From the IMG/VR virus record IMGVR_UViG_3300000116_009373, positions 1-43,670 of that record: a DNA stretch of 43,670 bases; one strand, given 5' to 3'. The notes under the pieces were generated by a model. The model did no database searches. It was given only the letters and a program-made list of their open reading frames with translations, and was not told the DNA's origin. Source of the DNA: a virus. A program made the position numbers and the translations under genes. Positions 1 through 43,670 of this stretch are shown piece after piece (the stretch's first letter is position 1; every line of letters begins with the position of its first letter).

Positions 1-28
1 CATTCTTAAATTTGATAGTTTTCTTCTT

Positions 29-433
29 TTACTCACTATCTTTGAATATAGTGTTTGCAATAAAAGATATAAATGAAGATAAGGGGATTTGAAATGCAAC
101 AACATTTTCTTCAGGTGCACCTTCATCCTCATCAAATTCTAATTTATATTCATTAAATTTAGGTGATAATTTTGTAGATATATCATTTTGCATTTGAGCA
201 AGTAATTCATCACTAGGGTTTTGAATTTCGTTCCCTTTATCATCTAATGGAAAAAACTTTACCTTAATCCCTAATTTAGTAGGGTTCTTATTAACATCAT
301 AATTTAGAATATATCTTCTATCTCCTACTTTTAATTTGTATTCATATCCACTTCGTTGATCAAAACCATCTTCCGCGAGTTTTTGGTCTTCTGAAAGATA
401 TAGATCAGAAAGATTTAATTTAAAATTTTCCAT
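29..433 (-). CDS. Hypothetical protein, 134 aa
   Basis: I do not recognise this protein. It is acidic and soluble-looking with no signal peptide, no membrane segment and no cysteine motif. The middle (residues about 30-60) reads as alternating beta strands, and a long acidic stretch (EFDEDEGAPEEN) lies near residue 100. It is the last gene seen in the minus-strand run that contains the glycan genes, separated by 23 bases from the glycosyltransferase upstream. An AT-rich ATATTTAT element sits in that gap, so it may have its own promoter. It could be a virion or accessory protein; nothing in the sequence decides. Confidence 0.7.
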   Translation of the reverse strand: MENFKLNLSDLYLSEDQKLAEDGFDQRSGYEYKLKVGDRRYILNYDVNKNPTKLGIKVKFFPLDDKGNEIQNPSDELLAQMQNDISTKLSPKFNEYKLEFDEDEGAPEENVVAFQIPLSSFISFIANTIFKDSE

Positions 434-449
434 TTAATTGTATTTTATT

Positions 450-457
450 ATAAATAT
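450..457 (-). promoter_or_regulatory. ATATTTAT promoter-like element
   Basis: On the minus strand this gap reads ATATTTAT about 17 bases before the start codon of the 134-aa gene. The same AT-rich motif recurs before several transcription units in this window. AT-rich sequence produces such words by chance, so this single instance is weak. Confidence 0.25.
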
Positions 458-1332
458 TATAATATTTCATATTCCATTTCAATGGGTTCAAACCCCCAAG
501 TATCGGCATTTTCTGTTTTTTCTTGTGCAGTAACAGCTCTATACATATCATTTACTTTTCTGTTAATGCCATCTAGAAATCCACCTCCACCTTTACCATG
601 GAATATATGAAATAAAGCAGGTGAGTAAATAGCCTTTAATTCAAATCCATGTTTAAGGGCTTTCTTTTGAACATTAGTATCACTATATAAAACATATATT
701 AATTCTTCTTCAAAACCTCTAATTTCATTCCAAATATCTCGATGTGCTAATTGAAAATCACCACAACAATTTATAATGCTATAGTTATCACCTTCAACTA
801 CAGATTCACCTGTAGTACGTTCCTCACTGTTTTCAATTAAATGATCACGAAGTGATTCCCATTCACTAAATTTTCGTTCACCACCATGAAATTCTTCTAT
901 TTGTTTCCAATCAGTATAACGGCGTGATATAGTATAAAAAGTTTTATCATTTAATTCATTTTGAATAGTTTGTTCTAATTGATCACGACGTGGGGCAATT
1001 ACATCAATATTAGTTGATACAATATAATCACCTGTAGCTCGTCTGATGCCTATATTACGAGCTAATGTTTCGCAACATACTTGAGCATCTGGATCGTTAT
1101 TTGTTAACATAGCAGCTATATCAGGAGTAATTACAATATGTTTTAGATTACCTCTAAAGTTAATATTTTTATCTATATCCCACAATTGTGGTCTACTATT
1201 AGGTGAATTCCAATCAATGAGTATTACTTCATCAAAGGTTTCTATTAAAGAATTAAGACAATATGTTGCCCTTTCATTTAAATTCTCTCCGTAATTATCA
1301 TTACGAGTTACTACTACTGCACTTAATTTCAT
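457..1332 (-). CDS. Glycosyltransferase, GT2/GT-A-like
   Basis: Predicted sugar transferase with a GT-A fold, probably cytoplasmic. The N-terminus opens with a beta strand and loop typical of family 2 (LSAVVVTRND), followed by an acidic loop after an ATGDY segment (STNIDV, near residue 108) that fits the DxD-type metal site. A second half contains a GDFQLAHRDIW segment like the acceptor-side motif of this family. Length of 291 aa is normal. It overlaps the upstream GDPD-like gene by four bases (ATGA type), so the two are probably translationally coupled. The donor and acceptor cannot be read from sequence. Confidence 0.75.
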   Translation of the reverse strand: MKLSAVVVTRNDNYGENLNERATYCLNSLIETFDEVILIDWNSPNSRPQLWDIDKNINFRGNLKHIVITPDIAAMLTNNDPDAQVCCETLARNIGIRRATGDYIVSTNIDVIAPRRDQLEQTIQNELNDKTFYTISRRYTDWKQIEEFHGGERKFSEWESLRDHLIENSEERTTGESVVEGDNYSIINCCGDFQLAHRDIWNEIRGFEEELIYVLYSDTNVQKKALKHGFELKAIYSPALFHIFHGKGGGGFLDGINRKVNDMYRAVTAQEKTENADTWGFEPIEMEYEIL

Positions 1333-1778
1333 CTTTTATATTTTACTATATTATCACTACAAATGCCTATACACTTAGATAAATCATCATTATTTAATTC
1401 AGGCATTACTGCTATACTATTTTTTATAGGTTGTTTACCAGGATAAGCCCAGATATACCCCCTAGATGTTAATGTAATATCATCTTCTTGATGCCAAAAA
1501 TAATTTATATAAATACCATCTCTGTCCAATATATTAAATTGGGCTATGGCCTCCAAATTTTTACAATGAATCCATAATTTTTTTGATTGATGTTCTATTA
1601 ACTGATGAGGAAAATCATATTGAGGTTTATCATGTCCTAATTTAAATTTTCCATCTACAAACCAAACATCAACTTCTACATTAAATCCGTTAACGATAGC
1701 TTCATGAATATATTTAGGATCATTTTCTCTTTCAGGTATTGCCCTTGAAATATTTCCTCTATGTGATATTAAAATCAT
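1329..1778 (-). CDS. Short GDPD-like phosphodiesterase
   Basis: The N-terminus carries the hallmark of the glycerophosphodiester phosphodiesterase / PI-PLC-like TIM barrel: HRGN at residues 6-9, then E-V-D-V near residue 35, and GHD near residue 48. These are the residues that hold the metal and the catalytic histidines in the family. At 149 aa it is much shorter than bacterial GDPDs (about 240-330 aa), so it may be a reduced barrel. It sits between a HAD-nucleotidyltransferase fusion and a glycosyltransferase with four-base overlaps on both sides. It may cleave a glycan or lipid phosphodiester, but the substrate is unknown. Confidence 0.65.
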   Translation of the reverse strand: MILISHRGNISRAIPERENDPKYIHEAIVNGFNVEVDVWFVDGKFKLGHDKPQYDFPHQLIEHQSKKLWIHCKNLEAIAQFNILDRDGIYINYFWHQEDDITLTSRGYIWAYPGKQPIKNSIAVMPELNNDDLSKCIGICSDNIVKYKR

Positions 1779-3142
1779 ATAGCTATATCCTGTTTCAAGA
1801 ATTCATTTAAATCTTCAGGAGTACCTAATCCGTGCATTCTATCTACATTAAATGTTCTTATCGCTTTCCCATCTTCGATAGCTTCATTAAATACAGGACA
1901 TACGTAAAATTCGTTATTTACGCGAATATTTTTATTAATCATTTGTTCTGCATATTTAACAAAATCACTACCCTTTTTCCAATAATAAAAACCTATAGTT
2001 GCTATATTTGATATAGGTTTTTTCTCTGCTACTTCAGTTACTAAACCTTGTTCATTTACTTTAGCAAATGACCATTTTGGATGTGTAGCTGTAAATGTAA
2101 CAATACCACCATCAGCATCTGTTTCATTCATCTTATACATAAATTCATTTGAATCCCATTCAACAAACTGGTCGCTATTAGCAAAGAATAAAGGTGCATC
2201 TGAATTAATATGTTCTTTAGCTAATAAGGCGGTGCATGCCGCACCTTCAGTCATGCCTTCGGTTTCAACTATTTTACATCCAGGGGTAATTAATGATAAT
2301 AAAGCATCTAAATTATATTTTTCACGGTGGGATTTTTGAACAACATAAATATAATTTGCTTTTATATTTAAGTTTTCCACTACCACTTGGATCATTGGTT
2401 TACTTTTTACCTCAATAAGTGGTTTAGGGAAAGTGTAGCCTGCTTTTTCAAATCTTGAACCAGCACCAGCCATTGGTATTAATATATTTAACGTTTCATC
2501 ACGCCATGCAGGTATATTTTGTGTATCTCCCATTTGTATTTGTATTAATTTTTTAGATATATTTTTATAAGTTACCTCTTGTGGATTCTTAACTCGTAGA
2601 ATATACGATTTACTTCTGGCTGCTGCAAGCAAACCATAAGGTGAATCTTCAACTATTAAAGTTTCTTCAGGTAAACATTTCATTTTAGATATTGCTTGCC
2701 AATACATTTCGGGGTGTGGTTTTGAATTTAATACATCTTCATTTGATATAATTAAATCCATAAACTCTATAATACCCAATTTAGCTAATACAGTTACTAC
2801 GGTTTTTCTAATTGAATTAGACGCTACAGCTAATTTATAACCATCCTCGATTAAAGCAGACATAACTGATTGTAATGGTGTTGAAGGTTTTAATTCCTTT
2901 AACATTTTAAGAGTGTAATGTTGCTTAGCTTCCCAAATTTTAGAATGTGATGTCGTAGGTAAACCTTTATTTTTAGTAAGCATATCTAACTTTTGTGATG
3001 TTTTTAGACCATCATAAGTTGATAAGTGTTCATTCCAACTAATAGCAAATTTATCTCCTAAAGCCTCATTTAGGGCATTATAATGAATATTTTTAGCTTC
3101 TACTAATACACCATCTAAATCAAATATTATTAATTTTACCAT
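1775..3142 (-). CDS. HAD phosphatase - sugar nucleotidyltransferase fusion
   Basis: Two enzymes in one chain. Residues 1 to about 200 are a HAD hydrolase of the beta-phosphoglucomutase-like group: motif I DLDGV, motif II ASNS, motif III lysine in NSKPHP, and motif IV EDSPYG. Residues about 215-455 are a sugar-phosphate nucleotidyltransferase with the P-loop-like signature GAGSRF followed by FPKPLIEV. An inferred role is to remove a phosphate and then activate a sugar, or to couple the two steps of making an NDP-sugar. It lies in the glycan run, overlapping its neighbours on both sides. Which nucleotide it uses is not visible. It is the best local candidate to supply the missing GDP-mannose pyrophosphorylase activity, but this is inference only. 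Confidence 0.8.
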   Translation of the reverse strand: MVKLIIFDLDGVLVEAKNIHYNALNEALGDKFAISWNEHLSTYDGLKTSQKLDMLTKNKGLPTTSHSKIWEAKQHYTLKMLKELKPSTPLQSVMSALIEDGYKLAVASNSIRKTVVTVLAKLGIIEFMDLIISNEDVLNSKPHPEMYWQAISKMKCLPEETLIVEDSPYGLLAAARSKSYILRVKNPQEVTYKNISKKLIQIQMGDTQNIPAWRDETLNILIPMAGAGSRFEKAGYTFPKPLIEVKSKPMIQVVVENLNIKANYIYVVQKSHREKYNLDALLSLITPGCKIVETEGMTEGAACTALLAKEHINSDAPLFFANSDQFVEWDSNEFMYKMNETDADGGIVTFTATHPKWSFAKVNEQGLVTEVAEKKPISNIATIGFYYWKKGSDFVKYAEQMINKNIRVNNEFYVCPVFNEAIEDGKAIRTFNVDRMHGLGTPEDLNEFLKQDIAI

Positions 3143-3816
3143 TCGTATACGGTTTTATCCTTATACCAATCTACTAAATTTACTTTGCGTTTCAACCAAT
3201 TTACTTCAACATTTTCATCTAAACATTCTTGTAAAAAGAAACTAATACCATTATTAATCATAGTTTCATAATTTAATTTAAAATCTATATCTTTATTAGT
3301 CATATAATTCCAAGCAATTAAAGCCTCAGGTGGAATTGATAATAATTCATCTATTTGAAAATCAAACATTAATTTTAAGTCATCTATTTTTCCATAAACA
3401 ACATTATCAGCTGGGTAGTCATGGCTCGTATGAAAATAAACTAAATCATATGCTAAATCTTTTCTAGCACCTTCTTTACAAGTAGCCATAAATGATAATT
3501 GTTGTCCTTTTAATTTAGGTAGTAATTTATCTAAATTAGTAACAATAGTATCGCTTCTAACTTTAAGAATTTCATCTACATCATGAGCTACAAGTCCTTC
3601 GTATGTAGATCTGAGTTGTAAATTGACATTCATATACCCTACAAATTCAGGTGGGGTAACTAATATAACTTTTATTCCTTTTGATTTAATATAATCTAAT
3701 CTAACTATAGATTCATTATCCCATGTTGACCAAACTACATTATCATATTGAGAATAATAATCAGCTACTTCTTTATAGAAATCAGTAGGACCTTGAATTA
3801 AAATACCTTGTTTCAT
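3136..3816 (-). CDS. WavE-like glycan synthesis protein
   Basis: Resembles the WavE lipopolysaccharide-synthesis family. It has an N-terminal ILIQGP strand, a WSTWDNE segment near residue 30, a RSTYEGL segment near residue 70 and KVRSDT near residue 87, in the order expected for the family. The KVRSDT acidic site is where GT-A enzymes hold metal and donor sugar. Its 226 aa are slightly short. WavE proteins are linked to LPS core synthesis, but their exact reaction is poorly defined. It abuts the next epimerase gene with no gap, consistent with one operon. Confidence 0.65.
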   Translation of the reverse strand: MKQGILIQGPTDFYKEVADYYSQYDNVVWSTWDNESIVRLDYIKSKGIKVILVTPPEFVGYMNVNLQLRSTYEGLVAHDVDEILKVRSDTIVTNLDKLLPKLKGQQLSFMATCKEGARKDLAYDLVYFHTSHDYPADNVVYGKIDDLKLMFDFQIDELLSIPPEALIAWNYMTNKDIDFKLNYETMINNGISFFLQECLDENVEVNWLKRKVNLVDWYKDKTVYEW

Positions 3817-4635
3817 TTAATATAAATCATATAATTTAATTATTCCTTCTTTTAATGATGTTGTAGGTTCCCAATATTTTAAAATATATTCATCAGGTGG
3901 GTTCATAGCATTCATTTGTGTTTGATCTTCTCTATCTGAGGGGTTAATTATGCAGATTGAATGATCGTTTATTATATCTGCTACTTCATTTATAGTAGAC
4001 CATTTAAAACTGGTTATGTGTAAATTTTCTGTACGAGAAATTGTAGGATATTGTAAAGATAGTAACCATAAACATTCACATGCATCTTCAGCATATAAAA
4101 ATTGTCTTGATTCTTTACCATTAGTTCTCATATTAATCTCCTCCTTATGTTTAGCCATTTTTATAAAATCGGTTATTACGTGAGATTTTTCTTCATCTTT
4201 TTCATAACCATAAACATTCCAAAATTTTACAACTAAACCTCCTAATGATTTTGTTAACCTTTCTCCTAATGATTTTAATACACCATATGTTGAATAAGAC
4301 ATTTCTGCCATTTGAGATGATGCAAAAAAGAATGGTTTATTATATTTTTTAAGGAGATTAAAAACATTATCCATTATTTTAATATTATTCGTTATAAACT
4401 TATAACTGTCTTGATATTTTTCTAAATATTTTGCACCTCCTACATCAAACGCTAAAAAATGGACTATATCTGCATCTTTAATATATTGTTCTAATAAATG
4501 ATTTCCAGGCGTCCTTAAATCTTGATAAGGTTCATTTAATATGTCAAATTCTAAAACTGTGTAATCCTTCTGTTTTAGAAAATGTTTTAGATGAGAACCA
4601 ATTTGACCTTCCGAGCCTAATATTAAATGCGTCAT
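3817..4635 (-). CDS. NAD-dependent epimerase/dehydratase (extended SDR)
   Basis: Extended short-chain dehydrogenase acting on nucleotide sugars. The Rossmann glycine motif is GSEGQIG at residues 7-13, and the catalytic Tyr-Lys pair is in YGVLK. The preceding FASSQMAE segment supplies the usual serine region. The 272-aa length is short for an epimerase but fits reductases or 4-ketoreductases of this family. It lies between the WavE-like protein and a glycosyltransferase-like protein. A role in reducing a keto-deoxy sugar made by the dehydratases upstream is reasonable but unproven. Confidence 0.75.
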   Translation of the reverse strand: MTHLILGSEGQIGSHLKHFLKQKDYTVLEFDILNEPYQDLRTPGNHLLEQYIKDADIVHFLAFDVGGAKYLEKYQDSYKFITNNIKIMDNVFNLLKKYNKPFFFASSQMAEMSYSTYGVLKSLGERLTKSLGGLVVKFWNVYGYEKDEEKSHVITDFIKMAKHKEEINMRTNGKESRQFLYAEDACECLWLLSLQYPTISRTENLHITSFKWSTINEVADIINDHSICIINPSDREDQTQMNAMNPPDEYILKYWEPTTSLKEGIIKLYDLY

Positions 4636-5546
4636 AATATATTTTTAGTTTGTAACATTTTTATACCTTTGTCCAAAAATTGTTGCATATTTTTTTCAAA
4701 AACCTTTCTTTGGTTAGGTTGATCTTTAAATGTTATTAAATCTTTATACATTTTTGTATACCCACCATCTAATAAAGGACCATTAGGATAATCAAATATT
4801 GTTTGACCACGTAAAACATATTGCTGGAAGTCTATACCTTTAGTTTTTGCAAATTCGGTTAACATTAAAGAATACCAATCATGCGGACCATACCCTTTCC
4901 AATCATCATGGATAGGACATAAATTTTCATAAAATTCTTTATTATATAAATCAAACCAACCTGCCCATTTAGACTTATATGTTTGGTCTAATGTAATATC
5001 TCGTTGATTAATTTTATTATTAGCTCTAATGTCAAATACATCTACTTTATTCCAATCTTCATATAGAACATCTAAATAATTTTTATCTGTAATTTCATCC
5101 CATGATTGATCCCATAATTTATGAATTTCTGGGGTAATAACAAAATATTTATTATTTATTTGTTTAGAACTTGTAATCATTGTAGCAAGTAATTGCTCAC
5201 TAAAGTACATATCAGGACAAATATGAATATAAAAGTCAACTTCAGGAGATATAGCTTCTCTTTGATGGTCTAAATGTCCATATAACTCATCTCCTTCATA
5301 AATTTGAGCATTAACTTTATAATCTTTTAGTAATTTTAAATATTGGTTAAACCTACTTTTTAGTAATTCTTTTGATAAACTACTAGCTTCCCAATCAACT
5401 ATATATGATGATAAATTTAAAACAGGATTAATTTCAATAGTATCATCCTCCGAGAGATAATATTTAGATTTTTTTAATTGGGTAAAAGATTGTAGACAAT
5501 AGTCTAACTCCCAACCCATAGCATGATATGTAATTTTATAGTTCAT
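4632..5546 (-). CDS. Putative glycosyltransferase-like protein, 304 aa
   Basis: I do not recognise the family with confidence. It has no signal peptide or membrane span. An N-terminal strand is followed by a central IHICPDMYF segment, which resembles the metal-binding end of a GT-A strand, and then aromatic-rich stretches such as WKGYGPHDWYSLM near residue 215 that recall the acceptor-side motif of GT2-like enzymes. Context is strong for a sugar transferase because it overlaps epimerase genes by 4 and 11 bases. It could instead be another glycan-processing protein. Confidence 0.5.
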   Translation of the reverse strand: MNYKITYHAMGWELDYCLQSFTQLKKSKYYLSEDDTIEINPVLNLSSYIVDWEASSLSKELLKSRFNQYLKLLKDYKVNAQIYEGDELYGHLDHQREAISPEVDFYIHICPDMYFSEQLLATMITSSKQINNKYFVITPEIHKLWDQSWDEITDKNYLDVLYEDWNKVDVFDIRANNKINQRDITLDQTYKSKWAGWFDLYNKEFYENLCPIHDDWKGYGPHDWYSLMLTEFAKTKGIDFQQYVLRGQTIFDYPNGPLLDGGYTKMYKDLITFKDQPNQRKVFEKNMQQFLDKGIKMLQTKNIL

Positions 5547-6354
5547 TATAAATTTCTTTTATACCATTTTCTAATCCTATTAAGTTAAGTTTTAAAGGAA
5601 CCCCTATATTATTCCCAACATATTGTTTATCTAATTTTAGGTGTTTTACAACAGTATCTACATTATAATGAGATAAACTATTAATAAGATTTAATATACC
5701 TGATAATTTGAGTTTATTAGTATATACTAAGTTTACATTTTCTGGTTTTGTTGTTTTTGGGTTATCTATATAGTATTTTACTACTTTAACTAGGTCTTTT
5801 ATATAATAAAAATCAAAAAATCTATCTTGATTTAATAAGAAACTTTCTTGTTGCTTATAACGTTTTACATTAGAAGATATAAATCCTCCTCCTATTTCAT
5901 CTTTTCCAAATACCCCGAATGCTCTAAAATTCCAAACATTAGGATCACCTTTTATAAGTCTACTAATTATATTTTTAGACATACCATAATAATCGGTAGG
6001 ATAACTATTTTGTAAAATACTACTATTATTAATGTCTTTACGTATGTCATATTCTGCCCCAGAAGAAAAATTAATAAATTTCCCAAATCTAGATTTACTA
6101 TTCATTAAATTAAAAAACATAGTTAAGTTTTTGTAAACCATATCTGGGGGATCTGTTGAATTACTTCTACTTACTATACATGCCGTATGGATTATATAAT
6201 CAAAATATTTATTTCTTAAATAAAATTCAACAGCATCAGAATTAGTTAAATCTAATTCTTTACTTGTAGGAGAAAATATATCATATTCTTTATTTAATCC
6301 TTTAATTAAATTTCTGCCTATAAAACCACTACCGCCTGTAATTAATATTTTCAT
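5536..6354 (-). CDS. NAD-dependent epimerase/dehydratase (extended SDR)
   Basis: Nucleotide-sugar SDR with GGSGFIG at residues 7-13 and the catalytic pair in YYGMSK. The SSGAEYD segment provides the conserved serine. It directly follows the split thiamine enzyme pair with no intergenic space (its start is adjacent to the stop of the beta-like half). That order makes it a candidate reductase for a branched keto-sugar product, comparable in position and role to the reductase of yersiniose biosynthesis. That assignment is inference; a 4-epimerase or 4-ketoreductase elsewhere in the glycan pathway is equally possible. Confidence 0.75.
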   Translation of the reverse strand: MKILITGGSGFIGRNLIKGLNKEYDIFSPTSKELDLTNSDAVEFYLRNKYFDYIIHTACIVSRSNSTDPPDMVYKNLTMFFNLMNSKSRFGKFINFSSGAEYDIRKDINNSSILQNSYPTDYYGMSKNIISRLIKGDPNVWNFRAFGVFGKDEIGGGFISSNVKRYKQQESFLLNQDRFFDFYYIKDLVKVVKYYIDNPKTTKPENVNLVYTNKLKLSGILNLINSLSHYNVDTVVKHLKLDKQYVGNNIGVPLKLNLIGLENGIKEIYNEL

Positions 6355-6891
6355 TTATTTTGTTTTACAAAAATCACCCCATTCTACTAATATAGTACTT
6401 ACACCATCTTCTCTATTTAGTGCTTTTGTATATGCTGGGATTATGTCTTCGGGTTCTATTAATTCAACTATATCTATGTTTTGGGTTAAATTTTTAAATG
6501 CTTCAGTAAAATTACCCTTATGTTGACATTGTGGATCTACAGGTGATTCACTACCTACTGCTACTCTAATAATAACTTTAGGAGTTAATTCTCCTTCAGA
6601 CATTGAAACAAATTTATCTAGATGGTTTACAATTTGATCTGTACCCATTAATAAAAAATTCCATCTAGGGAAAGTAGATACAGGTATCATACCCTCAATA
6701 GCTAAACCATTAGCTAAACCACATTGAAGGTATTCTGCTACAGGTAACTCTAGTCTTTTATAATAAGGTAAATGTTTTAAACTATCATATAATCCTGTTC
6801 CTTCATATTCAACCGCCTGACCTATAAAAAGTGTTCTATCATCTTCTGATAGTAAGGTCATTGCTTTTTTTAATTCATCTATATATTTCAT
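6355..6891 (-). CDS. Thiamine-PP enzyme, E1-beta-like (Pyr domain)
   Basis: Corresponds to the pyrimidine-binding domain of transketolase / 2-oxoacid dehydrogenase E1-beta. ELPVAEYLQCG at residues 48-58 contains the glutamate (E53) that in the family activates the thiamine ring. The E1-beta C-terminal domain is mostly missing: 178 aa against about 325 in full E1-beta. Its partner is the next gene upstream, which has the pyrophosphate-binding domain, and two bases separate them. Together they should form one active site. Similar transketolase-like pairs occur in LPS clusters of marine myoviruses. In this context it probably transfers a two-carbon unit to a nucleotide sugar. Confidence 0.8.
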   Translation of the reverse strand: MKYIDELKKAMTLLSEDDRTLFIGQAVEYEGTGLYDSLKHLPYYKRLELPVAEYLQCGLANGLAIEGMIPVSTFPRWNFLLMGTDQIVNHLDKFVSMSEGELTPKVIIRVAVGSESPVDPQCQHKGNFTEAFKNLTQNIDIVELIEPEDIIPAYTKALNREDGVSTILVEWGDFCKTK

Positions 6892-6893
6892 AA

Positions 6894-7526
6894 CTAAAAT
6901 TGAACACGTTTACCAGCTCCTGCGTGTGGATACTTTTTATTATCATATTGATAGTAATATAAATTAGGTAATTTTAATATACCACCTTTATATTCATTAT
7001 TTTCTAAATAATAAGGTGATTCCCTACCCCATATTTTATTAGTAGGCGTACACACAGATTTTTTATTATCTTCTACTATAAATGTAATAGGCAATTTGTG
7101 ATTTAAACTATATTTATATGCTTCATGAAAATGTCCCGTTTCAGCACTCATATCTCCAACCCAACACCAAACTCTATTCTTTTTACCTTGTTCTTTTATA
7201 GCTAAAGCTATACCAGCAGCAATAGAAGGAATACCACCAACAATAGAACTACATATAAACTTATATTTTGGTAAATTCATTACCATCGACTTACCTTTTA
7301 ATATTTTAGAAGTAATTAATTCAGGGGGAATACCTTTAAGTAAACCTTGATAATGGTTTCTCCATGTGCAACAAACCCAATCATTTTCTATATCTATTTC
7401 TTTAAAAATATCAATTGTTTGGTCTTCATTACCTGAATATAAATGAATAGGAGCTGCAATTTTTCCTTCATTAAATAGATTTCCTATTTTGGTTTCAAAT
7501 TCTATTAAAAAATCCTTATCTACCAT
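6894..7526 (-). CDS. Thiamine-PP enzyme, E1-alpha-like (PP domain)
   Basis: Pyrophosphate-binding half of a thiamine diphosphate enzyme. The classical metal/pyrophosphate motif begins with GDMSAETG at residue 124, passes through KLPITFIVEDN, and ends at N154. A GGIPSIAAGIALA segment before it matches the GxxG helix of E1-alpha. The 210 aa are short against about 330-360 for full E1-alpha. It overlaps the 4,6-dehydratase gene by seven bases and is followed at once by the beta-like half. No lipoyl-carrier or E2 gene is nearby, which argues against a real oxoacid dehydrogenase and for a free ketol- or acyl-transfer role. Confidence 0.8.
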   Translation of the reverse strand: MVDKDFLIEFETKIGNLFNEGKIAAPIHLYSGNEDQTIDIFKEIDIENDWVCCTWRNHYQGLLKGIPPELITSKILKGKSMVMNLPKYKFICSSIVGGIPSIAAGIALAIKEQGKKNRVWCWVGDMSAETGHFHEAYKYSLNHKLPITFIVEDNKKSVCTPTNKIWGRESPYYLENNEYKGGILKLPNLYYYQYDNKKYPHAGAGKRVQF

Positions 7527-8485
7527 ATAAAATTTTCTGTATAATATTTAAATATTTCGGGTAATTCTTCATCAAATATAGCCTTTGGTTCCCATCCTAA
7601 TGCTCTTAATTTATCATCATTTAATGCATATCTTACATCTTGACCTTGTCTTGAGTAAGATAAATCTAAATAATGATTATAGTTTTCTAATCCTTCTGGA
7701 TGGTGTAATGTAAGAATTTTATTTACGGTATCCCAATTACTTTGCTCATATCCACCACAAATGTTATATATTTCATTTTTAACACCGGATTCAATAATTG
7801 TTATTACAGCCGATGCCGTATCAGATGCATGTAACCAATTACGTATTGGAGTTCCATCATTATGTAATGGAATTTTTTTATCCAATGAAAGATATTTTAT
7901 TGCTTTAGGTATTAATTTTTCAACATATTGTCCAATACCGTAATTATTTGTAGGTCTTAAAATTACATAAGACGTACCATATGTTCTCCCCCATGCTGTG
8001 ATTAATTGATCTGCAGCTGCCTTAGTAGCTGAATATGGGTTAGAGGGTTTTAACATATCAGTTTCTATATGCTCACCGTCTGTTATGTCACCATATACTT
8101 CATCAGTTGAAAAATGTAATAAAGTTGGTGTTTCATGACCTTCTCCTCTATAATTTCTAAGTAATTCAAGTAAATGATGAACACCGTTTATATTAGACTT
8201 TACAAAATCATCACTTTTAACTAGCGAATTTCCAACGTGGGTTTCGGCAGCAGTGTTAATTATATAATCACACTCATGTAAAAACTCTAAATCATTTATA
8301 TCGCTTTGTTCAAATAAAAAACGCGGGTGATCTATAAATTCATGATATGAATCTTCAAATGATGCATATGTCATTTTATCAACACCATAAACATGCCATC
8401 CTTTATCTAAACATTCTCTAGTTACATGACTTCCAATAAAACCAAAACATCCTGTTACGTATACTACTTTTTTACTTTGAAGCAT
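7520..8485 (-). CDS. NDP-glucose 4,6-dehydratase (RmlB/RfbG-like)
   Basis: Converts an NDP-glucose to NDP-4-keto-6-deoxyglucose. It shows the NAD motif TGCFGFIGS near the start, the catalytic Thr-Asp-Glu set in STDEVYG that marks 4,6-dehydratases, and the Tyr-Lys pair in YSATKAAAD. The 321-aa length is slightly shorter than RmlB (about 350). It lies between the 3-dehydrase-like PLP enzyme and the thiamine enzyme, which suggests a linear pathway. Neither RmlA, RmlC nor RmlD is visible, so a rhamnose pathway is not encoded here. dTDP or CDP as nucleotide cannot be told. Confidence 0.85.
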   Translation of the reverse strand: MLQSKKVVYVTGCFGFIGSHVTRECLDKGWHVYGVDKMTYASFEDSYHEFIDHPRFLFEQSDINDLEFLHECDYIINTAAETHVGNSLVKSDDFVKSNINGVHHLLELLRNYRGEGHETPTLLHFSTDEVYGDITDGEHIETDMLKPSNPYSATKAAADQLITAWGRTYGTSYVILRPTNNYGIGQYVEKLIPKAIKYLSLDKKIPLHNDGTPIRNWLHASDTASAVITIIESGVKNEIYNICGGYEQSNWDTVNKILTLHHPEGLENYNHYLDLSYSRQGQDVRYALNDDKLRALGWEPKAIFDEELPEIFKYYTENFIW

Positions 8486-9626
8486 AAAATTCTTTTATTT
8501 TATCACAAACATAATCAACATCATCAGTATTCATACCATGGTGTGCACCTAATAAAAATCCATTTTTCATTATAGTATCCGCTACTTCAAAATCTTGTAA
8601 ATATTCTCTATAAACTGGATGGCGAGTAACGTTACCAGCAAATGTAACTCGGGTTTGAATGTTATTTTTTTCTAAAAATTGTAATAATTCTAACCTATTT
8701 TTAGTTTGTAATGGTATAGCTAACCAATTTGGTTTTATACTATCATCAGGTAAAATTAATTCTTTTACATCTTTTAAATTTTCTAAATATCTTTCTATAT
8801 TAGCACGTCTTATATTTTTAAAGGATTGAAATCTTTCTAACTGTACTAAACCAAAAGCAGCATTAGCTTCGGCGCATTTCATATTATATCCTAATACACC
8901 ATATAAAAATTTATAATCATATGGTAAACCATCAACGTTATGAGTAAACCTATCATTCATATCCTCACTATTATCACCTATACGCCCCCAATCACGAAAC
9001 ATTAATGCTCTTTTTTTATGTTCTTCTTTATTAAACATTACCATACCACCCATACCACCAGCAGTAATAACATGAGAAGCATAAAAACTAGTTGTTGAAA
9101 TATCTGAATCTTCAGTAAGTGTAATAGTATCCGCAGAATCTTCTATTACAAATATGTCTGATCTATTCATTCTCATTAGTTCTATTCTTAGCGATTCCCA
9201 ATCTGGTTTATTACCTATTAAATTAGGTACCATAATTGCTTTTGTTTTTGAAGTAATTGCTTCTATAATAGCGTCAACACTAGGAACATAAGTAGTTAAT
9301 TCAGAATCAATAAATTTAGGAACATACCCTAATTGAATTATTGGTGCTAATGTGGTTGAAAAAGTTAAAGATGGGGTTATTATTTCTGATCCTTTTTCTA
9401 AATCTAAAGAAGCAATTGCTAATAAACAAGCTGATGATCCTGAATTAACAAACACACCATATTTTTTACCGAATTCTTTAGCGATTTTTTGTTCAAATTC
9501 TGTAGTACGAGGACCAAATCCTGCTAACCAACCATCTCTAAGTGATTCTTCTACTGCTTTTATTTCAGCTTCTCCATAAGATTCAAATTTATAAGGAGCA
9601 TACCAAACTTTTTTTCTATTTTTCAT
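8472..9626 (-). CDS. PLP-dependent sugar 3-dehydrase (ColD/RfbH-like)
   Basis: DegT/DnrJ/EryC1/StrS fold, 384 aa. Most members are aminotransferases with a lysine in a SFxxxK motif. Here the motif is SFYASHVITAGGMGG, so the Schiff-base position (residue 185) is histidine. This substitution is the known mark of the 3-deoxygenating enzymes RfbH (E1) and ColD. The PLP-ring aspartate motif IEDSADT near residue 161 also resembles the EDxxD form of those enzymes. No iron-sulfur cysteine set like that of RfbH is evident, and the length matches ColD (about 388 aa). It should remove the C3 hydroxyl from a 4-keto-6-deoxy NDP-hexose. The donor could be the GDP-mannose or NDP-glucose route. Confidence 0.8.
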   Translation of the reverse strand: MKNRKKVWYAPYKFESYGEAEIKAVEESLRDGWLAGFGPRTTEFEQKIAKEFGKKYGVFVNSGSSACLLAIASLDLEKGSEIITPSLTFSTTLAPIIQLGYVPKFIDSELTTYVPSVDAIIEAITSKTKAIMVPNLIGNKPDWESLRIELMRMNRSDIFVIEDSADTITLTEDSDISTTSFYASHVITAGGMGGMVMFNKEEHKKRALMFRDWGRIGDNSEDMNDRFTHNVDGLPYDYKFLYGVLGYNMKCAEANAAFGLVQLERFQSFKNIRRANIERYLENLKDVKELILPDDSIKPNWLAIPLQTKNRLELLQFLEKNNIQTRVTFAGNVTRHPVYREYLQDFEVADTIMKNGFLLGAHHGMNTDDVDYVCDKIKEFYASK

Positions 9627-10156
9627 TATAACGTTATTATTAATTGTTTTGCATTTGAAGCTTGAGCTTCAATAAATTTATAGTTGGGGTTTTTATCTAG
9701 TACTTTACTTGTTATATAGTCCATAGATATTGATGTATTTACAAATTCTAAATCATCTATTATAATAGTATGTTCATTAATTTTATGATTTAATATATGT
9801 TCTAATTCATGTTTAATGGGGGGTTCGTATCCATTACGATGAGCATCTAACCAAAACATTGTAGGGCTATTAACTTTTTCATTTAATATATCAGGCATAA
9901 CAACAGAAGAATCACCTTTATAAAGGTACAAATTAGGTATTTCTGTTGGTCGTGGTCCCCATATATCTAAAGGTTGAAATCTTTTAAAACATTCATTAAA
10001 GAAATGTTCTTCTAATTCTATAGATATTATAGTATGAAAACGTAAATCTAAAGCGTCTTGAATAGAATCACCTTTATAGGTACCTGTTTCAAAAAAAATA
10101 TTACAATCAGGTTTTTTAAATTCGGCAAATAATTCTTTATACTTCCAGTATCCCAT
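9626..10156 (-). CDS. SAM-dependent methyltransferase-like protein
   Basis: Short Rossmann-type methyltransferase candidate. FETGTYKGDS near residue 25 fits motif I, SIEL fits the acidic end of strand 2, YKGDSS fits motif III and MFWLDAH fits the strand-4 region. The start chosen is the ATG at 10156 (176 aa); an upstream in-frame TTG at 10165 would add three residues. It overlaps the fucosyltransferase gene by 20 bases. In glycan clusters such proteins often O-methylate sugars. A catalytic methyltransferase role is likely but not proved, since motif I is not a classic GxGxG. Confidence 0.6.
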   Translation of the reverse strand: MGYWKYKELFAEFKKPDCNIFFETGTYKGDSIQDALDLRFHTIISIELEEHFFNECFKRFQPLDIWGPRPTEIPNLYLYKGDSSVVMPDILNEKVNSPTMFWLDAHRNGYEPPIKHELEHILNHKINEHTIIIDDLEFVNTSISMDYITSKVLDKNPNYKFIEAQASNAKQLIITL

Positions 10157-10958
10157 TATGTTCAAAAATATTAGTTATTTGATCAACTATATTCTGCTCA
10201 TAATCTACGAAATTTAAAGCACGATTCCAATTGTCTTCAATGGCTTCTTTTGAATTAATCCAGACATCTTTATCTAACGTATTAGACACACTAATTATAT
10301 CGTCAGCATTTTGGACTTGAATTATCCCATCTGTGTTAAAGAATTTTCCTATATTAGAACAACCCCAGTAAATAGGTATAGTTTTTAATAGAAATAAATC
10401 TAAGATTTTTTCTGTAAAATACCCTTTATGACTTGTATTCTCAATTGCAACGGCAAACATACTGTCTGAAAATACATCAATTTTACCTTGTCTAGCATTA
10501 TTAATATCGTATCTATCTCCATAAGTGTGGTGAAATTTAGTTGGGATTTTTGTTATTTCTTTCTCTCTACCTAATACTTCATGTCTTATACCATGACCAT
10601 AAGTTTTATTTAACTTTCCTGCTAAATGAGAAATTTCTAACTTTTTATTGTATTTTTTATTATAATTTTTAGGTTTAAACCAAGTGTGACCAAAAGGTAA
10701 AAACATAGAATTATCTGTGTTATTTAGTACTTTTTCGTCCCAAGTTAATATAAATGAAAAATAATGACTATTTTCAATAGCCCAATTATGTAAACCAAAA
10801 TATTCATCTGGTTCTTGTAAAACTAAAATATTGATTTCTGATGAATCCTCGGGTTTTGTAGGGATATCATCCATAAATAAAGTAAAGTTAATATCTTTAA
10901 GATGTTCCATCTTTTTTTCAAAAACCTTAGCATCAAAATGTTTTATTTTTAACTTCAT
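10137..10958 (-). CDS. GT10 fucosyltransferase-like glycosyltransferase
   Basis: Carries the C-terminal donor-binding motif of GT10 alpha-1,3/1,4-fucosyltransferases: FAVAIENTSHKGYFTEKI followed by KTIPIYWG. In the family these residues bind GDP-fucose. The start chosen is the ATG at 10958, which forms an ATGA overlap with the stop of the GDP-mannose dehydratase gene; an upstream TTG at 10973 is less likely. Length is 273 aa. Being encoded beside GDP-mannose dehydratase and GDP-fucose synthase strongly suggests it uses GDP-fucose or a close relative such as GDP-colitose. The acceptor (virion glycan or host LPS) is unknown. Confidence 0.82.
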   Translation of the reverse strand: MKLKIKHFDAKVFEKKMEHLKDINFTLFMDDIPTKPEDSSEINILVLQEPDEYFGLHNWAIENSHYFSFILTWDEKVLNNTDNSMFLPFGHTWFKPKNYNKKYNKKLEISHLAGKLNKTYGHGIRHEVLGREKEITKIPTKFHHTYGDRYDINNARQGKIDVFSDSMFAVAIENTSHKGYFTEKILDLFLLKTIPIYWGCSNIGKFFNTDGIIQVQNADDIISVSNTLDKDVWINSKEAIEDNWNRALNFVDYEQNIVDQITNIFEHNGILEV

Positions 10959-11929
10959 AGCTTTTTTACCCAATATTCGATCATTTCATCGATCATTGTT
11001 TCAAATGTATAATCAGGTTTCCAACCTAGTTTTCTTAATCTAGTAGAATCACCTTTTAAATCTTTTAATTCTTCAGGTCGTAAAAATTTTGGATCTTGTG
11101 TGACATAATCTTTCCAATTTAAACCTAATTTATTAAAAGTGTATTCAACTAAGTCTTGTACTGAATGTGATACACCTGTAGAACATACAAAATTATCGGG
11201 TTTGTCTTGTTGTAACATTAACCACATGGCTTTAACATAGTCTCTGGCATGCCCCCAATCACGAGTAGCATCTAAATTACCTAATGCTAAATTATCTTTT
11301 AACCCTTTAGAAATCATTACAGCATTTTTAACTACTTTATTTGTTACAAAGTTAGTTCCACGTCTTGGTGATTCATGGTTAAATAATATTCCATTTGAAA
11401 TAAACATTTTATAAGAATTCTTATAGTTGTTACAAATGTTATATGAATATACTTTGGCACACCCGTAAGGTGATACTGGTGATAAAGGTGTGGTTTCACG
11501 TTGAAATCCATCTTTATCTATATTATTTCCAAACATTTCACTACTTGATGCTTGATACATTTTAGCATCCGGTTTAGTTAAACGAATCGCTTCTAACAAA
11601 TTAAGCGTACCTATGCCAGTAGCTTGTGCTGTGTATATTGGTTGATCAAATGAAATTCGAACGTGTGATTGCGCTGCTAAATTGTAAATTTCGTCAGGCT
11701 TGCATTGTTGTATGACTGAAATTAATGATGCTAAATCTGTTAAATCAGCATATTGTAATTTACCTAATAGTTGGGGGTAAATTTTATCTAAACGTGAAGT
11801 TTGGTTTTCGGCTACAGAATTACGTTTTACAGTACCCCATACTTCATATCCTTTTTCTAGTAAAAATTCAGCTAAATATGACCCATCTTGACCATTTATA
11901 CCTGTAATAAGTGCAACCTTTTTTATCAT
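10955..11929 (-). CDS. gmd: GDP-mannose 4,6-dehydratase
   Basis: Converts GDP-mannose to GDP-4-keto-6-deoxymannose. NAD(P)-binding GINGQDGSYL is at residues 9-18. The family-specific segments SSSEMFG, YGCAK and NHESPRRGTNFVT are all present, and the last is close to diagnostic for Gmd. Length of 324 aa is shorter than E. coli Gmd (373). It forms an ATGA overlap with the GT10 gene downstream and a four-base overlap with the methyltransferase gene upstream. It provides the substrate for the Fcl homologue at 12740-13642. Confidence 0.92.
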   Translation of the reverse strand: MIKKVALITGINGQDGSYLAEFLLEKGYEVWGTVKRNSVAENQTSRLDKIYPQLLGKLQYADLTDLASLISVIQQCKPDEIYNLAAQSHVRISFDQPIYTAQATGIGTLNLLEAIRLTKPDAKMYQASSSEMFGNNIDKDGFQRETTPLSPVSPYGCAKVYSYNICNNYKNSYKMFISNGILFNHESPRRGTNFVTNKVVKNAVMISKGLKDNLALGNLDATRDWGHARDYVKAMWLMLQQDKPDNFVCSTGVSHSVQDLVEYTFNKLGLNWKDYVTQDPKFLRPEELKDLKGDSTRLRKLGWKPDYTFETMIDEMIEYWVKKL

Positions 11930-12753
11930 TGATCAGTTTTTATAGCATTAACGTAAATCCAATAAGGATGTGAATCCCCAGGTCCAGTTGGTCCTATAAT
12001 ATAATTAAAATATTTAAAACCAGCTTCTTCTAATGATTTTTTTAATTGAAAGGGGTGACTTACTTCAACATCATATGCTCTATTAGTAGCAGGAGCATCA
12101 TAAAAATTATCATAATAATTTACTGTTGAAATAGAGGGAGAACCAAACCCCATTTGAAAACAAACTGCTCCCCCATCTTTTAATACTCTATAAAATTCTT
12201 CAAAATAAGATTGTCTAATATCATGAACACATATATGCTGTAATGCTACAGTACTCATTACGATATTATATTGGCTATCAGGAATAGCTTCTAAAGATAC
12301 ACCATCGCAAGTATATAGATTGGAAGTGGTTATATCGTTTTTTTTAAGATATTCCATTGCATTTTTGATGTTGTTTTCACTTATATCTACACCATCTACA
12401 GCTAAAAATTTATCTTTATATTTTACAATATTCCTTCCGGGTCCACAAGCAAAATCTAAAACCCTACAAGTTTTTAAATCTGCACCACCTAACCTAGCAA
12501 ATAAAAATTCATAATCCCACCACTTATTATGGCCGTCAAAACTACCAACTACATTATCTACAATAACACCATCTCCAGTTGCAGCAGCTTCCTCATAATA
12601 AAGTTTTTGCATTTTAGTATAAGGATTATCTGAACTTGGTAAATTTGAAGTTGGATCATCTAAAATTATTTCTTTTTCATCTTTTGATCTAGCAAGTTGG
12701 TTAACCATTACAACTTTTCGTGATTTTTTTTTCTTCTTTTTAAGTTCTGGCAT
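11926..12753 (-). CDS. Class I SAM-dependent methyltransferase
   Basis: Methyltransferase of the Methyltransf_11 type. VLDFACGPG is motif I, the aspartate of GVDISENN binds the SAM ribose, and a later STVALQHI segment fits motif IV. The N-terminal 25 residues are very lysine-rich (six consecutive lysines) and may be a nucleic-acid or membrane-surface contact. It lies between gmd and fcl with 4- and 14-base overlaps, so sugar methylation is the simplest guess. The substrate is not visible. Confidence 0.8.
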   Translation of the reverse strand: MPELKKKKKKSRKVVMVNQLARSKDEKEIILDDPTSNLPSSDNPYTKMQKLYYEEAAATGDGVIVDNVVGSFDGHNKWWDYEFLFARLGGADLKTCRVLDFACGPGRNIVKYKDKFLAVDGVDISENNIKNAMEYLKKNDITTSNLYTCDGVSLEAIPDSQYNIVMSTVALQHICVHDIRQSYFEEFYRVLKDGGAVCFQMGFGSPSISTVNYYDNFYDAPATNRAYDVEVSHPFQLKKSLEEAGFKYFNYIIGPTGPGDSHPYWIYVNAIKTDQ

Positions 12754-13642
12754 TTTTATAATTTTCGTTAAACCAATTAACTGTTTCTTTTATTCCATCT
12801 TCAAATGATGTGTATTTAAAATCAGGTAATAGCTCCTTTATTGTTGTATTGTCAGAAGGTTTTCTAAATTGTCCATCAGGTTTAGTTTCATCAAATACAA
12901 CCTTACCTTTAAATTTAAATTCATCAACTAATAATTCTACTAAATCTTTAATACTAACTTCTTCATCACCACTTATAATTAAAGGATCTGTACCTTCATA
13001 ATTTTGTAAAGCCCATTCTGATATCTTAGCTATATCTTTTGAATATACGAATTCTCTTAATGGTTTCCCACTACCCCATACAGTAAAGTCTGTTTTATTT
13101 TTTTTAGCTAAATATAGTTTATGAATTAACATAGGCATTACATGACCATGATCTAAATTAAAATTATCATTAGGACCATAAATGTTTGATGGAATTATTG
13201 ACGTATAATTTAAACCATATTGTTCACGGTATGCTCTAATTTGAACATCCGCCATTCGTTTAGCATATGCATATGGATAATTAGAAGAATGTGGTTCACC
13301 TTGATGAACCTGATCTACTGTAAGAGGATAAGAAACATTATCAGGAAATACACAAGTAGATAAAAATGCTACTAAACGTTTTACACCTGCTTTCCTTGAT
13401 GCCTCAATTACATTAGTATTAATCATTAAATTATCATAAAAGTATTCACCTTTAAAATTTGAATTACCACCAATACCTCCAACTTTACCAGCACAATGAA
13501 TTACACCTTCTGGTTTAATTGTTTTAAATAAAGCTTCGGTTTGTTTAGCATTAGTTAAATCACAAATATCTCGTGATAATTTAATTTGTGATTCCATAGC
13601 AGAACCTACCATTCCATAACCTCCAGTAATTACTGTTTTCAT
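12740..13642 (-). CDS. fcl: GDP-L-fucose synthase
   Basis: Epimerase-reductase turning GDP-4-keto-6-deoxymannose into GDP-L-fucose. Signature segments are present in order: VITGGYGMVGSAM (coenzyme), AGKVGGIGGN, LSTCVFP (catalytic Ser/Cys region), YAYAKRMAD (Tyr-Lys) and PSNIYGPNDNF. Length of 300 aa is normal. The related ColC (GDP-colitose synthase) has the same fold, and with a ColD-like gene nearby that activity cannot be excluded. It is part of the overlapping gene chain with gmd. Confidence 0.9.
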   Translation of the reverse strand: MKTVITGGYGMVGSAMESQIKLSRDICDLTNAKQTEALFKTIKPEGVIHCAGKVGGIGGNSNFKGEYFYDNLMINTNVIEASRKAGVKRLVAFLSTCVFPDNVSYPLTVDQVHQGEPHSSNYPYAYAKRMADVQIRAYREQYGLNYTSIIPSNIYGPNDNFNLDHGHVMPMLIHKLYLAKKNKTDFTVWGSGKPLREFVYSKDIAKISEWALQNYEGTDPLIISGDEEVSIKDLVELLVDEFKFKGKVVFDETKPDGQFRKPSDNTTIKELLPDFKYTSFEDGIKETVNWFNENYKNART

Positions 13643-14274
13643 ATTGTTGAATAAAATAAATTTTGTTGTCTTTGTCTATCTATATTTTTAACATGATATA
13701 AGGCATAAGAATCATCATCAGCTGGTAATTCAGCGTAAGTTTTCCATCCAACTATCTGTTCGTGGACCTTGTTGATCCATTTTATTTCCGGTTTATTTCT
13801 AAATATTCTATGCTGATTATCGGGCCAATTTACCCAACCCTGCTCATTTAGCTGCCATCTCCATTCAATTACATCTTTTTTTTCTAAACCTTCAACAATA
13901 TTAACACGAGGAATAGCAATTAAATCTATTTCTTGATTAGTTTCTAAAACCTCATGAAGTACTCTACAAAAGGTTTCACTTAAGGTTTCATCTGCATCAA
14001 TTTGGAATACCCAATCTTTAGCACAGTAAGATTTCAAGTTATTTTTAAAAGATGCAAAATCTTTATTTAAATCAAAATGACATTTTTTAATAAGAAAATC
14101 ATCAGTATATTTTTTAATAAAATTGTCAACTAATGTAAGAACTTCAATAGTTGCTTTATTATCTAATTGTATAACAATCTCATCATCGGGCTTTATAATT
14201 TTAGCGATTTGTTTTAATAATCTATCTAATTCTTCATGTTCATTATAAGCTGTAATTGCAAAACTTATTCCCAT
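13639..14274 (-). CDS. Glycosyltransferase family 2
   Basis: GT-A fold transferase. The N-terminal FAITAYNEHEEL is the classic start of family 2, and FQIDADETL near residue 92 is the DxD-containing metal site. The C-terminal RHRIFRNKPEIKW-like region (around residue 150) is typical of short GT2 enzymes related to LPS core heptosyl- and glucosyltransferases. At 211 aa it is compact and soluble. It overlaps fcl by four bases. Confidence 0.85.
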   Translation of the reverse strand: MGISFAITAYNEHEELDRLLKQIAKIIKPDDEIVIQLDNKATIEVLTLVDNFIKKYTDDFLIKKCHFDLNKDFASFKNNLKSYCAKDWVFQIDADETLSETFCRVLHEVLETNQEIDLIAIPRVNIVEGLEKKDVIEWRWQLNEQGWVNWPDNQHRIFRNKPEIKWINKVHEQIVGWKTYAELPADDDSYALYHVKNIDRQRQQNLFYSTI

Positions 14275-14277
14275 AAT

Positions 14278-14742
14278 TTAATCTTTAAAAAAATCAATAT
14301 ATTCTAGTGCATCCATGAATTCCCCCTGTGGAAATTTTTTCATAGTAGTCATGTCCGTTTTATGCTTATAATATTTATCCGTATTTGGAATTTTAAATTT
14401 TTCTTTTTCTTCCTCAGAAACAGCTTTAACCCTAACTCCACACCATGACCATTCTCTATAATCTTTACCATTAATAAAAACTGTCCCTTTATCTGGGAGG
14501 TTAATGGAAGAAGGATACCATACTCGACCTAGTTCATCTCCTACTTTTAAATCTTTATATAACTCAGGAATTGTTTCTTCATATTGGGTAAAGTCAAATT
14601 CTCCTTGAACCATTAAATCGTTAGTAGTAAACCCACAACCAAAACAAAAATAATTTTTAGCTGTAGCATTAAGTTCAGTAGTATAACAGGCATCACTCCC
14701 GCATTTCATACAACTACCGAGTTCATCTTTATGTTTTTTCAT
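14278..14742 (-). CDS. Zinc-ribbon protein of unknown function, 154 aa
   Basis: Starts with a four-cysteine zinc ribbon: CMKCG near residue 11 and CFGCG near residue 33. The rest is a mixed alpha/beta domain with no recognised catalytic motif. It contains an EWSWCGVRVKAV segment and a run of charged residues (SEEEKEKFK). It sits between a GT4 and a GT2 gene, but zinc ribbons of this kind are common in phage proteins that contact nucleic acid or other proteins, so membership in the glycan pathway is not assured. Confidence 0.6.
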   Translation of the reverse strand: MKKHKDELGSCMKCGSDACYTTELNATAKNYFCFGCGFTTNDLMVQGEFDFTQYEETIPELYKDLKVGDELGRVWYPSSINLPDKGTVFINGKDYREWSWCGVRVKAVSEEEKEKFKIPNTDKYYKHKTDMTTMKKFPQGEFMDALEYIDFFKD

Positions 14743-16031
14743 GATTTTTTAGGTAATGATATTTTTTTAATATTAGGTAATTTTATTTCTACCTTCTTAG
14801 GTGCATTTTTATCTATAATTTCTATAAGTAATTCACTCATTTTTTCAAATGAAAAATTAGTTTTACATCTAAATCCTAATTGTTTACCTTTTGTTTCATA
14901 AGATTTATAAGAATTAAAATAATCCTTTAAAATTAATTGGGTAAACTTAACATCAGGTGAAAACCATTTACTTTCTTTTATAATTAATTTTTCCTGTACT
15001 GCAGATTCATGTACGTTTTTTAATTCTCCTGGTATAAGACTTGCAAATTCAGCGTCAAGGAAATCTAAATGTCCACTATAGTTAGTTGCTATTATTGGTT
15101 TTTTACTTTGAGTAAATTCTAATAATGGTCTTCCAAATCCTTCACCTTTAGTTAAACTAATCATAGCTTTGATTTTTGGATGATTATATAAATCATTCAT
15201 ATCGCTATCATCAACTTCCCCATGTAGTAAATAAATGTTAGGTAGTTTTCCCTTAATACCCTTTCTTATAGCATTAATTTTACTTAAAATTTCATCCCTG
15301 TCCATAAGACATGCAGGACCCTTCATTGTTTTAAGAACTAAAGCAGGTTGTTTTGACTTATTACTAAAAGTTTCTAAAAATGTTTGGATTAATAATCCTA
15401 CATTTTTTCTATCTTCTCCTATGGCACCTTGTAACCAATGCCCCACAAATAAAAAACTAAATTGTTCTTTAATTCCATCTAAACTTGTAACTAAATCAGT
15501 TTTAGCTAATTTTCCAGGAGGAACGTGAAAATATTTATTTACATCTACTCCTTCAAATAATACTTCTACAGGTGTTTCTAATTTTACAGTTCCTTGTAAT
15601 TTACCATCCTTATCCTTTTTATCATATTGGGTTTTCTGAAATACGGATTTTGTGTGGTTTGAAGATGCTAAAACTAGATCCATTCTATTACATCCTTCTA
15701 TAAATTCAGGTGTACACACATCTGTCTCAATTCCAGCTGTAATTCCTATACTAAATTTACCTATCTTTTGAAATTCATTTGGAACAGTAATTTGAATCCA
15801 AACATCAGGTTGTCTAGTTAAAGGTGCGGGGATTATACAATCTAATAATTTTTTATCTTCAGGATTGTCTTTTTTTAAAAAACCGTAAGGGGTATTACCC
15901 CATCTTTGTGAAAGTACTTTTACCTCATATTTTTCAGAATCTACAAGAGATCTTACTATATCCCTTGCTCTACTTCCATAACCACTAAAAGTATCTAGTG
16001 GACAGCTTACTACTATATATGGTTTACTCAT
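14739..16031 (-). CDS. Glycosyltransferase group 1 (GT4, GT-B fold)
   Basis: GT-B fold transferase, 430 aa. The C-terminal half has the GT4 donor-site signature: GEGFGRPLLEF followed by KKPIIATNYSGHLDFL, with the ExxxxxxxE-type acidic pair. An earlier FLFVGHW strand begins the second Rossmann domain, and the N-terminal GYGSRARDIVRSL loop begins the first. No membrane segment is visible. It is paired with another GT4 gene immediately upstream (two bases apart), suggesting successive additions to one chain. Confidence 0.85.
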   Translation of the reverse strand: MSKPYIVVSCPLDTFSGYGSRARDIVRSLVDSEKYEVKVLSQRWGNTPYGFLKKDNPEDKKLLDCIIPAPLTRQPDVWIQITVPNEFQKIGKFSIGITAGIETDVCTPEFIEGCNRMDLVLASSNHTKSVFQKTQYDKKDKDGKLQGTVKLETPVEVLFEGVDVNKYFHVPPGKLAKTDLVTSLDGIKEQFSFLFVGHWLQGAIGEDRKNVGLLIQTFLETFSNKSKQPALVLKTMKGPACLMDRDEILSKINAIRKGIKGKLPNIYLLHGEVDDSDMNDLYNHPKIKAMISLTKGEGFGRPLLEFTQSKKPIIATNYSGHLDFLDAEFASLIPGELKNVHESAVQEKLIIKESKWFSPDVKFTQLILKDYFNSYKSYETKGKQLGFRCKTNFSFEKMSELLIEIIDKNAPKKVEIKLPNIKKISLPKKS

Positions 16032-16033
16032 AA

Positions 16034-17470
16034 CTAATATATCAATTTATGTCTTAATGTTTTTGGTTTAATTTCTTTAATTTGTTCAAAAGTAAAATTC
16101 TTTCTAGGAACAAAGTTTTTAAATGTTTCTTCTGTATATTTGATAATATTTGCTGCCATGTTTTTACTAGTCATTCCTGATTCTTTAGAAGTAACCCATT
16201 CACGACCTGCTAGCCCTCTTTCTACTCTTTCTTCCTTAGACATATCATATACTTCATGAATTTTCTTAGCTAATTCTCTAAAATCTAACCTATCATCAAA
16301 AATGTAAGGGGTTTTAGGTGAACCAACTAAACTCATATTTGATGGAAATACTGGAACTGCCCATTTACCATGTTTTTTATAAGTTCCAAAATGATTAGAA
16401 CAAAAGTTTTCATCAAATTTAATCCAATCTCCATTTTCATCTTCAAAACGCATTTGATCTTGCATGCCACCTGTAGTGTTTGCTATAATCATCGTACCAG
16501 CCATCATTGATTCTGTAAGAGCTAATCCCCATCCTTCATTTGAAGATGGTAAAATGGTTACATCTGCTACATTATATAAAAGATTCATTGATTCAGGAGT
16601 AATTCTACCTGTTGAAAAGAATACATTTGGATCTTCACCTAATAATAAATCTCTAACAGCATATAAATCGGTTCCATTATCGTCTACAGGATGTGTATGT
16701 AATATTATAGCAACTTTATCTTGCTTATCTTCAGGAAGTGATTCCTTAAACAATTTCCATGCTGCAAGTAAATCTGCTGTGCATTTTCTTCTAATATTTC
16801 TTGAATTAAAGAAGGCGATCATGTCGTATTCTTTATCTCCAATTAATCTTTTTCGGGTTTCAATTAAATCATTACTATGTTTGTCCCCTTCTAAAATAGG
16901 TCTAAATATTTCTTCATCAATACCATGTGGTACATAAGCTATGGTTTTATTTTTAGCTTTTTCACCTAATACTAATTTGTTAATATTTTCAGTTTGTTTA
17001 GAAATTGCTAATAAAGTATCGCATGAATCATAATACACTTCATTATATAATGGAGCAGGTAGATCATCCCAAATGTTTAAATAAATCATTGGAATTTTAC
17101 TTCTAATTTCATTTTCTATTCTAAATAACCATTCCCAATATCTAGGATCTGTAAAGAATAAAATAGCATCCGGTTTTTCAACTTCCATTACAGCTCTAAT
17201 AACCTCTGGTGTGCCATACCCATTTTGTGGGTATAACATTACTTTTGCATCAGGGATATTAGTTCTATTAGAAGTATCTTGACCTAAATCAATTTTTTTT
17301 CCTTGTTCTGGATGGTTTATAGCGGCACCAACATTTACCCAATTATATTTGTGGGCAGTACCTAATACTATTTCACGAGCCATAGTAGCTATTCCGGAAT
17401 GCATTCTAATATCATCACAAAGGAATAATATTGTTTTCCTTTTGTTGTAGGGTAAATAACCTTCTTTCAT
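16034..17470 (-). CDS. Glycosyltransferase group 1 (GT4, GT-B fold)
   Basis: GT-B transferase, 478 aa. SGIATMAREIV near residue 20 is the N-terminal nucleotide-fold loop, IAFFNSRNIRRKC starts the second domain, and PSSNEGWGLALTESMMAG with TTGGMQDQ forms the donor-site motif. It begins the glycan block in the direction of transcription, eight bases after a 63-aa gene. Donor and acceptor are unknown. Confidence 0.85.
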   Translation of the reverse strand: MKEGYLPYNKRKTILFLCDDIRMHSGIATMAREIVLGTAHKYNWVNVGAAINHPEQGKKIDLGQDTSNRTNIPDAKVMLYPQNGYGTPEVIRAVMEVEKPDAILFFTDPRYWEWLFRIENEIRSKIPMIYLNIWDDLPAPLYNEVYYDSCDTLLAISKQTENINKLVLGEKAKNKTIAYVPHGIDEEIFRPILEGDKHSNDLIETRKRLIGDKEYDMIAFFNSRNIRRKCTADLLAAWKLFKESLPEDKQDKVAIILHTHPVDDNGTDLYAVRDLLLGEDPNVFFSTGRITPESMNLLYNVADVTILPSSNEGWGLALTESMMAGTMIIANTTGGMQDQMRFEDENGDWIKFDENFCSNHFGTYKKHGKWAVPVFPSNMSLVGSPKTPYIFDDRLDFRELAKKIHEVYDMSKEERVERGLAGREWVTSKESGMTSKNMAANIIKYTEETFKNFVPRKNFTFEQIKEIKPKTLRHKLIY

Positions 17471-17478
17471 TAATAACT

Positions 17479-17670
17479 TTATTTATTTATTTGTAAATTT
17501 ATTTGGTTGTGTATAAGTTTTCTAAAATCTTCATCTGTTAAATATAGATAAATGGCTCTATCAGATAACTTTTGAAATGAAAATTTAGTTTTAACGCATT
17601 CGATTTTAAATTCTTCAAAATTATTAATATTAACTTTAACACTTGTTAATTGTAACTCTTTCTTATTCAT
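17479..17670 (-). CDS. Small protein, possible ribbon-helix-helix
   Basis: A 63-aa protein with an N-terminal beta strand (LTSVKVNI) followed by two predicted helices, an arrangement that fits ribbon-helix-helix DNA-binding proteins. It is the first gene after a TATATATTTATA element and precedes the whole glycan block, so a role as regulator of that block is attractive but speculative. No other motif is visible. Confidence 0.5.
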   Translation of the reverse strand: MNKKELQLTSVKVNINNFEEFKIECVKTKFSFQKLSDRAIYLYLTDEDFRKLIHNQINLQINK

Positions 17671-17687
17671 AATATTTTTTCTTTAGA

Positions 17688-17699
17688 TATAAATATATA
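17688..17699 (-). promoter_or_regulatory. TATATATTTATA promoter-like element
   Basis: On the minus strand TATATATTTATA lies 18 bases before the start of the 63-aa gene, inside a 45-base gap that follows the nuclease gene. It is one of the better copies of the motif seen before several transcription units here. It resembles the -7 box of Bacteroidota promoters (TAnnTTTG) without the final G, and is also close to a T4-type late element. Confidence 0.35.
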
Positions 17700-17715
17700 C
17701 GAATTACACTTTTTA

Positions 17716-18657
17716 TTACTCTAATATAAAAAACTTTTCATCGGGAGCCAAACTTGCTCCACATAAATTTCGATCTTTTCCAAAATCACACCAGTCACAC
17801 GGTTTACCTATTTTTTTTTCAAAATCTCTATCTATAGGATTTCCTTCAGGAGTATAACATTCTTCAATAAAAGATACAAAATCATCATTTGCTTCTTTTA
17901 AACGTTTTTTATTATCAACTGGTCTGAAGTTTTGGACACGATATGCTTGATGGGGAGACATTAAGTTCTCATCATCAAAATCTAATACTTTTCTTTTTAC
18001 AATATAAAATTCAACTTTTATTTTATCTTTAGGTACTTTAAATAATTCAGAATAATAATTTTTATACAGATATAATTGTTGATGTTTGGTAACATCTCCC
18101 TTTTCCCATTTAGACCAACCTTTTGTTGATGTTTTAATATCAAAAATAGTATATTCTTCACTTCTTTTATCAAAAACAACTAGATCTATATAACCCATAT
18201 ATTTAATATTAGGTCTAGATTTGATTGGTTGTAAAACAAGTGGAACTTCTATACCTTTTAATTGTTGTTTACGTTTTGAAAAATACATTTTTCTACCACG
18301 TTTGTGTTTTTTAAACCAATCAATAATAGCAATACCATCTTGATAAAACTCCATTAATTGTTCCTGAGTGGCAAAATGGCCGTGTTTTTTCTTATATTTA
18401 GAATATTCTTCACTCATTTTATCTCTAAAAAAACCATGGAGATTTAATTCATCTGCCTTTTTAGCAGTGGAATCAAACATAGTTTGAAGATAATGTTGTA
18501 AAGCTTCATGCATAGCGGTACCAAACACAAAATGCATGTTAGGCGTTTTGTCTTTATGTCCTTTTACATATTGCAAATACCATTTATGAGGACACGATTT
18601 ATACATCGAATACTGTGAAAATGATACAACTTTATCTTTTGCGTAATTTATTTCCAT
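17716..18657 (-). CDS. PD-(D/E)XK nuclease, RecB/Cas4-like, with Cys cluster
   Basis: Nuclease-fold protein, 313 aa. The N-terminal FSQYSMYKSCPHKWYL with FGTAMHEALQ is the typical RecB-family opening. The active site is D158 (GYIDLV) and D173-I-K175 (FDIKTS). Cysteines C22, C287, C290 and C299 are arranged as in Cas4 and AddB, where one early and three late cysteines hold a 4Fe-4S cluster. It should cut or resect DNA, in replication, recombination or host DNA breakdown. It overlaps the DUF1599-like gene by ten bases and is near the clamp loader genes. Confidence 0.8.
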   Translation of the reverse strand: MEINYAKDKVVSFSQYSMYKSCPHKWYLQYVKGHKDKTPNMHFVFGTAMHEALQHYLQTMFDSTAKKADELNLHGFFRDKMSEEYSKYKKKHGHFATQEQLMEFYQDGIAIIDWFKKHKRGRKMYFSKRKQQLKGIEVPLVLQPIKSRPNIKYMGYIDLVVFDKRSEEYTIFDIKTSTKGWSKWEKGDVTKHQQLYLYKNYYSELFKVPKDKIKVEFYIVKRKVLDFDDENLMSPHQAYRVQNFRPVDNKKRLKEANDDFVSFIEECYTPEGNPIDRDFEKKIGKPCDWCDFGKDRNLCGASLAPDEKFFILE

Positions 18658-19061
18658 TTATCTTTTCCAAGAAGTATACCTATTATTCCATAATTAGCTA
18701 TATCAATAAAAGTATCTTCTAAAGATTCATTTTCAACATAACTTTTACCGTTTTTAAGGAGGTTCTTTAAACGATTTATTTTATCATTTAATCTAATTTG
18801 AATACCCTGAAGAGCATATTTTTTATCTTCTAGAGATTCTAGGTTTCCACCTAATGCAATATTTCCCAAACCGTAATCCATCATTTTTTTAGAAAATAAA
18901 TTATAAAGTTCTTTTTGAGCATTAGTAAATTCTTGCTCAATTATTGGAAAAGTTTCTTTAAAATCAGAAGATGCTAAAGCATCCTCAACTTTTTCTTTAT
19001 AATTGGGTACTTTAGGTGCAGTACTATCCATGGTATAGAATTTTGATAAGGAATCACTCAT
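18648..19061 (-). CDS. DUF1599 / Nmad1-like protein
   Basis: The C-terminal half matches the DUF1599 pattern: KKMMDYGLGN, then an LNDKINRLKNLL helix, then ESLEDTFIDIANYGIIG. This family has been proposed, by comparative genomics, to be associated with nucleotide modification in phages (Nmad1); its chemistry has not been shown to my knowledge. The N-terminal 60 residues are specific to this protein. It lies between the nuclease and a small gene of the clamp-loader group. Given the 7-deazaguanine genes elsewhere, a link to modified nucleotides is of interest. Confidence 0.65.
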   Translation of the reverse strand: MSDSLSKFYTMDSTAPKVPNYKEKVEDALASSDFKETFPIIEQEFTNAQKELYNLFSKKMMDYGLGNIALGGNLESLEDKKYALQGIQIRLNDKINRLKNLLKNGKSYVENESLEDTFIDIANYGIIGILLGKDKWK

Positions 19062-19284
19062 TGATTATGGATTTTGAATTTGAAAAATATTTTTCTAATA
19101 TTATAATTTTATCATTAGCGTCTACTAACATAATTAGGGCATCATTAGCATTTTTATAAAAATCTTCTGTTGAATGATCACCAATACCTGCTGGGTGTTC
19201 AGAAAGTAGATTAAGAGTTAGTAATGCCTTTTCTTTTTCAGATACAGCCTGTGACATTAACATAGAATAAAGTTCAGGTTTCAT
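19054..19284 (-). CDS. Hypothetical protein, 76 aa
   Basis: Small helical protein with no catalytic motif. A HPAGIGDHSTEDFYKNA segment in the middle is followed by a long helix ending near LEKYFS. It overlaps both neighbours (eight and four bases), which supports it as a real gene. Function is unknown; position puts it with the clamp-loader operon. Confidence 0.65.
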   Translation of the reverse strand: MKPELYSMLMSQAVSEKEKALLTLNLLSEHPAGIGDHSTEDFYKNANDALIMLVDANDKIIILEKYFSNSKSIINE

Positions 19285-19688
19285 TTTAGTAATTTTTTAA
19301 TTTGTTTATCGTCTATATTTAGGTTTTGGAGTATTAATTTTTTAAAATCAACTCCAAGTAAATCATAACTATCTATTATTTCACGTTTGCTTAGTTTTAG
19401 ATGTTTTGACAGAATATCAATTAAATCTTTATTTAAAGATGTTTTTTTAGGTTTAATGTATCTAAAAAATGTCTTTTTCTTAGGAATCAATCGACAATAA
19501 TAATTGTAAAGAGAACTTTTGGGTAATGTATATTTTTGGATTAAATTAACTGTGTCAATATGTTCATGTTTCATACTAATAAAACGATTCATCATATAGG
19601 GATTAAAAGCATCTTGATCCTCTTTTGTAAAAGAAGACCAATCACTTTTATTATAACTAATTTCGTTAAGCCAATCAAATATATTCAC
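19281..19688 (-). CDS. 62: Clamp loader small subunit, gp62-like
   Basis: Partner of gp44 in loading the sliding clamp. The N-terminus FDWLNEISYNKSDW and the FNPYMMNRFISM segment near residue 30 are like those of gp62 proteins from T4-like marine phages; T4 gp62 itself is longer (187 aa against 135 here). Location two genes after gp44 supports the call. The start is a GTG at 19688 that overlaps the TAG of the upstream 74-aa gene; no in-frame ATG is available before conserved sequence. Confidence 0.7.
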   Translation of the reverse strand: MNIFDWLNEISYNKSDWSSFTKEDQDAFNPYMMNRFISMKHEHIDTVNLIQKYTLPKSSLYNYYCRLIPKKKTFFRYIKPKKTSLNKDLIDILSKHLKLSKREIIDSYDLLGVDFKKLILQNLNIDDKQIKKLLK

Positions 19689-19912
19689 TACTTATACTCT
19701 TCTCTTAGTTCTTTAGGAATTGTGTCTTCTAAAATAGTTCCAGTTTCGGGATCATAAAAGATTGGAATTGGGATTAAACCGTCTTCACTTGTTCCTGTAA
19801 CAAATTTGGAAATTCTACGTAAAATAACTCCAGATTGCCATATTTTACCTCCACTTGGAAGATCTACAGCAGTTGTTTTAGATAAATCTAAGTTTTGTTG
19901 TTGTTGTTGCAT
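19688..19912 (-). CDS. Conserved small protein between clamp-loader genes, 74 aa
   Basis: Begins with a run of five glutamines after the start Met, then a compact beta-rich region containing DLPSGGKIWQSGVILRRIS and DPETGTILEDTIP. No enzyme motif is seen. It sits exactly between gp44 and gp62 with overlapping stop/start codons on both sides, so it is translated with the clamp loader. It may be a structural or accessory protein; the function is unknown. Confidence 0.65.
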   Translation of the reverse strand: MQQQQQNLDLSKTTAVDLPSGGKIWQSGVILRRISKFVTGTSEDGLIPIPIFYDPETGTILEDTIPKELREEYK

Positions 19913-20832
19913 TAAAATGGTTTTAATAAATTAGCGATACATCCCATAAAATTTACTTCTTTATCCGGAGCCATCACGGATTGGTATTGAGATTCAGCAA
20001 TAATAACTGTACCTAATACTGGGTTATGGAATGAATCTAAGTTTTCGAATAGGGCTCTATAAAGTTCATTATAGTCTCTAACATTTGAATCAGCAACTAG
20101 TTGCCTTATTTGATTAAATGTTTTACTATCATTAGATTTAATTAGATCAACTATTTGATCTGTATATTGTTTTTGATTAACAATATCTTTATTTAATTGT
20201 AAAAATTTACCTGATGGATCATGGATAATACATGATTGTAATAAATTTAATGTTTTACGAATATCAGGGTATGTTTTGTTTACAATTTCTACAATATCAG
20301 CTGGTGCATTGTTACATACTTCTGATTGAAGAATAGTTGAACATCTTTTAGCTACTTCTGATTTAGAAGGGGGTAATATTTCAAATACAGATGTTCTAGA
20401 TTGTATTGGATCTATTATACGTTCAACATAATTGCAAGTAAATATAAAACGCGTTGTTCTAGAAAACGTTTCAATTACGTTACGTAATGCTGCTTGTGCG
20501 TTGATCGTTAAGAAATCAGCTTCATCCATTATAACCACCTTTAAGGTGCGGAATGTCGCGGCAGAAGCGAATGATTTAACCTTTTCTCTAATAGTTTCTA
20601 TACCGTTTTCATCAGAACAGTTAATATAAAGATCATCAACATCTAAATTAGCTACAATTAACTTAGCAGCAGTCGTTTTACCAGTTCCTGCAGGGCCATG
20701 TAATAAAATATGAGGAATATCTTGCTGTTCAATCCAAGTATTTAAACTTGATTTGAATACTTCATTTCCAATATAATCAACAGGATCTGTAGGACGAAAA
20801 CGTTCTGTAAATAGAGTATGTTCTTTTATCAT
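19912..20832 (-). CDS. 44: Clamp loader ATPase, gp44
   Basis: RFC/gp44-type AAA+ ATPase that opens and loads the gp45 clamp. Walker A is GPAGTGKTT near residue 46, Walker B is VVIMDEAD near residue 98, sensor 1 is FIFTCNY, and the trans-acting arginine is in QSRTSVFE. Length of 306 aa is close to T4 gp44 (319). It heads an operon continuing with the 74-aa protein and gp62, preceded by a 48-base gap with a GTATATTAAC element. A weak AAGG precedes the ATG. Confidence 0.92.
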   Translation of the reverse strand: MIKEHTLFTERFRPTDPVDYIGNEVFKSSLNTWIEQQDIPHILLHGPAGTGKTTAAKLIVANLDVDDLYINCSDENGIETIREKVKSFASAATFRTLKVVIMDEADFLTINAQAALRNVIETFSRTTRFIFTCNYVERIIDPIQSRTSVFEILPPSKSEVAKRCSTILQSEVCNNAPADIVEIVNKTYPDIRKTLNLLQSCIIHDPSGKFLQLNKDIVNQKQYTDQIVDLIKSNDSKTFNQIRQLVADSNVRDYNELYRALFENLDSFHNPVLGTVIIAESQYQSVMAPDKEVNFMGCIANLLKPF

Positions 20833-20847
20833 GTAACCTTAATTTAT

Positions 20848-20859
20848 GTTAATATACAA
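20848..20859 (-). promoter_or_regulatory. TTGTATATTAAC element before gp44
   Basis: Minus strand reads TTGTATATTAAC about 16 bases before the gp44 start, right after a CTTCCCCATTTTTT stretch (20862-20875) that resembles the 3' half of the terminator at 21328. It is placed as a promoter for the clamp-loader operon would be. The motif is a divergent copy of the TATATTTA element seen elsewhere. Confidence 0.3.
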
Positions 20860-20880
20860 ATAAAAAATGGGGAAGCCAAA

Positions 20881-21303
20881 TTAATAACCATACTTAGTAT
20901 GATAATTTCTATGATCTTCTTTTGTTAAGGGTATAGTATTAGTGTAATGGTAGTTTTGGTTTTCGTTTAAGGGCTCTACATGATGTATTTGCCAATAAGT
21001 CCCAAAATTATCCCAATTCATGTCTCTATACCAATGTTTTTCTAAATGTAATTGCCATTCACTTAATTCACATCCTAATTCTTCTCTCCAAGTTTTGCCC
21101 TTAGTGTAAATACCGAGTTTAACATTTAAATTAAACCTGACTGCTAGAATAGATCTAAGTCTATTTACAGGAAGTAAATTACGTTTTTTACTATGTAAAT
21201 AGCTACATGATCTACACTTAGTACTTAATTTATCCTTACGTGTTTTGTCTTTAGTATATTCTGTTAATGGTTTATCTACTTTACATTTAATACATTTTTT
21301 CAT
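20881..21303 (-). CDS. HNH endonuclease, free-standing
   Basis: Small endonuclease of 140 aa. The N-terminal zinc ribbon has CIKC at residues 4-7 and a second CRSC pair near residue 30. The C-terminal HNH-type site is in WQIHHVEPL and IPLTKEDHRNYH. Free-standing HNH genes of this size are typical homing endonucleases in T4-like phages. It is placed alone between the H1-like gene's terminator and the gp44 operon, each side having similar short AT-rich sequence, which fits insertion of a mobile gene in an intergenic space. Confidence 0.8.
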   Translation of the reverse strand: MKKCIKCKVDKPLTEYTKDKTRKDKLSTKCRSCSYLHSKKRNLLPVNRLRSILAVRFNLNVKLGIYTKGKTWREELGCELSEWQLHLEKHWYRDMNWDNFGTYWQIHHVEPLNENQNYHYTNTIPLTKEDHRNYHTKYGY

Positions 21304-21316
21304 ATTGTTTATTTTG

Positions 21317-21327
21317 TTATAAATATG
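21317..21327 (-). promoter_or_regulatory. CATATTTATAA element before the HNH gene
   Basis: Minus strand CATATTTATAA follows directly after the T-tract of the terminator and precedes the HNH start by about 14 bases. It matches the recurrent motif of this window. It could drive the HNH gene separately. Confidence 0.3.
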
Positions 21328-21361
21328 AAAAAAAATGGGGGAGCATAAAAAACTCCCCCAT
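21328..21361 (-). terminator. Rho-independent terminator after the H1-like gene
   Basis: In the minus-strand transcript a nine-base-pair perfect stem (ATGGGGGAG with CTCCCCCAT) closes a nine-base loop and is followed by eight T residues. It begins six bases after the stop of the H1-like gene. It should end the groES-groEL-H1 transcript and is the strongest terminator in the window. Confidence 0.9.
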
Positions 21362-21367
21362 AATTAA

Positions 21368-21535
21368 CTACTTGCTTTCTGCAACCGAAGCCTTACGATA
21401 ATCTGTAACTAGCTTTTTAATTGAACCAATTGCTTTTCTAGCTCTTTGCTGAGAAGCTTTGGTGGTACCGCCATTTTCAATTGTGAACGTTTCATACAAT
21501 GTGTTGATTTGTTCGAAAATTTCTTGTTTACTCAT
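21368..21535 (-). CDS. Histone H1-like small protein, 55 aa
   Basis: A short gene between groEL and the terminator: ATG at 21535, TAG at 21368. The protein is basic in its second half, with KASQQRARKAIGSIKK followed by DYRKASVAESK. The pattern of a short helix, then ARARKA-type helix, and a C-terminus ending in RK-S-V-ES-K is that of the Hc1/histone H1-like proteins encoded by flavobacteria, from memory of the family. It probably binds DNA, perhaps to pack the viral genome or alter the host nucleoid. Absence of the lysine/alanine-rich tail of chlamydial Hc1 should be noted. Confidence 0.65.
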   Translation of the reverse strand: MSKQEIFEQINTLYETFTIENGGTTKASQQRARKAIGSIKKLVTDYRKASVAESK

Positions 21536-21560
21536 TTTTTTCATTTTAATTAATTAATAT

Positions 21561-23204
21561 TTACATCATTCCCTCCATTGGGTTTGGTGTTTCTTTTTTA
21601 TCCTCTCTTTTTTCATATACTACTGATTCGGTGGTAAGGATAGTACCGGCAATTGAAGCAGCATTTTCTAATGCAATACGTGTAACTTTTTTAGGATCAA
21701 TTATACCTAATTTTTTAAAGTCTACTATAGTTAAATCTTTATAATCTAACCCTTTCCACGTATTGTTTTTAGTATTTAATAGGTTATAGGAAGCAAATCT
21801 TACATTATTTTCCTCATGACCAGCATTTGTTAAAATTCTAACAAAAGGTTCTTGAATAGCTTGTCGTACAATATTTTTACCAATAGCTATATCACCATTT
21901 GCAGCGATAAATCTATCTAATCTATTGGAAGCTTGTAATAAAGCAACACCACCTCCAGCTATAATACCTTCGTCTAGGGCAGCTTTAGTAGCAAATAATG
22001 CATCTTCAACTCTATCTTTTTTTTCTTTAATTTCTATTTCACTATTTCCACCTACATTAATAATAGCTACTCCACCAACTAGTTTACCTAATCTATCTTG
22101 TAGTTTTTCTTTTTCAAATGCTGATGATGCCTTTTCTAATTGAATTTTAATTTCTTCGGCTCTTAATGAAATAGCTTCTTCATCTCCTTTACCATCTACA
22201 ACAGTAGTTTTGTCTTTAGTAATATTTGTAGTTCTTGCTTTACCTAATAACTCACTAAATTGTATAGGTTGTAGTTTATCTAATTTATGTCCTTTATCTT
22301 TAGAAATTACTTGACCACCTGTTACAGTTGCTAAATCTTCTAAAGCCATTGTTCTACGATCACCAAAATCAGGTGCTTTTACAGCAACAACATCAATAGT
22401 TCCTCTCATTTTATTAACAATAAGAGTAGCTAATGCTTCCCCATCAATATCTTCAGCAACTATTAATAATGATTTAGATTCACTACTTACTTTGTTTAAA
22501 ACATTAAGTAATTCTGATGCTTGAGTAATACGACCATCATATATAAGAACATAAGGTTCATTTAATACAGCTGACATTGTATTGTTATCAGTAACAAAAT
22601 ATGGAGATTTAAAACCTCTTTCAAATTGCATTCCTTCAACTACTTCTAAAGAAGTATCACCTGATTTAGATTCCTCTATAGCTACAACTCCCTCACGTCC
22701 TACTTTATCTAAAGCAGTAGCAATTAAGTTTCCTATTTCAGTATCGTTATTTCCTGAAATTGTAGCTACTTCATTAATTTGGGCATCATCTGTAATTTCA
22801 GTTGAATTCTTTTTTAATTCTTCTACAACGGCAGCAACTGCTAAGTCAATACCTTTTTTAATATCTACAGGATTTGAACCATCATTAATCTGTTTAATAC
22901 CTTCTTCTAGCATAGTAGCAGCTAATAAAGTTGAAGTAGTAGTACCATCACCTACCTCATTCGCAGATTTAACAGATACTTTTTTAGCTAATTCAGCTCC
23001 TATTGATTCCGTTTGATCTTCTAATTCATTAAAGGCTTTAGCAACAGTTACTCCATCTTTAGTAACCTTAATTTCACCCATTTGGTCTTTAATTAGTACA
23101 GTTCTACCGGCAGGGCCTAAAGTAGAAGATACACTATTATTTAACTTTTGAACTCCTGCCAAAAGTTTATTTTTTAATTCTTTTCCGAAACTTGTTTCTG
23201 TCAT
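21561..23204 (-). CDS. groEL: Chaperonin GroEL (full length)
   Basis: Complete 547-aa chaperonin. The ATP-binding segment GDGTTTSTLLA, the apical-domain EGMQFERGFKSPYF segment, AVKAPDFGDRR, and the second nucleotide segment ending in EGIIAGGGVALL are intact, so ATPase activity is expected. The C-terminus ends in a short NPMEGMM instead of a long GGM repeat. It follows groES with one base between them, as in bacterial groESL operons. Most T4-like phages carry only the co-chaperonin (gp31) and use host GroEL, so a full viral GroEL is unusual. It probably folds capsid or other viral proteins. Preceded by no Shine-Dalgarno sequence. Confidence 0.96.
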   Translation of the reverse strand: MTETSFGKELKNKLLAGVQKLNNSVSSTLGPAGRTVLIKDQMGEIKVTKDGVTVAKAFNELEDQTESIGAELAKKVSVKSANEVGDGTTTSTLLAATMLEEGIKQINDGSNPVDIKKGIDLAVAAVVEELKKNSTEITDDAQINEVATISGNNDTEIGNLIATALDKVGREGVVAIEESKSGDTSLEVVEGMQFERGFKSPYFVTDNNTMSAVLNEPYVLIYDGRITQASELLNVLNKVSSESKSLLIVAEDIDGEALATLIVNKMRGTIDVVAVKAPDFGDRRTMALEDLATVTGGQVISKDKGHKLDKLQPIQFSELLGKARTTNITKDKTTVVDGKGDEEAISLRAEEIKIQLEKASSAFEKEKLQDRLGKLVGGVAIINVGGNSEIEIKEKKDRVEDALFATKAALDEGIIAGGGVALLQASNRLDRFIAANGDIAIGKNIVRQAIQEPFVRILTNAGHEENNVRFASYNLLNTKNNTWKGLDYKDLTIVDFKKLGIIDPKKVTRIALENAASIAGTILTTESVVYEKREDKKETPNPMEGMM

Positions 23205-23205
23205 G

Positions 23206-23499
23206 TTAGTCTTCTAAAATTGATAATATTGAACTTTGTGCTGTAATGTAGAATTCTTCTCCATCAACCGTTACTGTTTGGGCACCTAATTTTGGGATTA
23301 AAACTTTCATACCTACTTTTAATATTGAAGGAACGTCCTTACCTATATTAAAATTATAATATGGAGCTAAAGCTACTATTTCTCCCATTTCTGGTTTTTC
23401 TTTACCCATATCAGGAATAATAATATTACCTGACATCATTTCTTGTTCTTCTATGGGACGAAGAATAACGTTCCCATTTACTGGTTTTAATTTACTCAT
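23206..23499 (-). CDS. groES: Co-chaperonin GroES
   Basis: A 97-aa co-chaperonin of the standard bacterial size, not the longer T4 gp31 type. Its N-terminal VNGNVILRPIEEQE, the mobile loop around EMMSGNIIIPDMG, and the GEIVALAP strand are typical; the mobile-loop hydrophobic triplet that docks on GroEL is III. It is directly upstream of groEL, so the pair probably works together. It overlaps the 93-aa gene upstream by four bases. Confidence 0.93.
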   Translation of the reverse strand: MSKLKPVNGNVILRPIEEQEMMSGNIIIPDMGKEKPEMGEIVALAPYYNFNIGKDVPSILKVGMKVLIPKLGAQTVTVDGEEFYITAQSSILSILED

Positions 23500-23777
23500 T
23501 TTAAAATTGCTTGTTTTAGTTTTAGATGTGTTTCTTTAAATTCTTCAGCATATTCAGTTAAGGCATATGTCTTATCTTTTAACATTTGATGTTTTGCAAT
23601 TGCTAATATAGCATTGGGTAATTCTGTATGAAAACCAATGGTTTTATTTTTAACAGTATCTACCACATTAAAACTATACTCATCAATTGCGATCTTATAA
23701 TTCCCTAATAGGGGATCTTCGATAAATGTTGATTTGCCAGAACCTTTTGGTCGGCCTTTAAAATTAGGATTTGCCAT
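23496..23777 (-). CDS. Hypothetical protein with AT-hook-like N-terminus, 93 aa
   Basis: Begins with a GRPKGSGK segment like an AT-hook, followed by a beta-rich core and a C-terminal helix (HLKLKQAILK). It is the first gene of the chaperonin transcript, overlapping groES by four bases. A TATAAATA stretch and a CGTATATTCACG element lie just upstream. A DNA-binding role is possible; the function is unknown. Confidence 0.65.
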   Translation of the reverse strand: MANPNFKGRPKGSGKSTFIEDPLLGNYKIAIDEYSFNVVDTVKNKTIGFHTELPNAILAIAKHQMLKDKTYALTEYAEEFKETHLKLKQAILK

Positions 23778-23783
23778 AACGTT

Positions 23784-23810
23784 TATATTTATTTATACGT
23801 GAATATACGA
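23784..23810 (-). promoter_or_regulatory. Promoter-like region of the chaperonin operon
   Basis: Reading the minus strand, CGTATATTCACG is followed by TATAAATA, the latter identical to the T4 late-promoter core, within 40 bases of the start of the 93-aa gene. The 71-base gap (23778-23848) has no gene. This is the best-placed promoter for the groES-groEL-H1 transcript. Confidence 0.4.
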
Positions 23811-23832
23811 AAGATTATTTAAATAACCAAGT

Positions 23833-23842
23833 TCTAGGGCGA
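23833..23842. repeat. Inverted repeat, copy 1, flanking hsp20
   Basis: TCTAGGGCGA, whose exact reverse complement TCGCCCTAGA lies at 24351-24360. This copy is six bases downstream of the hsp20 stop codon. Ten-base perfect inverted repeats around a single gene may mark a transferred cassette or a pair of regulatory sites. These GC-rich words stand out in very AT-rich surroundings. Confidence 0.5.
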
Positions 23843-23848
23843 AGCTTT

Positions 23849-24289
23849 TTATTTAATTGTTAAGGTTTTAATACCTTTACCTTCTTTAAGAGGAACCATA
23901 ATAGTTAAAAGTCCATTTTTAAATGAAGGGATGGCTTTTGAAAGTTCAAATTTTGGATCAACTTTCCAACCTAAGTTAAATGATCGTTTTGCAATACCTC
24001 TATAAAGATATTCTAATCTTAACTCTTCTTGTAATTCCTCATCTTCAGAATTAACTTTTTTATTATAGTTAACTCTAAGTGTTTGACCTTCTACTAAAAT
24101 TTCGAGGTCATTTTTATCAATGCCAGTACAAGCAATCTCAAATGTGAGACCTTCTATGGTTTGATAAATATCTAAGGGGTGGGATAATTTAAGGTTTTGT
24201 TCTACAGGTCTGTAGTTACCTTCTTGTGTTAGAAAATTCCTAACTAATAAATCGAATGGTGTTCTTTCGAACAAATTTAATGTACTCAT
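23849..24289 (-). CDS. Small heat-shock protein Hsp20
   Basis: Alpha-crystallin domain protein of 146 aa. The N-terminal part is variable; the domain runs from about residue 45 (LDIYQTIEGLTFEIA) through an EILVEGQTLRV strand, and it ends with the conserved KNGLLTIMVPL motif (A/G-x-L class) and a C-terminal tail. Hsp20 holds unfolding proteins for refolding, here plausibly handing them to the neighbouring GroEL/GroES. It stands alone between two intergenic regions containing a ten-base inverted repeat. Hsp20 genes are common in T4-like cyanophages. Confidence 0.9.
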   Translation of the reverse strand: MSTLNLFERTPFDLLVRNFLTQEGNYRPVEQNLKLSHPLDIYQTIEGLTFEIACTGIDKNDLEILVEGQTLRVNYNKKVNSEDEELQEELRLEYLYRGIAKRSFNLGWKVDPKFELSKAIPSFKNGLLTIMVPLKEGKGIKTLTIK

Positions 24290-24350
24290 ATCATTTTATA
24301 TTGTGACGTCCTAAGATCGTCGGATTAATTATTAAAAAAAACATAACTGC

Positions 24351-24360
24351 TCGCCCTAGA
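24351..24360. repeat. Inverted repeat, copy 2, flanking hsp20
   Basis: TCGCCCTAGA, exact reverse complement of 23833-23842, located about 60 bases upstream of the hsp20 start. See copy 1. Confidence 0.5.
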
Positions 24361-24376
24361 GTCTCAGTCATTTGTC

Positions 24377-24387
24377 ATAAATATATA
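24377..24387 (-). promoter_or_regulatory. TATATTTAT promoter-like element before hsp20
   Basis: Minus strand TATATATTTATGAC directly follows the gp45 stop codon. A TTG lies about 16 bases further upstream, which is roughly the spacing of Bacteroidota -33/-7 promoters. It is a reasonable promoter for the hsp20 gene. The remaining 90-base gap to the hsp20 start holds only the inverted-repeat copy. Confidence 0.35.
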
Positions 24388-25107
24388 CTATTGTTGTCTT
24401 ACAATAAAATATCGTGAAAAACTTCCTTCTTCAGTAAATTCTATTTTAGCTAGTCCTTTATTACTAACATACATTGTGCCATCAGCTCCTTTATTTGCTG
24501 AAAGTATTTCTCTAAATGAGATAGCTGAGAATGGAATCAAATCACTAGGTGTTGTAAATTCAGCGGGTTCATAAAATTTTGCTTTGTTAGCATGAGCTGT
24601 TCTTTCTCCTAATATAATTTCAACCACCTTCTCATCTTGGTTTGTTATTGTAGTGTTTATAGTAAAGTCTTTAATTTTTTCTAATGCACTATGTGCTTTT
24701 AAAAACCCACTAATAAAATCAGCCTCAATTTTAAATGAAAAATCAAAATCAACTTCTTGAACTTTGGGTACTTCTTGAATAATAGTGGCATCACTTAAAT
24801 TATAATCTAAATCAATTTTATTATCACTAATTTTTAATTTATTAACTATACCCGTATTATCAGCCTTTAATTCTAACTGTAAATCTTCATTTGTTATGTT
24901 TATTAACTTTAACAATGAATCCGTGTTATATATTCCAATTTTATTTTCAGGAAGAGGTAAATCAAATGTAAGTTCACCTACAGCATCTTTAGTTTCAGTA
25001 CTAAAGTTAATCTTAGCTTGGGAACCATCTAAGTTCCATACAACCCCACCTACTAAACCTCCTAAAAAATACTTTTCTATATTATTTACTATATGACTTT
25101 TCTTCAA
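24388..25107 (-). CDS. 45: Sliding clamp, gp45-like
   Basis: Processivity factor that encircles DNA and tethers gp43. Length of 239 aa is close to T4 gp45 (228). The segment IGIYNTDSLLKLINITNED around residue 58 corresponds to the AIYDLNGFLGIL region of T4 gp45, and the second-domain start near residue 120 (FSFKIEADFISGFLKAHS) matches the repeated clamp-domain layout. Identity is low, so the call also rests on the presence of gp44, gp62 and gp43. No ATG is available: the frame starts with a TTG at 25107, overlapping the DUF6165 gene by 26 bases. Confidence 0.75.
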   Translation of the reverse strand: MKKSHIVNNIEKYFLGGLVGGVVWNLDGSQAKINFSTETKDAVGELTFDLPLPENKIGIYNTDSLLKLINITNEDLQLELKADNTGIVNKLKISDNKIDLDYNLSDATIIQEVPKVQEVDFDFSFKIEADFISGFLKAHSALEKIKDFTINTTITNQDEKVVEIILGERTAHANKAKFYEPAEFTTPSDLIPFSAISFREILSANKGADGTMYVSNKGLAKIEFTEEGSFSRYFIVRQQ

Positions 25108-25465
25108 CTAATCGTGATTTGGTTAATAAATTTATATGTCTTTTTATCTCTGACCTTTCATCGTTTAATCTATAAACAGATCTTGCTAATTCCACGAATT
25201 CTTTATCAAATCGTTTTTCTTTTTCACAATCACGAATCCAGTCTTCTACATCCCAAAGTTTACTATTAACCTCGGATAATTGATCTACCTTATTATATAA
25301 TGATTTATCACCAAAAATTTGGAATAAATGCATTACACAATCATTAAGAATCTCCCATTCTTTAGAAATATTTTCTAATTGGACTATATTCTTAATTTTA
25401 TCTAGTTTTAATTCTAGGATAGTCATTTTATCTACTATCTCGCCATTGGATATCTCTATTTTCAT
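25082..25465 (-). CDS. DUF6165 family protein
   Basis: Matches the DUF6165 pattern: MKIEISNGEIVDKMTILELK at the start, KLWDVEDWIRD in the middle and ELARSVYRLND towards the end. The family is mostly helical, of unknown function, and is usually found beside glycosyltransferases. The ATG at 25465 gives an ATGA overlap with the phosphomannomutase stop, so this start is preferred over the longer reading from 25501. Length 127 aa. The sugar context here fits the family's habit. Confidence 0.75.
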   Translation of the reverse strand: MKIEISNGEIVDKMTILELKLDKIKNIVQLENISKEWEILNDCVMHLFQIFGDKSLYNKVDQLSEVNSKLWDVEDWIRDCEKEKRFDKEFVELARSVYRLNDERSEIKRHINLLTKSRLVEEKSYSK

Positions 25466-26163
25466 ACCATGTAATGTAATAACCTTTCTGTGTCTCTCCA
25501 AGTTTTTACTGCATGAGTTTTACAACCTTTTCGTTTTTGTGCTATAAGTTGTCGTTCCACGGGCCAATCATTTCCTCCTGGTGTTAATCTATCTCCAAAG
25601 AATTCAAATTTACCTTTAATATCTTTTACAATTTGACCTTTATCTTTACCTAATTCGTAAATATCAATACTTATTTCACCTCCTACTACAGCATCTAACC
25701 ATGGATATCTTTCTTTAATTTCCCAAGCAAATTCTTTACGTTCTTGGTGTTCTTTTTCCCATACATCATAATGTTCCCTTTGTTCTTGAGTACAATTTCT
25801 ACCTATAGTTGAAAAATTAACAGCACCATCACGTTTTTCAATATGATTTCCATATCGGTGAGGGTATTTAGATTTTTCTAAAAATATTTCAAGTAAACCT
25901 TCACATTGTATTGGTAAATTGAATTCATATTGATATTCTAATTTATCTTTAATATAAAGTTGATTACCTGAGTTTTGATAGCAACGATCAACTGAACCCC
26001 AGATATCAAATCCAACTTGTTCAATTGTTTTATCTCTATCACTACCAGATATTAACCAAACTTTATTTTTTTTAATAAAAGACTGAAAAAATGTTTTAAA
26101 TTTAGGATCAATTAATCCTCGAGATGGAGTTAAGGTTCCATCAACATCAAAAATATATATCAT
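25462..26163 (-). CDS. Phosphomannomutase, eukaryotic type (HAD)
   Basis: Interconverts mannose-6-phosphate and mannose-1-phosphate. It is a HAD-family PMM of the eukaryotic type, not the bacterial ManB/AlgC type. Motif I is FDVDGTLTPSR with both aspartates, the substrate-binding segment is KRDGAVNFSTIGRNC, GGEISIDIYELGKDKGQ supplies the cap and lysine region, and FFGDRLTPGGNDWPV is motif IV. Length of 233 aa fits (human PMM2 is 246). It supplies the mannose-1-phosphate needed for GDP-mannose and, through gmd/fcl, GDP-fucose. Overlaps both neighbours by four bases. Confidence 0.88.
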   Translation of the reverse strand: MIYIFDVDGTLTPSRGLIDPKFKTFFQSFIKKNKVWLISGSDRDKTIEQVGFDIWGSVDRCYQNSGNQLYIKDKLEYQYEFNLPIQCEGLLEIFLEKSKYPHRYGNHIEKRDGAVNFSTIGRNCTQEQREHYDVWEKEHQERKEFAWEIKERYPWLDAVVGGEISIDIYELGKDKGQIVKDIKGKFEFFGDRLTPGGNDWPVERQLIAQKRKGCKTHAVKTWRDTERLLHYMV

Positions 26164-26558
26164 AACGATTCTGCTATTAATTTTTTAAATTTTGTTGTAG
26201 ACCACCCATGGTCTCTAGTAATCCAAAATATAGGAATGTTTAAATCACTTCCTGTAAATTCTTTACCTTGATAATCTACACCTTGAAAACGAACATCATA
26301 ATTTGAAGTAGATAAAATTCTATATAAATCTTCTTCTGTTTTATAAGTTCTTACACTATTAATAGTACTAAGTGCTAACAATATATCAATTCGTTCTAAG
26401 GAAGATAATATTGGTTTTAGTTTTTCAGGACGTTCTATAGAAGGGTCTTGATGTAATAAAACTGTTAACCTATCACATTGAAGACTTGCTATATTAAACA
26501 TTTGAACATAACCCGGATGAATTACATCAAAAGCACCTGCTATAACTCCTTTAATCAT
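26160..26558 (-). CDS. Cytidylyltransferase, TagD/glycerol-3-P type
   Basis: Nucleotidyltransferase of 132 aa, the size of TagD (129 aa). GAFDVIHPGY replaces the usual GTFDxxHxGH: the first histidine is kept and the second is Tyr. The C-terminal signature WSTTKFKKLI corresponds to ISTTKIKEEI. VRFQGVDYQGKEF matches the family's substrate loop. It should transfer CMP to a small phosphate such as glycerol-3-phosphate. The missing second histidine of the HxGH motif may weaken or change the activity. It is between phosphomannomutase and the second polymerase half. Confidence 0.75.
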   Translation of the reverse strand: MIKGVIAGAFDVIHPGYVQMFNIASLQCDRLTVLLHQDPSIERPEKLKPILSSLERIDILLALSTINSVRTYKTEEDLYRILSTSNYDVRFQGVDYQGKEFTGSDLNIPIFWITRDHGWSTTKFKKLIAESL

Positions 26559-27478
26559 ATAAAAAACTGGTTAACATATGGATTAGTGGTTAATCTCCAT
26601 CCTAAATCGCTATAAAATCCTTCTAATTTATTTAATAGAATAGTATCAAATACTTTTTCTTTATCAGCAAAACGATTTAAAAAATCTCTAATCTTATCAG
26701 GCATATCAAAATCAAGATAAGCTAATGCTTCTATATTATATGGATTTTTTTTCATATAAATCCATTTTACTTTATCTCCTTGAACTACAGGACTATGTTT
26801 TTTACTTAATTGCCAATAATTGAGTAAGTCATTATATTTTATTGTAGCACGAACAGCAGCAGGTGCCCCTTTGCGTATAACTGTAAAGGCTTCTGCGCCT
26901 ACAGGCTTGCGTTCGATATACTTATTTAATGTTTTTACTCCCGTAGGATTACCTAATTCCTCAATAGGCATGTCATGTAGTATCTTTTTTTTAAAATCTA
27001 ATATACGTTTATCTATATCACCTTGAGGAGTACCTTTTAACACATCTTCAAGAGCATTTTTAAAAAAATTACCAAATACCTTAGGGAAGTTTGATTTTTT
27101 ATACTCTAATCCTTTTACATCTAATACTTCTTTTTTAATACCCTCTTGTTTTGTAATCCATTGAGCATAACGTCTTGGGGCTCTAAAATAGGCAGAACGA
27201 ATTACTGCCTCTGTTTTCATCTCTAGTCTATGATCGTTAACATTAAAACAATCTCGAGCAAGACTATCATAATGATTACTAATATAATCTTGGTAATAGA
27301 GAGCAATTTTTTCCAGTTTACTATCTTTTTCTTCATCTGAAAGTTCTTCAAAATTAGGGTTTAAATGATTTAAAAGAGGTTCGGCATTAAAATAATTAGA
27401 ATCCGTATCAACATAAGCACAATAGTTTATGTCTTCTTCATCACAAATATACCAAGGTGTTTCTTCTAAATGTTTCAT
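26555..27478 (-). CDS. 43B: DNA polymerase family B, C-terminal half (gp43B)
   Basis: Completes the polymerase begun at 28103-29818. Motif C is YVDTDSNYF at residues 22-30, holding both catalytic aspartates (D24, D26). The remaining 270 residues are thumb domain. A short hydrophobic C-terminus (VNQFFI) could be the clamp-binding tail. The protein begins just before motif C, at a position where T4 gp43 is uninterrupted. It should bind the A half to give one active enzyme. The 924-base gene overlaps both neighbours by one to four bases. Confidence 0.88.
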   Translation of the reverse strand: MKHLEETPWYICDEEDINYCAYVDTDSNYFNAEPLLNHLNPNFEELSDEEKDSKLEKIALYYQDYISNHYDSLARDCFNVNDHRLEMKTEAVIRSAYFRAPRRYAQWITKQEGIKKEVLDVKGLEYKKSNFPKVFGNFFKNALEDVLKGTPQGDIDKRILDFKKKILHDMPIEELGNPTGVKTLNKYIERKPVGAEAFTVIRKGAPAAVRATIKYNDLLNYWQLSKKHSPVVQGDKVKWIYMKKNPYNIEALAYLDFDMPDKIRDFLNRFADKEKVFDTILLNKLEGFYSDLGWRLTTNPYVNQFFI

Positions 27479-27738
27479 TAAAACGTTCTTTCTCCAGGAA
27501 CCTGAACTATTCCTCCGTCCGATTGTCCTATACTATTTAATATACGCTCTCTAAGTTTAATTTCAAACTGGATTCCATCAAATTTAAATTTACCTCCTTG
27601 TTGGAGCATTTTACGAAAAAATATTTCGCGTTTTTCGCTCCAAGATTCACTCATTTTTATAAGTTCTTCTTTTGTAGCGAGTTTATCATCCACCATTACG
27701 TGAATTCCTTTTCTTAATGCTTGTTTTGTTAATGCCAT
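27478..27738 (-). CDS. Hypothetical protein, 86 aa, between polymerase halves
   Basis: Basic protein with an N-terminal helix containing LTKQALRKGIHVMVDDKLATK, a middle helix, and a GGKFKFDGIQFEIKLRERI strand-helix. No known motif. It separates the cupin gene from polymerase half B and shares a TAATG junction with the latter. It is not an endonuclease by any motif I can see. Function unknown. Confidence 0.6.
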   Translation of the reverse strand: MALTKQALRKGIHVMVDDKLATKEELIKMSESWSEKREIFFRKMLQQGGKFKFDGIQFEIKLRERILNSIGQSDGGIVQVPGERTF

Positions 27739-27740
27739 GT

Positions 27741-28103
27741 TTATGTTCTATTATGATCGTCTTCTAATCTTACAATGTCGTCTTCACCAAAGTAAGTCCC
27801 TGTTTGTACTTCTATAAATTGTACTATTTCATCTGTTTCATTCCATGCTCTATGTTTAGCACCTAATGGTATTTTAATTGATTCACCTGGTTCTCTAAAT
27901 ACTTTTTCATTATCTAAAATAATAGTTAAATTACCTCTTATTACAGTCCATTGTTCTTGGCGTTTATAGTGATATTGATAAGATAATCTTTTTCCAGGAG
28001 CAACTGTTATCCGTTTAACTTTACATTCATTTGAATTAAGTAATACTTCATACATACCCCAAGGACGACTTTCTACATTATCTTTTATATATTCAAATTC
28101 CAT
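27741..28103 (-). CDS. Mannose-6-phosphate isomerase-type cupin
   Basis: Single-domain cupin, 120 aa, matching the C-terminal isomerase domain of type II phosphomannose isomerases. RPWGMYEVL is the family start, YHYKRQEQWTVIRG is the first cupin motif with metal-binding histidine and glutamate, KIPLGAKHRAWN is the second, and IEVQTGTYFGEDDIVRLEDD is the family C-terminus. It should convert fructose-6-phosphate to mannose-6-phosphate, feeding the viral phosphomannomutase. It lies between the two DNA polymerase halves, an odd place for a sugar gene. Confidence 0.85.
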   Translation of the reverse strand: MEFEYIKDNVESRPWGMYEVLLNSNECKVKRITVAPGKRLSYQYHYKRQEQWTVIRGNLTIILDNEKVFREPGESIKIPLGAKHRAWNETDEIVQFIEVQTGTYFGEDDIVRLEDDHNRT

Positions 28104-29818
28104 TATACTTCTAACTTTAATTCATTCTTCATAACTTTATTCATATGACGATTAGCAACTAAGGCTGATTCTTGAATTATGCGCCATCCTGATAATGTAA
28201 TGGCTTCACTTAATATAGACAAAGGCATTCCATATCTAAATGAATTTAGTGCTGTAGCTCCATATAAGGAATTAAGTAAAATTTTCATTGTATATTGTAG
28301 TAAATGGTTTTTAGCACCACCTTCATTATTGCCTGCTTTATAACATTTTTTCATTTCATTTTTATATATAACTCTTTCATTAAACCATTTATTTAAAACA
28401 GTAGATAATACAGATTCTTTATCTGTTTTAAAAAAGGTACCATTTGCAGCAACTGACCAATTATTCTTTTCTATTAAGTCAATTAATTGACCAATACTTA
28501 CTCTACGGGTATTATCACTATTTCTATTAGGATCTAATATTACTACTTCTTCCTCAGGATTTTTTTCTTTTAAATCATTTAATCCTAATCTATTATTACG
28601 ATCATCAGGATCTACTATTTTACCTACAATAGTTTCCCTACCAATATTTAAGGTCATTATAATTGAGGGATATAATGAAGTTAAATCTTCATCAAACATA
28701 TATTTATAAAGACCTGCTTTAGGACAAAATAAATAACCTCCAGCATAATTTAATTTTTTTTCCCCTTTAGGTCTTCCAGGGGGTATAATTTTTTGAGAAA
28801 GTAAATATGATGAAATAGCACCATCATGAATTTTTGAAGAAGCATATACCTCACTATAACGAACTTTACCTTTATGTGCTAAATTTTTAGTTAAAGCAAG
28901 ATATTGGAGTTTTTTATCTAATTCAACTAATATTTCAACATCAACAAAGTTATATTGAATGAATTTATGTATATTTTCTTCAAATAGTTTATCAAGTGAA
29001 CCTTCGTATTCGATTTTATTAATTCCTACATATTTTTCACCAATAGAATCTAATTTCCAACTTGGCTCGTCTTCCCAACTATATTTTTTATGTAATCTCA
29101 TATAATCAAGTGATTCAACACCTGCTATATCTACAAATTGATCTCTTTTATACCAATATTTATTGTTTTTTTTATATTTTACAACTCCGATAGGAGATAA
29201 ACGTTTAGCATCTTTTTCACCTAAAACAATACACATTCTATGAAATAGATAAGGAATATCAAAGTAATCACTATTATAACCTACTAAAATATCTGGTTCT
29301 ATCTCTTCCATTTTATTTAAAAATGTATCTAATAGATCAGCCTCATATCTTAATGGTATAATTTCTTTATTTTTAGTTTTTGTACGTTTTAATATACCTT
29401 TTTTATCTAAAATAACAATAGACCACCAATCTGCTTGTTTATCATACCAAGCAATAGAAGTAATAGGTTTAGGAGCATTAGAAATGTATTCTTCAGTTAA
29501 TGCTCCTCCCATTTCACATTCTATATCAAAAAATACTTCTCTATGAGAAGTAGATGGTTCATCATTAATACCATATTCTTCTATAAGAAATTTTTGGTGA
29601 GCTGAGATATCAGCAAAGTGTAAACCATGAGTGTTTCTGTCCCAATTATGAGTACGTATTAAATGTTCTCCCTTTAATCCTTTATATTTAGCATCTTCTT
29701 CTCGACACTCTCTATAAGCATAATTGTTCCAATTAATCTGTCTATAACCATCATCATCCCACAAGTGTATAAGGTGTTTATTTTCACCTTTACCTTGTTC
29801 GTAGATCTTTTTATACAT
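28103..29818 (-). CDS. 43A: DNA polymerase family B, N-terminal half (gp43A)
   Basis: Exonuclease and palm/fingers part of the replicative polymerase, 571 aa. Exo I is FFDIE (D98, E100), exo II is GYNSDYFDIPYL near 180-191 and exo III is in YNFVDVEI (D293). Motif A is DLTSLYPS at 378-385 and motif B is in ILLNSLYGA towards the end. It stops after motif B, shortly before motif C, which is on the separate gene at 26555-27478. T4 gp43 is 898 aa; the two halves together are 878. The split resembles those reported for gp43 in some T4-like phages. It is translated before the cupin gene, sharing its stop with the cupin start. Confidence 0.92.
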   Translation of the reverse strand: MYKKIYEQGKGENKHLIHLWDDDGYRQINWNNYAYRECREEDAKYKGLKGEHLIRTHNWDRNTHGLHFADISAHQKFLIEEYGINDEPSTSHREVFFDIECEMGGALTEEYISNAPKPITSIAWYDKQADWWSIVILDKKGILKRTKTKNKEIIPLRYEADLLDTFLNKMEEIEPDILVGYNSDYFDIPYLFHRMCIVLGEKDAKRLSPIGVVKYKKNNKYWYKRDQFVDIAGVESLDYMRLHKKYSWEDEPSWKLDSIGEKYVGINKIEYEGSLDKLFEENIHKFIQYNFVDVEILVELDKKLQYLALTKNLAHKGKVRYSEVYASSKIHDGAISSYLLSQKIIPPGRPKGEKKLNYAGGYLFCPKAGLYKYMFDEDLTSLYPSIIMTLNIGRETIVGKIVDPDDRNNRLGLNDLKEKNPEEEVVILDPNRNSDNTRRVSIGQLIDLIEKNNWSVAANGTFFKTDKESVLSTVLNKWFNERVIYKNEMKKCYKAGNNEGGAKNHLLQYTMKILLNSLYGATALNSFRYGMPLSILSEAITLSGWRIIQESALVANRHMNKVMKNELKLEV

Positions 29819-29833
29819 AACTTATTTTTTATT

Positions 29834-31102
29834 TCAATACGTTTTAGCATCATCTTGATCTCTATGATCTTCTGATATATCATAACCCGGATTATAGGGT
29901 GTTTTTGGTGCAGAACGTAATTTATTCTCAATTATAGGTTCATCTACAGACTTAGTTACTTCAGATTTTTTACCATAATATGGAGCATTTTTATCTAAAT
30001 ATTCATCTATACTTGATAACTTATCCTTCAATGTACGAATTTCTACTGAGGTATCCTCGTATTTATTAGATAATTCTTCATAGTGTTCTCCATCGTTACC
30101 ATTTCTACCAATTATATTCATTCTTTTTTCACCTTCATCTTCGTCCCAATCCCCTAAATTAAAATTTTTATTTTCTTTATTAATCTTATCTTGAGCTTCT
30201 TCAGCAAGACTAATTGCCTCATCTATTCCATCATCCCATTTTTCATCATTATCAAAAACAGAAAGAACATCTTCTTCTCGTTTAGGGAAGGCTTGAGCAA
30301 AAGCAAAATTAGCTGCAATAACAAGTGAAATAGCTAATGGATCAAAAACAAATATTATTGTTAACAACAATATATTAATAATTTTATCCATTGGGATCCC
30401 TGTTAAACCAGATAGATATTGTAAAGGTCCTAATTCACCTGCTACTCCTGCATTATTTTCTAAATCTAAGATTTTAAATTGGTATTTTTGTAAGGAATCG
30501 GCTGCCACTTCTCGTTTAGTTTGAACCTTTTGTCGGTTTTCTTCTTCCACTTCGATACGTTTTTGGGATAACCTAAGTTCTGTAGTAGAGATTGTTTGTC
30601 GAAAGCCTGAAGATACCGAGGTGTCTCGTACTTGGATGTTCGAAACTTTCGCATTAGATAAAGTAGAAATGTTATTAGAGATTCTTTCAAGTTCCTGATC
30701 ATATCGTATTATATCTTTTTCATAAAATTGTTTCTTTTGGTCTAAAAAGGATACTTGATTTTCCTTAATAGTTAATTGTCTATAGGTATCTTGGTATGCA
30801 GCACTTAAAAAACCATAAATACCCATACTAGTAATTAATACTAATATTATAGTAGCAATACTTAAATAAATTTTAAGTAATTTGTTAATAGTACTCCAAT
30901 ATTGGTATAATAATGAAGCTATTATTAACTTAGCTACTTCTAAAGAACCAGCCATAATAATTACTTCAAATGAGGCTCCAGCAAATAGTTTTGACAAACC
31001 ACTAACAGAATAAAATGCTGCGGATGCAGATACTGAAAGTGCTGAAAAAGCTATTATAAATGGAAAAAAACCTTTCTTAATTGAATTTAGAAAGTTCTTC
31101 AT
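29834..31102 (-). CDS. Membrane protein with coiled coil, 422 aa
   Basis: About four membrane segments: residues about 12-32, 43-66, 76-100 and 245-270. Between the third and the fourth lies a long charged coiled-coil-like region (about 105-230), rich in Gln, Lys and Glu. The C-terminal 150 residues are acidic and soluble (for example DEDEGEKRM). No enzyme motif is seen. It could reshape or tether the host inner membrane or join replication to it. It overlaps the MazG-like gene by 26 bases, and the start is the only Met before the first membrane segment. Confidence 0.7.
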   Translation of the reverse strand: MKNFLNSIKKGFFPFIIAFSALSVSASAAFYSVSGLSKLFAGASFEVIIMAGSLEVAKLIIASLLYQYWSTINKLLKIYLSIATIILVLITSMGIYGFLSAAYQDTYRQLTIKENQVSFLDQKKQFYEKDIIRYDQELERISNNISTLSNAKVSNIQVRDTSVSSGFRQTISTTELRLSQKRIEVEEENRQKVQTKREVAADSLQKYQFKILDLENNAGVAGELGPLQYLSGLTGIPMDKIINILLLTIIFVFDPLAISLVIAANFAFAQAFPKREEDVLSVFDNDEKWDDGIDEAISLAEEAQDKINKENKNFNLGDWDEDEGEKRMNIIGRNGNDGEHYEELSNKYEDTSVEIRTLKDKLSSIDEYLDKNAPYYGKKSEVTKSVDEPIIENKLRSAPKTPYNPGYDISEDHRDQDDAKTY

Positions 31103-31607
31103 CTTTAAAAAATTTAGTTAAATTAGGACGAAAATAACTGATAGATTTCATGACCTTTCTATCTCTAGTTCGGTACACGACATACATATTATCTAACTTT
31201 TCCCAATGGCAATCCTCACCTTGCTCTGTAGCTCTTTGGCTAACAGTCTGTATGGCTTCTTCTTCAGTTTTGCATGCTTTAGACATATTAGATGCTTGTA
31301 CTTCTTGATAGGCGGGCCATATCTTATTTTTAAGACCGTGTAGCATGGTACCATTCCCAAGGGAAACATAAGCAATATCACACAAAGCATCCAAAACTTC
31401 CACGATGTTTCCTGTTTCGCAAGCTTCCTTATATTCTTCGAGTTCTTCAAGAATAAAATCGTAGACAAATTGCCATTCTTTTTTTTCTGGAATTGTGGGT
31501 TCATAATTGTTAGGTTTTCCAAATGTAGCGTTAAATATTTCTACTTCATCTACAAAGGGTACTCGGGGGGTATTACTAAAACCAAATAAGTCTAATTGTT
31601 TACTCAT
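31077..31607 (-). CDS. MazG/HisE-like NTP pyrophosphohydrolase
   Basis: All-alpha NTP pyrophosphatase. The metal motif is ExxE: LEELEEYKEA with E54-E58, followed by ExxD and a further D in VLDALCDIAY (E70, D73, D77). Then a SLGNGTMLHGL segment and a KIWPAYQEVQASNMSK segment follow, as in phage and bacterial MazG-like or phosphoribosyl-ATP pyrophosphatase-like proteins. The C-terminal 60 residues are a separate small domain. It may clean up noncanonical dNTPs or reduce (p)ppGpp-type signals; the substrate cannot be read. Confidence 0.75.
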   Translation of the reverse strand: MSKQLDLFGFSNTPRVPFVDEVEIFNATFGKPNNYEPTIPEKKEWQFVYDFILEELEEYKEACETGNIVEVLDALCDIAYVSLGNGTMLHGLKNKIWPAYQEVQASNMSKACKTEEEAIQTVSQRATEQGEDCHWEKLDNMYVVYRTRDRKVMKSISYFRPNLTKFFKDEELSKFN

Positions 31608-31995
31608 TATTTATTTTTTTTATTATTGAATTATTATGATAATATTCTGCATCCTTATATAAAGGGTGGTTTTTATCTATAGGGAGTATTGATCCTACTG
31701 TTAAATCTATTGGGCTACCATCTTCTAATGTAAAACGAATAGGTTGTAAAATTTCATAGTTCCCTTCTAATTCATCTAATGGTGGAGGAGGTATGATGGT
31801 GGATTTATCTTTTGTTTCTATCATATAGGGGAATAATTCATTTAACTTGTTTTGCCTTCTACCACAACCACAATCTTCTTTGCCTGCTGCTTTTGCAACA
31901 GCATCTGCTATTTTATTTAATCCAGTAGCATGGGTAATTTTAGCAATTGTATCTCCAAATCCTTTTGATTTACCTTTTGGTGGTTTAGATTTCAT
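31600..31995 (-). CDS. Conserved small protein with CGC motif, 131 aa
   Basis: N-terminal half has a lysine-rich start (KPPKGKSKGFGDTIAK) and a DCGCGRRQNKLNELFPY segment near residue 42. The C-terminal half is beta-rich (FTLEDGSPIDLTVGSIL). The pattern is familiar from proteins of phages of Bacteroidota, but the function is unknown. It overlaps the MazG-like gene by eight bases and has four bases between it and the phosphoribosyltransferase gene. Confidence 0.6.
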   Translation of the reverse strand: MKSKPPKGKSKGFGDTIAKITHATGLNKIADAVAKAAGKEDCGCGRRQNKLNELFPYMIETKDKSTIIPPPPLDELEGNYEILQPIRFTLEDGSPIDLTVGSILPIDKNHPLYKDAEYYHNNSIIKKINNE

Positions 31996-31999
31996 GTAT

Positions 32000-32419
32000 T
32001 TAAAATTTTGTTTTGTCTCTTTCTGTTAGAGCTGTATGCATTTCCCATGGAAACTCTATCCATTCATCGCCTACAACTTTACCATAAATATCGGGTTGTA
32101 TTGAAGCTGTTTTTTTAGTAAATAATGTTAATGTAAGACAATTAGGGTATTTTTCTTTAATTTTTTCTAATGTTTCTCCTGAATCACATATGTCATCTAC
32201 AATTAAAGTATTTGAGGCATCTTCTTGAGTTACAGGTTGTTTATATTCTATCCCTGTTCTATGAGATAATAAGACAGCAGGAATTAAACCTCCTCTAGGA
32301 ATACCATATATAAATAAAGGTGGTTTAAATCCTATTTTTTTAATTTTTTCAGTTAGGATTTTTATAATATCTTCAATATCAGAAAAAAATAATATTTGTT
32401 TACCTTCTAAATTTATCAT
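32000..32419 (-). CDS. Purine-type phosphoribosyltransferase
   Basis: Type I PRTase fold, 139 aa. The PRPP loop is TLIVDDICDSGET with both acidic residues; an IYGIPRGGL segment is the PPi loop. A C-terminal DEWIEFPWE segment resembles the hood region of xanthine-guanine PRTases. It is expected to salvage guanine, xanthine or hypoxanthine into nucleotides. It directly overlaps folE, which uses GTP, so it may feed the deazapurine pathway or reuse the guanine released by the DpdA-like transglycosylase; this link is inference. Confidence 0.8.
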   Translation of the reverse strand: MINLEGKQILFFSDIEDIIKILTEKIKKIGFKPPLFIYGIPRGGLIPAVLLSHRTGIEYKQPVTQEDASNTLIVDDICDSGETLEKIKEKYPNCLTLTLFTKKTASIQPDIYGKVVGDEWIEFPWEMHTALTERDKTKF

Positions 32420-33111
32420 ATCGAATGTGTTCCATTATTAATTTTAATTGAATCAAAAAATTCTTGACGTGCTAAACTTGTATTATCTCTAAATACCCCT
32501 GATGCTTTAGTTGTAACCATTGAAGCACCATTATGTTTTACACCTCTACAAGATACACAATTATGAGTTCCAACTACTGTTACTACAACACCTTTATTTC
32601 CTTCTGTGATTTTTTCTACGGCATTATGGATTGCTGAGGTTAATTGTTCTTGGATAGCACCTCTACGACCAAATAATTCTACAATTCGATTCAATTTAGA
32701 TAAACCAATTACTTGTCCTTCTTCACCAGCAACATATCCTATGTGTACTACACCTTGAATTGTTTGATGGTGGTGAGAACACATGGAAGTTAGGGGAATA
32801 TTACGTTCTATAATGACACCATCATAACCATCGGATGGGAATGAAGTAATTTCACTCATAGCAGTATATCTGCCTCTCCATAAATCATTTACATATGCTT
32901 TAGCTACACGTCTTGGTGTATCTGATGAATTAGGATCGTTTTTCCAATCACATTTTAAAGCATCTAAAAATTTACCATATGCTTCAGTTGCTTCCGATAT
33001 CATTAAGTCCTTTTGATTTTGGTCTAAAGGAAAACCTTCAGCTACCCCGTTTGCAAAACCCTCTTGCACTACTTCTAATTCGTTGTGTATTTTTTTTCTT
33101 TGTTTATTCAT
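32416..33111 (-). CDS. folE: GTP cyclohydrolase I
   Basis: Converts GTP to dihydroneopterin triphosphate, the first step of 7-deazaguanine synthesis. Zinc ligands are C111 and H114 in SMCSHHHQ and the cysteine in HNCVSCRG; GLSKLNRIVELFGRR and the final VVTTKASG-like region are family signatures. Length of 231 aa is normal. In this window it is the source of the pterin precursor for the QueD-like and QueE proteins. It overlaps the phosphoribosyltransferase gene by four bases and is followed upstream by two small genes. Confidence 0.93.
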   Translation of the reverse strand: MNKQRKKIHNELEVVQEGFANGVAEGFPLDQNQKDLMISEATEAYGKFLDALKCDWKNDPNSSDTPRRVAKAYVNDLWRGRYTAMSEITSFPSDGYDGVIIERNIPLTSMCSHHHQTIQGVVHIGYVAGEEGQVIGLSKLNRIVELFGRRGAIQEQLTSAIHNAVEKITEGNKGVVVTVVGTHNCVSCRGVKHNGASMVTTKASGVFRDNTSLARQEFFDSIKINNGTHSI

Positions 33112-33135
33112 AATATAACTTAATATAATAACCTT

Positions 33136-33279
33136 TTATTTAACTTCAAAGTCTTTGATGTATTCTTCTAAAATATCTACTAATACTAATACATCATCAG
33201 GATCCATTGTAACTGCACAACAAGTATTTATATTCTCTTTTATTGTACTTAAAACCTCTAATGCTGCTTCTTTAGTCAT
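33136..33279 (-). CDS. Small acidic protein, 47 aa
   Basis: Translated from an ATG at 33279 whose reading frame overlaps the end of the 53-aa gene by eight bases (AATGACTAA). The protein is mostly helical and acidic, with KENINTCCAVTMDPDD in the middle and a LVDILEEYIKDFEVK end. No family is recognised. The tight overlap with the upstream small gene and absence of any other gene in this 320-base gap support it as real. Confidence 0.5.
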   Translation of the reverse strand: MTKEAALEVLSTIKENINTCCAVTMDPDDVLVLVDILEEYIKDFEVK

Positions 33280-33433
33280 TCCAATTTCTGATAATATTCC
33301 ATACTATAAAAATATTACATATTACTGCTTGTAATACTATTAAAGTTCTTATAAAAGCAATTTTATCTGCTTCTTTTGTGGTTCCAACTTTTTCACCTAA
33401 GGCTTTAGCCCATACCCTCCAAAATGTTTTCAT
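33272..33433 (-). CDS. Small single-span membrane protein, 53 aa
   Basis: Begins TAATG with the stop of queE, so it is coupled to it. MKTFWRVWAKALGEKVG is followed by a charged helix and one hydrophobic stretch (about residues 31-46, LIVLQAVICNIFIVWN) ending in a basic tail. Proteins with the same FWRxWAKALGEK start are, from memory, frequent in T4-like marine phages. It is likely a small inner-membrane protein; its function is unknown. Confidence 0.6.
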   Translation of the reverse strand: MKTFWRVWAKALGEKVGTTKEADKIAFIRTLIVLQAVICNIFIVWNIIRNWND

Positions 33434-34206
33434 TACACTTCACGTTCTGTATCAAAAGCCATAATGTGAGCACGTCCTGTAAACCTCCATCCTTTATCTC
33501 TTACAAAATCCATAACTACAGGATAACTTTCCATTAATGAAATACGATCATCCCCCGCGGGCATTGCCCATACTTTTTCATTAGGGATTTCTAATTCATT
33601 TAAAAAATCTTCAACTTCTCCAACCATTGAAAGCTCTTTGTCAAGGACAGGCTTAATATGGTAGTCATGGTGATAATCAATACTTTTTTTAATTGCATCT
33701 TTATTTAATCTGAGTTTGTTGTGGCGTGTGACCATTTTTTCATCCGTAATTGCACCTTGAGGTGTCTTAACTCCCAATACAGGAATACTATTGGAAAACT
33801 TAGGACTAATACTAAGAAGATTAATGGGATAGTCAGTAGCAAGAAAATGGCTTCCTTCAGTTTCAATAGTAACAAATATATTTCTTTCATTAGCGAGATG
33901 TGTTAATTCATTTACAAGGGCGGGGTGCATAGTTGGTGACCCTCCTGTTAACATCATTTCTGTAATGTGAGGGTTTTCATCATACATTTTAATTATATCA
34001 TTAAATGCATATTTTCCTTTTTCAGGATGAATAGAAGTATACCAAGAATCACACCATCCACCTTCGCCAAAATAGCATCGATGTGTGCATCCAGATGTAC
34101 GTACAACAATGGTAGGATAACCTTGACGACTTCCTTCACTTTGTACTGCGGTATATACTTCGACAATTGGGAGAACTTTAGAATAGTCCTCAACTCTTTT
34201 TAACAT
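33433..34206 (-). CDS. queE: 7-carboxy-7-deazaguanine synthase (QueE-like)
   Basis: Radical SAM enzyme that rearranges carboxytetrahydropterin into 7-carboxy-7-deazaguanine. EGSRQGYP precedes the cluster site, as in QueE. The three cluster cysteines are C40, C44 and C52 (GCTHRCYFGEGGWCDSW), giving a C-x3-C-x7-C spacing instead of the usual C-x3-C-x2-C. A later TGGSPTMHP segment is the SAM-binding GGEP region. Length 257 aa is slightly long. It belongs with folE, the QueD-like and the QueC-like genes, from which it is separated by the tail-type gene. Confidence 0.88.
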   Translation of the reverse strand: MLKRVEDYSKVLPIVEVYTAVQSEGSRQGYPTIVVRTSGCTHRCYFGEGGWCDSWYTSIHPEKGKYAFNDIIKMYDENPHITEMMLTGGSPTMHPALVNELTHLANERNIFVTIETEGSHFLATDYPINLLSISPKFSNSIPVLGVKTPQGAITDEKMVTRHNKLRLNKDAIKKSIDYHHDYHIKPVLDKELSMVGEVEDFLNELEIPNEKVWAMPAGDDRISLMESYPVVMDFVRDKGWRFTGRAHIMAFDTEREV

Positions 34207-34276
34207 ATGTTAATTTTTTTAAGTGGTTTTACAGTCACTTGACCATTTATATTGGTCCCAATATAATAAAACTATT

Positions 34277-35617
34277 TTAGGTATCCAAACTATCTAATCG
34301 AGTTTTTAAATCTATTATTTCTTTTTGTTGATCTTGAACAGCTTTAATTAATAAAGATGTTAATTTAGAATATTTTATACCATCCGCTCCTCCATTTTCA
34401 TCAATATGTACTAATTCAGGGATGTGTTTTTCTACTTCTTCTGCAATTAATCCTATATCTTTAAACCCAGTATCTTTCCAATCAAATGTAACAGGACGTA
34501 ATTTATATAAATTAGCTACTGAATCTAAACTAGATACATTTTGCTTATATCTTAAAGCTGAGGTTTCTGTTATGCTAGTAGCAAAGAAAGTACCTGTAAC
34601 TGCTAAAGAACCTGTTATATCAGCTGATCCGCTAAATGGAAATCCTGAAGCAGCACCACCACCTGCGTTTAATGCAAATGAAGCAGTTTCAGCAAATGAA
34701 GATGAAATAACACCTACAATTTGAGCTCCACTACCTGTAAAAGATCCTGTATAAGAACCAGTCATTGATCCTGATAGGAAAGAATAAAAACTACTTGAAA
34801 ATGAACCTGTAAATGGACCATCACCACTTGCTGCAAATGAACCAGAGGTAATAATATTAACAGAAGAACTTTCAGCATATGATGCTGTAACAGCAAAAGA
34901 GGCTGAGGTAATTGTACCTAGTACTACAGAAGCTGTATCTGCAGATGTTGCATTCCCTTCTAAAGCACCTATAAATTTAGTTGCTGTTAATGTATTAGTA
35001 GAAGGAACATAATTAAGCCCTATATCTGTATTAGCTCTATGACTTCCAGATGTACCTTGAGCAAATAAAATATAATTTGTACTAGCATCACTATCATCAG
35101 GATTTACAAATACATTTGTTGCTAATGTTGCTTCCGAGGCAGATACTGCATAACTAGAAGATATAGCATGACTTGCTGTAACCGCATGTGATGAAGTTAT
35201 TGTTCCTGTTAATCCAGAACCATCACCTTGATATGACCCACTAAATGAACCACTGATATAAGGACTATTTAAAGAACCCGTTATGGTTACACTACCTGTA
35301 AATTGATGAGTATCATCTAAGGAATCTCCAAACTTAGTAGAACCACTTGCAAATATAATAGAAGAAGATTCATACGTAGTTACTAAATAAGTAATAGAAG
35401 CAGTACCATCTATAATTAAATTTCCAGACATACTAACAGAACCCGTAAAAGCGGTTGTCCCACTTACAAATAATGATCCTGTGAGCGCAGTTGAACCTGA
35501 TAAATCTAGTGAAGCAGTTAAACGAGTATATCCTAATCCATTTTGAATTCTCTCATTTTCTATATGTAATAACTGATCATAGGTAGACTTGATCGTCCTA
35601 TTAGTGAATGTAGACAT
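34277..35617 (-). CDS. Tail-type protein with S74 self-cleaving chaperone
   Basis: 446 aa. The first about 340 residues are low-complexity Ser/Thr/Gly/Ala repeats (for example TGSLFVSGTTAFTGS and SHAVTASHAISSSYAVSAS), as in long fibrous phage proteins. The last about 95 residues are a Peptidase S74 intramolecular chaperone: TSALRYKQNV (S353 and K358 as candidate catalytic pair), RPVTFDWKD, DIGLIAEEVEKHIPELV, and a C-terminal trimerising helix. The chaperone trims itself after assembly. It is a late structural gene lying inside the deazaguanine set, with its own upstream terminator and TATA-type motif. Confidence 0.85.
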   Translation of the reverse strand: MSTFTNRTIKSTYDQLLHIENERIQNGLGYTRLTASLDLSGSTALTGSLFVSGTTAFTGSVSMSGNLIIDGTASITYLVTTYESSSIIFASGSTKFGDSLDDTHQFTGSVTITGSLNSPYISGSFSGSYQGDGSGLTGTITSSHAVTASHAISSSYAVSASEATLATNVFVNPDDSDASTNYILFAQGTSGSHRANTDIGLNYVPSTNTLTATKFIGALEGNATSADTASVVLGTITSASFAVTASYAESSSVNIITSGSFAASGDGPFTGSFSSSFYSFLSGSMTGSYTGSFTGSGAQIVGVISSSFAETASFALNAGGGAASGFPFSGSADITGSLAVTGTFFATSITETSALRYKQNVSSLDSVANLYKLRPVTFDWKDTGFKDIGLIAEEVEKHIPELVHIDENGGADGIKYSKLTSLLIKAVQDQQKEIIDLKTRLDSLDT

Positions 35618-35640
35618 TTACAGCTGTTTTTTGTACTATG

Positions 35641-35651
35641 ATAAATATATA
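35641..35651 (-). promoter_or_regulatory. TATATATTTAT element before the tail-type gene
   Basis: Minus strand TTTATATATTTATC lies about 23 bases before the start of the tail-type gene and directly after the terminator hairpin. It is a good copy of the recurrent motif and would fit a late promoter for a virion protein. Confidence 0.4.
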
Positions 35652-35653
35652 AA

Positions 35654-35674
35654 GGAGACCGCTTAAGCGGCCCC
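35654..35674 (-). terminator. Terminator-like hairpin after the QueC-like gene
   Basis: In the minus-strand transcript GGGGCCGC, loop TTAA, GCGGTCTC forms an eight-base-pair stem with two G-U pairs, followed by CTTTATATA. The two wobble pairs work only in the minus-strand RNA (they become A-C mismatches in the other), which supports use on the minus strand. It lies 26 bases after the QueC-like stop codon. Confidence 0.6.
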
Positions 35675-35699
35675 ATTTTTTAAAAATTTAATTTATTTA

Positions 35700-36509
35700 T
35701 TAAGCATCACCCAATACTGCAGTATGATTTGCTAAAAGTTCCTTTACATATGTTTCCGCAATATCATATTTAACTTCTCCACTTTCATCCTCATATTGTA
35801 CGGGATCTTTACGACCCAAATTAATAAACGCTTCAATTCTTTCAACAGATGAAGCACTTTTGTAATCAGAGTTACCTGATGGGTAGGGTTTGTATGAGGT
35901 ATTTGTTCTTTTGTATACTTCATCAAAATCCAATTCCAATTGTTTAATGAGTTCTTGTCCATCTTTTAATATTCCAAGTTTATCTGTGTCTAAATATGGG
36001 GTAAAATAGCCAACACGATCAGCTTCCCAATTTCCAATTCTAAATGCGGCATCATCGGCATCTCTAAATTCTTGTCTACAATCAGGATAAATAGCATGAT
36101 CTCCAGCGTGAATGCCTAAAGCAATATCTGTTTTTTCTTCAGTATCATTTGCTATAGATAATGCTACAGCTTGAACAATAGAAGCAAATATTTTATTCCT
36201 ATTAGGTACAACTGTTTCTTTCATATTATCTTGTTCATAATGACCTTCAGGAACATCCTCACCTCCATCTACTAAAGCTGAGCTTAATAATTGTGATAAT
36301 CCATCAAGTTTAACTACTTGATATGTAATATAATGCCCATTTTCTTTTAAATAGTCTACTAATTCTTGGGCTTTATCTAATTCTACTTTATGTTTTTGAC
36401 CATAATCAAAAGATAAAGCAGTTACTGTATTATACTCAGTTAATGTTCTAAGTAATAATGTTGAGGAATCCATTCCTCCACTTAAGGATACTACGACGTT
36501 TTTTGCCAT
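35700..36509 (-). CDS. queC: QueC-like protein lacking zinc cysteines
   Basis: PP-loop ATPase related to 7-cyano-7-deazaguanine synthase. The ATP loop is SLSGGMDSST at residues 8-17, VVPNRNKIF and HAGDHAIYPDCR match the QueC substrate region, and DPVQY near the end is also typical. In place of the four zinc-binding cysteines of QueC the protein has serine in TNTSY (S205) and DYKSASSVER (D215, S218, S221), so the zinc site is lost. Length of 269 aa is normal. Either the enzyme manages without zinc, or it acts on 7-carboxy-7-deazaguanine in another way. It is next to the DpdA-like gene. Confidence 0.82.
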   Translation of the reverse strand: MAKNVVVSLSGGMDSSTLLLRTLTEYNTVTALSFDYGQKHKVELDKAQELVDYLKENGHYITYQVVKLDGLSQLLSSALVDGGEDVPEGHYEQDNMKETVVPNRNKIFASIVQAVALSIANDTEEKTDIALGIHAGDHAIYPDCRQEFRDADDAAFRIGNWEADRVGYFTPYLDTDKLGILKDGQELIKQLELDFDEVYKRTNTSYKPYPSGNSDYKSASSVERIEAFINLGRKDPVQYEDESGEVKYDIAETYVKELLANHTAVLGDA

Positions 36510-36511
36510 TT

Positions 36512-36697
36512 TTATTTATTTTTCTTTTGCCAGGTATTACTAAGCGTATAGGCAAACGCTTTAAATTTACATTTTATATAAGAAATAATATACGAAAAGA
36601 TTGTTGATATCCCAAATCCTCCTATTAAAAGGGTCCAAATATTTGGGTGAAAATGTTCTCCACAAAAACCAAAAATATGTTTAATTATTTCTGTCAT
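36512..36697 (-). CDS. Small membrane protein, 61 aa
   Basis: One central hydrophobic stretch (about residues 20-41) after an N-terminal IIKHIFGFCGEHFHPN segment, with a basic tail. Similar small proteins with FGFCGEH are, from memory, seen in other T4-like phages. It lies between the DpdA-like and QueC-like genes and overlaps the former by 17 bases. Function is unknown. Confidence 0.6.
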   Translation of the reverse strand: MTEIIKHIFGFCGEHFHPNIWTLLIGGFGISTIFSYIISYIKCKFKAFAYTLSNTWQKKNK

Positions 36698-37484
36698 AAT
36701 TTTTTAATCCATTTATTTTACGAAATTGTTTTACATTTGTTAATACTAAATTATAATTTAATGCATTATGATTTATATCAAAATAAGTATTCATATTAGG
36801 AGATGGTTTTTTATTTAAACCAAAACTTTTATATTTAATACCTTCTAAAGCTGACATAATGGGGTTTGATGTGTCAATCGATTCTATTTGTGGATGGTTA
36901 TCATACCAACCAAATTCCTGTGGAATTGAACAACCTAATAAATGGAGTTTAATATCATTAAAATTATTTAATTTTAGTAAACCATTTACAAATCTTACTC
37001 TACCTAATGATTTTCCCATATCTACATTAGTATGAGGAAAAAAACTATTATACCAAGTTGCACCATATGAAACACATAATTTTTTATAACCTAAATTTAT
37101 TAATAAATTAGCACATAAATAAGCTTCATTTTTATCTTCACCTTGAATTACCGCTACTAATTTTGTTTTTTCTGGGTATTCAAATTGTTTCCAATATTTA
37201 GCCTGTGCAGCTGTTTGACTACATTTCATCCAAACATCAGGTACAATAAATTCATCGGGTTCTAATTCATCAATCCAATATCTTAAACGTCTATGATCAT
37301 ATGCTTCACCTAATTCGTGAAGCGAATTATCCATTATAATATAACGTCCTTGTTTTTTAGATTCATAAAAGAAGTTTTTATATTGTTCATCCTTATCTAA
37401 TAGATGAGGGAGGCAATAATCATAATCATTCCATTCACGACTATTATTTAATAAACAACGGGGAACTTCATGACTAACCTTCAT
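36681..37484 (-). CDS. dpdA: DpdA-like DNA guanine transglycosylase
   Basis: Resembles the TGT superfamily in its phage DNA form (DpdA). In order: MDNSLHELGE at residues 51-60 (D52 as first acid), VPDV at 81-84, AVIQGE near 112, HLLGCSIP at 181-188 and SIDTSNPI at 202-209, where D204 is the candidate nucleophile. TGT has the same order of blocks ending with the nucleophilic aspartate. No TGT-type zinc motif is visible. It should exchange guanine in DNA for a 7-deazaguanine. The ATG at 37484 is preferred to the in-frame GTG at 37493. It is encoded with the QueC- and QueD-like genes, which supports the call. Homology is remote, so confidence is moderate. Confidence 0.75.
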   Translation of the reverse strand: MKVSHEVPRCLLNNSREWNDYDYCLPHLLDKDEQYKNFFYESKKQGRYIIMDNSLHELGEAYDHRRLRYWIDELEPDEFIVPDVWMKCSQTAAQAKYWKQFEYPEKTKLVAVIQGEDKNEAYLCANLLINLGYKKLCVSYGATWYNSFFPHTNVDMGKSLGRVRFVNGLLKLNNFNDIKLHLLGCSIPQEFGWYDNHPQIESIDTSNPIMSALEGIKYKSFGLNKKPSPNMNTYFDINHNALNYNLVLTNVKQFRKINGLKNYDRNN

Positions 37485-37938
37485 ATATAGCACTATTTTT
37501 ACTGTGTTCCATAAATTCTACCCTTACTACTTTAACTCTGTTTTTAGTTTCAGCTTTAACAAAGGTATTTAATTTATTAAAAACATATTCAGCAAATTTT
37601 TCTGCTCCAACTGCTGGGACTACTCTTACTTGTGCTACTTCATGTACACCCATTGATTGAAACGATTCTACAAATGGATCATCTTCTGCTACTATAACAG
37701 TATGATCAAACATATAATCCATCCACTCTTTAGGGGATTTACCATCAATTTGAGTTTCAGCACGTTTCATACCTCCAAAATCCCAAACCCAGTTTTTTTC
37801 ATCTAATTCACCTTCAAACCATACTTTAAATGATATCCCATAACCATGAAGATATTTACAGTGTGTTTCTTCTGCTTTAAATTGACGAAATACAGTTGAG
37901 AACCCGTCAAATATTTTTGTTGATTGAAATTTACCCAT
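37474..37938 (-). CDS. queD: QueD-like 6-carboxytetrahydropterin synthase variant
   Basis: 154-aa member of the PTPS/QueD fold. The catalytic cysteine is C27 (HCKYLHGYG), an aspartate-histidine pair lies at D78-H79 (FDHT), and a WVWDFGGMK segment matches the DFxxLK region. The zinc site is altered: the first histidine (FSAAH in QueD) is phenylalanine (F17), and HGH becomes HGY (H31 kept, Y33). Two of three zinc ligands are therefore replaced. From memory, similar FRQ...HGY forms occur in other marine T4-like phages, so this may be a conserved phage subfamily. It precedes the DpdA-like gene by an 11-base overlap. Confidence 0.8.
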   Translation of the reverse strand: MGKFQSTKIFDGFSTVFRQFKAEETHCKYLHGYGISFKVWFEGELDEKNWVWDFGGMKRAETQIDGKSPKEWMDYMFDHTVIVAEDDPFVESFQSMGVHEVAQVRVVPAVGAEKFAEYVFNKLNTFVKAETKNRVKVVRVEFMEHSKNSAIYEG

Positions 37939-38179
37939 TATAAAAATTTAAAATTGCTTCTTTTGATTGCATTCCTACTAACCTCCCTTTAGCAACTCCT
38001 GATTCATCTACTAAAATTAATGAAGGTACATTTCTAACTCCATATTTTATAGACATATCTTGGTTACCATCTACATCAACTTTTTGAAAGTTAATTTGTC
38101 CACTTAAAGAATCCATTACTGGACCTAATGTTTTGCATGGCCCACACCATGCTGCAGTAAAATAAAGTATTTTTTTCAT
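37931..38179 (-). CDS. Thioredoxin
   Basis: Short thioredoxin, 82 aa, with FTAAWCGPCK (C12-x-x-C15) and the cis-proline segment VRNVPSLILVD. Full-length thioredoxins are about 105 aa, so this is the minimal fold. A likely role is electron donor to the viral ribonucleotide reductase encoded 1-4 kb upstream, or redox upkeep of other enzymes. It overlaps the QueD-like gene by eight bases. Confidence 0.9.
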   Translation of the reverse strand: MKKILYFTAAWCGPCKTLGPVMDSLSGQINFQKVDVDGNQDMSIKYGVRNVPSLILVDESGVAKGRLVGMQSKEAILNFYNG

Positions 38180-38192
38180 GTTGCTAATTTAA

Positions 38193-38381
38193 TTAAACTA
38201 ATTCTTCATAAACACCAACCACTTCAGCTAAAAGTAATCCTATAAATCCTATTTCATACCATCCCCATAATCCAGCTACACAAGCTACAATTCGGATTGT
38301 TGATTTGATAAAAGATACTATTTGGTGTAATTTTGGGTTAGGCAGTTTTTCTAGGTCTACCTCTTTTTTTAATTTGTTCAT
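38193..38381 (-). CDS. Small membrane protein, 62 aa
   Basis: Basic N-terminal 30 residues followed by one or two closely spaced hydrophobic segments (about residues 32-58, with GLWGWYEIGFIGLLL). No family is recognised. It overlaps the upstream 171-aa gene by 44 bases, which is more than usual here, but there is no later Met, so the start is taken as given. Function unknown. Confidence 0.55.
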   Translation of the reverse strand: MNKLKKEVDLEKLPNPKLHQIVSFIKSTIRIVACVAGLWGWYEIGFIGLLLAEVVGVYEELV

Positions 38382-38853
38382 AACTTATATGTAATATTTT
38401 ATATTTGTCATCTATATGATAATAAAAATCAATCAGGGAACCACTAAAGTTTACCATTTCCTCTTTTACTTGTTCCTTATTAACACGAAAGTATTTAGGA
38501 AACTCATTATATAATGAATTTAACTTATCAAATTCATCTTTTTCAAAATCTTCAAGTAAACGTTTGCGACGTGCTCTTAATACAGCACCTTTTTCTACAA
38601 ACAAACCACTATCACCATTACATTCAATTTCCAAATCATTTAGTTCATGTTCAACCCATGCTGCTTGATACCAATAATGTGAAAAATCATAATCACCATT
38701 AAAAATACGATCGCGAAGTGGTTTACGATTATCTAATGGTTTGACTTTTGTATCATACATTCTCCACCATCGAAATTGATTGTAATTGAGTTTTTGTAAT
38801 TTAGAAAACTCCTTTTTTAAACGAGAACGTGATAGGGTAGGATTAAATGCCAT
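38338..38853 (-). CDS. Hypothetical protein with basic tail, 171 aa
   Basis: The ATG at 38853 (MAFNPTLSRSRLKKEF) is preferred over an upstream TTG. The protein is rich in aromatic and basic residues: FRWWRMYDTK, LDNRKPLRDRIFNGDYDFSHYWYQ, and a KKRGRPRKTA tail that looks like an AT-hook. It is probably a DNA- or RNA-binding protein. Function unknown. It overlaps the 73-aa gene by 11 bases. Confidence 0.6.
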   Translation of the reverse strand: MAFNPTLSRSRLKKEFSKLQKLNYNQFRWWRMYDTKVKPLDNRKPLRDRIFNGDYDFSHYWYQAAWVEHELNDLEIECNGDSGLFVEKGAVLRARRKRLLEDFEKDEFDKLNSLYNEFPKYFRVNKEQVKEEMVNFSGSLIDFYYHIDDKYKILHISYEQIKKRGRPRKTA

Positions 38854-39064
38854 ACTTCTTTTTATAACGTTCAATGAATATTTTCCCCATACCTACTTCT
38901 TTGATAATTGCCTTATTAGGTATACCAGGTATGCGGTAATCTAAATCTATTAGTTCATCAATATTTCTATTGCTAACAGTCTTTATTTTAATTTTTGCAT
39001 TTGAATTTTTTGATGTTGCAAATACAATTGAAATTGGTATTTTTGGATATTTTCCGTCTGCCAT
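38843..39064 (-). CDS. Hypothetical protein, 73 aa
   Basis: Small protein with a beta strand segment (IPISIVFATSK) followed by RIPGIPNKAIIKEVGMG and a basic helix (KIFIERYKKKYGI). The second half looks like a short DNA-contacting element. It follows a CGTATATTTACG element and starts a short three-gene run. Weak AAGG precedes the start. Function unknown. Confidence 0.55.
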   Translation of the reverse strand: MADGKYPKIPISIVFATSKNSNAKIKIKTVSNRNIDELIDLDYRIPGIPNKAIIKEVGMGKIFIERYKKKYGI

Positions 39065-39085
39065 AACCTTTATTTTTTGTTTATC

Positions 39086-39097
39086 CGTAAATATACG
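39086..39097 (-). promoter_or_regulatory. CGTATATTTACG element
   Basis: Minus strand CGTATATTTACG lies 22 bases before the 73-aa start in a 55-base gap after nrdA. It is one of the clearest copies of the recurrent motif and is itself nearly palindromic. Confidence 0.35.
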
Positions 39098-39119
39098 AAC
39101 TTATTTTCAGGTAACCAAA

Positions 39120-40832
39120 TTACCCATCACAAGAAACACAATCAGCCATTCTGGATCCTAAATCTCCCTTAATTACCGAATCTGTTCTTAGGTAATATAA
39201 AGTTTTAACTCCTAATTTCCAAGCTTCTATATGAACTTGATTAATCCACTTAGGTGAATCACTTGGGTCAAAAGATAAATTTAAAGATTGAGTTTGATCA
39301 ATGTAACGTTGGCGGATAGCTGATTGTCTAACTAATTCTAATTGATTGATTTCTGAAAATGTTAAGAATAATTCTTTATCTTCGGGAGATAAAATAGTAT
39401 CAGGTAAATTTTGAACTGATCCTCCTTCTTGGAGCATTTGATCCCACCATTTATTTTTATCTTCCTTTTTATTAGCTAAAATATCCTGTAATACTTTATT
39501 TTTACGAATAAAAGTTCCTTTAGCGCCGTTAAATGTGTAAATATTAGCGGGTAACGGCTCAATACCAGCAGAAATACCACCAGTTATAACGCTATTCGAT
39601 ACGGTAGGAGCTATTGCAAGTAAATGTGTGTTTCTCATACCAGTACCTTTACACCATAATGGTTCTCCATATTCAGCAGCTAAATCTCTTGAAGCCTTTT
39701 CAGCTTTTAATTTAATATCTGAAAATATATTATGAGTATATGCTGTTGAGGAAATTGAGTTAAAAGGCATTCCTTTTTGTTGTAAAAATGTGTGCCATCC
39801 CATTACACCTAATCCTAAAGCTCTACCTTTTTTAGCATGAGCATGTGTTCTTTTTAGTGAATCTCTACCATTAGATTTATCTATAAATTCTTGCATTACA
39901 CCATCTAAAAACCAAGTAGATAATTCTACAGCATCTGTATCTTTCCATTCATCATATTTAGCTAAATTTAAAGAAGATAAACAGCAAATAAATGAATGTT
40001 CTTCATCTGTAAATAAAGTAATTTCAGTACAAATGTTAGTCATAGAAACATCCAAATTGTTCATCATATAAGCAATTGGGTTGTTTTTATTAACATTATC
40101 TTTATACATAATATAGGGTTCACCGGTTTCCATTCTTGCTTTAAGAATTTTAGCCCAACGTTCCATAGCGTCTGAATCTCTAGATTCTAACTTACGCATA
40201 AATGTATCGTCTACTACTACACATTGATGTAAATTAAGACATTGTCTATTTGGATCTCCTTTTGGTCTGCGAATTTCTAAAAACTCATCTATATCTAAAT
40301 GGTTAATATCTAAATTAACGGAAGCAGCTCCTCTTCTTACTGAACCTTGATTAGTAGCAATAATTGAAGAATCATAAATTTTACACCAAGGAACAACTCC
40401 CTCACTTTTACCATTACCTGTAATTTCTGTTCCTCTATGACGAATTCTTGATACAGAAATTCCAACTCCTCCTCCTTGAGAAGTTAATTTCATTAATTCA
40501 GCATTTGTTAAACCAATACCTCTAACAGAATCAGGTGTATCAATACCAAAACATGAAATTGGTAAACCTCTATCAGTTCCCATATTTGATAAAACCGGAG
40601 AGGCTAAGCCTAACCACCCATTCCACATTAGTTTGTAGAATTTATTTTCTAATTCTGGTTTTTTTAAACGCATTGCTGCAGCTGAGGCTACTCTTCTATA
40701 TGCTTTTTTAGGGGTTTCTCCAGGAAGTAAATAACCTTTTGAAATTGTAGCTAAGGATATTTCATCCATAAATTCGGGATAATCTTTACCTTTTTCCCAA
40801 TTTTCTGTACTTACTGTTAAAGTATTGTCCAT
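39120..40832 (-). CDS. nrdA: Ribonucleotide reductase class I, large subunit
   Basis: Catalytic subunit, 570 aa, that makes deoxyribonucleotides. The active-site cysteines are in SCFGID, NICTEI (with the catalytic Glu) and FICCLSSLNL; the C-terminal redox pair is CVSC. SQGGGVGIS and APTVSNSVITGG are further signatures. The N-terminal ATP cone that gives overall allosteric control is absent: the chain starts with the catalytic region at about residue 14. This is common in phage enzymes. It lies in an operon nrdB - lipoprotein - nrdA. Confidence 0.94.
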   Translation of the reverse strand: MDNTLTVSTENWEKGKDYPEFMDEISLATISKGYLLPGETPKKAYRRVASAAAMRLKKPELENKFYKLMWNGWLGLASPVLSNMGTDRGLPISCFGIDTPDSVRGIGLTNAELMKLTSQGGGVGISVSRIRHRGTEITGNGKSEGVVPWCKIYDSSIIATNQGSVRRGAASVNLDINHLDIDEFLEIRRPKGDPNRQCLNLHQCVVVDDTFMRKLESRDSDAMERWAKILKARMETGEPYIMYKDNVNKNNPIAYMMNNLDVSMTNICTEITLFTDEEHSFICCLSSLNLAKYDEWKDTDAVELSTWFLDGVMQEFIDKSNGRDSLKRTHAHAKKGRALGLGVMGWHTFLQQKGMPFNSISSTAYTHNIFSDIKLKAEKASRDLAAEYGEPLWCKGTGMRNTHLLAIAPTVSNSVITGGISAGIEPLPANIYTFNGAKGTFIRKNKVLQDILANKKEDKNKWWDQMLQEGGSVQNLPDTILSPEDKELFLTFSEINQLELVRQSAIRQRYIDQTQSLNLSFDPSDSPKWINQVHIEAWKLGVKTLYYLRTDSVIKGDLGSRMADCVSCDG

Positions 40833-40836
40833 TTTT

Positions 40837-41325
40837 TTATTCAGTAAAAGTTTTAGTTGTGAATGTTACTACTGAATTTATACCTTTACCACTTGCAAAA
40901 GCAGCATCAAATACCCAGTTACAACCCGTATAATGTGTTTTTTCTGTTGGATTTGAATTATTACAAATATCATCACAAGTAACATGAGCAGCCCCATTCC
41001 AATAACCATATGTCATTTGAAACGTTCCTTCACTAGGATCTGGTTGAGTAATTGTAGTTGGTGGTTTAGGATGAACAGTAAATACTGTACCACTTGGATC
41101 ATGTGTATTTGATTGTAATAAATAACTATCACCAGCTTTAACAGTAGTAGATTGATCTTTTTTATCTACACACCAAGAACAATTAACTATAAAATCAGCA
41201 TCAGTACTATTTACAACTTTCATTGTTATAGTAACAGGATCAGATTCTACTTTTTTAGTTGTTGTTTTTGATGCACAACCAAATAACATTGTAGTTGCGA
41301 TAATTGATAAAATTAGTTTTTTCAT
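40837..41325 (-). CDS. Lipoprotein of unknown function
   Basis: 162-aa secreted lipoprotein. The ATG at 41325 gives a lipoprotein signal peptide MKKLILSIIATTMLFGC, with lipobox LFGC and the modified cysteine at residue 17; a longer reading from 41445 overlaps nrdB and is rejected. The mature part is rich in Thr, Asn and Cys (six or more cysteines including SWC and CDDIC), suggesting disulfides. No domain recognised. A lipoprotein between the two subunits of reductase is unusual. It may be exposed on the host surface as an immunity or exclusion factor. Confidence 0.72.
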   Translation of the reverse strand: MKKLILSIIATTMLFGCASKTTTKKVESDPVTITMKVVNSTDADFIVNCSWCVDKKDQSTTVKAGDSYLLQSNTHDPSGTVFTVHPKPPTTITQPDPSEGTFQMTYGYWNGAAHVTCDDICNNSNPTEKTHYTGCNWVFDAAFASGKGINSVVTFTTKTFTE

Positions 41326-41341
41326 TGTATTGTTTTTTAAA

Positions 41342-42322
41342 TTAAAATAAATCATTTGCGTCCCAGTTTTGGGCACCTTTGGAATAGTTTGTAACTCTAG
41401 ATGCAAAGAAATCAGTGTGTTGCTTTCCTGCTGATAGAGAATCAAACCATTTCATTCTTTCTATTGATGCTTTATCAATATCATTAACAATAGGTTTATA
41501 ACCTAAGTCACCCATTTTAGTATTAGTCCTGTGTTTAATAAAAGAAACTAAATCATATTGAGTACATCCTTCTAAATCACCCATTTCAAATACTTTTTTA
41601 ATAAAATCTAATTCTAATTTTAAAGATAAATTAGCAGCATCTTCTATTTGTTTTTGTAATTTGGGAGTATTTAATTCTGGTTTTTCTTCTAATAATTGTC
41701 TAAATAACCAACATCCAGCATCTGAATGCAATGATTCATCTCTGATGCTCCACTCTACTATTTGGCCTACTCCTTTAAGTTTATTTCTTAATTTAAAAGA
41801 TAATAAAATAGCAAAAGAAGAGAATAAATTTACTCCTTCAGTAAATGCAGAAAATATAGCTAATGAACGAGCTCTTTCACTCCAATTAACTTCTCCATTA
41901 TGGTCATCTCTTACACTAGTTAAAGCTTCAATTTTAGCCATTGTTGCTTCATCTTCCATAAATTCAGCAAAATTATCTAAGCCCAATTCTTCATTTAATA
42001 ATGAATAAGCTTCGGCATGAATGGTTTCAAAAGCACCAAAAGTAACAGCCATCATAATTATTTCTGGTTTTCTAAACCATTTTGTAACTAAACTTGACCA
42101 ATAATCATTTACTACAGTTTCTGTTTGAGCAAAACCCTTTAAAATAGTACCAATAATATTTTTTTCAGTTTTATTAAGGTTTTGTTTCCAATCATTTACA
42201 TCAGACATCATAGGAACTTCAGTATGTAACCAATGAGCTTGGTGTTGCTTCATCCAATAATCATAGGGTTCTTGATATTCAAAAGGTTTATAAACTATTC
42301 TTTCTTTAGTAATGTCTCTCAT
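41342..42322 (-). CDS. nrdB: Ribonucleotide reductase class I, small subunit
   Basis: Radical-generating subunit, 326 aa. Metal ligands: E68 (at the place of E. coli D84), E99 and H102 in FETIHAEAY, the glutamate in FTEGVNLFSS, and E-H in RDESLHSD. The radical tyrosine candidate is Y106. Aspartate to glutamate at the first ligand position recalls class Ic enzymes, but those lack the tyrosine, so this remains a tyrosyl-radical type by sequence. The C-terminal DANDLF tail should bind NrdA. A TATATTTATAA element lies in the 48-base gap upstream. Confidence 0.93.
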   Translation of the reverse strand: MRDITKERIVYKPFEYQEPYDYWMKQHQAHWLHTEVPMMSDVNDWKQNLNKTEKNIIGTILKGFAQTETVVNDYWSSLVTKWFRKPEIIMMAVTFGAFETIHAEAYSLLNEELGLDNFAEFMEDEATMAKIEALTSVRDDHNGEVNWSERARSLAIFSAFTEGVNLFSSFAILLSFKLRNKLKGVGQIVEWSIRDESLHSDAGCWLFRQLLEEKPELNTPKLQKQIEDAANLSLKLELDFIKKVFEMGDLEGCTQYDLVSFIKHRTNTKMGDLGYKPIVNDIDKASIERMKWFDSLSAGKQHTDFFASRVTNYSKGAQNWDANDLF

Positions 42323-42352
42323 AGATTGTTAATTAACTTTTTAATAACGGGT

Positions 42353-42364
42353 TTATAAATATAA
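42353..42364 (-). promoter_or_regulatory. TTATATTTATAA element before nrdB
   Basis: Minus strand TTATATTTATAA, 31 bases before the nrdB start, in the 48-base gap between the helicase stop and nrdB. It is a candidate promoter for the nrd transcript. Confidence 0.35.
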
Positions 42365-42370
42365 TATATA

Positions 42371-43670
42371 TTAAGCACTATTGGTAGAGTTTTGAAAAAA
42401 TTTACTTAAAGTTCCTTTATCTCTTTCAGAATAATCATTTGCAAAAGCCTGTTTAGGTGCAGCTGGGGATTCATCAATTTCTCTGATAGTATCCTCAATT
42501 TCTATGTGGCCCGTTGAGACATCAACAGTAGCATAATAAGTCATTCCATCCATACCATATCTATTTTTCATTAAGAAAAATCTACCAGTACCATTAATTT
42601 TATCTTGAGGTAATCTTGATAAAGACATACAGAAATCTGTAATCATAATTTTATTATATGAACCTGCTGCTTTATCTCCTTCAATTACATCATCTTTTGC
42701 ACCTGCTCTATTAACTTGAGAAACAGACCATATAGGTACATTTAAAGTTCGAGCTAATGCTTTGGTAGAAACATAGGTATTATCTAATTTTTCTTTTTCA
42801 TCTTTAACATTTGAATTGCTTTTTAATAAATCAACATAATCAATAATAATTAAATCTGGAGGATATCCTAAATCGGTCATTTTTTGTATATGCCCCTCAA
42901 GTGTAGAAATAGAAGCATTACCAGGAGCATATTCTTTAATAGTTAAAGTTCCTTTTAATCCATCTATATACTTTTCTACTTTTTCTTTTTGTAAATGTAT
43001 TGTGTTTACTGGGTGATTAAGGAAATAAGAATCATAACGTTTACCAATATATCCCTCAGATAATTCTAAAGTATAATGTACTACATTTAATCCTAATTTT
43101 ACGGCATGTGCTCCTAAAGCAACCATAGTCCAAGATTTACCTCCACCAGGTGAACCAAATATTAAACCGAAATCACCTCCACCTAAACCACCCATTAGTT
43201 TTTCATTAATAACAGGCCATGGTGTAGGTATTACTTGTCTATCTTCTTCAGTATAACGTGCTTCAACATCTTTAATATATTCATGTCCTATATTTTTATC
43301 TTGTCCTGCTTTTAAAGCATTATCAATAGTAAATCTAATATCATCAAACATCCCATCCTGTAGTAAATCTACAGATTTTAATAAAGCTGATTTTAATGAT
43401 TGGTTTTTACAAAAATTAGAAAATTCCTGTTCAACATACTCTTGATCTTCATTTATTAATTTATAAACTTCTTTTAATTGATCAACAATAGCAGTTTGTA
43501 AAACATCATTATCTATCTTTTTAACTTCTATTTTTAAAAAATCTAAAGTAGGTGATAAATGATATTCATCAAAATATTGTAGTGTTTCTTTTACAATCCA
43601 TTGGTGAGCTTGATTTTCAAAAAACGAAGGTAAAATTACGTCCCTTATATTTAATGTAAACTTTTTATTT
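42371..43670 (-). CDS. 41: Replicative DNA helicase gp41 (N-terminus missing)
   Basis: DnaB-type helicase of T4 gp41 kind that unwinds DNA at the fork. The reading frame is open to the right edge of the window, so the gene is incomplete at its start; the Met at 43351 is internal. The part before it (about 106 residues) is the N-terminal helical domain. Walker A is FGSPGGGKSW, the Walker B/H2 strand is LIIIDYVDLL, SVSQVNR and the FFLMKNRYGM region match motifs H3 and H4. The C-terminal tail is Ser/Asn-rich. It is the first replisome gene on this side. Confidence 0.93.
   Translation of the reverse strand, partial: NKKFTLNIRDVILPSFFENQAHQWIVKETLQYFDEYHLSPTLDFLKIEVKKIDNDVLQTAIVDQLKEVYKLINEDQEYVEQEFSNFCKNQSLKSALLKSVDLLQDGMFDDIRFTIDNALKAGQDKNIGHEYIKDVEARYTEEDRQVIPTPWPVINEKLMGGLGGGDFGLIFGSPGGGKSWTMVALGAHAVKLGLNVVHYTLELSEGYIGKRYDSYFLNHPVNTIHLQKEKVEKYIDGLKGTLTIKEYAPGNASISTLEGHIQKMTDLGYPPDLIIIDYVDLLKSNSNVKDEKEKLDNTYVSTKALARTLNVPIWSVSQVNRAGAKDDVIEGDKAAGSYNKIMITDFCMSLSRLPQDKINGTGRFFLMKNRYGMDGMTYYATVDVSTGHIEIEDTIREIDESPAAPKQAFANDYSERDKGTLSKFFQNSTNSA

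Follow-up and report, generated by a model that had tools for sequence, protein, structure and literature searches.

Which base does this marine phage locus make, and into which molecule is it placed? Replacement of guanine in DNA by a preQ0-type base is a known anti-restriction disguise, and complete guanine replacement is one mark of the phage DpdA3-type subfamily. The original prediction, made from sequence, placed FolE, QueD, QueE, QueC and a DpdA-like transglycosylase at 32416-38179 of the stretch of DNA analysed here (the window, 43.7 kb, apparently a fraction of a larger genome). We consider it highly probable that the locus serves 7-deazaguanine modification of phage DNA by a system of the small-DpdA (DpdA3) type, with guanine exchange mediated by D204 of the transglycosylase.

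Organization and conservation of the cluster

Profile matches and the predicted fold recovered all five enzymes, which lie on one strand (minus) with genes for a thioredoxin, a phosphoribosyltransferase (PRTase) and a MazG-like hydrolase. The MazG-like nucleotide pyrophosphohydrolase (31077-31607; PF01503 E 4e-10, phrog_671 E 2e-26) falls just beyond the originally marked span and is part of the conserved neighbourhood; Flavobacterium phage immuto and Cellulophaga phage phiST carry it in their clusters too. The PRTase, of the xanthine-guanine type (32000-32419; PF00156 E 1e-10; best PDB matches xanthine-guanine PRTases, E 1e-10), is encoded next to folE, as it is in immuto and most of the complete relatives. 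FolE, a GTP cyclohydrolase I (32416-33111; PF01227 E 5e-42), and a QueE-like radical SAM 7-carboxy-7-deazaguanine synthase (33433-34206; phrog_2076 E 2e-48) are separated from the remaining enzymes by a tail-fibre-like gene (peptidase S74; 34277-35617) that splits the set. Beyond it lie a QueC-like preQ0 synthase (35700-36509; PF06508 E 2e-40), the 267-aa DpdA-like (DpdA3-type) guanine transglycosylase, assigned by its predicted fold (36681-37484), and, between these two, a putative 61-aa membrane protein on the same strand (36512-36697) found in 50 of 80 relatives. A QueD-like 6-carboxytetrahydropterin synthase (37474-37938; phrog_2389 E 3e-41, PF01242 E 3e-15) and a thioredoxin (37931-38179; PF00085 E 1e-16) complete the set; the thioredoxin occurs in 55 relatives, nearly always immediately before queD. 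The Pfam matches thus bear out the earlier placement of thioredoxin and PRTase at the ends of the set.

The cluster is common to about 80 viral contigs, the 80 best with transglycosylase relatives. Because the same enzymes surround those relatives wherever the contig reaches, the gene set is far beyond chance. A further minus-strand gene (38338-38874), in 75 of 80 relatives and syntenic with dpdA, encodes a conserved 178-aa helical protein with an AT-hook-like tail; it is at most a candidate pathway enzyme, its model (pLDDT 89) matching no PDB fold.

The four-step pathway read from the sequence is complete: FolE, QueD, QueE and QueC would convert GTP to 7-carboxy-7-deazaguanine and then preQ0, with the amide ADG as a possible partial stopping point. 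Guanine would then be swapped for the deazaguanine by the TGT-fold enzyme through a covalent intermediate at D204. The PRTase could return the freed guanine to use, and the MazG-like enzyme could trim the dGTP pool; the parts played by PRTase, MazG and thioredoxin are putative.

The transglycosylase adopts a predicted TGT/DpdA fold

The longest frame of the transglycosylase gene (36681-37493) begins with GTG. Family conservation begins at an internal ATG (MKVSHEVP), which we take as the start, giving the 267 residues originally proposed; D204 and D52 of this form are D207 and D55 in the GTG-start frame. The AlphaFold model (pLDDT 94.2, pTM 0.91) matched TGT (E 4e-8) and the bacterial DpdA 7ui4 (E 8e-7), a DNA preQ0 insertase of solved structure, in a Foldseek search of the PDB, so the structural prediction put forward as a check of the original assignment gave a TGT/DpdA fold. 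The profile search proposed alongside it was mixed. Against PDB sequences the top match was 7ui4 (E 4e-4), whereas a Pfam search returned no match, TGT model included, and curated DpdA models matched weakly (NCBIfam E 0.03, far under the cut-off; PADLOC E 0.0017), as did characterised DpdAs by hhalign (probability 4-10%, E 0.003-0.009). The predicted fold settles the TGT/DpdA identity despite these weak matches, and on the basis of the model we assign it with high confidence.

Six residues are invariant in the family (D55, D86, H184, G187, S205 and D207, GTG numbering). Five blocks of the protein align in register with phage DpdA1, D55 and D207 fall on DpdA1 D63 and D206, and the nucleophile region falls on the SIDS block of 7ui4. 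We propose D204 as nucleophile, as originally suggested and now backed by the aligned invariant aspartate, and D52 as general acid/base. The CxCxxC zinc motif of TGTs is absent from the protein; as markers of DpdA class, neither this motif nor isoelectric point separates the classes.

The transglycosylase is a member of the family formed by the small DpdAs of Campylobacter phage CP220, immuto and phiST: it is 38% and 34% identical to the small DpdAs of CP220 and immuto over 94-97% of its length, and it groups with small DpdAs on the DpdA tree with branch support of 100/98. In the naming of Cui et al. 2023, the small DpdAs from Campylobacter Firehammervirus and from Flavobacterium phages reportedly make up the DpdA3 subfamily. 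Scans of viral contigs with the phiST and CP220 DpdAs returned few relatives, and a scan with the Weizmannia DpdA returned none.

Exchange on DNA or on free nucleotides

The exchange might instead precede replication. The small transglycosylase would then take a deoxyguanosine nucleotide such as dGMP and swap its guanine, a dNMP-type kinase would carry the product to the triphosphate, MazG or HD hydrolases would clear dGTP and the polymerase would incorporate the new base, replacing all guanines. We regard this as a possible course, distinctly less probable than exchange in DNA. What suggests it is a recurring neighbour: with the window's lineage left aside, 12 of 14 loci have a small P-loop kinase-like gene within three genes of dpdA, usually right next to it, compared with 1 of 18 DpdA1/DpdA2-type controls, and that one spurious (a polymerase clamp); the Fisher p of 5e-6 is only indicative, since the loci are partly related and the motif is loose. 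A homology search, biased by its queries, gave 14 of 14 against 0 of 18. This recurrence hints at exchange on nucleotides before replication, as would the HD domain adjoining dpdA in CP220 and the MazG genes that accompany the clusters of the window, immuto and phiST-type phages. A dGTP-level route has been proposed for Campylobacter phages (PMC6884629), and there is precedent in S-2L, whose whole-genome adenine replacement uses an HD hydrolase beside purZ (PMC8065100).

Against this, the candidate dNMP kinase failed in the window's own lineage, being adjacent at 0 of 80 loci, while of 12 contigs only 2 have a homologue at some other site, and its identity is weak even where it occurs (top PDB match uridylate kinase, E 0.005). 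To our knowledge, the phage DpdA enzymes studied to date are thought to act on DNA, and Cui et al. reportedly inferred post-replicative insertion in 2023. If true, nucleotide-level exchange would account for complete guanine replacement, and would make this a TGT-fold enzyme that works on mononucleotides, with a dedicated neighbour kinase supplying modified triphosphate to the phage polymerase.

Precursor enzymes and the likely base

The canonical QueC zinc site is C(x)8CxxCxxC. In the window's QueC all four zinc cysteines are replaced and every catalytic motif is kept, a pattern shared by 66 of 66 relatives (SGGxDS, YGQxHxxE, VPxRN and YPDC present, zinc cysteines absent). One QueC study gives SGGxDS, YxQxHxxE, VPxRN and YPDC as the canonical motifs and the motif tyrosine as essential in the E. 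coli enzyme (PMC13329287); the window's QueC retains that tyrosine. In QueD, HGY replaces HGH with loss of one zinc histidine, and T25 H26 C27..H31 G32 Y33 is conserved in 57 relatives. QueE carries CX3CX7C (GCTHRCYFGEGGWCDS) instead of CX3CX2C, retained in 52 lineage members plus immuto and phiST; other QueE variants exist besides the CX3CX2C motif. FolE C111, H113, H114 and C185 are conserved in 44 relatives. The non-standard metal residues first noticed in the sequence are therefore real in QueC, QueD and QueE, and immuto has all three oddities. Given the loss of the QueC zinc site and the QueD histidine, enzyme activity is assumed; the zinc-less QueC probably still forms preQ0, because immuto pairs the same QueC with QueF, which requires preQ0.

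In searches that detected their controls, QueF was found neither in the window nor in 12 relatives, and formyltransferase was not found in those relatives; no amidotransferase was noticed beside the cluster. The lack of QueF points to preQ0 or its amide, ADG, as the likely base. The gene content fits preQ0 group 2 (PMC6884629): CAjan and Rosebush, with FolE, QueD, QueE, QueC and DpdA and no amidotransferase, have preQ0 DNA, and CAjan without dpdA has restriction-sensitive DNA (PMC6884629). Campylobacter phages have dADG-rich DNA, which the dpdA relative in CP220 fits (PMC6884629). The idea that a zinc-less QueC halts at ADG is weakened by the immuto pairing and by CP220, a member of that dADG-rich group, which retains the zinc site. 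Later tailoring genes could sit beyond the window, given that it is apparently a partial genome.

The original prediction had allowed for a different end product, and insertion of 7-carboxy-7-deazaguanine, plain 7-deazaguanine or another derivative would suit the altered QueC, QueD and QueE motifs and the occurrence of related DpdAs in whole genomes without QueC (phiST, MA9V-3). We now find it improbable: the QueC catalytic motifs, essential tyrosine included, are intact, immuto's QueF needs preQ0, and the DpdAs of QueC-lacking genomes form a branch separate from QueC-bearing ones, where two short fragments (L126, L127) take their QueC-minus label from clade membership. preQ0 or ADG is the better prediction; DNA would be the target and restriction resistance the outcome.

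Since the same four enzymes form the queuosine precursor pathway, which some phages have without DpdA (PMC6884629), the cluster might boost host tRNA queuosine. This is very unlikely: the window and 12 relatives lack QueF, required for preQ1 (although a host could provide it), and the transglycosylase lacks the TGT zinc motif and clusters with phage DNA-type enzymes. A protein target, like that of type IV CBASS, where QueC-like Cap9 works with TGT-like Cap10 in deazaguanylation, is less probable still; fold alone is no proof of nucleic-acid exchange, since Cap10 belongs to the TGT family and has a modified protein N-terminus as its target (PMC11996544), but we saw neither a CD-NTase nor another partner in the window, the cluster holds a full de novo pathway, and relatives occur in phages with reported deazaguanine DNA.

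On the favoured reading, marine phages commonly carry a compact guanine-replacement system built on a little-known transglycosylase. The cluster also brings to the known QueCs an enzyme that is apparently zinc-free and otherwise canonical. With a kinase neighbour that recurs, one concrete question becomes testable, namely whether complete guanine replacement is carried out on replicated DNA or on nucleotides beforehand.

Comparison with known systems

Bacterial DpdA (PDB 7ui4) and bacterial TGT share the fold and nucleophile region of the window protein, which is far smaller and has no CxCxxC. The DpdA1 phages (9g, CAjan/Seuratvirus, Rosebush) have the same precursor pathway, with catalytic residues in register, but a larger enzyme and no kinase neighbour; about 28-32% of guanines are modified in Rosebush and CAjan (PMC6884629). 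Among small-DpdA phages, phiST has QueD and QueE 65% and 68% identical to the window's and a DpdA with the fold of the window protein (BFVD TM 0.81), but its genome lacks QueC and its DpdA has a different active-site motif, DNGAGDH, STDSC. The DpdA of Campylobacter Firehammervirus CP220 is 38% identical to the window's over 97% of its length; unlike the window, CP220 keeps the QueC zinc cysteines, has a different QueE motif and scattered genes, and flanks dpdA with HD-ATPase and kinase-like genes. Flavobacterium phage vB_FspM_immuto (NC_055915) encodes the same five enzymes plus MazG and PRTase (QueC 65%, QueE 71%, QueD 67% and DpdA 34-35% identical), its dpdA annotated as a DNA guanine transglycosylase. 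Its gene order differs from the window's, it also encodes QueF and a formyltransferase, and its dpdA has a thymidylate-kinase-like neighbour; these additional genes make a preQ1-type end product likely in immuto.

A deazaguanine modification cluster with a predicted TGT-fold enzyme

The window carries a real 7-deazaguanine modification cluster. Its genes lie on the minus strand where the original prediction had placed them, and strong family matches back their identities: FolE (PF01227, E = 5e-42), QueC (PF06508, E = 2e-40), QueE (phrog_2076, E = 2e-48), QueD (phrog_2389, E = 3e-41), thioredoxin (PF00085, E = 1e-16) and a phosphoribosyltransferase (PF00156, E = 1e-10) whose nearest known structures are xanthine-guanine enzymes. 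The transglycosylase, a small DpdA-like protein (36681..37484, minus strand), has no Pfam match and was assigned to phrog_19058, a family without annotation. Counted from its conserved ATG start at 37484, the protein is 267 aa long.

The TGT fold proposed for this protein was borne out by structural prediction. In Foldseek searches of the PDB, an AlphaFold model built from 33 sequences (mean pLDDT 94.2, pTM 0.91) matched bacterial TGTs (E = 4e-8, probability 1.00) as well as DpdA 7ui4, which inserts preQ0 into DNA (E = 8e-7). Among viral models it matched a protein of Cellulophaga phage phiST (TM 0.81), with DpdA2 of Vibrio phage nt-1 lower in the list. The family profile also had 7ui4 as its top match among PDB sequences (E = 4e-4), the alignment spanning the HxLG and SIDT (nucleophile) blocks. 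Despite a weak profile–profile score against phage DpdA1 (E = 0.003–0.009, probability 4–10%), five catalytic blocks are in register, and D55, D86, H184, G187, S205 and D207 (numbered in the GTG frame) do not vary among distant family members. One relative is longer, with a C-terminal extension (L066:8001-9080, 359 aa in total).

Gene neighbourhood among relatives

Around the best 80 transglycosylase relatives in viral contigs, we found QueC in 70, QueD in 57, thioredoxin in 55, QueE in 53, FolE in 45, phosphoribosyltransferase in 43 and MazG in 42, with many contigs or retrieved stretches stopping short of the cluster end. Most follow the order x178-dpdA-queC-trx-queD-queE-folE-prt-mazG, x178 being a conserved 178-aa neighbour. 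The window departs from it in having trx-queD ahead of dpdA and a tail-fibre-like gene, matched in only 6 of the 80 loci, between queC and queE. Elsewhere, two tandem QueD-like genes adjoin dpdA (L022:3925-4877), and a close relative has a small 4Fe-4S ferredoxin gene directly after thioredoxin (L067:7034-7294), a possible electron donor for the radical SAM enzyme QueE.

Outside the cluster, the window encodes on the minus strand a family B DNA polymerase (26555-29818) that is divided into two frames, 28103-29818 and 26555-27478, separated by a cupin gene. The split falls at the same residue in relatives; L045 and L047 have the two halves side by side, with no cupin gene in between. GroEL (21561-24289, minus strand; phrog_5725, E = 6e-146) has GroES-like and Hsp20-like frames next to it. 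By reading translations, we also noted a long run of sugar-nucleotide, glycosyltransferase and epimerase-like genes (457-17470, minus strand) and, in L066:46-3275, an intein-like sequence and a GIY-YIG-like frame interrupting the ribonucleotide reductase large subunit.

Metal sites and the likely base

The non-standard metal-site residues originally noticed in several enzymes occur in QueC, QueD and QueE and are conserved through the lineage. All four QueC zinc cysteines are gone in the window, in Flavobacterium phage immuto and in 66 of 68 lineage members; SGGxDS, YGQxHxxE, VPxRN, YPDC and a tyrosine within the former zinc region are retained in 66/66. These motifs were defined, and in part probed by mutation, for E. 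coli QueC (PMC13329287). The two exceptions, L038 and L044 (L044:5709-7143), have a different, zinc-bearing QueC instead; in L044 a gene resembling glutamine amidotransferases (GATase_6, E = 4.5e-4) comes after it, which suggests a switch to an archaeosine-type base. QueD has HGY where HGH is expected and the QueE cysteine motif is CX3CX7C; both variants are fixed throughout the lineage and common to immuto and phiST.

QueF requires preQ0. Because immuto pairs a zinc-less QueC with QueF, and also has a formyltransferase, the zinc-less enzyme probably makes preQ0. We found no QueF in the window, and neither QueF nor formyltransferase in 12 relatives (fragments of up to 139 kb); positive controls were detected (immuto and phiSM for QueF, immuto for formyltransferase). 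QueC was not found in the whole genomes of phiST and MA9V-3 or in five 78–98 kb relatives, and a single branch of the DpdA tree (100/99) divides QueC-bearing from QueC-lacking genomes, the window enzyme falling in the former group. Given a probably active QueC, no QueF and this placement, we predict that the base is preQ0, or its amide ADG.

Predicted exchange in DNA or in the nucleotide pool

In phage CAjan, both preQ0 in DNA and restriction resistance depend on dpdA, and a modified-dGTP route has been proposed for Campylobacter phages (PMC6884629). A DpdA relative within the latter group, in CP220, is annotated only as a hypothetical protein. Small DpdAs might likewise act on the nucleotide pool: a small P-loop kinase-like gene lies within three genes of dpdA in 12 of 14 loci outside the window's lineage, against 1 of 18 DpdA1/DpdA2-type controls, that one a polymerase clamp stretch. 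These putative kinases match AAA_28 and AAA_18, with weak matches to thymidylate- or deoxynucleoside-kinase models. In phiST-type viruses (L093:5082-5996, L122:5030-5983) the kinase-like domain follows an N-terminal domain (HRHxF...DRDIE) within a single fusion protein; phiST and L125 encode that N-terminal domain as a gene of its own. However, none of 80 loci in the window's lineage has an adjacent kinase-like gene, and an immuto-type homologue occurs, away from dpdA, in 2 of 12 contigs; pool exchange is therefore a family-level hypothesis, weaker for the window phage. How enzymes of the small DpdA type work can be tested.

The closest known counterpart of the window's cluster is that of immuto. 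The kind of system is already known, and the points of interest are the zinc-free QueC and how the small DpdA works.
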